Shown here: positions 1-64,000 of the stretch, in pieces
Position numbering within the stretch: position 1 is the first letter of the stretch
How the letters are laid out: every line of letters begins with the position of its first letter
Assembly: GCA_947561395.2 (NCBI GenBank)
Contig: OX387194.1
Location: forward strand, 17,036,048 to 17,100,047
Source of the DNA: Buxus sempervirens
Taxonomy: Eukaryota; Streptophyta; Magnoliopsida; Buxales; Buxaceae
DNA length: 64,000 nt
Direction: 5' to 3'
Notes under the pieces: model-generated
What the model saw: only the letters and a program-made list of their open reading frames with translations
The model's database searches: none
Told to the model about the DNA's origin: nothing
Position numbers and translations under genes: made by a program

Positions 1-90
1 TTTTTCTTTATTTGCTTCTTTTTTTGAATTGAATTGAATTGTTGGAATATTCTAGGGCTTCCAACAGGTCCTACAAAAAAAAGAAAAGGA

Positions 91-979
91 TCTGAAATTC
101 AAAGGCTTTCAGAGGCCCAAAGAAATTTTTGGAAAAAGTCTGAAATTCAAAGGCTTTCAGAGGCCCAGGGATATTTTTGGAAAAAGTCTGAAATTCAAAG
201 GCTTTCAGAGGCCTAAAGGATATGTGTCTATAATTCAGAAGCTTATAGACGGCCCAAAGAATATGTGTCTATAATTCAGAGGCTTATAGACGGCCAAAAA
301 AGGTTGTGTCTAAAATTCAAAGGCTTTTAGATGGCCCAAAGAAATGATTTGTCTAAAATTCAGAGGCTTTTAGATGGCCCAAAGAAATGATTGTCTAAAA
401 TTCAGAGGCTTTTAGACGGCCCAAAGAAATGATTTGTCTAAAATTCAGAGGCTTTTAGACGGCCCAAATGATTTGTGTCTATAATTCAAAGGCTTATAGA
501 CGGCCCAAAAAGGTTTTTGAAAAAGGTCTGAAATTCAAAGGCTTTCAGAGGCCCAAAGATTTTTTGAGAAAAAGTCTGAAATTCAAAGGCTTTCAGAGGC
601 CCAAAGGAAAAAGATCTGAAATTCAAAGGCTTTCATAGGCCCAAAGGATAAAGTCTGAAATTCAAAGGCTTTCAGAGGCCCAGAGATCTGAAATTCAAAG
701 GCTTTCAGAGGCCCAAAGGAAAAAGATCTGAAATTCAAAGGCTTTCAGAGGACCAAAGGATAAAGTCTGAAATTCAAAGGCTTTCAGAGGCCCCAAGAGT
801 TTTGAAGAAGTATGAAATTCAAAGGCATTCAGAGGCTCAAAGAGTTTTAAGAAAAAGTCTGAAATTCAAAGGCTTTCAGAGGCCCAAAGAGTTTTGAAAA
901 AGTCTGAAATTCAAAGGTTTTCAGAGGCCCAAGGAGTTTTGAGAAAAAGTCTGAAATTCAAAGGCTTTCAGAGGCCCAA
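91..979 (-). repeat. Tandem array of hairpin-forming units in the retrotransposon leader
   Basis: About 20 imperfect units of roughly 30-60 bp. Each unit is a short inverted repeat around a near-constant 9-nt loop TTCARAGGC, followed by GGCCCAAAG-like spacer. Three stem families occur: TCTGAAA/TTTCAGA (for example 91-113), GTCTATAA/TTATAGAC (267-291) and GTCTAAAA/TTTTAGAC (393-417). Both arms change together while the loop stays constant. A few units carry an unpaired change. There is no coding sense: the short open frame at 34-216 is only the array read through. Confidence 0.85.
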
Positions 980-2456
980 TGGATTTTCTCTCACATTTTA
1001 TTTATTTATTTATTTTTTTGAAGCATTTTATTCAAACTCATTTCCCTTTATCATTATTTAAAGGCTAAAAGAACAAGATTTAGTGGGAAAAACTGATTAA
1101 AATTGAATTCTCCGCAAAAACCGCATATGCAATACGGTCCGGCTTTACCCGTATTTAAATTACGAGCAAGCCGTGACCGTATAGTTAACACGGGCGAGCC
1201 TAGCCCGTGTAATAAATGCGGTTTTACGGAGCTCTTTTATGTTTTTCCAGTTTTTACATGGTTTAATCATTTTGATTGCTCATTCAAACATACGGTTCAC
1301 CCATTGCAAGGCTTCTAAACTGTCCCAAAGTGGACTTTGGCCTATTTGCAAAACATATGTCTAGGAGGGCACATGTACCCTCCAAATTGACACCATACTC
1401 AAGAATTTGGTACCCTTTTGTCGCCTCTTGTATGAACATTGGGTAGGATTGATTCTAAGCAGAGTTAGAAACTCTTCCTATGGGCTACACTACTTTTAGG
1501 AAACATGCATATTTGGGACCAATTTTATCCCGAACCAACGGGCACCAGGGCACCACTATTACATGAAAATAATGCAAAAATTAAGGTTACCTTGTTACCT
1601 TGTTTACCTTCAATATGGGATCCGCATTATGCCCTGGTTTGTAAGCCATGCAAACGGCCTTCCCTCAATTACAAACCCATATCCCCACGTAATTTTGTAT
1701 TTTAGCCAAAAACGTGTAACTTCACCTTCAAGCGTAGGGGCTTTGGGTTTTGGCTTAATGGCAACTTAGCACTCAAGCCTAGTGATGACCAGAATCAAAT
1801 CACAGATCCACGTTATCATCACATCATTGGCCCAAAGCTCTAAGGTGAATGTTTTCACTTTCACTTTTCGAAGTATCGACCTCATTGCGCCAAGCTACAT
1901 ACATTCGAGTTCAACTTCCTATAGGTTAAGGGCAGGCTGTGTAAAATATAAAATGTGCACAGTGCATTGTAAAAATTGGGTGCATTCACAACAACCCAAA
2001 CCCTTGCCACTCTTTTCGTAGCCATGCATAAACAAACCAAGGCATAATAGGAAAGCATATTTAAAGTAAACAAATACACAAAGTAGTCCCTATAGCACCT
2101 AAACATGCTCACGAAAATCATCCAATCATGCAAACAAATGATCATGTTATACAACCCAAAAACACATCATGGAGATCATGCTGAAAATTAAAACATGATA
2201 TTATAAAAATACAGCAATAAATCAGCATGGTTTAGCAAAACGAACCTCCCCTACGCATGTTTCTAGAAACAATCCTATAAATCAAAATTAAGCATGTTTC
2301 TACCCCCATCAATTCTTAAGCAATAAATTAGATGTAAAACATAACCCACATGCTTAAGAACACAAAATAGCAAGCAAAACAAAAATATACTAAAAAACAC
2401 AAAATAGCAAGCAAATAAAAAACATGAACAAACACCAAAAGGCTCAAATCCACAAG
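980..2456 (-). other. Retrotransposon leader, no gene seen
   Basis: Leader sequence between primer site and hairpin array. It contains a cluster of ACGGTCCGG/CCCGTAT-type half-palindromes at about 1118-1235, resembling those in the U3 of the related LTRs. Short open frames here lack recognisable domains and are probably chance. Confidence 0.5.
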
Positions 2457-2474
2457 TCCCCAGCAGAGTCGCCA
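2457..2474 (-). other. Primer-binding site of the minus-strand LTR element
   Basis: In minus sense this reads TGGCGACTCTGCTGGGGA, two bases inside the LTR end at 2477. The same 18 bases follow the 5' LTR of the element at 19308. The TGGCGACTC start resembles the tRNA-Arg-type sites reported for Ogre/Tat elements. That tRNA assignment is from memory of the family, not verified. Confidence 0.8.
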
Positions 2475-2476
2475 GT

Positions 2477-4285
2477 TGTGAGACATAGGAAAAAAATCAT
2501 ATTCAAATGACTTCCTGAATCACACGGGATTGGTTAAAAACACTGAGTTGCCACCATTCTGTTTAGGTGTGAATGGACACCAAAATATCAAATAAGCACA
2601 AAAGGCAAATTTACGGTTAAAATAACCCTTTAAAAAAACAACCAGAGATGGGTAAGGGGATTAGGTTATGAACAGGGGAAGGTGTTAGGCACCCCTATTC
2701 ATCCACACAAGGTGGTTCCCAGGTATTGTTCATGTTAAAATAAAGGAAAAAGGCTTGCTATAAAAATCACAAAAAAGACAAAAGTGTATGGTTTTTTCAT
2801 ACGAATAGCCTAATTGATCCAGAACTTTCAAATATGATCATACCATTCCTAGGGTTTCATGATCAAAACAGAATTGAGATGAAATCAAATAAAACCAATC
2901 TAAAGTGAAAACTTCAAAAATCTGGCTTCAAGTTAAATTCTAGAAATCTAGAAAAATATGATTTTTATGAAATATTGCAGATTTGAACTTGAATAGTCCT
3001 GGACATAGATATAACCCAGATTTCACATTAAATCAAGAAATAAAAACCAAAAATACCCACGTTGATGAAGAACATCAAAAGGGGAGAACTGAGACCGTAG
3101 GGCTTCTCTCAAAAGTAGAAAAGGACTCAAAAATCACTTCATGAAACCCTAGAAGTTACTTTCAGGCTTCTGAATCCATATCTACCATATTGATTATGAT
3201 AGATCCAGGATCTTAGCCTAATATCACAAAAATCACGAAAATAGTGCTGTAGGTGCAAAAGTGGGAAAAATCCAAATTTTAGCAAAAAGTGGGGATCTCA
3301 TGCTATGGACATCATAGATTCATATGATTCATTCATTCAACATAAAAACCATTAAAACATGATCAGGATATTCAAAATAGCCACATCTCATAGATTTGAG
3401 CACATGGGGGCCTGCCCTACGGATCCACCTGTTCTCTTTTCCCCTAGCTTTCTCTTCACGTTTTATGGCTAGAGAGGATTCTTGGGGTACTTGGAGATAG
3501 GTTTGGGTACATAAACACAATCAAAGGCTTTATTCTAAAAAAAAGGAGAAAAACAGATATGGGGTTCTATTCTAGGGATCCACCTGTTCCCCTTTCCCCT
3601 AGCTCTTTCTTCACGTTTTACGGCTAGAGAAACTCTTGAGGTACTTAGAGACAAGTTTAGGAATACAAGATAAAAGATGGCCTTATTCTACAGCAATAGA
3701 GAAGATCCTATTACTCCTAGAATTGAAGACAGAAAATAAAAAGGAAAAGGGACTTACCTGGATTGAGCAAGCAGAGCAGCAGGGATTCCTCTCTTCTCTT
3801 GGAGCTCCTTGTACTTCAAAATTTCGTGGCCTTTTGCTTGAGGAGAAGCCTTCTATTTATAGGCAAACTCAGGGGTATGGTTGGTCCAAGGTTTGGCAAG
3901 ATAGAGTTTCAGATTGAGTTAAACACAAGGATAATGCCCATCCATGGCCAACAAGGATAAATGAGATAATTCGAACAGATAAATAAGAGAATTCACTTAT
4001 CCAAGAGAGATATTTGGGTGCAGATAAGGCTCAAAAATCAAAAAGGTAAAATTCGCACAAAGACCCCCGTGTCCGTATATATATTACGGTCGCGCCCTGC
4101 CCGTATTATTAATACGGGCACGCCGTGACCGTATATCAACTGCAGGTATGACCAGACCATAAACAAAATACGGTCATGACCAATTTGGCCAGATTTTACA
4201 CTCTTTTTTTTTTTTGACCTGTTTCAAATCCCAATTAGTATTTTCAATTATTTTCTCATTTTTAGTGCAATTTGGGGTGTCTACA
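2477..4285 (-). repeat. 5' LTR, 1.8 kb, of the left element
   Basis: In minus sense the LTR starts TGTAGACACCCC at 4285 and ends CTCACA at 2477. It carries a TATA box and palindromes in its first part. Five bases CCTCC follow it at 4286-4290. They match the DUF247 coding sequence expected there, so they are the likely target duplication. The partner copy lies outside the window. Confidence 0.75.
3853..4118 (-). promoter_or_regulatory. U3 promoter region: palindromes and TATA box
   Basis: In minus sense, CTATAAATAG at 3862-3853 is a good plant TATA box. Upstream of it lie a 17-bp CCGTA..TACGG-type palindrome at about 4073-4089 and the 19-bp palindrome CCCGTATTATTAATACGGG at 4100-4118. The same ordering, palindromes then TATA box, occurs in the other two large LTR elements. 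Confidence 0.6.
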
Positions 4286-4910
4286 CCTCCGTGGCAGGTC
4301 AATTGGCCGCTTCCCTTTTCCTTAGTGAAGAACCTTCTGAAAGAAGCTTTGTTTCATTAACTCCTCCAGAATTATGATAGGGATCTGGTTGCCGATCACA
4401 AACATGGCACGAACTATTAGCTTGATTTTCTCTCTATCTCTTTGCTCACCAAATATAGCATCCTCTGGGGGATAACCCAGTAGCTTCCAACCACCTAAAG
4501 CACAGATTGCGGCTTGTAACATTAAGCAGCCATCGTTGATCATCATTGATATGAAATTTTCTTGGGAAAGACGATAGAGAGTCATCGTTCTCGTAGAGAG
4601 CTCTTGCTTCAGTCTCCACCCTTTTTATGGCTTCCACATACAAACGAGTAGTATCCACATCTTTGCTGCTTCCGAAAACATGTTTCCAGGACTGATGTTT
4701 TATTGCTTGCCATTCAGGATTAGGATCTTCGGAGTGGAATGGTCCGAAACTAATTGGTGTGCCTGGATCACCCAGATGCTTTATAGCCCCACTGTCACTG
4801 GTAGGTTTGTTGCTAAAGCAGAACTTGAATATGAGAGGCCTCTGAAGCAACTCTTTGCAGCCCTTACGCCTCTTGTAGTACCTGCCGGTGATGGTGGTAG
4901 GCGTGGCCAT
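4286..4910 (-). pseudogene. DUF247 gene, 5' fragment, cut by an LTR retrotransposon
   Basis: DUF247 proteins are plant-specific, usually 400-550 residues with a C-terminal membrane anchor. Some act in grass self-incompatibility, but the role of this one is unknown. The start (ATG at 4910) opens with MATPTTITGR, matching MAVPTTITGR in the copy at 48475. Family blocks are visible: ISFGPFH, AIKRVETEARALYEND, FISMMINDGC and GNQIPIIILEEL. It is broken three ways: a frameshift near 4561-4585 just before FISMMINDGC, a TAA stop at 4322-4324 where the paralogue has serine, and the LTR insertion at 4285/4286 that removes the rest. It is the older-looking of two tandem paralogues. Confidence 0.85.
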
Positions 4911-5389
4911 TGCAGTTCAGAATTCAGATGAGAGGAACTGAAAAAATAAGAATGACCATAGTTGGTGAAAAACAAGAGATAATTGCTGTAACTTTTTCTC
5001 CTCTGTCTACTACTCTAATAATGTAATGTGTTGCTTTGGATTCTCCTAATAATAAAAAGATGACTAGCTAATGGGTTCTGAACTATAAAGACATGTAAAC
5101 AGCTGCTTTCTTTTTGGGGGAAAAAGGTGGTGATTCAACAAACCTGAGCTCATGTGAACTAGAGATCTGAACCGTCAATCTCCTTGAGCCTTGCATAAGA
5201 GTCAACAAAACCAAGAGGAATTAAAACGCAGAAGCAATCAGATGGGCCAAGGCTTGAGGATACATCAGCTTGAGCTTTCTGAGTCACAACTCCGGAGAAA
5301 AAGCAACCTTGACTAGCCTAGACTGCCTGGTCATGCTTTTTCTATCACCATACGACTAGTGGGCTACGTACCATGAAAGTAGAAAAGCA
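4911..5389. other. Duplicated 5' flank of the DUF247 gene
   Basis: The sequence upstream of the DUF247 start is clearly similar to 48476-48720, and its distal part (about 5225-5397) to 52259-52420. It includes a shared promoter-proximal stretch with TAATAATGTAATG and a GGTGATTCAACAAACCTGAG motif. No gene seen. Confidence 0.7.
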
Positions 5390-5397
5390 ATCTAAGG
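5390..5397. repeat. Target site duplication, left copy
   Basis: ATCTAAGG, repeated at 39366-39373 immediately outside the right TIR. Counting one more base gives AATCTAAGG versus GATCTAAGG, that is 8 of 9. Confidence 0.85.
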
Positions 5398-5569
5398 CAG
5401 CCCGCATCCTCTCTTTTGAATCGTCGTTCGAGTGGTCATTCGAACGACGATAGCGTGACGCGTGTCCAACCTTTTGAATCGAATGCGACGAACGGCAACT
5501 AACGACGATAGCCCGTTAGTTTTGGCTTTCGGCCGTGAGCCGTTAGTCTTCGTTTTCGGCCAAATGGTT
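5398..5569 (+). repeat. Left terminal inverted repeat (172 bp)
   Basis: Matches the reverse complement of 39194-39365 with only a handful of substitutions. Weaker similarity continues inward (a GTGGTTCG block and a CGAACGAAG block). About 22 bases in lies a perfect 12-bp inverted repeat, ATCGTCGTTCGA / TCGAACGACGAT, with a 7-base centre. This is a plausible transposase binding site. Confidence 0.9.
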
Positions 5570-7566
5570 AATAAGAACCATTCGACTGTGGTTCGGCCGA
5601 ATGGATTTTCTCCTTCCTATTGCGCCCGCGAAACACGAAACGAACGAAGTTTTCAAAACTCCCTCCTTTGTCTTCTCCGATTCCTGTCGCGCTCAGACGA
5701 TTGAAATTTATTGATTTCCCCTCACGTTTGTTGGAGAAGAGAATGATTGATTTGTCCCACTGATTGCGTTTACGTTGATTAATTGTGCGAGACTGTAGAT
5801 TCAAGTGCTTCTTCTTCCCCATTTGGTTTCCATCGACCTGGCAATTCATCTAAATTTAACTGTGCAACATTGTACATTGCATTCAGGTTGATTAAATTGT
5901 CTGAAGGAGTTCATACCTGACATCTTGAGGAACTGCCCAAATTTTGGGAGCTAACGGCTTGAAGGAGTTGCTTCAGAATCGAGTTGCGCGAACGGTGAAC
6001 GTCTAAATATTTTTGAAATTGCATGGAATGAATTATTTGCTTTTTCACTATCAAGTAATCTTCAAGTGACATTGTGTTTCTTCGTTTTTTTTGTTAGTAA
6101 ACCTAAATTCTATATTCCAGATTATATTTCCAAGATTTAAGAATCTAAAAATCCTATTTAGATAAGCAAGATTATGAGGTCAGATTTGTAAACTAGAATC
6201 TAAAATGACGTTTGATTGACATTGATTATTGAGATTAAATTTGAAGTTTTTGTCTAAAAAATTGCATAAAAAATAATATAATATAATATATATAGAACAA
6301 TAAATGTCTTACTTAAAGTTGTATATATTATTATATAATATGTATCTTTTTACTTAAATATTCAAATTTATATATTAATAAAATTATATATAATATCATA
6401 TAATAATGTTATATTATGTGTATTATAATAATATTATTGTAACATTATATAATACTATTATAATATTATATAATATACGTAACAATTATAATAATTGCAC
6501 ACTTCTATAATATTATATTATATTATAATATAAATCATATTATAATAATATAATTTATGTTTATTATAGTATAAGAAATTTATTACAATCTGAAATTGTA
6601 AAATAGTATATATATTATAATATTATATTAATATAATTAAATTATTATAAATATAATATTATTAATGGCAATAAATCAATATAATATGTTTATTATATTA
6701 TAATATGTAAATCCATATAATATGAATTATTAATATTACTATATTGCGTAGGATATATTAATATATTATTATATTTTAATATATTAATATATTAAATATG
6801 ATCATATATTATAATAATATATTAAATTTATTATAATAATATATTAAATTTAATATAATATTATGATTATGAAATATGTTTATTATATTAATATAATATG
6901 AAATATTAATAATATGATATTAAATATAATATACTAATATATTAATATATTCTAATATATTACATTATAATACTTTTAACGTTATTATTTATTATAATAT
7001 GTTTTATATAATTTGTTATACATAATCTCTAAAAACACAGATTTTGGAAATTTAAGCACCAATGTCCATAATCCCTATAATCACCAAAAAAGTAGATAGT
7101 GATTATGGGCTTGATTATGCAATTGGATAGTAGAATTCGACCTTAAAATCCCAACCAAACACGGCTTTTAGATTATGTAATCAGATTCAAGTATAATCCA
7201 GATTCTATAATGCCCACCAAACACCCCCTTAGGCTTATATATTTAGTTAAGTTAGTTTCTCATTTTTAGTAATTGTCCATTTGTTATTATTATTCTTGAC
7301 TAGTGGCTTGATCATGTGCTCGTGTTTGATTAATGCTTATTTTCTTCTCCTTTTAAGTAATCCTTTATTTTATTTAATTGTTTTTTTTTGGTTCAATTTG
7401 AATGTACCATGGCTTGATCATCTTGGATGTTAATTACTTCGTGAATGTTGTTTATCCATTGTATTTGTTGGTTTTAAGAAGGACGAAACAAACCTGGCCT
7501 CTTATGATCTTTCATTTTAAGTCTGGTTATTTGCTTATACAATAATGAGGGTTTTATATGTAAACA
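5570..7566. other. MULE leader with a kilobase of AT-rich DNA; no gene
   Basis: From 5570 to about 6060 the sequence is ordinary. From about 6250 to 7020 it is almost only TA/AAT repeats. The AT-rich block is edged by GACGTTTGATTGACATTG (about 6210) and, inverted, by a GGGTGTTTGGTGGGCATT-like end (about 7230), so it may be a degenerate MITE. An AACAG acceptor-like site at 7563-7567 just before the transposase ATG suggests a 5' UTR intron, as many FAR1-family genes have. Confidence 0.45.
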
Positions 7567-7581
7567 GAAAACACAACGGAA

Positions 7582-10450
7582 ATGGATAGTGCAGAGGAAT
7601 TGTCATCTAGATCAATTGATGGCATTGAAGACACCATCGATAGGGATGTTGATGGTTTGCAAGAATCAATACAGACAGCATATTTACCAAAGATTGGGAT
7701 GGTGTTTGATTCAAAAGACGACGCACATCAGTTTTATAATGAGTATGCAAGACGAACTGGTTTCGGAACGAGAAAAGACTTACAGCACAAGCACCAACGT
7801 ACGGGCATCCTCCTGGATAGGGTTTTTTGTTGCTCAAAGGAAGGTTATCGTCGGACAGATAAAAGGGATATGGCGGTTGTAAAACATCGTGCAGATACAA
7901 GGACTGGGTGTAAGGCAAGAATAAAAATTGTATTGGAAGCGAGTGGAAAATATATAATTACACAGTTCGAGGAGGGGCATAATCATGAGTTACTTTTGCC
8001 AAGCATGGTCCATATGTTACGATCACATCGGAAAGTAACAGAGGCCCAAGCAGCTGAAATTGATCTTGCAGATTCGACAGGGATACAGCCCAAGAGAACT
8101 GTCGAAATGATGAGAAGGGAAGTAGGTGGCGTTGAATGCCTAGGATTCATGCGGGTAGACTGTCAGAATTATTTGCGGTCCAAATGTAGGGTAGCCATGC
8201 AACAGGGAGATGCAGGAGCCTTATTGGAATACTTTCAAAGAAAACAATTGGAAGATGCATCCTTCTTCTATGCCATTCAGTTAGATGAAGACGATTTTAT
8301 TAGTAACATATTTTGGGCTGACTCTGGGATGATGGCAGATTATACTTACTTTGGTGACGTGGTTTGTTTTGACACTACATATAGAACAAACAAGTATGGT
8401 AGACCATTCGGGTTATTTGTTGGTGTTAATCATCACAGACAAACCAAGATCTTTGGCGCTGCCCTATTATATGATGAAACTGTTCAGACATTCAGTTGGT
8501 TATTTGAAAGCTTTGTAAGAGCAATGTCTAGTAAGAGGCCGAAGACAATTCTCACTAATCATGACCAAGCTATGACGAGTGCAATAGCTTCGGTGCTTTC
8601 GGATACATTCCATCGCTTCTGCGTTTGGCACATGTTCCAAAACGCTGCAAAACATCTTAGCGATGTGTTTAACAGTGAGAAATCGTTTGCAAAAGATTTT
8701 AGTAGATGTGTTTACGAGTATGAAGACGAGGAGGAATTCATAGAAGCATGGAACACAATGATTAACAAATATGATTTATCCTCGAATAGATGGTTGAAAG
8801 CAAAGTTTGAGGAAAAGGAGAAATGGTCTCTGGCATACGGAAGGAACACGTTCTGTGCAAACATGAGTACGACACAAAGGTCCGAGAGCATGAATGCTTC
8901 ACTGAAAAGTCATCTACAGAGGCAAAAGGATTTATTGCGATTCTTGGGGCGCTTCGATGAATTATTGGATGATAGGTGATATGAGGAATTGAGGGCCGAT
9001 TGAGGGAAATCAAATGTTGGAATGTGCACGAAACGTCTACACAGAAGCAATCCTTGAATTAGTTTGTAAAGAAATACTTGATGGTGTCCTTAATTGTGAG
9101 ATGTATGTTTGTGGGGAAGTTGGCGGATTGGTTGAGTATAAAGTCACTAATGATGCTGAACGGAGAGTTCGTCAACATACTGTTACATTCGATCGCGAAA
9201 CTACTTCAGTCAATTGTAGCTGTAAGAAATTTGAATTCAGTGGCATATTGTGCAGTCATGCATTTTATATTCTTCGTGCTAATAGGATAAAGAAGATACC
9301 TGATCAATATATCTTGAAAAGATGGACTAAAGATGCAAATAGTGGTTTGGTTGCATATGAAGAAGGGACTATTGCTGAGGAGAACTCCAAAGCGACAATT
9401 GGGAGGAGGTTTAGAGAATTGTGTCGCAATTTTGCCCAAGCTGCAAGGAAGGCCTCACTGCATGAAGAGTCCTCTGCTTTTGGGAGTGATCTGGTTAAAC
9501 AAATTGAATGTGAGGCGAATAGAATAGTAAAAGAAAAAAACAAAGCTAGAGATATGGATGATGCATCAAGACAAGAAGGAAGTCAAAGTGAATTTGGAAG
9601 GGGGAATGTTTCACAAGCAAATTCTCAGCTAGATTGCACACTTCTAGATAGTGTTGGGGACAATAGTATTAGGGACAATGATTCTCCAGCTACCGGTGTT
9701 GACGATACGGAGATCCTTTCAAGGGCCAAAGGTATTAAAAAGAAGCTAAAGGGTGGTTGGGTTGGCTCAAGTGTTTGTAGGCAAAAAGGTGCGTTGGAAC
9801 AATCTATCAAGCGTACACAGAAGAAAGCAAAACAAGCGGTCAATGAGTCAGTAGAGGAAACCATGAACCAAACAGAGGCTGCAGCAACTTTTGGGGCGTT
9901 TACCTCTAGTAGCCAATCTACTCAGAATTCTTGCACTCCACTAACACCTTATATGAGGGATGCATTTATGATGCCTATTGCACCGATGACTCCACATACG
10001 CCAGCAGTGCAGATATACTTTACTCCATTATTTTTGTTTTGCAAACAACCCTAGTCTTGGTGTTTCTTATAAGGCAACTGACAAAATATGCAGGCATATT
10101 TTGCTTCCAACCAAATGTCACAAGGTGGTGTTGTTGATCATAGGATTTTCGCCCAGGGTATTCAAGGGAATTATGGCTTCACTCAGATGCTGCAAGTAAT
10201 AGTTCAAATTTCTTGACTCACAATCAATAATTTACAAAGTTGTAATAATAAAATTATCTTTTTTGCAGCCAGTTGTGATGTAGCATGGCAATCCACCGAA
10301 TGCAAGCACACAATGGGACAACCTACGGTATTAGTTGAATACTTCCAGTTGTGAATACTCTAACTTGCTCTTGCTGTTTCATTTTATTAAGTCACTTGTT
10401 CACTTTTCAGGTAGCGGATTCCTTCAACTTGCCCTGCCACTAAAGCAATG
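7582..10450 (+). pseudogene. FAR1/FHY3-family MULE transposase, broken
   Basis: Domain order fits a FAR1-type MURA transposase. A FAR1 DNA-binding domain spans residues about 48-137 (FYNEYARRTGF to EEGHNHEL). The MULE transposase core has FDTTY (D264) and TNHDQAM (D328). After the break, a SWIM zinc finger at about 9215-9260 reads CSCKKFEFSGILCSH. It is a DNA transposase by ancestry; host FAR1 proteins are transcription factors. Lesions: TGA at 8977-8979, where the family has Trp; a frameshift near 8990, so the remainder reads in another frame from about 9014; and TAG at 10281-10283. Exons after about 10014 are inferred (10094-10195, then 10269-10327, then from 10415). The donor near 10015 reads AT instead of GT. 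The start is the first ATG of the long frame. Confidence 0.85.
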
Positions 10451-12438
10451 CTTCTTGCCCCATAGCTTTGCAGCTTGGATCTGTTTGAACCTGCTCCTAT
10501 TGTTTTCTTTTGTCCTCCTCCTTGGTCCTAATTGTTAGCCTGATATGGGTTCATTATTAAACTTGAGTTAAGAAGTAAATGTAGCAATTAAAGGAGCATA
10601 GACGTGTGAGTTTGTGTGATACTTTGAGTTTTATCTTGTATAGATATTCATCTTAGTGGCTTGCTTCAATATATTCTTAATCAGTTAGACAACTGACAAT
10701 TACATGTTATTTGAGTTTGTGTGATACTTTGCATGTTTTAATCTTTAATTTTCATATTTTTCTTTTTTTATAATCTAGAAAATTTAAAAGCATAAAAATA
10801 CAATATGCTATTAGCATGGAAAAGATTAATATGAATGATATCTAAGTTTATATGTTAAGATAAATTATTTAGAATTTAGCCACTACTCCTAGATTCTTAC
10901 ATATAATACATATGCATATAATCTTTATCTTATTTTCTTAAAAATTATAACATGTTAAATTCGAACTATTTTTTTTAAGTACATTTAATATTTTCTCTTT
11001 ATTGACCCTTATGGATTTAATATTTCTCTTTATTGACCCTTATGGATCGATCTTTTGAAAAAAAAAAAAGACCAAATCAAAATCTTGTTAAAAAAAGATA
11101 TTAATTTGAAATTTTTATTATTTTCTTTTACATGTAATGACTTGCTAATAATGATCAAAAGAAATGCTCCAACTCTACACTTATAAGCCAATGGATTAGA
11201 TTTAAAATTCCATAACCTTCCTTTTATTGATCCCTACTTCACTTTGGTTCTCTGCACCTTGTTTTAAACATGTTGGGAATGGGTTGACATATGACACAGG
11301 TCATTTATAACATGAGGGGTTTTGGAAGTTTTGTAGCTTTATGGGAGAAAACCCATTAACTTGCCAGCTGAAAATGGGTATAGGATGGGGTATTTTAATT
11401 ATGACATAGACTAGACTTGAATCCATTTATTGCAGCCTCTATTTTTATTTTTCTCTTTAAATCCCTATTACTTGAAAAGTTCCTTTTTCCTTTCTATAAA
11501 CTCTTTAGTAGAACTAACTCCAATGATAAAATCTTACCATGGGGATTCTTAACAACAATCAATCTCATATAATGATGTGTGACAAATTGATTAGACATAT
11601 GAACTAGAGGGGCAAAGTTATTATCAATATAATATATAATATATATGTAGAGGGTCATATGTTAGATGGATGATATTTCCAAATCATCCCTTTAAATAAC
11701 CCAACTCATATGTTTTAAAAAAAAATCTAACAATAAATACCAAAAGGTGCTTTATTTAAAATCCAACGCAAAAACTAAGAGGCCGTTTGGTAATGTTTTT
11801 TTTTTAAAAACAGTTTGAAAACTAAAAACATTTGAAATTGTTTTTCAGTTTTTTAAAATAAGTGACAAGAAACCCGTTTGATAACAATAACTGTTTTTGG
11901 GGTTTTTAAAAACAGGTGACAAGAAACCCATTTGGTAACAAATCAATGATATAGGGTCACTAATCAATTTTCATGACTTAATATTAGTTGGAGCATTAGC
12001 TGTTTAATTTGCTATAACCAATGGTGAAATATGTGGACACGAGCTCATGCATACACATTTATCGTTGGACCACCAGATCTTATATGGAGTAGCTCCGACT
12101 GATATGCTTTCATTTTTTAATTGATAGTAAACCCCATCATTTACGGCGCCAATCACAAAACGCAGCGTCGATAAGACACGAGACCTTCGTTCATGTTTAC
12201 GCTGCTGAACCAATACGAACCGTAAACCAATTTCCAAATAGAGTAAGCAAAATATTGCATGGTGAGATCAAAACAATTTTTCTAAGAAACATGCTTAGTG
12301 TGCTAAATTTGCAAGAGTGCAAGCCACTAATGGAGTACAACCTTAAAATAAAATAAAAAGAAACCGAGCGTTTGGCCACAAAATAGAGCAAATCAAAGCC
12401 ACGACAAAAAAAGTAAAATTTCTGCTCCCCTCTCTACT
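10451..12438. other. AT-rich MULE interior, no gene seen
   Basis: No convincing coding sequence. At about 11779-11945 there is a small MITE-like segment: it begins GAGGCCGTTTGGTAA, ends near CCATTTGGTAACAAATC, and has an internally repeated ACAAGAAACCCRTTTG. That call is weak. Confidence 0.4.
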
Positions 12439-13565
12439 TCAGTCTGCCTCACTTTCTTCATCGTCGTCATCCTCGTCATCATCCTCGTCTTCGTCCTCTT
12501 CACCCTCGTTACGGTGTAGTTGAAGTTGCGACATTGCTCCCTGTAACTCTGAAAGCTGCCGGCCTTGCGTCTCTTGGGTAGAACGGATCAGCGCCAGTTT
12601 TGCACGCGATTGTTACTGGACTTCATAAATCCTTGACAAATAATCCATAACTGCAGGTGGATCAAATGAAGGAGCAGCCGAAGATGAACCAGAATGAGAG
12701 GTTCCAGCCTGGGAAGATGATTGACGATGTAGACGAAGAGCACCAGCCCGAGTAGCAGCATTAGCATGCGCAACACTTTGTGCTACGGTGGTAGGCCCAA
12801 TAAGCGGTGGAAGCACTAGAGGTCGCTCAATTTCTGGGATTACTACATCAAGTCCTTGCATGAGTCGGGTAATGAGGCAAGGAAATATAAGTTTCCGCTT
12901 CCGTTTGATGTTAATTATAATGTGCATGGAACGAACCATTTGGGAAGGAAGGTCCATTGAATGACCTTGGAGTAATGCATAAAAGAAGCTAAGTCTCTGG
13001 AGTGAGAGGGTATGTAAATGACCCACTGGGCATATGTTGGTGCTCATAATCTGAAGAACAACCAACCGATGAGTTGGAATATTATCAATCACTAGATTGT
13101 TCCATAGAAAGGGGTAGTACTGTTGCACACAAAAGATGCCATATGAGTAGGTGAAGGGGGGTCTGTCTCATGGTAAGGATATCGAGGCTCAGGAACTCTT
13201 GGTATCCCTAATATTTGAGAGATGACATCAGGGGTGATGGAAATTGTTTGACCGCGAAAAGACACTTTGAATTCGGGAGGGGTAAGGGACCAACCATACA
13301 TGTTTGCATAGAACTCCCAAACAAGGATGGCTTGGGGTGCAGGAAGATTTTTGAGCAAAGGCTCCCAACCCCTAGAAGTAAAAACTGAAGTAATCTCGGG
13401 ATCAAGCTCACGGATTATTACCTCCCGCTCTAATAGGAGACTCCGGTTGTGCAGGTATTGATGAAACCTCATTTGCGCATGGCGGTCAAGAAATATTTCT
13501 GTATCAACCTCATGAGGTTGTACGTTAGACGTAGACCCTCGGGTGTGTCTTTTTGGCATCTGCAT
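12439..13565 (-). pseudogene. Putative plant transposon protein domain gene, broken
   Basis: The N-terminal part (13565 to about 13095) contains SRGWEPLL, LVWEFYANMYGW, FRGQTISITPDVISQILGIP. After a frameshift near 13095-13125 it continues with YALLQGHSMDLPSQM and FPCLITRLM. This order matches the 'putative plant transposon protein' domain common in plant TE-derived genes; its biochemical role is unknown. The second frame has TAA at 12613-12615, where CAA is likely, and otherwise runs on to TGA at 12439-12441. It closes with a Ser/Ala-rich linker, a Gln-rich helix and a strongly acidic Glu/Asp tail. It lies between the transposase and the protease genes and runs toward the transposase. A short intron instead of a frameshift cannot be excluded. 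Confidence 0.7.
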
Positions 13566-13680
13566 TAATAGTATAGTATTAGATCTCGATGAAAAGAAAG
13601 GTTGAGATGCACATATTCAAGCAATGGAAGAAGGAGAAAGGAAATATAACAAAAATAAAATAAATAAGATGAAATCGGTT

Positions 13681-13683
<3 letters not shown>

Positions 13684-13746
<63 letters not shown>

Positions 13747-13752
13747 TTTTTT
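13684..13752. repeat. (AT)n microsatellite followed by poly-T
   Basis: About 45 bp of uninterrupted AT dinucleotides run into about 24 T residues. Open frames rich in Ile/Tyr here are artefacts of the repeat. Confidence 0.95.
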
Positions 13753-15009
13753 GCACCCACTCATTCATTCACTCAATGTTTGTAAGTGAATTTCACTTTC
13801 ATGAGAAAAAGTGAGTGGTTCCTCTAATCATTCTGTTAGTGAAGAGTGAACATTATTAGGTTATCCTTCAAAGACATGTATAATTTTTCAAACGGATTTT
13901 TCCTTTATTCTAAGCAAATGCTCCCTTTATCTTCATTATATAGTTACAAAATAGCTTCAATAAGTTCAAGATATATGATACAGGCCAAGCCCCCATGTCC
14001 TATGATATGGAGATAAGACAAATCTAAATCCTAGTGGCATGCCCACAGGTGACACCTGCACCACTACCTGCTTGTGGCAATATAAAATCTAGCATTTTTC
14101 ATCAATTTCTTCACAGAAGGTTGCCTTAAAAAATTTTGTGAAATGCCTAATCATTGCAGCAATTTTGAGATTTTATTATTGTTAAATTGTAGGTTGGTCA
14201 TAATACTTAAAATAATAGTTACTTTAACAAACAACTAGAATTTGCAAGTACGTGAACAAATTTTATAGAATTAGATCTTTAGAATCCAGTTATTGGATTT
14301 GGATGTGTGGAGTTAAACCTAAGTAAAATTTAAGAATCTTTTAAATAACACTATTGAAAAAGGTTGGTTTAAATAAATTTAACTCTGTGGAAAAGAAAAT
14401 GACCTGTATAAATTTGGCAATGTTTCTTTTTTGTAGTAGATGTTAAATAGTTTTTTTTTTAATTTTTTTATTGTTGCAATATGACTAAATGACGCTTTAA
14501 AAAAATAGTCTACCTTATTTTTAAAAACACTTTTAACATTTTTTCAGTTTTTACAAAAGTTCTATTAAACTTAATCGAAGCATTGCAGATTTCTCCATTC
14601 CCTAGAGTATAAACTCCCTAAAACTGAAGCACAGAACGTTAATAGAAACTGATTCCAGTTGTTAGGATAGTGCTTTATATTGCCTTCATGATGCAAAAAT
14701 GTACTCCACTTCCATGCTTAGGTGTTTCCGTTTTAAAAAATTTCAGAGGAAAAACGACAAGAGTCGTCTTCTTCAATGTATAATCCATCCTAAATGAAAT
14801 TCTCAAAGCATGGAATAAATATTAAAAGATACACCCCATGTACCTTGGACGAATGCAAATATGCCCTGGATCCAATCCCAAGCACAAATTCGAAAATTCC
14901 TGGCGAAACGATTGCGAATAGTGAAAGGGTGGCGGTTTGAAGGTTGCAATAGGAGAATAGAAGGGCGCGCGCAAGTATTTAGGGTTTGTGGTTTTTTTTT
15001 TTAAATTTA
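13753..15009. other. MULE interior, no gene seen
   Basis: AT-rich, no recognisable domain on either strand. It probably contains upstream sequence of the gene ending at 13565. Confidence 0.4.
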
Positions 15010-15012
15010 TGC

Positions 15013-15250
15013 CTTGACGCTCGAGCGGTAAGAAAACATGTAGAACATGTCACGTTCAGTTTCGCTGGGCTTTGTTAGTTTAGCCTTGACGCTCGAGCGG
15101 TCGAAATGCGTGTAGAATGCGTCACTCTCGGGTTTTCTGATTTTTTTTCAATTTTCCTTGACGCTCGAGCGGTTGAAAAACACGAAGAATGCGTCACGCT
15201 CGGGTTTTCTGAGTTTGTGAAAAGTGCGCTTGACGCTCAAGCAAGCGTAA
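15013..15250. repeat. Three to four diverged ~70-bp repeats with a CGCTCGAGCG palindrome
   Basis: Units start CTTGACGCTCGAGCGGT at about 15013, 15083 and 15157. Each is followed by a GTAGAATGCGTCAC-like segment and GGGTTTTCTGA. A partial fourth unit (GCTTGACGCTCAAGC) begins near 15228. Each unit holds the perfect palindrome CGCTCGAGCG. Confidence 0.8.
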
Positions 15251-15359
15251 AACACTCCAAAATGTTTTAAAACCAACCCAAATTCGGAACCTCCCGCTCA
15301 AGCGTTCGGAAATCGTCCTGAAATCGTCACCCTTAGTATTTTTTTTTCCATCTTTTACG

Positions 15360-15850
15360 AATTGTAAGTAGGCATGCTTGGACTTGTAAGTAGGGTTGGT
15401 TGGACTTGTAAGTAAGGTTGGTTGGACTTGTAAGTGGGCATGGTTGCACTTGTAAGTAGGGTTTGTTGGACTTGTTAGTAGGGTTGGTTGGACTTGTAAG
15501 TGGGCATGGTTGGACTTGTAAGTAGGGTTGGTTGGACTGGACTTGTAAGTAGGGTTGGTTGGACTTGTAAGTAGGGTTGGTTGGACTTGTAAGTAGGCAT
15601 GGTTGGTTGGACTTGTAAGTACGCATGGTTGGACTTGTAAGTGGGCATAGTTGGACTTGTAAGTAGGGTTGGTTGGACTTGTAAGTAGGCATGGTTGGTT
15701 GGACTTGTAAGTACGCATGGTTGGACTTGTAAGTGGGCATAGTTGGACTTGTAAGTAGGGTTGGTTGGACTTGTAAGTGGGCATGGTTGGACTTGTAAGT
15801 AGGGTTGGTTGGACTTGTAAGTAGCGTTTGTTGGACTTGTGGGACTTGTA
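15360..15850. repeat. 22-bp minisatellite
   Basis: About 20 units of the form ACTTGTAAGTAGGGTTGGTTGG, with a GGGCAT variant replacing GGGTTG and occasional 4-base insertions. Because 22 is not a multiple of 3, all three minus-strand frames stay open and show the same SPTNPTYKSN-type peptide. This is a repeat artefact, not a protein. Confidence 0.95.
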
Positions 15851-16283
15851 ACATGACAGTGCTTCATCCTGTTCTCCCTACAATGGTGGTTTTGCTTCGT
15901 AATGATAATTTTGATTACCAGAAAATTATATAGGAAAAAAATGGGGATAGAATGAAAATTATATAACCTAAAATTATGTACAAATATTGTAATTTTACAA
16001 TTGTTTTCCTCTCACAGATAGAGACCGAAATTTACAACCATCTTCACTCGTTAGCAAAATAAATTTAAAAACAATTTAATGTACAAGTTTTCTATACACA
16101 ATCTTCAGTTCTACTTGGATGTTTAAGACGGCCTTCAGCTTCTTCACCTTGCTATCGAGCCAGGAATGCTGGAGTTGTGAATCATACCTATAAACAATGC
16201 AATCATAAGTTTATGTACGCACCTGAATGTTATTAGTTTCAAATAACCTTGTTATTGAACATGTGACAAGTAGGTCTTACCTC
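15851..16283. other. Spacer 3' of the protease gene
   Basis: AT-rich sequence downstream of the protease stop. It may include the 3' UTR. Nothing else seen. Confidence 0.4.
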
Positions 16284-19200
16284 TTAGGCTTCTTCACCTT
16301 CACTAGTCTCCGCTTCATGTGTGTTTGCTGCCTTAGAAAGAACGATGTCCCGCACTTGGTTTGAAGGGTGCTTAACGAGGTCAACAAGGAACTTATCCCT
16401 AAAGTGTGCGATATAACTCTGAATTCATAGAAGACATACTTGTGTGTTACTAGCGATGTACTTGATAACTATAATTATATAAAAACATTTAAGTTATATG
16501 TGCACCTGATCAAATTCTTTAGACAAGGTGCTGCCATCCCACACCTCCATGAATTTCATCATGAAGACACTACAATCAGACCTGACGGTATATAATCACA
16601 TCGCATCATTTGTAAGAAGCTAACATATGTATGAAGCAATACATACCTACGTATGAAGCACAACAAACCTAATGGCTTATCCGTTGGTTTGGTGTGGGAT
16701 CTTAACCCGCCGCAACTCCCACAGTAGAAGTGGAAATTGATCACCACCTCCGAAGTCACGTAAGATCTTATCCAACATCTGGATCTACAAGTGACGAAGC
16801 GAGTGTCAATATGATAAGTGTTGTAAATGGTATGAGAAAATTTCATTAATATAAAAATTACCTGCGTTTCAATTATGGATTGATGTCCCGCACGACGCCC
16901 CCCACCCATTGAGTCAAGCACATCCACTCTCCGCTCTTTTAGGTTTAAAACTAAAAGAAACCAATGATTGCGCAGATACATGGGAACAAAAATCTACATA
17001 CAAGTAAGACACCCTTATAAGTAAAAAACTGACTACAGACTGCTAAGTAAAGATAAAAGCATAAAAAATCTGAAACTAATCACTTGTGAAGGTGGCACAT
17101 TGCATCCCAAGGAACTTACAAGATTGCATGCAACCACAGAATACCCTAGTCGCCCTGGATCGAAGTAAGGACGCAAGGATTCGGTGGAACCACGATCAAT
17201 TTTCATCATCCACTCCTACATAATATATGAAAGGAAATTTTAGTCATTAGTCTAGCCTTGAACAACAACATTTGTCCAATCATAACGACTACTAGTGCTA
17301 TCACAAAAAGTCCTTACACAAATATATGTGGGACAATAATGTCGGCTAACTTTGCGGCTAGTCGACAATTGTTGGTTCTTCATAAGACATGCTCCAAAAG
17401 CATTGATAGCCTATAAAAAAATACCATGAGTGATGACATGTACAATTGAACAAACAATATATTATTCACAAGATAGGCTTTGCATACCACACTATTAACA
17501 TGTTTGTTGTCTAACAAACATGCCAATTCAGTTGCCGACGCAAAGATGGAATCAAATTTGAATATAATTTCACTGAAAAAAACGAGCAGGAATTATTCAA
17601 TACGAATTATAATACATAAATAACATTTACAAGTTAGTTTAGGAATATTATCTTACTCAGAATGCTTGTTTTCGCGAACGTATTGTAGGATTGAGCTTCC
17701 TTCTGGGCCCAATCGAGGATGCAAGCGATGGCCAATATATGGAGTGCGATAATGTTTCCCACGTGTCTTCTTACGTGACCCTCTTCGAGGTTTGGTTACC
17801 TCGGTTCCGGTGCTGCTTCGAGATGGAACTATCGCCACCTCATCCTCTTGCATTTTATCTTTCTATACCTCCACAAACACCGCCGTGTCGAGAGCGGTGG
17901 TATGATCACCGCTCTCGTGGGGGCTATGATGGGAGGGTGCCATCATTGCTTCATCAGGAACATCGGGCATGGAACAGTCGGGAGTATCCATATAAGCAGG
18001 GCTCTCACATCGCACGTGGATATCGGAGGGATCCACGGTTTCCCTTGACTTCACATGATTTAGCATCTCGCTATACGTGTCCAACATCCTCGTGAGATGA
18101 CCTTGAATAACCTGAAATACACAACACCCAATCATAAAACATGCGGAGGTGTTCGTAATAAGAAAACTAATAAAAAAAAAACCCAATCTTACAGGATCTG
18201 GATCTCCACGAAATTGCCGAAGATCAATGAAATTTAATTCATGGGCTTCTCCTGATGCCTCATCTTCGACACAGCTGTCAACACAATGCTCAACCACCTA
18301 CAATATTTAACGCGTATATTAGTGAGTACATAGAAATGTTGCATTATTTGCAAAATTGACAACAAAACCTACAATAATCAGTTCAACTCAAATATATATA
18401 TGTATACCTTCCCATTTCCATAACCACCGAGCGCCATTTCATCTTTCTCCCTTTGGAAAAGCAATGCATCCGTCCACGCTGCCATACGTGGAGTGGTAGG
18501 AGGTGTTGCTTGACCAATGATCATCCGATCGTAATACAAATACTAAGCAACGATCGAAATATCATTAGACGCACTATAATTATCATAAGCTAGGGTAAAG
18601 AAGCCAATGCATCTTTTAAATACTATACATACCTGTAAAAATAATAAGCAGCCATTGACGGATTTCCGTTTGCCCTTTTGAAACTTGGCTACATGATGCA
18701 TCAATGTGTCTAAAAGGTACTTCCCCCAGTTGTAACCTCACATCCTCTCTACATCGACCAGCAAGGGAAGATAGGATGCACTCACATCAATCATTGAAGA
18801 TGGAATTACTAAGGTCGTCAACGAATATAATACAAAAGAACGGATCCACTCATGATCGTTCTCTGGGCTCTTCAAGCTCTTCTCAACATTCTTAATAGGG
18901 ATGCTTCCATTGCGTACCCCGTAAAATCTACGCAACTCTGTCGTATCGGGGATTTCTGATTTAGATGTATCAACATCTATCCCCTCTATGGGTAACCCAA
19001 TTATAGTCTTCACGTCGTGTGTGTCAAAGAAAATATTCTGGGACCCAAATCTGATACATCTCTTCTTAGTATCTACATTCGGAAGAATCCAATGACAGAG
19101 TCGCCGATAAAGCTTCGTCGCGTGTAAATTCAGTAGGCAGTGAAAGCCACTATCTCTAAGGCATTGCTCCTGAGAAGCGGTGAATAAAAGACCGCGTATA

Positions 19201-19302
19201 AATGTAATGAAATGTCCAGGTGAACAACGTGTCTTTATCTCAGCCTACAAAAAAGAAAGGTAAACCAAATAATATATCAGTCTCAACTAATTATCCACAA
19301 TA

Positions 19303-19307
19303 ATTCC
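19303..19307. repeat. TSD of nested element, left
   Basis: ATTCC, repeated at 32646-32650 directly after the 3' LTR. Confidence 0.9.
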
Positions 19308-22286
19308 TGTAAGCACCTTATTTTTGCACTCCGGGAAGTGCTGAAAATAAAAACCCTGGCAGAAAGTCAAACCCCAAGGGGACAAAAAGTTGACTTTTTG
19401 GTCAAGTGAAATTTGACTACCTTGCCCTATACCATTGGATAGGGAATCCTGACACGAGTCCAACGCAACTGAGTTTCCTGGAATCGGAGTCCGAATGAAG
19501 GTTCTGTGAGCGGTCAAACTTGAGGGAAGCCCAAAAGTTGACTTTTCCTCGAACCCCGTGCCAAGTGCTTAGCCCTATGTCATTGAATAGAGGGCTCCGA
19601 TACGAGTTCAACGCAATTGAGTTTGCTCAGATCGGAGTTCAGATGAAGGAGATATGAGCTGTCGAAGTTTCCGAGCAGTAAAACCAGAAACTGCACACGT
19701 GGCGCAGGAACTGCACACGTGGCAGCCAACACAGCAAAATATCTCAGGGACTAAACCTTAAATATCCAAAAATCGCAAGGACTAAACAAAAATTCGTACG
19801 GGGCAATCCGTAGATATCCAAAAGTGTCAAATCGGTCGAATCGGTCAAATCGGTCAAGTCGAAGGGCAAATCCGTAATTTTCCGATTTGTATCCGGTCAC
19901 ATATACCGGATACACTGGCTTCCCTTCATGACCGGACTTGAAGACCGGACACATCAAGATATTCGCGCGAGATCCGCGCCGATCGCCCGACAAATCCGCA
20001 GCGGCATTTAATTTACGAATGATTGTGTTTGTATCCGGACTTGAAGACCGGATACAAAGGAGCCTTAGTGTATCCGGACTTGAAGTCCGGATACAAAGGA
20101 GCCTTAGTGTATCCGGACTTCAAGTCCGGATACATTAAGTTTGCTTATAAATAGCAAACAGCAGCTCATTTCGGGGGTTGGCTTCATTTTGCTTGGTTTC
20201 CACCCTTTCTTCTCCACTTCCCCTGGTTCGTATACCCTCCCTTCCACCTCTCCTTGCCCTCCAAAGCCCTCCTCACAACCCTCTAGGACTGTTCTACCCC
20301 TTCCTTGCTTCTTCTTCTTCATCTCCATTAAACAAAAAGCTTGGAGGGAGGACTTGGTGATCTTGGGAAGAAGCTGCTCCAGCAACTGTATTTGCCTCAA
20401 AGGGAACCTCCACATCACACAAGGGGGTTTAAAACCCCAAGGTATTGTTCCTTGACACGTCTTATTTAACATATATTAAAATGAGCATCTCTTGAGCATG
20501 ATATGATATTCTTTGTCTAAAGCATGTCTCACATGGCTGATTTGGGTTATTTCGTTTGCATGGGGGAGTATGTTCCTCCATTTTGATCATTTATCTAATG
20601 TATCCCATATTTAAAATCCCCCTTCTCCTTCCCTTCTTTGAGCTTGCATGGGTTAGGCATGAGGTATCTGGTTCTTAGGCTTGCTAGAATTCGTGGGTGA
20701 TATGTGTGATGGCCTCCTTTCCCTGTTCTTATTTTATTACTCTTTGCTATGCATGATCCCTATCCCCGTTGTACCCTTTTAGGTTTGCTTTGTTGAGGGG
20801 AACCAAGAGACCAAAACAGGGATCCATTGGTCCCTGTTTGGCTGCTATGGATGGCCAGGGGATGAGGTGGCAGCAGCCTCATCCCTCCCCCTTTACTTCC
20901 TTTGCCTTTGCTGGAAGGTCCCAAAAGAGGGCCTAAATGGGGCTTCTCCCCAACCTGCACAAACGTGGGCCCACCCAGGGGCCCACGAAATCCCTAAACC
21001 CTCCTGGGAACCCCTGGAGGCCATCCCAACTGCCGAAAACCCAAAAAAGGCCATTCCAGGGTGATCCGGTAACTCAGGCCGGATCACCAGTGGCCTGTGC
21101 GTATCCGGATACTCAGGCTGGATAACCTATGGCCCCTGTGTATCTGGATACTCGGGCCGGATTACTTGCAGAGCCTGTGTATCCGGCCTGAGTTGCCGGA
21201 TACACACAGAAAGTGCATTTTGTTCATTTTGTGACCCATGGCCAAATGTGGATGTGATTTGTGCTAAAACCATTGAACCGATAAGGTTTCCGGGTCACCC
21301 GGAAACCTGGCTAGTGATCCGGACCAACCGGTCCGACCCGGCATACTTGTGGGCCTTCCAACGGGGCCCACCAAGCCCAATGAACCAAAGCATGCTAATT
21401 GAACAAATTAAGTAAAATGAACAAATTGAACCGGGCGGGCCAAGCCCATTGTGGCCCACCCGTGCCTTGTGATATGAATGAGTGCATGAACTGTGTGGTT
21501 TGGCCGAGACTATGGGCTAGGGCCTGTCGGGCCCGCCAAAGCCTGCCAACCAAACCAAGTTCGGGCACAAGCCCTAAACTCCAAGGAACTGGGCTTCCAA
21601 AGCCCAAAGCCCGGATCTTGGGCCCCAAGCCCAATGACCAGCCTACTTTTGCAAACTAAAGGATATAAAAAAAAAATGCAAAATCACTTGGCCACCATGT
21701 GGGCCCACTCAAGGGCCCGCAAAGCTTTCCAGGCCCACTTTGGCATGAAATCCATCTAAATAATCCAACTTAAACCCTAAAGTAAAATCAATTTACTTAA
21801 GCCAAAGCCCAAAGGGCCTCTCAGGTTTAGACTGAGGCCCACCAGGGGACATGTGGGCTCAACCAAGCCCACCAAGGAATCCGCGGGCCTTCCAATGGGG
21901 CCCGCCCAATCAGGCTCACATCACTTTAAATTAAAAAGATAAAATCAAGTAAAGGGACCCACACCACTTTGGAGGTCCCGCCAGACTTAATTAAATCACA
22001 CGCTGGAATAGGAATCAGGCGAGTGAGAGACCAACTGAGTTGACTCAAACTAGGGAAATTTACGGGACCCGTCACTTGACGGGGTGGACTGGGGTGTCTA
22101 CGGACTTCCCCAGACTGCAATCGAGAACCCACTTAGATTCTCAAGCCGCAGACCAAGTCTTAGTAGAAGGACTTAGGCATCCAGGTGTCTGCCTGCACCC
22201 CATCAGGCAGTGGCGACTCCAAACAAATCCGAGGCACGCGTCGCATTGCGTGCGCCTCGTCGTGCGACCGAAATCGGGTGCGCACA
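19308..22286 (+). repeat. 5' LTR of nested gag-only element
   Basis: 2,979 bp from TGTAAGCACC to GTGCGCACA, matching 29668-32645 at an offset of 10,360. It contains palindromes and a TATA box near 20031-20153. The 3' half is rich in GGCCC and CCGGATAC-type motifs. Confidence 0.95.
20031..20153 (+). promoter_or_regulatory. U3 palindrome array and TATA box of the 5' LTR
   Basis: Three 25-bp palindromes begin at 20031, 20070 and 20109, exactly 39 bp apart. Each is built as TATCCGGACTT-N-AAGTCCGGATA (the first has one mismatch) and they are separated by AAAGGAGCCTTAGT. The TATA box TATAAATA lies at 20146-20153, 12 bp after the last palindrome. The same block recurs in the 3' LTR at 30391-30513. 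Transcription probably starts about 30 bp downstream. Confidence 0.7.
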
Positions 22287-22289
22287 GCC

Positions 22290-22307
22290 TGGCGACTCTG
22301 CTGGGGA
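22290..22307 (+). other. Primer-binding site of nested gag-only element
   Basis: TGGCGACTCTGCTGGGGA, three bases after the LTR end, identical to the minus-strand site at 2474-2457. Confidence 0.85.
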
Positions 22308-24104
22308 CTTCTCAGCCCGATAAAACCCTTGGTTAGAATGAGTCAACCCAAGAGGGATTTTAGTCGATTTTAGGGTTTTACTACCTCGCTTAGTAAGACG
22401 CGGAATACACGCAACTGCGTATTCTGGGGAGTCCTGTCACAAGGACATGATAATCGCCTAAGGAAAGTGGGATTTAAGCGGTCCCCTGTGACCCCCCACT
22501 TACCTGGGGACTCTCCCAGAACCTCGTATTGCGTGCCAATTCTGCACCTTACTATACGAGACGATAAAATTCCTTTATCAACAAAATCCAATCAAATCTC
22601 ACTAGGTTAGACACCGCACTCAGCCCAAATGCACATACGGGCACACCACCACACCGTGGATGGATTTAATTTTCAATTTTGTGATAAACTGCGTGGGGTG
22701 ACACGCACGAGGGAAGATGCGTGGATGATCCGACCCTGAATGAATGAGAGCGGATATTGCTTCTTCTTCTCCAAAATCTAGATCTATCTAGCAGCCTACC
22801 CTTCTGATTCCTATGAACTAATCTTCGGGATGGTATTAGCACCTACGCTCCCGTGGCTTGCCGGGGAAAGCAGGGTAAACCCATCCCCCCAGTTTTCTGG
22901 AGTCCATTAGCACCACTGGTTTCTTGCCGTGGCACGCGAGGATTCAGTACTGGTCCACACCCTTGTAGGCTTATGTCTCGGGTTGGGTATCCTTCCCCAC
23001 CTAGTGTTTCTGAATGAACCACGTTTTGGGATTGTGAGATAGTGTGAATGAGGAAGTAAAAAAAAAAAAAAAAAATCAAAATAAAATCCAGAGTCCATCA
23101 GGGGTAGCAACCCCCACTTTTTTGCATCAAATCGAGTAAACCCTAGATCAGGGGCTGCCTTAGCCCTAATTTAGGAAGCCAACCTAACTTTGATCAGGGG
23201 AACCACCCCAGATCCATGCATGGAGTCCTGCGAGCTGTGGGCCTCAACCCATTTGAGTCCGCTGGAAGCACTCTGAGTCCAGGTCGACCTTTTGAGCCGA
23301 TGAAAGCCGGCCAGATCAGAAAATCAGATGAAAGCATGCCAGATCAGAGTAAGGGCACAAAACCCTAGATTTAGGAATTTGGCCTACCCGCCTGCAAGCA
23401 ATTTTGTATCCTTCCTTTTGGCTCCCAACAGCCTTAAGGATGAATCCTTTGCAAATTTTTCGTGAATATCATGTAATTTTCGCCCTCGTTGGCAAGTTGT
23501 AAATTCTCTTGGTTCGATACCTGAAGTCAAAAGGCAGATGAAAGAAAGCAGACTGGGACTCGGATGTGATTCCATACACAAGTATGTCTAGAGGTCGTGC
23601 CCCGCGAGGCACCGCCCCTTTTTTAGGATTGTGCACACACCCTTTTTGGTGTACTTTTTATATTCATTTTTTTGATATTGAATTCTTGAATGGTGATACC
23701 ATTTGACCCTGGCTTTAATTTTGTGCAAGCATCTTCATGCATTGAGTGCACACACTTTAAGATCACTTGCACAAACATTTATGATCCAATCACTTTCAAA
23801 AGAAATAATGCAAAATAAAATTTTCAAAGATCAAAGATACACAGGGACTTGCTCCAATTCCCTGTGCCTCAATCAGCTCCAGCTTAATCAGAAAAATCAT
23901 TGAAATAAATGGGCTGTGACCTAGCCCAAAATAACAAGTCAAGAAAAATCAAGGATGAGTCTAACCCTTGTTGAGGACCATCAGCCAAATTGAAAAAGAA
24001 AAAATGATGAAAAGAAAATAAAGAAGAAATTCCAAATCCAAGTAAAGACCAAATGTGTCAAAATGTAAAATCTCAGTCAAGGCCATTTTGTGCTTCTGCA
24101 GCCC
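22308..24104 (+). other. Leader of nested gag-only element, no gene
   Basis: About 1.8 kb of leader, with a poly-A tract at 23059-23075 and no recognisable coding sequence. The stretch before the array is low in G. Confidence 0.5.
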
Positions 24105-24960
24105 TAGGAAATCATTTCGTGTTTCCCAAAAACAGGGACTTTCCCCAAAATCAGGAATTTTTGCCCAAGACAGGGACTTCTTCCCAAACCGGGACTACCC
24201 CCAAAAAATCAGGGACTCTTCCCCTCGCCTCTGAAGGGCAAAATCTTAGTCGAAGCCATTTCGCGCTTCCGCTAATTTGAAGCCATTTCGTGCTTCCACC
24301 AAAACTGAAACCATTTCGTGTTTCCCAATTGAAGCCACTTCGTGCTTCCCCAAATTTGAAACCACTTCGTGTTTCCGAATCCGAAGCCATTTCGTGCTTC
24401 CCCCAAATTGAAACCATTTCGCGTTTCCCAAAATCTTAGTCGAAACCATTTCGCGTTTCTGTTGCTTCCGAAACCACTTCGTGTTTCCAAAGTCCGAAAC
24501 CACTTCGTGTTTCCAAAGTCCGAAACCACTTCGTGCTTCCCCAAATTTGAAACCACTTCGTGTTTCCGAATCCGAAGCCATTTCGTGCTTCCCCCAAATT
24601 GAAACCATTTCGTGTTTCCCAAAATCTTAGTCGAAACCATTTCGCGTTTCTGTTGCTTCCGAAACCACTTCGTGTTTCCAAAGTCCGAAACCACTTCGTG
24701 TTTCCAAAGTCCGAAACCACTTCGTGTTTCCAAAGTTCGAAACCACTTCGTGTTTCCAAAGTCCGAAACCACTTCGTGTTTCCAAAGTCCGAAACCACTT
24801 CGTGTTTCCAAAATCCGAAACCACTTCGTGTTTCCAAATCCGAAACCACTTCGTGTTTCCAAAATCCAAATCGAAGCCATTTCACGCTTCCCCAAATCTC
24901 AGTAGGAGCCATTTCGTACTTCTGCTGCTTGGGAAATCATTTTGCATCTCTCCAAATTCG
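24105..24960 (+). repeat. Hairpin-unit tandem array in the leader
   Basis: About 25 units of 24-27 bp. Each has a 5-bp inverted repeat around an 8-nt loop CAYTTCGY. Stem families are GAAAC/GTTTC (for example 24470-24487) and GAAGC/GCTTC (for example 24252-24269), so the arms change in concert. One clear unpaired mixture occurs at about 24522. Long open frames on both strands here are repeat artefacts. Confidence 0.85.
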
Positions 24961-25311
24961 GTAGGAATCACTTACCCCGCAGGAATCAACTCTTGAAGTT
25001 TCTGGAGATCAAACTCAGGGACTGTCCCACTGACATGTACCAATCTTTGAAAATCAACTCTTACAGTTTCCAAAATTTGCAAAAATCAATTCTCGCAGTT
25101 CCTAAAATCAAAACAGGGACTCTTCCCTTACCTCCGAATTTGCGGTTAAAAAGGAGAATGAATAATGGAAAATCATCACAGTTAATCTACACAGACATGC
25201 ATTATATTTCATTGTAATATGCATTCTTTCTACTGACTTGTCTATTTTCCCCAAGGTACCAAGATTGCGTTTCGCAGCCCATACCTCCTACGTTCAAGAA
25301 GAAGATTACGG

Positions 25312-26889
25312 ATGGATCCTGCTGAAGGGCTCGAGCAAGCGCCACCTCTCCCACCTCATGGGCAAGAGGACTTGGAAGACCACCCTGTGATTGCTGGCCT
25401 TAATCAGCAGATAGCCAACATGACCAACATGATGACTGCCATGATGCAGCAAATGGAGAGGATGCAAGCGCCACAGCAGCTTGTACAGCCACCACCAGTG
25501 GTACCTCCCCCACAGCAGCCACCACCTCCGGCGCAACAGCCACAGCTAGAGCAGCCACCACACGCTCTCCCACAGTTGAACCAACAGCCACCAGAACCAC
25601 GGATCCCACATCGTTTGCCAGGCCAACCAGAGCAGCCCTTACAGATTCCGGCACCCCTAGCCGTACCACCACAGCAAGTAATGCCACAAGGAATGGGGCA
25701 CGACGAAGAAGAATGGTACCGAGCACGGGAAGCACCAGGTATCTCAGTCCAGGTACAAGCGGATGTGGAAATGCTAAAAGAACAGATGCGGATTGTGAAC
25801 CAAGGTCCTATACCAAAGGAAGCCTCATTGGACAGACTAGGATTCTTCCCTAATCTGCAACTTCCGCCGAAGTTTAGGTGCCCAGACTTTGTGAAATTTG
25901 ATGGAAGTGGATGCCCATTGTCTCACCTTAGGGCATACTACGGGGATATGTGCCAGTACGCCTATGATGAGAGAATCATGATCCAGTTCTTTCAGCGTTC
26001 ATTGATAGGTTCAGCTCAGAAATGGTTCACCAGTCATGACAGGAGCCAGATCAGGACTTGGGACGACTTGGCCAGCACATTTCTTGAACACTTCAAGTTC
26101 AACACGGAGGTCTTGCCCACTCGAATGGAATTGCAGAAAATGACCAAAAAGGGTACTGAATCCATGCGTGAGTATGCCAAGAGATGGCGAGAAATGGCTG
26201 GAATGGTCCAGCCACCCATGTTGGAAAAAGAGATGGTGACATTGTTCATCTCGACACTGGGGCAGCCATACTACACGTTGCTGCTGGGGCAATTTGCTAC
26301 AAGTTTTGCAGACTTGGTCGTTGTCGCAGACAGAATAGAAGATGGGGTGAGGTCTGGCAGAGTGGCTGGCTTTGCAACTGAGCAGAGAAGGACCCCTGTC
26401 AGTGGAAGGGGCATGGACAGAAAGAAAGAGGACGAAGCTGTCAACTACGTCCAACAGAATCGGCCTCTCCACCTCTCAGCACCCGACAGGAGGGAGAATC
26501 AGAATAGTGGCCAGGGGGCACAATCCGCAGGTCGGCCGAGGTGGACCAAGGAGGAATTCCAAGCAAGGTTGAGCAGGGTGTTCACACCCCTACCTTATCC
26601 CCTGTCAGAATTGCTGCCGACCCTTTTGAAGAAAGGGTACTTACAGAAGAAGTAGCCAACTCAGCAACCATCCAACAGTCGCTCCTATAACCCCAATGAG
26701 TATTGCGACTACCACATGGGAGCCCCGGGACATCATACCAATCGCTGCTGGGAACTGAAGCACGATGTCCAAGACTTGATTGACAACAAGCGTATCTCAG
26801 TCGATCCCCCAGTGTCGACTCCTCCCTCGGCCATTTTCACGGATCCTCTTCCTAACCACAATCAGGCGTCTTCAAGTGGCACCAGCTGA
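25312..26889 (+). pseudogene. Retrotransposon gag protein with one amber stop
   Basis: The frame from ATG 25312 to TGA 26887-26889 spans 525 residues plus stop. It is interrupted only by TAG at 26653-26655, where the copy at 61857-63416 has CAG (Gln). N-terminus MDPAEGLEQ; a Pro/Gln-rich segment at about 60-135; the retrotransposon gag domain with WFTSHDRSQIRTWDDLASTF and EYAKRWREMA; and a zinc-knuckle-like CDYHMGAPGHHTNRCW from residue 465. Gag builds the cytoplasmic particle that packages element RNA. Product without readthrough: 447 residues, lacking the knuckle. No pol frame follows. Confidence 0.88.
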
Positions 26890-29667
26890 ACAAGTTGGTA
26901 AGGTGCAAGGCAGAGAGCAATCCCAAAATCCAAAATCTTCAGTCCGTCGTGACTAGGATAAGTTGAACTCTACTTTTTGCACCATACATCCCTGGTAGGA
27001 GTGGTCGTTTTGTAAATATTTTAAATGCTTTTTACTTTCATGCAAGCTTTGTAAAGAACCTTTCTAAAAACACAAAAAGAAAAGAAAATACATTTTTGAA
27101 AAAATACAAGTGAGTGGTCGGTGATGACACTGCTCTGAGACCACACCCCTTTTTGGCAATGACCTCGATCATGAAAAAATGCCGAGTTACTCAAAGGTGT
27201 TTTCAGCTGGGAGCAGTACGCTGTCCCATGAGAACCTTGAATGAGCCAAAGGCAATCATTTCCTGATCCAGATCATAATTTCCCTCCTAACAACCTATCT
27301 TTGCAATAGGGTGGGGCGATCCTTGAGAGAAAAGAAAGAAAGAAAGTGAAAGTGCAAGAACCAGTTAAGGGCCAGGGCCGGCTTTAACATCAGGTCTCTA
27401 AGAAAGGAGGAGAGGCCATCCTTCATGCATCCTTGAATTTTAAGATCCGTTAGTCAAAACACTTTGGGCTTGATCGTGTTATTCAAATACCCGTGTTGTG
27501 TCTAGCCACCCACACTGGGGCAAAGCTGAAATGAAAAAATGAAAAGGATGAATAAACTCCCGAATGAATTTGCATGAACATTCCAAGTCGTCACAACTTC
27601 TGTAAAAGGATGAAAGGCCATCTTTGTTCTATTCCCTCAGTTTTCAAAGTCATATCCCTAGTCAAGCCATTTTGAGCCTAATGTTCTTTCTTTTAACCCA
27701 CTGAGTCATGAGCCCTAAAACTTGGTGCTGGGTAAGAGGAGAGAAAACAATGAATGAGCAAGAACAAAGAAGGGGAAAAGAAAGTAGAAAACACACTGGG
27801 ACTTGCTAATCAAAGCAAAAAGCCAAGTTGATCCCAGAGCAAAAGAAAAGAAAGGCAAAAATGCCAGAAAAGAAAATAAAGGTCACAAAAGACCTCACAA
27901 AGAAAAATGAAGGCAAAAAGGTATTGGCGAAGCCCCAGCAGCCAAGAAAATGGTGGAACATGACTCACCCATTTACAAAGAAACTTTGAGCCATATTCCC
28001 TTTCTTTCATGAACTAAACACCTCAGCCTTCGCTTCGTCCTATCAAAAAGTCGTTTCTGATTGTAGAAAATGTGATGATGGAATTCATGCAAGTTAATAA
28101 TGAAGGAATCTAAAAAGAAGAACGAGCTATGGCCAGACACAAAGTAAAACTTGAAAATGGAAATATAAGAACTTGAGCCTTATATCCCTTCATTTCTCAG
28201 ATTTAAAACCAAGCCAATGTTTCGTCCTTATGTAAAGACCTCTCGGATCTATGAGACATGATGCACAAGTCGGCCAAAACCTGTAAACTGGGACTGGCAC
28301 TAACCCAAGGAAAAAGGGAAAAGGGAAAAACCCTCAATTGCAAAATCCTGAAACCACCCTGGAAAAATTGGGTCAAGGTGAGAGAGAAACAAAAACTGGG
28401 AAAAGGGGAACACTCCTTGAAACACCCCTCATCTTTTGAACCTCTGGTGGCACAGGTCGAGAACCTCATGGGATTGCGTGTTGAGCACACCGTCCCGAAA
28501 CACCTCAAGCTAACAAGGCAATTCACCATGGTTGATTGGTCTCGCCTCTCTTGTAAAATCACTTGTACAAGTTTTGAAAAAAAAAAAAAAACCTTTTGGA
28601 AAATGCTTCTTTTTCAGTCGTTTGCACTTAAGTCATAAGCGCCTGCAATTTGAATGCCTCACTGCTTTGTGAGGATTTTGTAGACCCAGGCAGGGCAAAG
28701 AAGCAGAAGAAATCAAGAAGTGTCAAAAAGTCAAGAGCAGAAGAAAGGCAGAGCGGAGAAAAGCCAATGCAAGAATGCATCAACCGGGGAGTTGCGAAGA
28801 CTTCATCCGTCCCCAACGGATTCTTTTCCCCAAGCGGAGTCTCCAAGAAACCCGAAACTGTATGTCAAGACCAGGCCCAGTCTGAGGAGGCTGGTCTTGC
28901 AAAAGAAGGACCAAAGCGAGAAGGCTCCCATAGGCAAGAAAGCAAAACGGTATGGATTCCCACCAAACCCCAGTAGGGCCATCTCGAACCGGGAAGCCCT
29001 TACCTTATTGAAAACAGGGACTGGCAGAAGCATCCTTCCCCTTGGGAAAGAAGACCGTGAAAAGAAAGAACTAAAGACACTCTCATGAAGAAGAGGACAA
29101 AAAGAAGAAATCTCCGGGCAGGATGGCCCCATTTGCAAATTTTTCATTTCCCACTTTTGTAAATAGAGTAGGACAGGTGTGTGAGCTCCCTTGAGGCACC
29201 GAGCAGCGCTGAGAGCACCTCCTCACCAAGAGCATCTCCTCCTTCTTCGTTCCTTCCAATCCTTGATCCAAACCCTAAAATCTGAAGTCAAATCCCAAAT
29301 CAAAAGTCTGAAATCACCTAAAAGCTTTAATGGAACAAATAAGAGAAAGAGAAAATTGTTGAGTGCCTCGCATCGACGTCGAAACAGGTTGGTGAGCTTA
29401 AGGCCAACCCCATCCTTTTTAATCTGAATCAAAATCAGAAGTTGCTCCCAGAAGCCCGAAGTGGGTGAGCAAGCTTCGAAATCTTAGTGGAAACCATTTG
29501 GTGTTTTCACTACTTTGGAGATCAATGCTTGTCGTCTCCAACCCCATTGAGAACACATGAGGATTTAAGCTCATCAATCACGTCAACCGAAGTGCTGGGC
29601 GCAAAAACAAGGTTCTTCTTTTTCTTTGTCGTTCATCCCCAAGGTGACTCCAGCAAAGAGGGACTGC
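26890..29667 (+). other. 3' non-pol region and polypurine tract of nested element
   Basis: 2.8 kb where pol would be expected, with no protease, RT, RNase H or integrase motif. It is recognisably conserved with the 3' region of the element at 59305-61856, for example the block around 28240-28260 and the GFPPNPSR-encoding stretch near 28957. The purine-rich GCAAAGAGGGACTGC directly before the 3' LTR is the likely polypurine tract. Confidence 0.7.
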
Positions 29668-32645
29668 TGTAAGCACCTTATTTTTGCACCCCGGGAAGTG
29701 CTGAAAATAAAAACCCTGGCAGAAAGTCAAACCCCAAGGGGACAAAAAGTTGACTTTTTGGTCAAGTGAAATTTGACTACCTTGCCCTATACCATTGGAT
29801 AGGGAATCCTGACACGAGTCCAACGCAACTGAGTTTGCTGGAATCGGAGTCCGGATGAAGGTTCTGTGAGCGGTCAAACTTGAGGGAAGGCCAAAAGTTG
29901 ACTTTTCCTCGAACCCCGTGCCAAGTGCTTAGCCCTATGTCATTGAATAGAGGGCTCCGATACGAGTTCAACGCAATTGAGTTTGCTCAGATCGGAGTTC
30001 AGATGAAGGAGATATGAGCTGTCGAAGTTTCCGAGCAGTAAAACCAGAAACTGCACACGTGGCGCAGGAACTGCACACGTGGCAGCCAACACAGCAAAAT
30101 ATCTCAGGGACTAAACCTTAAATATCCAAAAATCCCAAGGACTAAACAAAAATTCGTACGGGGCAATCCGTAGATATCCAAAAGTGTCAAATCGGTCGAA
30201 TCGGTCAAATCGGTCAAGTCGAAGGGCAAATCCGTAATTTTCCGATTTGTATCCGGTCACATATACCGGATACACTGGCTTCCCTTCATGACCGGACTTG
30301 AAGACCGGACACATCAAGATATTCGCGCGAGATCCGCGCCGATCGCCCGACAAATCCGCAGCGGCATTTAATTTACGAATGATTGTGTTTGTATCCGGAC
30401 TTGAAGACCGGATACAAAGGAGCCTTAGTGTATCCGGACTTGAAGTCCGGATACAAAGGAGCCTTAGTGTATCCGGACTTCAAGTCCGGATACATTAAGT
30501 TTGCTTATAAATAGCAAACAGCAGCTCATTTCGGGGGTTGGCTTCATTTTGCTTGGTTTCCACCCTTTCTTCTCCACTTCCCCTGGTTCGTATACCCTCC
30601 CTTCCACCTCTCCTTGCCCTCCAAAGCCCTCCTCACAACCCTCTAGGACTGTTCTACCCCTTCCTTGCTTCTTCTTCTTCATCTCCATTAAACAAAAAGC
30701 TTGGAGGGAGGACTTGGTGATCTTGGGAAGAAGCTGCTCCAGCAACTGTATTTGCCTCAAAGGGAACCTCCACATCACACAAGGGGGTTTAAAACCCCAA
30801 GGTATTGTTCCTTGACACGTCTTATTTAACATATATTAAAATGAGCATCTCTTGAGCATGATATGATATTCTTTGTCTAAAGCATGTCTCACATGGCTGA
30901 TTTGGGTTATTTCGTTTGCATGGGGGAGTATGTTCCTCCATTTTGATCATTTATCTAATGTATCCCATATTTAAAATCCCCCTTCTCCTTCCCTTCTTTG
31001 AGCTTGCATGGGTTAGGCATGAGGTATCTGGTTCTTAGGCTTGCTAGAATTCGTGGGTGATATGTGTGATGGCCTCCTTTCCCTGTTCTTATTTTATTAC
31101 TCTTTGCTATGCATGATCCCTATCCCCGTTGTACCCTTTTAGGTTTGCTTTGTTGAGGGGAACCAAGAGACCAAAACAGGGATCCATTGGTCCCTGTTTG
31201 GCTGCTATGGATGGCCAGGGGATGAGGTGGCAGCAGCCTCATCCCTCCCCCTTTACTTCCTTTGCCTTTGCTGGAAGGTCCCAAAAGAGGGCCTAAATGG
31301 GGCTTCTCCCCAACCTGCACAAACGTGGGCCCACCCAGGGGCCCACGAAATCCCTAAACCCTCCTGGGAACCCCTGGAGGCCATCCCAACTGCCGAAAAC
31401 CCAAAAAAGGCCATTCCAGGGTGATCCGGTAACTCAGGCCGGATCACCAGTGGCCTGTGCGTATCCGGATACTCAGGCTGGATAACCTATGGCCCCTGTG
31501 TATCCGGATACTCGGGCCGGATTACTTGCAGAGCCTGTGTATCCGGCCTGAGTTGCCGGATACACACAGAAAGTGCATTTTGTTCATTTTGTGACCCATG
31601 GCCAAATGTGGATGTGATTTGTGCTAAAACCATTGAACCGATAAGGTTTCCGGGTCACCCGGAAACCTGGCTAGTGATCCGGACCAACCGGTCCGACCCG
31701 GCATACTTGTGGGCCTTCCAACGGGGCCCACCAAGCCCAATGAACCAAAGCATGCTAATTGAACAAATTAAGTAAAATGAACAAATTGAACCGGGCGGGC
31801 CAAGCCCATTGCGGCCCACCCGTGCCTTGTGATATGAATGAGTGCATGAACTGTGTGGTTTGGCCGAGACCATGTGCTAGGGCCTGTCGGGCCCGCCAAA
31901 GCCTGCCAACCAAACCAAGTTCGGGCACAAGCCCTAAACTCCAAGGAACTGGGCTTCCAAAGCCCAAAGCCCGGATCTTGGGCCCCAAGCCCAGTGACCA
32001 GCCTACTTTTGCAAACTAAAGGATATAAAAAAAAATGCAAAATCACTTGGCCACCATGTGGGCCCACTCAAGGGCCCGCAAAGCTTTCCAGGCCCACTTT
32101 GGCATGAAATCCATCTAAATAATCCAACTTAAACCCTAAAGTAAAATCAATTTACTTAAGCCAAAGCCCAAAGGGCCTCTCAGGTTTAGACTGAGGCCCA
32201 CCAGGGGACATGTGGGCTCAACCAAGCCCACCAAGGAATCCGCGGGCCTTCCAATGGGGCCCGCCCAATCAGGCTCACATCACTTTAAATTAAAAAGATA
32301 AAATCAAGTAAAGGGACCCACACCACTTTGGAGGTCCCGCCAGACTTAATTAAATCACACGCTGGAATAGGAATCAGGCGAGTGAGAGACCAACTGAGTT
32401 GACTCAAACTAGGGAAATTTACGGGACCCGTCACTTGACGGGGTGGACTGGGGTGTCTACGGACTTCCCCAGACTGCAACCGAGAACCCACTTAGAATCT
32501 CAAGCCGCAGACCAAGTCTTAGTAGAAGGACTTAGGCATCCAGGTGTCTGCCTGCACCCCATCAGGCAGTGGCGACTCCAAACAAATCCGAGGCACGCGT
32601 CGCATTACGTGCGCCTCGTCGTGCGACCGAAATCGGGTGCGCACA
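29668..32645 (+). repeat. 3' LTR of nested gag-only element
   Basis: 2,978 bp, about 99.6% identical by eye to 19308-22286, followed by the target duplication ATTCC at 32646-32650. Confidence 0.95.
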
Positions 32646-33255
32646 ATTCCAATTATAGATAAGATATTTTACGAACTTGTTGTTTTTTTTGCGGCCCTTG
32701 TTGTGGGATAGCCCTCTTGTATTCATCCCACTCAAGCCGTGACGCTCGCTTAAATTCTTCTTTCTCAGCTTGATTCATCGACCTCCATGCTCCAGCAGCA
32801 TCCACAAATAACTGAAATGCAATAACTAAATAGATAAATTCATTTGCATAGGATCGACGAAGTGCAAAATAAATAAAATTAATGATGTTCCTTAACCGGT
32901 ACCATTGATAATGCCTACCTGCTGCTTCGTCGGGATTTGTTCACCTTCAATACGATTCTTTGTTCTTTCGTTTACATAATATTCCCTGAAAGAACAAAAG
33001 GAAAATCATGGCCAATAATATATTAAAAATTACAAGGATGCAACAGGAATTAAAATAACCGTCATCTTGACAATCATACCCAAACTTATACAAAGAGAAT
33101 GATCCAAAATATTGGATTGCTTCCATGCTTACTTGTAGAACAAAACAATAAATAAGTGAAGGAAACTTTACCTGAAGTGTAGCCAACTGTTGCGGGGCTA
33201 TTTTTGTCCTGTTGATGATGATCCAACAGTTTCCATTGTAGTAGTCAAACTTTTC

Positions 33256-34239
33256 CTGCACATTAACAGAGGCAATTTCACAATTTCAATTTCTAGCTTC
33301 AAGCAAAAAACTCTCATTAAAGCCAACAACATCACGTAACAAATGAATTTTAAAATAAAGACAAAACTCTCATTAAAAGCCTTTGTATTTACATGGGGTT
33401 ATATCAATCAATCCACTTTACCAAATTGGCAAGGAGAAAGTCCAAACTAGTGGAACATTTTGTTATATAAAACTCCACTAATTAAATGTAATAAAAATAA
33501 TCTATTATTTCAATTGAAACGAACAAAATCATTTTAATACAAACGATTTACATCTCTTTTTCCTTCCATTTCAACTGTAAAAATCTTAGTAGTACTTAAC
33601 AAGGTAGACAACAAAATTGGTCAGTTGAGCCAATTGAGCAACATCCAACTGCTAAAGATGTTGGGTGAGATTTATTCATCTCCTCTGTTGGAAATTACAA
33701 ATCCAGCGTATGATTATTGAATTTATGCATATCAACATCCAGCGTATGATAATTGAAAACTAAAGATGTTAGAATTCAAAATATGTTAATGCAAAAAAAG
33801 AAAAAATAAGAAAAAGAAAAACAATTGAAGAACTTAACAAAAATTCACTGTAATAATTCACCGTAGGAACCAGGCTTTGCATTCTGTACTTTGCATCACA
33901 AGGCTCAAAATGCCATCTCATCACTTTGACAATAGCCGTAGAGAATAAACTATTTCACTAAGAAGAATGTCTCTATAGTGTGCTTTGACATGATTTCCAG
34001 TATGTGTTTTGATTTGTTTTGAGCCTAACAAGGCTTTTTAAATAGGTATTTTCCTAGACGATAGGATTTCTCATCATCTAATTAATAAATTTATTGTTTC
34101 TTAGCAATTAATATGTATCTATTCAATTAAGTGTCGTCCTCTTTAGTTCACACGCTGGCCCCCTAACCCATTGACCCATTTGACTCTTTCAAACCTTAGG
34201 TCAATGTGCCAAAATTGAATCCTCTACACCTTAAGGACC
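33256..34239. other. Upstream of protease exons, no gene seen
   Basis: A region 5' of the first exon recognised for the protease gene. A short direct repeat CATCCAGCGTATGAT occurs near 33700 and 33740. The missing first exon or promoter may lie here. Confidence 0.35.
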
Positions 34240-34244
34240 ACCAA

Positions 34245-37200
34245 TGCAAAACCCCGAATTTTTAGTAATAATTTAAATTTTGATTTTTTTGGGATCATTA
34301 ACTTATTTAAGTGATGGAAAGTTCCGAAAAAGAGATTAAGTGGTTAAACTGGAATTCTCGAGTGAATCTGGGTGGAAATTATAATTATAAAATAATAATA
34401 ATAATAATAATTATTATATTTTAATTTATTGGTTTAAGGTGGAGTGTCACGAGGGTGTTTTGGGAATTTCAGAACAAATCGGTGATTATGTAAATCTAGT
34501 AAATGGTAATTAGATTATATTGTAATAATTAATAAAATAGTATAAAGTGAATTTTGGTAGAGTCAATTAAGTGTTGATGTATTTATCTAGGTGGAAAATT
34601 AATGACTCAAAGGATGGTGGGGTGAAGGTGTAGGATTTTTTCGGTGGAGCAGCGCTCCGACAGAGAGAAGGAAGGGAGTTGAAGAGTTTTGCTGAAACGT
34701 AAGAACATTACTTCAAGCGTTAGAAACTTCCGACTGTTCACTGTTGGGAGAAGAGATAATCGGCAGATTTAGATCTGGGAGGGATTTGGTATTTCAGATC
34801 ATCAGAAGTGAGAGGAGAGATTTGCTTGGAAAGGAAGAAGAAACTTTGGGTTCTGTTAGAGAGTGGGTGTTCTATTCTGTTAGAAAGTGATCGTTCAAGT
34901 TCAGATCAGAAAACGTCCACTTCTGAGGAGCTTAAACAACTGAAGATTTAAATTGGGTTATTGAGAAGAGAAGATTTGTTTTTGCAGAGGTGAGTTGAGA
35001 AGTTGAAATTCGGAAGAAGGGAGAAGCTGTTCGTCAGAGAGAGTGTGAACGTGAGGAACCTGTGTTACAACTTCTGATTTTTGGTGGAGTTGAGCTTCAA
35101 CATCAAGAGGCAAGTAGTACTTTCGATAATCGTATGTTTTCTATATATTCAAGAACATATAAAGGGTAGATTGTGTTAAGAGAAATTTCCAGGTTCCGTT
35201 TACATTATTGAGTGTTTGATTTTGATAATTGTATAATCTGGTTGGTTTGTTTTCGAAGATGGATTTAATGGGTTCTTATGATCCTATGGGTTGTACTAGA
35301 AGGTTTCTTGAGGTTGGTTTTTGATTCAGAATGGTGGAATATGACTTTGCCGCAAGTTGGAGAAATTATCGAGTTAAAGGATACCTGGTGCCAACCTAAT
35401 GGACCTGGTGCCAACCTCAAAGAGGTTAGCACCAGATTCCAATTGAACTGGCGCCAGATCACAAAATAAGGGGTGCTAACCTCTCCGGGTCAGCACCAGC
35501 CCCAAATTCTCTAATATAATGCGGCTAAATTGCCTATTAAGTATATTTTGATTTTTAGCTTCTAAAACCTGTTTAAAAGAGTTGATTCAGGTTTGTTTAA
35601 CACACCAGGGATTATAGAAACATTACAGTGAAGAAAATTATGTTTTGCATTAGAGAATAAATTAGAAATGGGAACCTATTTTGGGTGAATATTTGGGAAT
35701 ACAAGTATTGTGACTAAAGATTGCTAATAATGAAACTCTTGAGCTGTTTTTATTTTATTTTATTATCAAATGGTTGATTCTCTATTATGAATCCATAATA
35801 TGGTTTTAGATTATGATTTTAGTACAAGTCTGATTAAGTTAAATAATATCAAAAGTATGTTAAAAAAATTCAGCATCATATAATTGAACCTATATGAGCA
35901 GACTTTTGTATTTTATTTTGATGGTTCTACTTCCCTGATTTACTCAAGGTTGATTTGTGACTCAAGAGCTATTATATACAATTGGAGAATTAATCTCGGA
36001 TAAAATGATTAAGGGGTAATTGGTATTAGAATTAATTTAGTAAAGAATTAGTAAAACCTGATTTCTTGAGCTTAGAGGACGGTCTTTGGGGGAACTCTTG
36101 TACTGCTTCTTAATCTCTTTGTATTAGTTGAAAGTCTGTCATAGCCTGATTTGAACTGATTGAGTATTCTCAGTATGTGCTGTTATTATTTGGTTTAATT
36201 TTAAAATAATTTACTGGTTATGGTTTTGGGTTGTAACATGAAGCTAAAAATGATGAGATAGGAGTTGTTTTTTGTTTTGTGTTTAATTGAAATTCTAATG
36301 CTGGAATTGTTTGATGAATAATAGTTTAACCACCGAAATTCCAGAATTTAAATGATATCTATTTTATGAAATTTTATCGAAATTACGGTGCTAAGACAGA
36401 TTTGAATACTCTTAATGTTTTCCGATTGATTTATTTACTTACAGTATTCTTAATTGAAAGTTGTTCTCAGAATTGCATGTATTTTATTCTTGAAAATTGT
36501 TGCTTGAGAAAGTACTTTGGAAACTCCATGAGGGAGTAGGTTTTGGGTCCTGAGTTACCCATATTATGTTTATTCGCACTCGGTTATATGTTGTTTTGCA
36601 CATCGATATACTTCTTGGTTTGAATCGAAACTTTTGTTGCACTTGTTTGTCTTTATTTAAGCTATTTAGGGCATAGCACGTTATGGATCCATAATCTAGC
36701 TAGTAAGTGAAGTCGGTCTATTTTGTTTGGTTAAAGTCTAGCTTCCTTCATGCGTTTCCTTTATGCGGAGAGGCCTTCCATGAGGGAAGTGCTGCGAACT
36801 AAGAGAGATTTATTTTACGCGTTTCCTCCATATAAAGAGGCCTTCCATGAGGGATGTGCTGCAGCAGCTTCGTTTCCACCCCATGAGGGGGTGAGGTCTA
36901 TTATTGGCAGTAGTTACGACAGTGGTTCTCAGACTGGATTGATATCCGTTTCCACCCTTGAAGAGGGTGAGGTCTTGTGATTTCCACCAAGAGGCGATAT
37001 ATTGGAATCAGTTTTTAGAGGTATCAGATTTGGCAGAGGTTCTCGGACTGGAACTGTTTGGAGCTAGAACTTAACCTTACAAAGCGGTCAAATTTCACGA
37101 GTCCCATCTTATTATGTGATTTGATATTGTTTTGCCGGATTAGTCGGATTAATCGATTTATTTGTAGTTAGTCGTTGAGTATATTTTATTCGTGCATGTT

Positions 37201-37448
37201 TTAGAAATTAAATTAAATTAAATATGTTTGAGCATGCATTGCTACTTGCTGAGATAGTCGTATCTCATTCCTTTTGTTTTGTTTTATTTTCAGATCTCAA
37301 AGGGGACGATACAGGCGGGTTTATGATTGGTTCAGGTGAGTTGGGGAAACTGTTAGTTGACTCTGATTTTGTGATTGCCATTTCATGTTTTCCTTACTCT
37401 GATATAGCGATCCTGTGTTTAAAAGTAACCCTTGGGGAACGAGTTACA
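34245..37448 (+). mobile_element. Solo LTR (or LTR-like element), 3.2 kb
   Basis: Starts TGCAAAACCCCG, ends GAGTTACA, and is flanked by ACCAA at 34240-34244 and 37449-37453. The TGTAAC..GTTACA-like ends and a homologous minus-strand copy at 53727-56842 mark it as an LTR of a repetitive family. It holds no protein domain. Inside are palindromic GGTGCCAACCTC/GAGGTTAGCACC repeats at about 35385-35510 and CCATGAGGG-type repeats at about 36735-36980. Its last kilobase (GCTGAGATAGTCGTATCTCA, then a TTTTCAG acceptor-like site) matches the other copy best. Calling it solo rests on the absence of a partner LTR. Confidence 0.75.
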
Positions 37449-37453
37449 ACCAA

Positions 37454-39193
37454 TATGCCACTCCCCTTGAAAAAGAGGTCTCTTATGGGATAGATATCTT
37501 TTCAAAAAAAAAAGAAAAAAAAATAAGAAAACCATAAGAAATCAAAAGAGCAAGGTCTCAGTTGGGACAAAAACATATCCTCTTTCATTGGGGTCTCAAA
37601 GTCTATCTAGCACAAATATTGACCGTTAATGTGTGAAACTTGGAAAAATTATAGGAATGCAAGATATTGGACTTTCATGATCAGAATTTTGGATTTTTAC
37701 AATGCTTTATTGGACCAAAATTTATACACTTTTTAATTTGAAAATATCTGGGCATAGGAACCTTGACAAGGTGGTTACCTAACTCTATTCCGCCAGTTTC
37801 CCTATTTTCATTTATTTTTTTCCTGGAGTGTTTTAGGATATTTAATCAATTCAAATACAATACTTCTATGTTCTTCTGGAGGATTTGAAGTAATCCATAT
37901 GTTATGGAGACCTAGATCTTAGGGAGGATGATTGAGTAAAATAGAATCTAAGATGAAGACAATAAGAACTTAATTATCTGAAGGAACTTATTAGGCATAA
38001 AATAAGAGACTTGAGACTAAAAGATGATATAATCCAGTATTAGTGAGCATATTATCAGAATGAATCTCACCCGAAGATTTGATTCTTCGACAAAATCGAA
38101 AGAATCAATGGTGGCATCATTTTTTTCTATATATCTCACTTTCTTAGTCTTTCACCACTGCCTAATTTCCATGTCTTACACACCCACTTCCCTTTTTTTA
38201 AACAAGCAACACTGGGGGAATGACTGCATTATTACATTTTTGGGTCTATACTATATCAGTCTCTGTCTTATCTGATTACAACTCGGCATACATGTAATCC
38301 TTTTGCCACATGTACCATAAGCTTGTATGGCAACCACAAATTCAAATATATTGATTTTTCACTTGAGGTTGGGCATTTTTAAAATATTGACTTGCCAAAA
38401 ATGATCACATGCTAATCTGGGTAATAGTCACGGCAATAAATATGAATGGTGATATAACTTCTGATGGCATTGAAGTTTGTTGTTCAGGTTATATTTTATT
38501 TATATTGAAATTTTAGTTGGAGCAGGAATTTGATCACAAGCAATGAGAATTGCATGCTTGTTTTTTTTTCTTTTGTATCAAATGGCATTGCATGCAAGGA
38601 GTTACATTTCTGATTTCACCAGCATATCATCGGCAACATCCATTTAGGGGAAAATTCCCTAGAGTTCCCCAATGAGAAGAAATGGGGGAAATATGTGGTT
38701 CTCTTTTCTTTTCCTTTTTTCTCTGTGTTTAATTCATGTATAATGTATATATGGGTGTGAAAAAATTCGAAACATAGAAATGTATGTATAAGTCATTTCA
38801 TGAATATTGCATACAAAAAAACAAGGGAAATGAAATGATACTAATCAAGTCAACACTTACAAATCAGTTAAAGATGCAAACGTTGGAGAGGAAGGAGATA
38901 AACCAAGAAAAATGCAAACGTTGTTTCTCGTTCGTTGGAGAGAAAGGAGGTAAACCAAGAAGTTTGGTGCCCTTCGTTCGTTGGAGAGGAATGAGATAAA
39001 CCAAGAAGGTTGCAAATGTTGAAGAGGAAGGTGGTTTTGTATACGTTGAAGGATTTTTTGAAAATCCTCTGCCTCTCGCGCTCATCGGAACAGGTATTTG
39101 GGCGTTCGTTGACTTCGTTCGAATAGGTAGAGGAATGCTCACGGGCGAACCACGGTCTATTGCCTCTTTGTTCTAGTGGTTGAGACGGTCCAA
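37454..39193. other. Right interior of the MULE, with small tandem repeats
   Basis: No gene. At about 38875-39020 three copies of a CGTTGGAGAGGAAGGAGATA / AACCAAGAA-type unit occur (50-65 bp apart). GGATTTTTTGAAAATCC at 39049-39065 is an imperfect palindrome close to the TIR. Confidence 0.5.
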
Positions 39194-39365
39194 AACCATT
39201 CGGCCGAAAACGAAGACTAACGGCTCACGGCCGAAAGCCAAAACTAACGGGCTAGCGTCGTTAGTTGCCGTTCATCGCATTCGATTCAAAAGGTTGGACA
39301 CGCATCGCGCTATCGTCGTTCGAATGACCATTCGAACGACGATTCAAAAGAGAGGATGCGGGCTG
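39194..39365 (-). repeat. Right terminal inverted repeat (172 bp)
   Basis: Inverted match of 5398-5569, including the 12-bp internal stem, and ends GCGGGCTG. Followed by the target duplication ATCTAAGG at 39366-39373. Confidence 0.9.
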
Positions 39366-39373
39366 ATCTAAGG

Positions 39374-42243
39374 AAGAAATATTAGTCAAATGAGAAAACA
39401 AAATAAAGAAGGAGAAACCACACAAATAAGTAAAAGAATAGGCAAGGGTACTGTAATTTTATTAAACTAGTAGAGATTCTAGAGAAGAAGAAATACAAGA
39501 AAAGTGATCCACCTTCAGGAAGTGTGTACTTGGAGCAGCAAAGGATAGTAGTAAGTTAGTATATCCCACCACTGCTCCAAAAATAAAGATCAATACACAG
39601 CCCAAAACTCCTGTAAAATTGAACAGCAAAGAATAGGAGCCTAAGAACCATTCTTTGCATATGTAACACACTAATCTTCACATCATTGAATGATGGGGAT
39701 GAACTTGGATGCAAGAGCCCGACCATCCTAACAAAAAGGAAGAACTGACAATGAAGAATAGACTAATAGCAAGAACCCCAGTTAACAGAATTCACACTGA
39801 GATGGTGTCTAATACAGGCTCCTTGCTAGGCTCCTATCAAATGCCTTAGATTTCAAGTTTTTTAAACTTTTCTAGCACAGGTTACTTTCCATAGATCCCT
39901 TAATGCCAATTACTAATATAATTACTGGGAAAAGAGCATTAACATACCATATTCTGAATCTTAGGTCCACTAAAGGAGAAGGTGTGAGGTTGCAGGCCTC
40001 TGGGAGTGATTGGGTATAAGAAAATTGTAATCATCCATCTGATTTGGTTGGCCATTGTTTATCTTCTTCTTCAGAGACAGCTTTTCTTGTTCAAGCTTCC
40101 GAAAATACTCAGAATTCAGAAAGATTATGACTCCCCACACAACCCTAGAAAGCCAATCGCAATCACCTAACCCATTATAAGATCAGAAAAAGCAAATCAA
40201 CTTAATTCCAGGAAGCATTAGCGCTTGAAATGCATAATGATAAAGTAATCCTGCATATATCGTTTCAGTTCCCAGGGAGTAGACAGACTACCGCATGTAT
40301 CTCAGTGATATCAAAAGAGTCCCTTTTTTTATGCCAATGTTTAGACATTCAGATTATAGTATGCAGTCCCGAGAAGTCAAAGGGCTCAAATCTTAGAATA
40401 GTTCTGGCAAGGCAAGCCATTATAGGAAATGAAAATGAAAAAAATGCTAGGCTAATTTTTGTTTTTCCTTTTTTTAAGGTTTTGACAAGAAAAACTTCGG
40501 GAAAAACATTATGGAAACACCAAAAAAAAAAGCCTGTTATTTGTTTAAATTCACAGGTACCAATCAATCCATAGAGATGCTTCCCTCAGTTTTCTAGACA
40601 AATTTTTATTTAAAGCCAACAAGATAAATTATCAAAGAAAATCAAGAAAGAAAGTATAAATTCCCCATTGGAGCCTGAAGCCCCATTTCATCTCCACCTA
40701 CTATTAACAGAAAAATAAAATATATGAAGTTCCATTGCATCTCCACCTACTACTAACAGAAAAATAAAATAAAATAATACTCCTATAGATCTTCATCCAA
40801 GGAAGTCAATTTGCTGCACCATTACAGGAAATGATTCTCAAATCCCAAGTCAATTTAATATTAAGCTGGCTTACACATTGACACAAATTTATCAAACAGA
40901 AACATAACTAACCAAAAGACCCAGAACACTGCATTCTTGAAAATCTAAAGAGGGATGGGATACCTATAAGACTACATCCATCAAATATAAAATTTTCACA
41001 GATAAGAACAGAAATCAAATGAAACCATCCTAATTAAACAACATGACCTACAACAGAGGACTTAGCTTCAAATCTATTCCTCCAGTTGTCAAGAATTCTC
41101 ATCACATTCTTAGCAAGGTCATCGAGTAAATCAAAGATGTCCTCTTGGCTTTTGCTTATCTTGGCCAAAGCTCACTCACAATAACATGATAAGAAATAGA
41201 AATTTACTTTATGAAATGGTATAAATAAAATCTAACAATAAAGTGACTAAGTACATAACATTGTTAATGAAGAATTCCATCAAGAACTCTACCATAAGCA
41301 TAGAATCTTACTTTAGGTACAACTTCTCATAAGTGACCAAAGGTAAAACTCCCTTTCTAATTGGTATTGAGAAGCAATCAATTCTTATATTTGGATTTCC
41401 ATTTCTCACAAGAATTATAAATCATGTAAGAAAAAAAGAAAAAAAAAAAAGGGAAAAGATACCAAATTTCCATGATCACTAAGGATTACATTTCATATTT
41501 AAAAGACTGTTTATGACAATTTTCATTTAAGTTTATTAAAATTTGTGCCAAAAAAATAAAAATTATATACTTATTATTTCAACTTGTTCCATGTATATAT
41601 ATTTGCATATTTGTGGATTTGCATCAAACACCAATTAGACTTTTGATTTAAGTAAGACAAAAAATAGGAAACCCCTCATAGATCACATACCTAAAGACAT
41701 TTTTCTTCATCAAATGGTTAAATACACTTGATAGGATCCATGAAATCGTAGACCTGTTTCTTAAAATAGAAAGCCATGTAGTTAAATACAACACTCAAAC
41801 ACAAATTGTGACACAATAGCCTACATATTACCAAAACGGCTTGATTTGGGAATTGGTTACTCTATAAAATATCTGTAATAGGATGACTAATGTAAAATTG
41901 GGTTAGGTTCAACCTGTGACTACTACTTCCAAACCAACTGATGGCATGCACATTGACATTGGCTGATATAGATAAATGCAAGATAGTTTAGTTAAGTCAT
42001 AAAACAAACCATTTGGACAAATATGGGAAACATGTCCTGATTCACAGAATTATCCAAATACCTTGACACCAGTGGTACAACAAAAAGGAAATAATGGATA
42101 CAAGTCCTAGCATTTGACTGAGAATCTTGTCAATGCTCATGAAAAGAAGCCTCAAAATGAAAAACAATCTTTAGATTCTAGTTTTCATTTAACAAAATAT
42201 GATCAAGCCCAGAAAATTTTAAGAAACTTGCACCTTATAAATT
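39374..42243. other. Duplicated host flank, no gene seen
   Basis: About 39590-40600 is similar to 51230-52150; both share, for example, GATGGTGTCTAATACAGGCT. No convincing coding sequence. The flank ends where the copia element begins. Confidence 0.55.
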
Positions 42244-42498
42244 TGATGGAAGAACAAAAGATGAACAGGGGGAGCACTTCTCTCCTTCTCTCTGTGTTCT
42301 ATTAAAATAAAAATATTGTTGCTACCATATCCAAGTAATTCCCTTGGTACATAACAGAGCATTACAAAGGAATTCCAAGCATTACTCCTAGGTAAACATC
42401 AATCCTAGGAACTCTAACAAAAGAGAGCAAAAGCAATAAATGGCAGTTTCTTGAAAAACAGCAGCATTTATAATTCTGGAAACACAGCAACTTTAATA
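42244..42498 (-). repeat. Copia 3' LTR
   Basis: 255 bp, in minus sense from TATTAAAGTTGC to TTCTTCCATCA. It is preceded in minus sense by the purine tract ATCAAGGAGGAG. The start is TA rather than the usual TG. Confidence 0.88.
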
Positions 42499-45400
42499 CT
42501 CCTCCTTGATGTGTTTTCCAGTAACTCCAAGCATTCTTCTAAGAAACTGGAATCTGTCCCTTGATAAAGCTTTTGTGAAAATATCAGCCAATTGCTCCTC
42601 CGTTCTACAATACTTGAGCTAAATCTCTCCACTTGCTTCAACCTCACGCAAGTAGTGAAACTTGATTGAGATATGCTTTGTCCTGCTGTGGAAAACAGGA
42701 TTTTTACCCATTGCAATTGCTGATTTGCTATCACAGTATAGCTCCACTGATTTTTGATTCTTTTCTCCCATTTCTTGCACAATTCTTTGCAACCATATTG
42801 CTTGATTTGCAGCCAATGCAGCTGCAACATATTCTGCTTCAGCTGTTGATTGTGCCACACTCCCTTGCTTCTTTGACCCCCAAGAGATTATTCCCGATCC
42901 AAGATTGAAACAGAAACTAGAAGTACTTCTCATATCATCCAATGAACCAGCAAAATCACTGTCAGTAAAACCAATTAACTTAGCATCAGCACATGATTTG
43001 TACCAAATACCAAAATCAATTGTTCCCTGCAAGTATCTTAGAACTCTCTTTGCAGTTCCAAAATGAACTTGACTAGGATCTTGCATAAATCTTGACAACA
43101 AACTTGTGACAAACATTATGTCAGGTCTAGTGGCAGTTAAGTAAAGTAAACTACCAACCAAACTTCTGTAAATACCAGCATCAGCTTTCTTAGATCCATC
43201 TTCCTTTTTCAGCTTCTCATTTGGAATTAATGGAGTTGCAACTGTCTTGCATCCAAGCATGTTGAACTTTGATAGTATATCTTCTATGTACTTCTTTTGA
43301 GAAATGAAAATGCCTTCCTTCTCTTAACTGACTTCCATTCCCAGAAAATAATGCATGAGTCCCAAGTCACTCATTTCAAAGGAACTCATCATGTCTTGCT
43401 TGAAGCTTCTAATCATACCAAAATTGTTTCCTGTAAAAATGAGATCATCCACGTACAAGGATACAATAAGAATGTCAGCATTTCCTTGAGTTTTTAAGTA
43501 AAGTGTAGGCTCACTCTTGCTCCTCCTGAATCCTTGGTCTATAAAGTAGCCATCAATCTTGCCATACCAAGCTCTTGAAGCTTGTTTCAGTCCATATAAA
43601 GCTTTCTTCAATTTGAACACCTTTCCTTCTTCTGTAGAGAACCCCTCAGGTAAATCAATATAGACCTCTTCTTTAAGTTCTCCGTTGAGAAATGCTGACT
43701 TGACGTCAAGTTGGTGGCTTTTCCAACCTTTCTGAGCTGCAAGTGCAACAAGAGTTCGAATGGTGTCTAGCCGAGCAACTGGAGCAAATGTTTCGTTGTA
43801 ATCCACTCCATATTGTTGTGCATAACCCTTGATGACCAGCCTTGCCTTATGCTTCTTAACTGTCTTGTCTGGATTAAGCTTCTTTTTGTATATCCATTTC
43901 ACTCCAATTACATCTTTGTTACTAGGACGATCAACCAACTCCCAAGTATCATTTTTTTGAATCATCTTTATCTCCTCCTCCATGGCTTTAACCCACACAG
44001 TCTCCTTAGATGCTTCTGCAAAAGAGTTAGGCTCAATAGAAGAGAAATTACAACTTGCATAAATTTCACTCAAAGGCCTTTTTCTTCTAGGTGAAGATTC
44101 TAGTGAGGATACAACATCTTCATCTTCATCTTCTTCTTCTGATACTTCTAAAGTTGCTCCTTCACTTTGAGTATCTTGTTCAACACATGCTTCTGGAATT
44201 AAAATGCTCGGCCTTGTAACCTGCTTTTCCTTCCAATCCCAAATTCCTTGCTCATCAAATACTACATCTCTACTTGTTATAAGCTTCTCTGTTACAAGAT
44301 TGTAAATCCTGTAACCTTTGGAAAGAGTGCTATAACCCAGAAAAATCCCTTTTTCAGCTTTCTCCTCCAGCTTGGTTCATTTTTGAGATGGTACATGAGT
44401 ATAGCACACACAGCCAAATACTTTCAAATGATCTGCAGTAGGCTGTCTTCCACTCCATGCTTCAATTGGTGTTCGATCTGGAACAGCTTTGGTGGGGCAC
44501 CGATTTAGCAAATAGACAGCAGTGTTTACTGCCTCTGCCTAGAACATTTTTGGCAAGTTTCTCCCATACATCATTGACCTTGCCATCTCCATAACAGTTC
44601 TATTCTTCCTCTCTGAGACTCCATTCTGTTGTGGGGTATAAGCAACAGTCAACTGATGCTCAACTCCTTCTTCTTCACAAAATTTATCAAACTGAGATGA
44701 GTTGTACTCAGTTCCTCTATCACTTCTGAGAGCTTTTAGCTTATGGCCACACTGATTTTCAGCAAGAGTCTTAAATTTCTTGAAGATGCTAAAGACTTCA
44801 GATTTTTCTTTCAAGAAATAAACCCAATTCATTCGTGTAAAATCATCAATAAACAACATGAAATACCTATTTCCAGATTGAGAAAGAGTCCTCATGGGCC
44901 CACACACATCAGTATGCACAAGCTCAAGAGGTTCAGTAGCTCTCCATGAACCATCAGAAGGAAATGATAGCCTATGTTGTTTTCCAAGCATACAACCTTC
45001 ACAAACAGAATTTTTATCTCCTACAAGAGGTAGGTTTCTAATCATACCTTTCTGATGTAGAAGCCTTAAGGCATTGTAGTTATAATGCCCAAATCTTTGA
45101 TGCCAAAGAGTTGAATCATCAACCATAGCAGTCATTGCCTTAGGACAGCTCCAATGAATTGGGAAATTCCTGCCACTTCCCATATTGACAACAGCAATCT
45201 CTACTCCATTTTTCTTATCAAAAATTCTGCATAAGTCATCTTCAAAATACAAGGAGTATCCATTCTCCATCATCTATCCCATGCTCAACAAATTTTGTTC
45301 CAAAGAAGGAACCAGCAGCACATCCTTGATGAGCCTTGTTCCTTTCTTTGTTTGAATAGCCACAGTGCCTCTGCCTCTTGACTCCACCACTTCTCCATTT

Positions 45401-46464
45401 CACATCCTGACCTTAGACTTAATGGAAGGATCAAGCATAGTGAAGCTGGATTTGTCATATGCCATATGATTGCTGCACCCACTATCAATAAACCAGGTGT
45501 CATTGACATCTTTCATAGCAACTTGGCAAGCAAAGAATAGCTGCTCCGAGTCTTCTTCAGAATAGTTGGCATGGTGTTCTTTTTCTTTAAATCTACAATC
45601 TTTTTCTTTGTGTCCAAACTTCTTGCAGATTGTGCACCGGGGTTTCCCTTTGTGCCAGCAATCTTTCTCAAGATGATTAGTCTTCTTACAGATACCACAA
45701 GGTGGAAAAGTACCTAATGAAGTACCTTGTTTTTCCTTTCCTTTGTTGCTGATATTCTTCTATGAAGAATCTCCTTTGGTGTAAACCTTCTTCGTCTTTT
45801 GATATCCAGATTTCTGATTTTTTATATTGACTTTCGATTGGAAAGCATTTTCCAGTGAATCTCCATTTCTTCTACTCAATCTTTGCTCTTGTGCTTGTAG
45901 TGAACCCATCAATTCTGTTACTGTTAGAGTTGACAAGTCTTTTGATTCCTCTATAGCAGCAACAACATGATCATATTTTTCTGTGAGAATAATTAAGAAT
46001 TTCTGAGCAACTCTTTGCTCTGAGATGTCTTCTCCATAAGCCCTCATCTGATTTACAACCTCAATAACTCTGGTGCTATAATCCTTAACATTCTCAGAGT
46101 CCTTCATCTTGAGATTCTCCATTTCTCTTCTCAAGTTCTGAAGTTTGATGGTCTTCAACTTTGAGTTTCCTTGAAATTCTTCCTGTAGAATATCCCATGC
46201 CTTCTTGGATGTTTCAGCTCTCATAAGCCTAGGAAAAATAGCATCACTCACTGCTTGTTGAATTACGAAAAGAGCCTTAGCATCCTTCTGTTCTTGCTTC
46301 TTTTTTTCAGTTATATCAACAGCATCTTCTGCAATTGTTGGTACTCCATTTTCTACCACATCCCATAGATCTTGTGATAGAAAAAATGTCTTCATCTTGA
46401 TGCTCCAGTAATCATAGTTGTCTCCTCTGAAAACTGGAACTGCAGTTGATTGAACAGCAGCCAT
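42493..46464 (-). pseudogene. Copia gag-pol polyprotein, one frame with seven stops
   Basis: From ATG at 46464 to TAA at 42495-42493 the frame spans 1,324 codons without any frameshift. Domains in order: copia gag (VFRGDNYDYWSIKMKTFF); CCHC zinc knuckles near 45700-45610; protease IDSGCSNHM; gag-pre-integrase LWHQRFGHYN; integrase (CGPM, DDFTRMNW, SDRGTEY, TPQQNGVSERKNR); reverse transcriptase (KWIYKKKLN, QLDVKSAFLNG, LYVDDL); RNase H (GFTDSDFAGS, STAEAEYVA, YCDSKSA). In-frame stops lie at 45760-45762, 45400-45402, 45274-45276, 44539-44541, 44377-44379, 43324-43326 and 42619-42621. Several look like CAG/CAA to TAG/TAA or TGG to TAG. It cannot make a full polyprotein now. Confidence 0.92.
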
Positions 46465-46488
46465 TGTTGACCCTTTGCAAATCGACCA

Positions 46489-46500
46489 GCTCCGATACCA
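46489..46500 (-). other. Copia primer-binding site
   Basis: In minus sense TGGTATCGGAGC, one base after the LTR end; one mismatch from the usual initiator tRNA-Met complement TGGTATCAGAGC. Confidence 0.85.
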
Positions 46501-46501
46501 C

Positions 46502-46756
46502 TGATGGAAGAACAAAAGATGAACAGGGGGAGCACTTCTCTCCTTCTCTCTGTGTTCTATTAAAATAAAAATATTGTTGCTACCATATCCAAGTAATTCC
46601 CTTGGTATATAACAGAGCATTACAAAGGAATTCCAAGCATCACTCCTAGGTAAACATCAATCCTAGGAACTCTAACAAAAGAGAGCAAAAGCAATAAATG
46701 GCAATTTCTGGAAAAACAGCAGCATTTATAATTCTGGAAACACAGCAACTTTAATA
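46502..46756 (-). repeat. Copia 5' LTR
   Basis: 255 bp, the near-identical partner of 42244-42498. In minus sense it ends CATCA directly before the primer site. Confidence 0.88.
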
Positions 46757-47110
46757 AAAGCTCAAATATGTGTGTGTGTGTGTACTTTTTTTTTTTCCAA
46801 TTTTCTCCGCAAATTAATAAGAGGTTTTTATGAATATGAGAAACCAGAATGTATACACCAAGTCACCAGAATTACAAAATAAACACTCACCTAAACAAAT
46901 GAGGTGAAAGACCATAATTCCTTACAATATACAAACACCTGATAGGAACACCTCATTCTCTCATCTTAATTAGCACATGAGATCGAGAATGACTAAAAGC
47001 CAAGAGACCTAGATAAGCCAACCTTTAATAGCAGTCCAGTGAGTTGAGCTAGCCAGGAAACAACTAGTGGCAAATCTCCCTCCATAGTGGGGTGAAATTC
47101 AAGAGAAATC
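46757..47110. other. Spacer between copia element and DUF247 gene
   Basis: A short TG dinucleotide run at about 46769-46782 and AT-rich sequence. It probably contains the DUF247 3' UTR. Confidence 0.4.
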
Positions 47111-48475
47111 CTAAAGCTCCAGTTTCCGATGAACATGGGCATCTTTTACAACTCTCAGGGACCCTCCGACCTCTAAAACAAAGCAAGTACCTGATTCTGG
47201 CTTTTGGTGAAACTTCAATATGAGAGTCAGAATTTGCAGTACTACTAGAACCAACAGTAGAATGGCTGCTACCATCATTGGGCTTGTTTCCCACTTAACA
47301 CGATGACTGGTACATGTTCGATAGCTGCGAATTTGATGGCGAACACGACAGACATTGTGATTACATTGCACATCTGGAAAGGAAAGCCTTCTAAAGATAT
47401 CTGGCAACTCCTTCTCAAGTGTAGGGTGGCAATATATGACCCCATAGTCAGCAAGAAGCTTTGCATCATCCGGAGTGCGAATGAGTTCACACATCAACTG
47501 AATATAAGAGCATGCCTCACGACAATTTGGACCTATTTGTTGTACAAACTCATAACGCATCAGGTTCGGGAGCACAACCTCTGTAGTAGAATTTATTACA
47601 ATGGAAGGCAAGGAAAGAGAAGCACTAAACCAAGTCTTATTGAACCTTATACCTCTTGTACCCATTCCCCCATTGTCCTTGAAAGAGATGCCTGATAATT
47701 GCAGCTTCATTGCATTAGGGACAACAGGGATTTCATTGTCATACTCATCCTCGCTACCACTTTCAACAGAATCATGATTTAAGCGTCTTGGCCCAGCCAG
47801 CAGTAGCCAAAAACCATGTAGAATATCTGACGGCTCATCCATAGTCCTTCCAGTCATGGCAGGCACAATCAAGAAATCGAATAAGGCCCTCTGTGGCAGG
47901 TCCAGTGGCCGCTTCCATTTTCCCGAGTGAAGAACCTTCTGAAAGAAGCTTTGTTTCATTAATTCCTTCAGAATTATGAGAGGAATCTGGTTCCCCACAA
48001 CAAACAAGATACTGACTATACTTTCGATTGCATCTCTGTCTCCTCGCTCACCAAATATATCATCCTCTGGGGGTTAACCCAGTAGCTTCCAACCAACCAA
48101 AACATAGATTTCAGCTTGTAACATAAAGCAACCATCCTTGATCATCATTGATATGAAATCGTCTCCAAAAAGATGATTGATTAAGTCATCATTCTCGTAG
48201 AGAGTTCTAGCTTCACTCTCTACCCTTTTTATGGCTTCCGCGTACACATGTTTCCAGAACTGTTCTTTTCTTTCTTCCCATCTACGATAAGGAGTTTTTG
48301 TGTAGAATGGCCCAAAACTAACTTGTGTACCTGGATTACCCAGATGATTTATAGCTCTATTTTCACTGACAGGTTTGTTGTGAACGCAGAACTGGCGTAT
48401 GAGAGGCCTAGGAACCACCTGTTTGGAGTCCTTACTCTCGTAGTTCCTGCCGGTTATGGTGGTAGGCACAGCCAT
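47111..48475 (-). pseudogene. DUF247 protein gene, one in-frame stop
   Basis: From ATG 48475 to the stop ending at 47111 is a single frame of 454 codons plus stop, normal length for DUF247. Family blocks: VSFGPFY, AIKRVESEARTLYEND, FISMMIKDGC, GNQIPLIILKELM, the C-terminal half beginning MKLQLSGISFKDN, and a C-terminal membrane segment MMVAAILLLVLVVLQILTL. The only defect is TAA at 48076-48074 (codon 134), where the paralogue at 4286-4910 has TAT (Tyr). This is therefore a one-step pseudogene, a segregating null allele, or an assembly error; a downstream ATG at 48007 could give a truncated product. DUF247 function is known mainly from grass self-incompatibility; no role is inferred here. Confidence 0.85.
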
Positions 48476-50090
48476 TGCAGATCAGAATTCAATTGAGAGG
48501 AACAGAAAAAATAAGAATGATCATAGTTGTGAACAACAAGTGATAATTGATGCAACTTTTTCTTTACTCCTTACTGCTTTAATAATGTAATGTTGCTTTG
48601 GATGCTCCTTTTAATAAAAAGATGACTAATGTAATGTTGCTTTGTGGAGGAAAATTTGGTGATTCAACAAACCTGAGCTCGAGTGAACTAGAGCCCTGAA
48701 CTAATAAGGCACTAATAAGGCAGAAGCAATCATGACTATACAAGCAAAAGCACATTCGCTAGCCTAGTCATGCTCTTTCTAGCACAACATGACTACTGGT
48801 CACTACTATACAAGCAAAAATAAAAAAAGCAACTTAAAGTAGGAAATGTTGGAGATCCAGCAAGCCTGAGCTTATGTCAGCACATGCCCCAGACTGTCAA
48901 CAAATCAGATAACCAAAAATCAGATAACCAAAAATTTATGATCTGATTATCAATGAAATTGGGAACACTTAATTACAGAAGAAAAAGACATTTTAAAATT
49001 CTGTACTATATATGACACTCAATACAGGCAGGGCATGCCATTGTACTATGCATGTTAGCATGATAGACAAAAACTTTCCCATGTATTGTGACAGATGTTT
49101 TCATATATTGTTTTGGGTGTTTGATTAACACACGACAAGCCCCCAAAATAAGGGGTTCTAAGGGCAGCCATCCTTGGGTGGAAGGGTGCTCACAAGAGGT
49201 AGCATCCACCATTAGAGGGTTGTAGCCAAAGTCCTTGATACACGCACACACACGTGTTTGCACACGTAGACAAACAAACTCAAGCGTGCACACACACAAT
49301 CACGCGTGTGTGTGTGTTTAGGTAAGTGTCTTTTTGGATCATGTCTTTCTTTTAAACCTAATTCCTCGGAGACTCTAATCTCTACCATGAACATAAACAT
49401 AACACTGAACCATGTAAGACTTGCTATGTTCTATCTTTTTTTATTTTATATTTGCTAATATCCATGGTTTTATTTTATATTTGCTACCATCCACGGTTTG
49501 AATTCACAACATGATATTTACTCTTAAGAAATTGGGGTTATCGTTCTCTTCATTATTGTTGAAGAGAACATCATGCATAATGAGCAGATCTATTTAAAAC
49601 AGAACATGCCAACTATGTGGCATTAATCAAATCAGAGAAAGCCTGATAACACCAAAATGAATCACACAAGCTTACACACTGTTCCCTAATCTCTGCTGAA
49701 GTAAAATTATATCTTGAAGATTTCTTGCTATATATATATTTTTTAATTGGGAAACCAGATTAAATAGTCCATCCATACCAGGGTAAATTCATATTCAAAT
49801 CAATCTGGAAATTCTCACTGAATAAGCTAATGTTAGGATCCACTGCAAACTTAAAACCACAATGGGAACTCAATCATGGGAAGGATTGGTTTGGATGACT
49901 CCACAATGTGCAAGTTAGGACAGGTAAGACCATGGTTAGTCAAACATTTTCAGAATGACCAATTTATGAATTGGGATTTCCAACCAGTTCGCAAATAAGT
50001 CTGCAAATGCTAAGAAATTCAGATTATAACCCGAGTGGGATTCTGAAAGTTCTTGAATAGAAATGACAGAAATCTCTAACCTTGGACTTG
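48476..50090. other. Duplicated 5' flank of the second DUF247 gene
   Basis: 48476-48720 matches 4911-5170. A further copy of the GCAGAAGCAATCA..TCATGCTCTTTCTA unit lies at 48717-48860. Around 49240-49320 there are CA/TG dinucleotide runs. No gene seen. Confidence 0.6.
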
Positions 50091-50098
50091 GAGCCCTT
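50091..50098. repeat. hAT target duplication, left
   Basis: GAGCCCTT, repeated at 50942-50949. Confidence 0.85.
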
Positions 50099-50941
50099 TA
50101 CCGATGCTAAACGGGCCGGCCGGCATGGCCCAGGCCCGTTTAGCGAGGGCCAGGCTTGCCACGTGCTTGGCGCGACGCGGCCCGCTAGGTCCATTTAGCC
50201 AATACCCAGGCACGGGGTGGCTGGCCTCCGCCGGGCCTGGGTAAAAAAAATTGTTTTTTCAAAAAAAGGAAAATTAGAAAAAAATAGTAAAAAATCATAA
50301 AAAATTTGAAAAATATGTTTATTATTCACAAAATTGTCTTACACATACTAGAATAGATTTTGCTCAAAAAATGTAAATAAATTAATTATTACAAGTACAA
50401 GTTACTTACCTCTTGAACCGTGCCGAGATGAGGACTTGCAAAAGTGTTACTTGCATCTATAACTTTCTTAGAGTCCTATTTAGAGACTTGCCAATGGTCG
50501 GCCTAGAGGTGCCTCCATGTGAGCACTTTGCCGAGTTTGCTGGCCATTGGCCAAGTCACTAAATAGGACCTTAAGAAAGTAAGAAGAGATGAGAAGAAGT
50601 GTGGTTTGGAGTAGGAAGGGTTAGGCATATTTATAAAAAAAAACCAAAAGTGACTTTTTACCACCTCTACCCCCCAATATGACTGTTATTTGGTAGTTGA
50701 AAGGGTGAAAAATGTCATTTATAGTCAATTACAAGCATACCCCCCAATATGGCTGTTATATGGTTGTTGGGGGGGAGGTGTGGTTTAAACCTATAAAAAA
50801 AAGTGGTTTAAACCACTTTTTGGAGGTAAAAACTGGGCGGGCCGGTACGCATGCAACCTGCTTTGACGCGGGCCCGTGCCGCCCGCGTGTCGGGTGGGCC
50901 ACAACCCCCAGGGCGGCGGGCCCGGCCAGTTAGCAACCCTA
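50099..50941. mobile_element. Non-autonomous hAT-like element, 843 bp
   Basis: Flanked by the 8-bp duplication GAGCCCTT. The ends are imperfect inverted repeats: left TACCGATGCTAAACGGGCC, right (inverted) TAGGGTTGCTAACTGGCC. GC-rich subterminal blocks full of GGCCCG at both ends and an AT-rich centre are typical of short hAT derivatives. An inner inverted repeat (CTTTCTTAGAGTCCTATTTAG near 50464 versus CTAAATAGGACCTTAAGAAAG near 50560) may be a remnant promoter stem. No transposase remains. Confidence 0.85.
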
Positions 50942-50949
50942 GAGCCCTT

Positions 50950-53726
50950 CATATTCTTCTTTATTTGAATTACTATGGTAAGAAGTTCCATACTATGTCA
51001 AGTCTCTAATTTGAGGAATCCACCTATGTAACTTGCAAATACCAAGAGGGTAAGAAACGAAGTGTCCTCCCTTTATAACATCAATGATTATGTGTTTCAC
51101 ATGGACCTTAGCTTTCAAAATCCATCTAAATATTGTGTCGTCTTCTCTCCATCTCACTGTGGCTTAGATCTGAACAAAGAAAAAATCACATTGTTCCCAA
51201 AATTGGTGTATGAAAGAAAACTTTTATAGGTGCTTAAGAACCATTCTTTGAATTTTTACCACACTATGATCCGTATATGGAAAAGAAACCAGTCCCAACA
51301 AAATGAGTTGTTATCAGATAATATGAACCATTGGATAGGTATGGGGACGAAATTGAATTCATGAGCCCAACCACTGTGACAAAATGGAAGAAATAACACT
51401 GAAGAATAGACTTATATCAAGAATCTCACTCAACCGAATTTACTCTGATATGGTGTCTAATACAGGCTTCTTACTATTCTCTTATCAAACGCTTTGGAAT
51501 TCAAGTTCCTGGAAATTAAAATTTGCATAGGTCACTCAACTCTAACTGCTGAAATAGGAAAAAGAGCATTAGCATGTGATATTCTGAAGTAGAGGTCCAC
51601 TAAAGGAGGAGCTGTGAGGTTGTAGGAAACCAGGTGTCCTTGGATATAGAAAATTATAGGCATCCAATTCTGGTTGACAATTGTTCAGGATCAATTTCTC
51701 TTGTTCTGGCTTCTTGCAATAGTTATTAGGGCTTGAAATGCAAAATGATCATGTAACCCCGCATTTATTTTTCAATTTCAGTCCTCAAAGGAGTAGCCAT
51801 ACCATTGCACTGGATCTCACTGACGATCAAAATCCATTTTTCATGCCACATTTCGACAATCAAATTGCAGGATAAAAGCCCTAGAAGTGGAACGGCTCAA
51901 ATCATAGCATAGTTCTGGCAAGGCAAGCCATTATAGGAAATGAAAAAAATATAAATATATTCTTGCCTAATTAATGGTTTTTTTGTTAGGTTTTTACAAA
52001 AAAAAAAAAAAAAAAATTCTGGAAATACCCAGAAGAAACCATGTAACAGACTGAAGCTTTTGCGAACTCTCCTAACTCATTGGTCATCAGTCAGAAATTA
52101 CTTTACAATAGATCTATAGCAGTTAAAAGCAACATCAGAATCAGATGCTTTAGATCCCTATCATTTCATCTCCATCTCGTGTTTTTGTAAAGTACAAACC
52201 TAAAAATTTGCGGTAATATTACAGGAAATGCTTCTCAAGTCCCAAAGTGCAATAAAAAAGGCAGAAGCAATCAGATGGCCTGAGGCCTGAGGATACATCA
52301 GCTTGAGCTTTCTGAGTCACAAATCTTGAGGAAAAGCATCTTGACTTGCCTAGTCATGCTCTTTCTATCAAAATATGACTAGTGGGCTCTGTACCATGCA
52401 AGTAGAAAAGCAAACTAAGGAGGAAGTGTCGGTGACACAGAAAGCCTATCCTCATATGAGCTCAACCCCTGGAGTGTCAAGCTTGAGGTAGAAGAAGCCA
52501 TAAAAATAGGAAAAATAATAGAAAAAAAGGTACTATAATCTTTATCTTGATCTTTACTACCATAAAAAGCACAAAGCTCATTATTGTTTGTTGATTTTTG
52601 CTTTTCCATACTATCCTTCTCCTTTTTGATATTGCCTCAGATGTCCTTTTCCAAACTGCCTTAATAACTGCCCACTATCAAACATCACACTTTCGCCCCC
52701 TTTCACTTCCAACCGTTATCTCCCTTCAAACTCCACATAGTTATCAGCGTACATATCTTTATCTTTACTCTCTTTGATCATAAGTATCCCCATTGCTAAA
52801 CACCATGTTCTAAACTTTATCTCCTTCCAAAATGTATAAATAATATGTTTCAATTTGTCTTCTTTATGTCCCGACTCTCTAAGAGAATCTATCCTCTATC
52901 GCAAATCTCCAAAGAGAAGTGTAAGAACCATCGGTTAGTTTCTTTTTTCCTTTTTTACTTTTTCATGTCATTTATCTCTTGATTAGTATCTTAACGTTAA
53001 TTTAACCTAAGAGAATCCATCCTCTATCGTTTTTTCTTGTTTGTTTTTTTCCATGTCTTGGTTCATTTTTTTCTCCCATGTCATTTATCTCTTGATGAGT
53101 ATCTTAACATTACTTAATTTTATTTAATATGTAATCAATGTTATTTTATTCATATTCATCTTATCTTTTATTTTTCTTTTTTTTTCATGTCATTAATCTC
53201 TCGATTAGTTTCTTCATTTTGGCTCCTATATATCGGTATAGAAAAACACTCTATAATCTATCTAATAAGAATGAATATAATAGGAGCCGTAATTAATATT
53301 TTAAAAACTAAAGATAACTAAATATATTCTGAACAAATATAACTACAGATAATTTATAAATAATAATTCAAGGATAACTATAAATAATAATTCAAGGATT
53401 TCTAGAATACCATATTCTAGAAATAATTATTCTAATATATTTAAATAACATGAAAAATCTTAATAAACAAATAAACTAACAATTATCTATATAATAATTA
53501 TCTATTCACATAATTCCAATATATATATACGAATTTTATTTTATGTAAGAAATATGAACATTTGTTTTTATAATAGAATATAATAATTTAGTTTCTTATA
53601 ATAATAGGAGCCTTATTATAGGAACGAATATTATAGGAAGTATAACAGGAAACTCAATAAAAGGAGATATGCGCAGCCCAAAACCCCTGTAAAATTGAAC
53701 AACGAATAGGTGCTTAAGAACCATTC
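50950..53726. other. Duplicated host flank, no gene seen
   Basis: About 51230-52150 parallels 39590-40600, and 52259-52430 parallels 5225-5397. At about 52875-53220 a region of roughly 110 bp is repeated two to three times (CATGTCATTTATCTCTTGAT). 53230-53640 is AT-rich. No coding sequence recognised. Confidence 0.5.
52259..52430. other. Paralogous empty site of the giant MULE
   Basis: This segment matches the left flank of the MULE (5225-5397) and continues straight through: AGTAGAAAAGCAAACTAAGG then AGGAAGTG. The MULE flanks read AGTAGAAAAGCAATCTAAGG on the left and ATCTAAGGAAGAAATA on the right. One copy of the target is thus seen uninterrupted. A more diverged third copy lies near 48830-48860. 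Confidence 0.7.
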
Positions 53727-56700
53727 TGTAACGCCCCGGATCCGGGTTACGTGAAATGACCGTAACTCGTATCCGAAGGTTAACTAAAATTCACAGGATC
53801 CTAGCAGAGTATAAGAAACATGACATAAATGAACAAAAATTCAGTTTCAGATATGAAGGTCCGCTAAAAGTTCCCAAACACCATCCAACCAGGAAGTACA
53901 ATAATCATAAGCGACTCACAATATCCAAAAAAACCAGACAACTACAAGTCTCTACTCAGCAAAATAGTCCTCCTCACGATACTCCGGATAGTCCGCCGGT
54001 ATATCAACACCCCCGGTATCGTCCTCACCGAGATCTGAAAACAAAACAAAGAGTGAGATACGAATATCTCAGCAAGCAGCAATGCATGCACAAAATACAG
54101 TTATAACAATTTAAACCATGCATAAGTTGTAATCAATTAAGTTACGGTTAGCCTCGATTAATCCGACAAAACTCAACAACCATACTCGATAACAAAGTCA
54201 AATTCGAGATAAAATATACATATATTGGGACTCGTGAAGTTTGTCTATTTTGTGTGGCTAAGCATTAGTGTTCCAAACAATCCAGTCGAAATACTACAAC
54301 AGCTCAAACAATCCAATTCATCGCCCTCATGGCGGAAATACTCGTGTGACCTCACCCTCATGGTGGAAATGGAGTTGCTACAGCACTTCCCTCATGGAAG
54401 GCCTCTCCATCATGGAGGAAATGCACTAAGGAACTCTAAATTTAATCCAAACAAAATGTACAAAATTCACTGACAACTCGACTGTGGATCCATACTAAGT
54501 CTCACCCTTATTACTTCGGCAAACTTATCAAATGATTTACAAATTTAGCATAAAGTCATGCTCGATGAAATCCAAGTCATTTAGCATAAAGTCACCCTTA
54601 AGACTTTAATCAAAGACTTACCAAGAAATCATATTCAGAATGATACTCAGGTCATGCCATAATATTAGTTAATTCAATGAGTTTTAAAATCAGAACAAGA
54701 GTGTTTCCCAAAGGACTAATCCTCTTAGTTTTAAAAGTTCAGATTTGCTAATTACTTTCTAGTTGAGTCCAAGACCAATTAATCTCTCATCCTTTTTGTC
54801 AAAAGAATTTCCATAAGTTACTAACAGTTCTAAAACTCCCACTTAATTTTTGAATAACTCATGTGAAGTAATTAGATAAGCTTGACACAAAAATAAGCTT
54901 TAAAGAGTCTTCCCACTATGCTGCAGAAAATTTAGGACATGACTCTAGTATTATATCTCCCAATGATTCTCCTAACCATAGCACTAAGTTGGATTTCCTA
55001 ATATTCTACTGAACAAGGATGCTAATTAAGATTTAGATAAAACTATTTGAATAGGTGTTAGGAGCTGGATATATAACTGTTTTAAAAAAAAACCCAAACA
55101 GCTACACTTTGCTCTTTATCATCTCTTCCCCACATCTGAACCAAGCTTCATTCTCTTAAACATAACTAACTAGCTACCAATTCAGTCAATACACTTCCAG
55201 CACTTCACTTAGGATCTAAATAACCCATATAAACACTATCGAATTTAATCTAATAGATTTAATATATATATTAGAGATCAAATAAGTTGGAACAGAAATT
55301 TAATACAAACACATTTGAATATAATCCAACTCATATCTGATTTAGTAGTTCAAGTAGCACATCACCTATGCCCAAATATGAATGCAGATTTAATATAAAT
55401 CTAAACTCATTCGAATTTAAGTTATGGCTCAAATCTGAACTCTTATAAAATGAACTCATAAGTCTAAACTCATATAACCTGAACTCATAAAATTTGAACT
55501 TATATAAATCTGAACTTATATAATTCTGAACTCATATAAACATGAATTCTGCTGCAGAAAATCAGGTCCATTTGCTACCATGTTTCTGAGTAAGTCTCTC
55601 AATCCAACTTTATCAATTTATCCACAATAAGTTTCTAATAACACTGGAAATTTGAATGACCCTAAATTACCTTGTTTAATAGGATTAGAACACCCAAGGC
55701 TCCTTTTATACTCATAGAACAAATCTGCCGCATCTGGTAGGAAACAAAGAAGATGCTAACCTGGCCATTTGCTGCACATCTATGCATCTGAATTTAATCC
55801 ACCACCTAACCAATGTCTTTCTTCTAAAGCACATCTAGCACCCTTCAATTCATTCAATTGATACTTCTGAACTTTCTATAATTTAATCTCTTCAAGATTT
55901 ATAAGACACATGGAACTAACGCCCAAATCAGAAACAGAAAAACAAAAATTCCAAATACTTTAATAGACATCAAGACCTATGAAATCTAATTCAGTTTTGC
56001 ACTTTTCATGGACTGACCTAATGTATATCTTCCATTCCATTCCCAGCATTTTAATAATCATCTAAACAGTCTATTTACCCATGTTAGTATTTATTTGAAG
56101 CAAGAAACCTTCCACCAACCCATTAGCCGTCCATTACCATTCCAACAGAATTTTCCAACAAGTTCATTTGTGACAAACATTCTAACCTCTTCAATTTAAT
56201 TCAATCAATAAAAAAAAAATCTGAGATACTACTTGTAGCCTTGCAATAGGACTGAATTAATATTACTCCAACTGAATAGATCAAACAGCCAATACATTTT
56301 TCCCATTCGACAAAACTTATACTTGCTGCAGATACAATGTCCCATTCAACAAACTTACTTATAAGTTGCTGCAGATACAAAAACTTTAGGATTGAATTAA
56401 ATCTCTCTAACTAAACACTTCTAACATGATAAGAAACATCATGATAACACAATTTAATCATTTCGAAATTAATTCAATTAGACTAAAACTAAAACATGTT
56501 TTAGTCGCCCATTTCAGGTACAGAAAAAAACAGCATTTTGTCTAACTCTGTAAATGATCACCATTCATACAAAAACCATGATTAAAGAAGGTGCTGCTTG
56601 CCTTATTTTTGCTGGCATGCAAACTTCAAATAACCAGCAATGAAACTCAGATGTTCCCCACGTCCATAACCACTTCAAAATCTGGAAATGACTGCAGAGA

Positions 56701-56842
56701 AATTTCAGATCTGAGATCTACTCGTCCAGCTCATATTTCCTCGTGAGACTTGTTATAACCTAACCAGAAAATAGTTCTTACCTGATCTGGACATCTGGAA
56801 CACTCTACCACTTGAACTTGCTGCAGAAAAATTTTTCCCTGA
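53727..56842 (-). mobile_element. LTR of the 34245-37448 family, minus strand, cut by a later insertion
   Basis: In minus sense it ends GGGGCGTTACA at 53727. Its last 0.7 kb matches the end of the solo LTR at 34245-37448 (GCTGAGATATTCGTATCTCA, a TTTTCAG site, CCATGAGGG repeats). The opposite end is not in the window because the gag-only element inserts at 56843. No protein domain. Many AATCTGAACT-type short repeats occur at about 55440-55560. Confidence 0.7.
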
Positions 56843-59304
56843 TGTGCGCACCCCCCGATTTTCGAGTTTCGGGCCGCACGACGAGGTGCATGTAGAAGTG
56901 ATGCTCGCCTCGGGACTGATTTTGGTTTGGAGTCGCCACTGCCTGAGATGTGCAGGCAGACACAAAGGGGGCACCTATTCGGGCCTAATTATTCTGGTCT
57001 GCGGCTTTTTAGAGTTCTGAGCAAGTTCTCGGTTACGTCTAGGGAAGCCCGAAGACACCCTAGTCCGCCCCGTCAACTGACAGGTCCCTTGGGTCTCCTT
57101 GGTCTGAGTCAACTTAGTTTTCACCCAATTACTAAACCATCATGCACACTTATTTGGTCTGGTGGGACCCTCTGAAGGTGTGGGTCCCTTTTATTTTAAT
57201 TTTATCTTTTTTATTTATCTAAGTGAGGTGGGTCGGACCCGGGTCCCGTTGGAAGACCCGTGGACTGCCATGGTTGGGCCTTGGGCCCAGTTGGGTTATT
57301 GGGTAACCCATTTGGTTATTTTATTATTTTATTTATTTACACTTTAGGTTTGGGCTTAGTGGGCTTGGAATGAGCCCATTAGCCAAAGTCAAGTGGCCTT
57401 GGGCCCGTTTATTGAAAACGGGCCTGGTTTGGGCCGGTCAAAAGTGGGCCCCACAAGTGGGCCAAAGGGGGGTCTTGATGGGCCCATTTAGGCCCATAGT
57501 CCAAAAATGGGCTTAAGATAGCCCAAGTGGTTTAAGGGAATGGTTCAAGCCGGTTTAGGCCGGATTAGGTCCAACCGAACCAAGAAATTACACTTTTTAC
57601 ATCATTTTTACAAGTGCCCGTATTTTCTTTACGGTCCGGCTTGCCCGTGAATGAATTACGGTCTTCCTCGCCCGTGAAGAAAATACGGTCCCGCCCGGAC
57701 CGACCTGAGTTTACGGGCGCAGCTTGTTTTGCATTTTTGGTGCCGGCTTTTCTTGGGATCACTCCGGTGGGACTCCTGGCTGTTCCGGCAGCTTCAGTGG
57801 TGCTTCTAGGCCCTTCCAATTCCTTTGTTGCCTTCAATTGGCCTAAAAGGCCTTATTTTTCTTCTTCTTTCTCCTTGGGTTATTTGCTGAAAGATCAACC
57901 CCTTGCTAGTTGTTCATAGCCACTTCTTAAAAGGGAAATGGATGCTTTACAGGGGATACCAAAGGCTTCAAAAGAATCTCACATTCTCTTTTCCAAAATG
58001 ATAATTAAATGGAATTAAACACTCCTTTTAAGATCCTTTTTTTTTGGTGACTTTTTGTCACTATTTCATTTCTTTTCCATGATGATGATCTTTCCTAGAT
58101 TAAAAACTGTCATCTCACACAATACTCCAAGATAGGTTAGTGACATATAAAGAAGGTTAGTGAAAAAGAAAGAAAAGTGGAATTAATTTAAGGAAAAGAA
58201 CATGCTTACAATGCAATTGCTTACTTTTACCGATTTGGTGATCCTCCAGAAGTTTGGGCAGCGCTTCCGCGTCCTCCTTATTTTGCGGGGAAGAATTGGG
58301 AAGAGTTTGGTTAAGGTGGATGGGTTCAAGACCAAGTTGAAGGAGATTTGGGCATGGTTTTGGGGTAGTTTAGGAGTATAGGGGTAATTTAGGGATAAAA
58401 AGAGTTTAGGTTTTGGGATGGTGGTGGTTGGGCAGGGTTTGGTCGTGGAAAGCTCCAAGAGGGAGAGGGGGTAGGCCAGGGGAGAAGGCTTGCTCAAATG
58501 AGGGGGGTGGCCTCTCTATTTATAGGCAAAATTTTCGTGCCCGTATTTGAACTACGGGCATGCCTTGCCCGTACTTCAAGTACGGGCGTGCCTTGCCCGT
58601 AATTCAATTACGGGCGAAAAACGAATATTTGCAATTATCGCAGATTCTTCCGTACGGGACGCGTGTCCCGCCACGCGTCCCCTTCTAGAAGCTTGCCCGT
58701 AGTTGAAGTACGGGCATGCGTCGCCCGTACTTCAAATACGGTCCCGCACGTTTTTAAAATGTTTGGATTTCAAACCTTTATTCAATTTGGTTTATTTAAA
58801 GATTTTTATCCGATTTTTTGATTATTTTATTATAAAACGAGATTCTCTTATTAAAATAATATTAAAAAATAAAGATATGATTATTTTAATTCATCTATTC
58901 TGCTTTTTGCTGCTGTTTTGCCACATGGGCAGCTTTCTTTGAAATTTCAACTGTCCATAACTTCTTCGTCCGACGTCCGATTTCCGCAAACTTAGTGTCA
59001 TTGGAATCAGGTCGGAACGCTCTATCCAAGGGGATCAATTTGGGCAATTGAATTGGGGTTGAGCAAAAAGTCAATTTTTCGCTCCCCAAAAGTTTGACCG
59101 GGCCATAACTCTCTCATCCGGACCCCGATTCCAGCAAACTCAGTTGCGTTGGAACCGTGTCGAAATGCTCTTTTTAATGAGAGGAAGTTTGATGGCCAAT
59201 TCTCTTTGGATCAAAAAGTCAAATTTTGGCCCCCCAGGGTTTGACTTTTTAATTGAAATTTTCATTTTCTTCATTTTCTGGGGTGCAAAAATCAGGTGTC
59301 TACA
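56843..59304 (-). repeat. 3' LTR, 2.46 kb
   Basis: In minus sense it runs from TGTAGACACCTG at 59304 to GTGCGCACA at 56843. The last 120 bp resemble the end of the 19308 LTR. GGGCC-rich sequence dominates 57230-57560. CCCGT/ACGGT half-palindromes recur at about 57614-57720. Confidence 0.88.
58516..58742 (-). promoter_or_regulatory. U3 palindrome array and TATA box
   Basis: 19-bp palindromes built on CCCGTA..TACGGG start at 58540, 58568 and 58596, then at 58696 and 58724; spacing within each group is exactly 28 bp. Central bases differ but usually pair, for example CCCGTACTTCAAGTACGGG versus CCCGTAATTCAATTACGGG. In minus sense the TATA box CTATAAATAG (58525-58516) follows 14 bp after the last palindrome, as in the 19308 element. 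Confidence 0.7.
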
Positions 59305-61856
59305 GCTGCCCCTCTTTGCTGGAGTCACCTTGGGGATGAACGGCAAAGAAGAAAAAGAACCTTATTTTTGCACCTCGCATTTCTGTCGACATGATCAACG
59401 AGCTCAAGTCCTCTTGATTTTCAAAGCAGCGGAAACACGAAACGGTTTCCACTAAGTTTTTCGGAGCTTGCTCACCCACACTTCGCGGGCTTCTTGGAGC
59501 AACCCCTGATTGGTTTCTACTTGGATCTCGAAGCTTGCTCACCCACACTTCGCGGGTTTCTTGGAGCAATTTCTTGATTTTAATTTAGATTTTAAAAGGG
59601 ATGGGATTGGACTTAAGCTCACCAACCTGTTTCGGCATCGATGCAAGATGCTCAACAATGTTCTTTTCTTTTTGTTTGTTCCATTAAAGCTTTTAGGAGA
59701 TTTCCAGTTTTTTTTTTTTTAACTTAGAGGCTAGATGAGGGTTGATGATGGTGGTTCAGGAATGAAGGAGTCGGGAGGAGGCTGCCTTGCTGCTGTCTGT
59801 CATCCGGAGAACCTCGCACACCTGACCTATTCTATTTACAAAAGTGGTAAATCAAAAATTACAAAAGGACTTCTTTATTCTGTTCTCTTCTTCAAGTCTT
59901 GAGAACTTCACCGCTCTTTCTTCATGGCATGGCCTTCTCAGCTTGGGGAAGAGTTCCTCCATCAGCCTCCCTTGTGATAAAGTAGAGGTTTCCTGGTTTG
60001 GAACGATTCTACTGGGGATTGGTGGGAACCTCTACCGCATTTTGCTTCTTTCACTTGGTTAGGAGCTTCTGCTGAGTATAGGCATTCTGTGGGGATGAGG
60101 GATCCTTGCTTTGGCCTTTTCCAGTCTTGTTTGTTTCTCTGGCTTCAAGGCGTTTCTTGATGACCTGCAAAGATCTCACAAAGCGGTGAGGCATCTGAAA
60201 TCAAGAAGCTAAGCAGAATAGGTTTTTTTTTTTTTTTTTTTTTTTTTGCAAGTGATCTTAAAAGAAAAGGCAAGACCAGCGATCACGGTGATTTGCCTTG
60301 TTAGCTCGAAGTGTTTTGGGACAGTGTGCTGGACACGTATTCCCATGAAATTCTTGACTTATGCCAGCAAGGATTTAAAAGCGGAGCGGTGTTTTAAGGA
60401 ATGTCTCCCCTTTCCCAGGTTTTGGTTTCTCTCATTTTTTTTTCACCTTTAGGGTGGTTTGGAGATTTGGCAACTGAGGATTCCTCCCTTGGGTTAGTGT
60501 TCATTCCAGTTTGAGGATCTTTAGCCAACTTTTACACATCATGTCTTATAGATCAGAGAGGTCTTGAAATTAGGACGAAATGTTGGCTTGGTTATAAGTT
60601 TGAGAAATGAAAGGAGACAAGGCTCAAAGTTTTATCTTTTCATTCTCAGGTTTTATTTTGTGTCATACCGAAGCTCATTCTTCCTCTTTAGATTCCTTCA
60701 TCACAAATTTGCACAAATCTGATCGTCACTTCTTCTGTAATCAGAAAGGACTTTCTAATAGGACGAAACAAAGGCCGAGGTTTTAGTTTATGAAAGAAAG
60801 GGAATATGGCTCAAAGTTATTTTGTTTTTATTGAATGGGTTGAGTCATATTCTACCCTTGGTCTTTGACAATGTCTGCTTTACTTTCTTTTCTTCTCTTT
60901 TTGGAGGCCTTTTGCTTTTTCCTTTATTTTTCCTTTTGCCTAGGGGCCGATTTTTGCTTTTTGATTTGCTTGGCATGCCCCAGTGTGCATTCTGATTTTT
61001 TTCTTTTCTTTGCTTTTGCATACTCGCCTCATTTCTTCTTTCTTTCTTCTTTGTCAAGCACCATATTTGGGGTATTTGACTCAATGGGTTAGAAAAGAAG
61101 AATGTTAGGCTCAAAGGATTTGACTAAGGATATGACTTTGGAAATTTGGGATGTGAAGCAAAAATGGCCTTTCATCCTTTTACAGAAGTTGTGACAACTT
61201 TGTTGGATTATTTCATGCAAACTCATTCAGGAGTCAATTCCTCCTTTTATTTCCTTTTTAGCTTTGCCCCAGTGTGGGGTGGCTAGACACAACACGGGTA
61301 TTTGAATAATATGATCAGGCTCAAAGTGTTTGACTAGCGATTCTTAAAATTCAGGATGAATGAAGGATGGCCTCTCATCCTTTCTCAAAGACATAATTGC
61401 TCAAGTCGGCCTCGGCCCTTAGCTGATTTAGACATTTTCTCTCTCTTTTTTTTTTCTTTCCTCTCCAGGGTTATTCTGCCCCAATGCAAAGATGGGTCTA
61501 GGAGAAAAATCAAAGCATAGATCAGGAAATGACTGCCTTTGGCTCAGTCAAGGTTCTCATGGGACAGTATCCTGCACCCAGCTGAAAATACCTTTGAGCT
61601 ACTTGGCATATTTCCATGATCATGGTCCTGCCAAAAGGGTATGGTCTCAGAGCAATGTCATCACCGACCAAACACTTGCATTTTTTCTTTTTTCCTTTTT
61701 TCATTTTTATGTATACATATTTTTTTTCAAAAAGTTTGCATGGAAGTAAAAAATATTTACAGAATTACTAATTACCAGGAGAGATTAACAAAAAGGTAAA
61801 TTTCAAACTTATCCTGGTTATAGTGGATGTTGCATCTAGCAGCCCTACCTAACCTC
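59305..61856 (-). other. 3' non-pol region and polypurine tract
   Basis: No pol motif on either strand. In minus sense GCAAAGAGGGGCAGC lies directly before the 3' LTR. Blocks are conserved with 26890-29667. A poly-T run occurs at about 60221-60247. Confidence 0.65.
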
Positions 61857-63416
61857 TTACTTTGTCCCGCTAGAAGATGCCTGATGGTCTGGAAGAGGAT
61901 TAGTCTGGACCCCTACTGGAGGAGTTGTTGCTGGGGGATCGACAGAAATTTGCTTATTGTCGATCAAATCTTGTATATCATGCCTCAAATCCCAGCAACG
62001 GTTAGTATGGTGACCAGGAGCTCCCATGTGATATTCGCAGCGCTCATTAGGATTGTAATTGCGACTATTGTTTGCCAGATGAGTTGGCTGCTTTTTCTGC
62101 AAATATCCCTTCTGTAGCAAGGTTGGCAGCAACTCTGACACCGAGTAAGGGAGGATAGTAAACACCCTATTCATTCTTGCCAGGTGTTCTTCTCTGGTCA
62201 ATCTTGGCCTTCTTGTAGCCTGTGTCTCCTGTCCAGGGTTCTGGTTATTAGGCGCTGACAAGTGGTAAGGTCTGTTTTGCTGGACGTAGTTAACACTCTC
62301 GTCCTCTTTCTTCTTTTCCGGACCTCTCCCACTAATAGGGCCTCTTCTCTGCTCAAGGAATCCTGTAACTCTGCCGGACTTAACTCCGTCTTCTATTCTG
62401 TCTGCCACAACCACCAGGTCTGCAAAACTTGCAGCAAACTGCCCCAGCAGCAGTGTGTAGTATGGCTGCCCCAATGTTGAGATGAACAAGGTCACCATCT
62501 CCTTTTCCAGCATAGGCGGCTGAACCATCGCAGCCATCTCTCGCCATCTCTTGGCATACTCACGGATGGACTCAGTACTCTTCTTGGTCATTTTTTGTAG
62601 CTCCATTCGAGTGGGCAAGACCTCAGTATTAAACTTGAAATGCTCAAGGAAAGTACTTGCCAAGTCATCCCATGTCCTGATTCGGCTCCTGTCTAGACTG
62701 GCGAACCATTTCTGTGCTGATCCCGTCAGTGAGCGTTGGAAGAATTGGATCATGATCCTTTCATCATGCGCATACTGGCACATGTCTCCATAGTATGCTC
62801 TGAGATGTAACAGCGGATCACCACTTCCATCAAATTTTACGAGATCTGGACATTTAAACTTTGGTGGAAGCTGTAAATCAGGGAAGAACCCTAGCCTATC
62901 CAGTGAGGCTTCCTTTGGCACAGAACTTCGGTTTGCATTCCGTACATGTTCTTTTAAGGCCTGCACATCGGCTTGCATCGATTCTTGTGCCCGATACCAA
63001 TCTTCTATTTCATGCCCCATTTCCTGTGGCATGGCAGGAGCTGCTGGAATTCTCAGCTGTTGCTCTGCTTGGACAGGTAGTGGTTGAGGAATTGGCTGCT
63101 CTGGTGGTTGCGGAATGGCAGGTGGTGGCTGCTCTGGCATCACTGGTAAAGGCTGAGGAGCCAAGTGCTGTGGTGGCGGTACTCGTGGCTCCTGGGGAGG
63201 TACCGGCTGTTGCGGAGGTATCGGCAACTGCTGTTGTGGTTGTGCAAACTGGGGAGGTACTTGCAGCCTTTCCATTCTCTGCATCATGTTTGCCATCATG
63301 GCCGTCATATGAGCCATTTGCTGGTTAATTCCTGTGATCACTGGATGATCTTCCAGCTTTTCTTGCTCCTGAGGAGGTGGAGGGAGTGCTTGTTCAAGTC
63401 CTTCAGCAGGATCCAT
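61857..63416 (-). CDS. Retrotransposon gag protein, intact 519 residues
   Basis: A continuous frame from MDPAEGLEQ to the stop. A Pro/Gln-rich N-terminal third is followed by the retrotransposon gag domain (WFASLDRSRIRTWDDLASTF, EYAKRWREMAAM) and a zinc-knuckle-like CEYHMGAPGHHTNRCWDLRH near the C-terminus, then LIDNKQISVDPP. It aligns throughout with the product at 25312-26889 but has Gln where that copy has an amber stop. Gag assembles the particle and binds element RNA. There is no pol behind it, so enzymes must come from another element. The start is the first Met, conserved in both copies, about 70 bp after a CCAAGATTGCGT block also conserved. Confidence 0.9.
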   Translation of the reverse strand: MDPAEGLEQALPPPPQEQEKLEDHPVITGINQQMAHMTAMMANMMQRMERLQVPPQFAQPQQQLPIPPQQPVPPQEPRVPPPQHLAPQPLPVMPEQPPPAIPQPPEQPIPQPLPVQAEQQLRIPAAPAMPQEMGHEIEDWYRAQESMQADVQALKEHVRNANRSSVPKEASLDRLGFFPDLQLPPKFKCPDLVKFDGSGDPLLHLRAYYGDMCQYAHDERIMIQFFQRSLTGSAQKWFASLDRSRIRTWDDLASTFLEHFKFNTEVLPTRMELQKMTKKSTESIREYAKRWREMAAMVQPPMLEKEMVTLFISTLGQPYYTLLLGQFAASFADLVVVADRIEDGVKSGRVTGFLEQRRGPISGRGPEKKKEDESVNYVQQNRPYHLSAPNNQNPGQETQATRRPRLTREEHLARMNRVFTILPYSVSELLPTLLQKGYLQKKQPTHLANNSRNYNPNERCEYHMGAPGHHTNRCWDLRHDIQDLIDNKQISVDPPATTPPVGVQTNPLPDHQASSSGTK

Positions 63417-63599
63417 TTGGAGTTTTCTTCTTGAACGTAGGAGGTACGGGCTGCGATACGCAATCTTGGTACCTTAATGAACAAAAAGACAAAAATTAGT
63501 ATAAAGAATTCATATTTCATCAAAATATAATGCATGTTGATGCATGCCAATGACTTTTTGATTTGATTGATTTTTACTTAATTGATTTTTTTTTTTTTT

Positions 63600-64000
63600 T
63601 TTTTGAAACTTTTATTCAACAACCAAGGAGGATGATTTGATCTCTTTTTAGCCGCCATTCGGAGACAAGGGGAGAGTCCCTGAGAATAATCTTCTTTTCA
63701 CCGCCACTTTGGAGGTAAGGAAAGAAGATTTTTGAAAATGATTTCCTTCAACCGCCACTTCGGAGGTTGACCGCCACTTCGGAGGTAAGGAAAATGACTG
63801 CTACTTCGGAGGTTAGCCTCCACTTCGGAGGAAAGATCCCTTTTAACCGCCACTTCGGAGTTAAAGGGAAAGAAGATCCTTGGAAATTATTTCCTTCAAC
63901 CGCCACTTCGGAGGTTGACCGCCACTTCGGAGGTAAGGAAATAATCCTTGGAAAAGGTTTCCTTCAACCACCACTTCGGAGGTTGACCGCCACTTCGGAG
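63600..64000 (-). repeat. Hairpin-unit tandem array in the leader (continues beyond window)
   Basis: Repeated ACCGCCACTTCGGAGGT units, each a CC..GG / ACC..GGT inverted repeat around ACTTC with one G-A mismatch. Flanking arms differ between units yet pair, for example CAACC/GGTTG and TTTAAC/GTTAAA. Its place, just upstream of gag, is the same as in the 19308 element. Confidence 0.8.

What the first reader, a model, noticed from the sequence alone, without database searches (positions are those of the whole stretch)
91..979. Leader array of hairpins with paired (covarying) stem changes and a constant loop
Seen directly: about 20 tandem units share the loop TTCARAGGC, while the two arms switch together between TCTGAAA/TTTCAGA, GTCTATAA/TTATAGAC and GTCTAAAA/TTTTAGAC. 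Simple tandem duplication does not produce matched changes in both arms three times. That pattern suggests selection for, or a mechanism preserving, RNA or cruciform structure. Position in the leader suggests packaging, dimerisation or translation control, which is inference.
Basis: partly seen in the sequence, partly recalled or inferred. Interest (0 to 1): 0.78.

Follow-up and report, generated by a model that had tools for sequence, protein, structure and literature searches.

The report
Hairpin array in retrotransposon leader
A plant jumping gene that copies itself through RNA carries, just ahead of its first gene, a row of about 20 small near-identical hairpins that are far better preserved than the DNA around them, which suggests that the hairpins do something for the element's RNA, although what they do is unproven.

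Summary
Window 91-979 holds 21 hairpin units: 19 of 21 have a perfect 7-bp stem and 19 of 21 the loop TTCARAGGC. It lies in the 5' leader of a gag-only Ty3/gypsy LTR retrotransposon whose sense strand is minus, in a 676-Mb plant genome. In 40 fetched copies, 919 of 1083 stems are perfectly paired, in only four types. The matched changes are old and few: three in this family, one in a related array at 24252-24911. On a unit tree they are single events, so the covariation claim as written is overstated. The stronger evidence is conservation: hairpins differ by 2.4% per site within arrays against 38% for spacers, and by 2.6% between copies against 11.6% for adjoining leader. Two related families in the window have different hairpin arrays at the matching place, a few hundred bases before a splice-acceptor-like AG|GTACC ahead of gag. 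Best reading: RNA hairpins on the unspliced leader, acting in cis (packaging or retention). Rivals: template-switch maintenance, or a DNA-level regulatory array.

The parts
91..979 (-). Array of 21 hairpin units in the 5' leader (sense strand is minus). Class order along +: 111 33 2222 3 then eleven class 1
40..66 (-). Single hairpin TGTTGGAA-N11-TTCCAACA between array and gag; the same hairpin is tandemly repeated (3 copies visible) in a related family in L015
   Evidence: by inspection
1585..1610 (-). Triple splice-donor-like AAG|GTAA cluster in the leader; over 10 focal copies the three sites are intact in 10, 8 and 8
   Evidence: donor weight matrix recalled, not from a call
2457..2474 (-). 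Primer-binding-site-like TGGCGACTCTGCTGGGGA, 2 nt after the 5' LTR
2477..4285 (-). 5' LTR of the element that carries the array
   Evidence: boundaries from copies whose two LTRs are 99.3-99.9% alike
24252..24911 (+). Array A: leader hairpin array of a related element; arms GAAGC/GCTTC or GAAAC/GTTTC around CAYTTCGY; 23 of 24 core units fully paired, one A.C hybrid at 24526; four outlying units are imperfect or need a wobble pair
25254..25255 (+). Acceptor-like AG|GTACCAAG before gag of element A
25312..26655 (+). gag of element A (Retrotrans_gag)
63700..64000 (-). Array B: leader hairpin array (ACCTCCGAAGTGGCGGT type) of a third element; continues in L059 1-510
63473..63474 (-). Acceptor-like AG|GTACCAAG before gag of element B
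61857..63416 (-). gag of element B (Retrotrans_gag)

Best explanation
The array is a run of RNA hairpins in the 5' leader of a gag-only (non-autonomous) Ty3/gypsy LTR retrotransposon, transcribed from the minus strand. Shown: position, strand, module structure, and that arms and loop are conserved while spacers drift. Inferred: the hairpins lie inside a leader intron (donor-like AAG|GTAA triplet about 0.85 kb after the LTR, acceptor-like AG|GTACC just before gag). They would then be present only on the unspliced genomic RNA and lost from spliced gag mRNA. There they would act in cis, most simply as multiple binding sites for Gag or a host protein that mark the RNA for retention and packaging. 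Related families re-make such arrays by amplifying different hairpins at the same spot.
For: Retroelement anatomy: LTR pairs of about 1.8 kb, PBS, gag on the minus strand. Hairpin divergence 0.024 against spacer 0.383 per site within arrays (class 1, 1915 sampled pairs); with equal-length spacers, substitutions only, 0.025 against 0.187; class 2 0.016 against 0.114. Between copies, class-1 hairpins 0.0255 against 0.116 for 220 nt of adjoining leader (39 copies). The 919 perfectly paired stems are of only four types. Array A, in a relative with 40% identical Gag, shows its own paired arm switch and hairpin 0.087 against spacer 0.449. A and B leaders align at 75% from the LTR-end region for about 1.6 kb and at 83% just before gag, yet their arrays consist of different hairpins. 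Acceptor-like AG|GTACC with branch-point-like and U-rich sequence in focal (9 of 10 loci), A and B. Stems of perfect units pair better in sense than antisense folds in all three classes: 0.32/0.15, 0.40/0.31, 0.88/0.56.
Against: The covariation comes from few events and is not significant on the all-column unit tree. Stems are weak (-5.1 to -6.1 kcal/mol for focal units in sense; -1.7 for the commoner A unit), and the A and B stems taken alone are no better than chance (77 of 300 and 87 of 300 shuffles as good; 21 of 300 for the GAAGC form). The focal array as a whole folds no better than 2 of 20 shuffles, and in A many units have low pairing probability (0.0-0.95 over 24 units, about half under 0.35). 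Part of the spacer excess may be mutability or shuffled units: at the first two array positions spacers differ between 27 anchored copies by 0.18-0.20, more than the adjoining leader does. Wobble test: transitions that leave G.U in sense RNA (61 cells) are not clearly commoner than those that leave A.C (51 cells). The loop is as conserved as the stem, so a double-stranded DNA site would fit too. No transcript data: the intron is a sequence guess, and the focal donor is not where A and B share theirs.
Confidence: 0.36

Rival explanations
1. Mutational maintenance: fold-back template switching during reverse transcription or DNA replication copies one arm from the other and keeps the loop, while slippage between units expands the array. 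Hairpins persist because they are self-repairing and amplification-prone, with no function.
For: Template switching that fixes stems and leaves loops unchanged is described in PMC8794818 (abstract and discussion read). Arrays vary from 14 to 48 classed units as fetched, and 39 of 40 class-2/3 blocks are distinct. The class 2/3 change is A-T to T-A, which needs a mismatched intermediate if stepwise; only 2 of 1072 units are 2/3 hybrids.
Against: It gives no reason for loop conservation, yet loops are about as invariant as arms (loops were allowed one mismatch in the search). Many one-sided changes stay unrepaired (121 against 7). No inverted loops, which some such events would give.
Confidence: 0.25
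2. DNA-level regulatory array: each unit is a dyad-symmetric binding site for a host DNA-binding protein, like the clustered Su(Hw) sites in the 5' untranslated region of Drosophila gypsy, or a cis-regulatory palindrome cluster as in Sireviruses.
For: Conserved site plus variable AT-rich spacer is the same design as the gypsy insulator (PMC2374998, passages). Palindromic repeat clusters in plant LTR elements are described as cis-regulatory (PMC2829016 passages; PMC10760457 passages).
Against: A fixed protein would not require both half-sites to change together; here they do so in the focal family and in array A. Related families use unrelated half-sites. The position is about 1.5 kb downstream of the LTR, not in the LTR.
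Confidence: 0.23
3. Plain tandem duplication with chance hairpins: an AU-rich 7-bp palindrome happened to be in the amplified unit; neutral.
For: A class-1 stem appears in 64 of 300 shuffles, A and B stems in 77 and 87 of 300; units spread as modules with their spacers; covariation reduces to a few events.
Against: Neutral duplication does not give a 7- to 16-fold difference between hairpin and spacer divergence in the same units, nor hairpin arrays at the matching leader position in A, B and, with three visible copies, a family in L015. Eight other tandem arrays of the window, outside leaders and LTRs, had best stems no better than chance (64 to 300 of 300 shuffles).
Confidence: 0.11

Closest known systems
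Palindromic repeated motifs of Sirevirus LTRs (PMC2829016, PMC10760457; passages seen)
   Same: Clusters of short palindromes in a non-coding part of a plant LTR retrotransposon, likely to form hairpins.
   Different: [quoted passage not shown] Here Ty3/gypsy, in the leader before gag, AU-rich stems without that core. PMC10760457 reports that maize Ty3 elements generally lack an obvious peak of such structures.
Drosophila gypsy insulator (PMC2374998; passages seen)
   Same: Array of 12 conserved short sites embedded in AT-rich sequence in the 5' untranslated region of a gypsy element.
   Different: Sites there are bound by the zinc-finger protein Su(Hw) as DNA; here the units are hairpins with matched arm changes, without a TGCATA core, and no binding protein is known.
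Tandem arrays of Retand elements (PMC11963269; passages seen)
   Same: Family-specific tandem arrays in non-chromovirus plant Ty3/gypsy elements.
   Different: Those lie between pol and the 3' LTR; here the array lies between the PBS and gag, and the units are hairpins.
Template-switch-maintained RNA hairpins (PMC8794818; abstract and discussion read)
   Same: Stem changes on both sides with a constant loop.
   Different: Described from rRNA and microRNA histories; the parts read do not speak of tandem arrays in a retroelement.
Retroviral packaging signals (recalled, no call)
   Same: Several hairpins in the leader, near or downstream of a splice donor, so enriched on unspliced RNA.
   Different: A handful of different hairpins there, against 14-48 copies of one hairpin here; packaging untested.

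Membership tests
LTR retrotransposon, Ty3/gypsy type | Paired LTRs flanking the internal region | tested here: met
   three copies with LTRs 99.3, 99.6 and 99.9% alike
LTR retrotransposon, Ty3/gypsy type | PBS next to the 5' LTR | tested here: met
   TGGCGACTCTGCTGGGG 2 nt from the LTR in the three copies printed, and the same kind of site in A and B; the tRNA was not identified
LTR retrotransposon, Ty3/gypsy type | Ty3-type gag | tested here: met
   PF03732 in focal gag; PF03732 and PF19259 below its cut-off in A and B
LTR retrotransposon, Ty3/gypsy type | Own reverse transcriptase and integrase | tested here: not met
   one focal copy examined: no ORF over 159 aa beyond gag in L018 1-3400 and L021 6145-8000, and the three L021 ORFs tested have no pol domain. 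A gag-only element, as in TR-GAG elements (name recalled)
Tat/Ogre lineage | RT phylogeny and extra RNase H domain | not testable with these tools
   no RT in the copy examined
Sirevirus palindromic repeat clusters | CGG-CCG core, in the LTR or near ENV | tested here: not met
   stems TCTGAAA, TCTAAAA, TCTATAA, TTTGAAA; position before gag
gypsy-type insulator | TGCATA-core Su(Hw) sites | tested here: not met
   0 TGCATA on either strand in 91-979
gypsy-type insulator | Insulator activity | not testable with these tools
   needs an experiment
Retand 3' tandem arrays | Between pol and 3' LTR | tested here: not met
   array about 1.5 kb after the PBS and before gag
Known RNA family | Rfam match at gathering score | tested here: not met
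   0 matches in the window
Leader intron | Donor, branch point, U-rich tract, AG acceptor conserved | tested here: inconclusive
   acceptor in 9 of 10 focal loci and in A and B; focal donor sites intact in 10, 8 and 8 of 10; A and B share CAA|GTATGT elsewhere; no transcript seen

The most novel reading that the evidence does not exclude
Non-autonomous Ty3/gypsy elements of this plant keep, in a previously unreported intron upstream of gag, a renewable multi-copy RNA signal: each family amplifies a different hairpin (14-48 copies in the focal family), present only on unspliced RNA, that competes for packaging into particles. Sequence identity is replaced between families while the hairpin form and place are kept.
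Probability: 0.16. Interest if true: 0.8.

Novelty: new variant of a known kind. Interest (0 to 1): 0.52.

Why it matters
To my knowledge (recalled) it is poorly understood how plant LTR retrotransposons separate RNA for translation from RNA for packaging, and how gag-only elements get their RNA into particles. A hairpin array with thousands of natural variants in one genome (6852 exact matches to one two-class pattern), plus related families with different hairpins at the matching spot, would make both questions testable. It is also a test bed for selection against template switching as the origin of matched stem changes. A 2005 paper states that no intron upstream of gag had been reported for any LTR retroelement (PMC1142308, passages), so a leader intron would itself be worth confirming; I did not establish whether one has been reported since.

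Tried and rejected
Whole-unit inversion as the source of matched arms: rejected, 0 inverted loops in 40 loci.

Selection on the sense strand seen through G.U wobble: no clear bias (61 against 51 cells). Classes 2 and 3 alone lean to G.U (20 against 3) but class 1 does not (41 against 48), so I draw nothing from it.

Hybrid-avoidance test: 2 hybrids between class-2 and class-3 arms of 1072 units. Swaps between 5' spacer and left arm also look rare in the flanks listed, so units move as modules and no avoidance is shown.

Phylogeny test: the first run and its re-run with other tie-breaking gave 0 same-branch changes on the all-column tree; one search showed why (half-changed units attach as intermediates). 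A tree from non-stem columns gave 19 same-branch changes at one pair (expected 2.4, 0 of 2000 simulations), but those columns separate classes 2 and 3 poorly, so I do not count it.

Whole-array folding energy: weak. Rfam: nothing. Papers: ten counted searches; none of their listings showed a hairpin array in a plant Ty3/gypsy leader. Not all were aimed at that, most listed papers were not opened, and the library is open-licence only.

Genome-wide counts of hybrid stems and of array A units were wanted; the genome search was busy from then on, except. In the 100 rows listed there, of 6852 matches, 99 are paired and 1 is a hybrid.

Full report
WHAT IS THERE. Window 91-979 holds 21 tandem units. 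Each is a hairpin-capable palindrome with a 9-base loop. Nineteen of 21 have a perfect 7-bp stem and 19 of 21 the loop TTCA[AG]AGGC. The two broken stems are at 615 and 811; the two loop variants are at 227 and 903. Classes along the plus strand run 111 33 2222 3 and then eleven class 1.

CONTEXT. The window lies in an unnamed 676-Mb genome in 247 contigs. It contains retroelement genes and MULE/FAR1 transposase-like ORFs, and the named gag relatives found are plant proteins (46 listed, best 41% identity, Tetracentron). The array recurs at about 40 places, which scored only 40 of 2118 candidates. Copies share an element whose right end in the window is 4285. In three copies two LTRs of about 1.8 kb, 99.3, 99.6 and 99.9% alike, frame it. 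Directly left of the right-hand LTR sits, on the minus strand, TGGCGACTCTGCTGGGGA, a primer-binding-site-like sequence. A gag ORF with PF03732 lies on the minus strand beyond the array in L018, and on the matching strand in L014. So the element's sense strand is minus. The 5' LTR is 4285-2477, the PBS 2474-2457, and the array begins about 1.5 kb further on. In L018 the array ends about 0.2 kb before gag. In the one copy examined for it (L018/L021) no ORF over 159 aa and no pol domain was found between gag and the 3' LTR.

THE PAIRED CHANGES. I fetched 40 arrays (ten with long flanks, thirty with 0.3-kb flanks) and parsed 1713 motif hits. Of these, 1083 are primary units and 1072 could be classed; 11 were set aside. 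The rest are taken as the second motif hit inside class-1 arms. In 919 of 1083 the 7-bp stem is perfect, with only four stem types: TCTGAAA 525, TCTAAAA 277, TCTATAA 111, TTTGAAA 6. Perfect class-1 and class-2 stems occur in 40 of 40 arrays and class 3 in 39 of 40, and in 39 of 40 a class-2/3 block lies between class-1 blocks, so the classes predate the copies. Class 2 and class 3 carry different 5' spacers, so units spread as modules. On a tree of 332 distinct units from all columns, each class change occurs once per arm, on neighbouring branches where the rare half-changed units attach, and no pair exceeds expectation. The evidence is therefore three matched changes in this family's past, not some twenty. 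In class 1, changes are one-sided in 121 cells and two-sided in 7 (6 of them paired), about 2 expected. That looks like neutral decay after insertion.

CONSTRAINT. The better evidence is unequal conservation inside the unit. Within arrays, class-1 hairpins differ by 0.024 per site and spacers by 0.383. With spacers of equal length and counting substitutions only, the figures are 0.025 and 0.187; for class 2, 0.016 and 0.114. Between copies, class-1 hairpins differ by 0.0255 while 220 nt of leader beside the array differ by 0.116 (39 copies). Against too simple a reading: at the first two array positions of 27 anchored copies, spacers also differ by 0.18-0.20, more than the leader, so part of the spacer excess may be mutability or shuffled units. 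Units are found at regular spacing with few gaps, so this is not only an effect of searching for the motif, though the loop was allowed one mismatch at most. Loop and arms are both conserved, so both sequence and pairing may matter.

OTHER FAMILIES. Array A (24252-24911) lies before the gag of an element with LTRs at 19307-22286 and 29667-32645. Its Gag is 40% identical to the focal Gag over 375 residues. Its arms are GAAGC/GCTTC or GAAAC/GTTTC around CAYTTCGY; of 24 core units 23 are fully paired and one is an A.C hybrid. Hairpins differ by 0.087 and spacers by 0.449. Array B (63700-64000 and L059) lies before the gag of a third element (45% Gag identity to focal over 344 residues); its units are ACCTCCGAAGTGGCGGT with variable outer arms, many of them imperfect. 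Taken alone, the A and B stems are no better than chance (77 and 87 of 300 shuffles as good). A and B leaders align at 75% for about 1.6 kb from the LTR-end region and at 83% before gag, but their arrays differ; A has one B-like hairpin at 25130-25147. In L015 a fourth family shows three tandem TGTTGGAA/TTCCAACA hairpins, which occur once, at 40-66, in the focal element (by inspection). So different hairpins have been amplified at one place in related leaders.

POSSIBLE INTRON. Ahead of gag, and 0.2-0.4 kb after the array, stand in sense a branch-point-like CACTGAT, TACTGAC or TACTAAT, a U-rich tract and AG|GTACCA: in 9 of 10 focal loci (with variants) and in A and B. The fourth family has AG|GTACCA with a U-rich tract. 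A triple AAG|GTAA stands about 0.85 kb after the LTR in focal leaders, the three sites intact in 10, 8 and 8 of 10. A and B share CAA|GTATGT at about 1.3 kb. The donor matrix is recalled. No transcript was available, so this remains inference.

FOLDING. Single focal units have -5.1 to -6.1 kcal/mol in sense. In local partition functions over the 913 perfect class-1, -2 and -3 units the stems pair better in sense than in antisense: class 1 0.32 against 0.15, class 2 0.40 against 0.31, class 3 0.88 against 0.56; the 24 units of array A range from 0.0 to 0.95. Whole arrays are not remarkable against shuffles in the focal case (z -1.2) and moderately so in A (z -2.8, 0 of 20 shuffles) and in the L059 part of B (z -2.3, 1 of 100). 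Pooled wobble counts are 61 and 51, no clear strand preference.

READING. I think it most likely that the hairpins work as RNA on the unspliced leader, in cis, with packaging or retention as the simplest role. Template-switch maintenance and a DNA-level site array are serious rivals. Tandem palindromes in retroelement non-coding DNA are known from Sirevirus LTRs, gypsy carries a leader array of protein sites, and Retand elements have 3' arrays (passages). The leader position, the matched arm changes and the replacement of one hairpin by another between related families are what seem new; the listings of ten open-library searches did not show it, which is weak evidence of novelty.

Noticed in passing
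24252-24911 and 63700-64000/L059 1-510: Loop of array A (CCACUUCG) and loop of array B (CGAAGUGG) are exact reverse complements over 8 nt, so the RNAs of the two families could kiss; may be chance.
   Followed up: no
20030-20134, 30390-30494, 21064-21162, 31424-31546, 4073-4134, 58538-58616: Short tandem palindromes in or near LTRs, some much stronger than the leader units (13-bp stem at 20030; 0 of 300 shuffles as good).
   Followed up: partly
L015, oriented 7925-8110: Fourth related family with tandem TGTTGGAA/TTCCAACA hairpins before its AG|GTACCA, interrupted by insertion of a focal element.
   Followed up: partly
7582-8979 and 9014-10054: MULE/FAR1 transposase-like ORFs (PF10551, PF03101, SWIM) next to a long AT-rich repeat at 6357-7000.
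   Followed up: no
42244-46756: Ty1/copia gag and integrase ORFs on the minus strand, with a 255-bp direct repeat 98% alike at 42244-42498 and 46502-46756.
   Followed up: no
class 2/3 units in 40 arrays: One-sided arm transitions in classes 2 and 3 lean to G.U in sense (20 against 3) but not in class 1; unexplained.
   Followed up: partly
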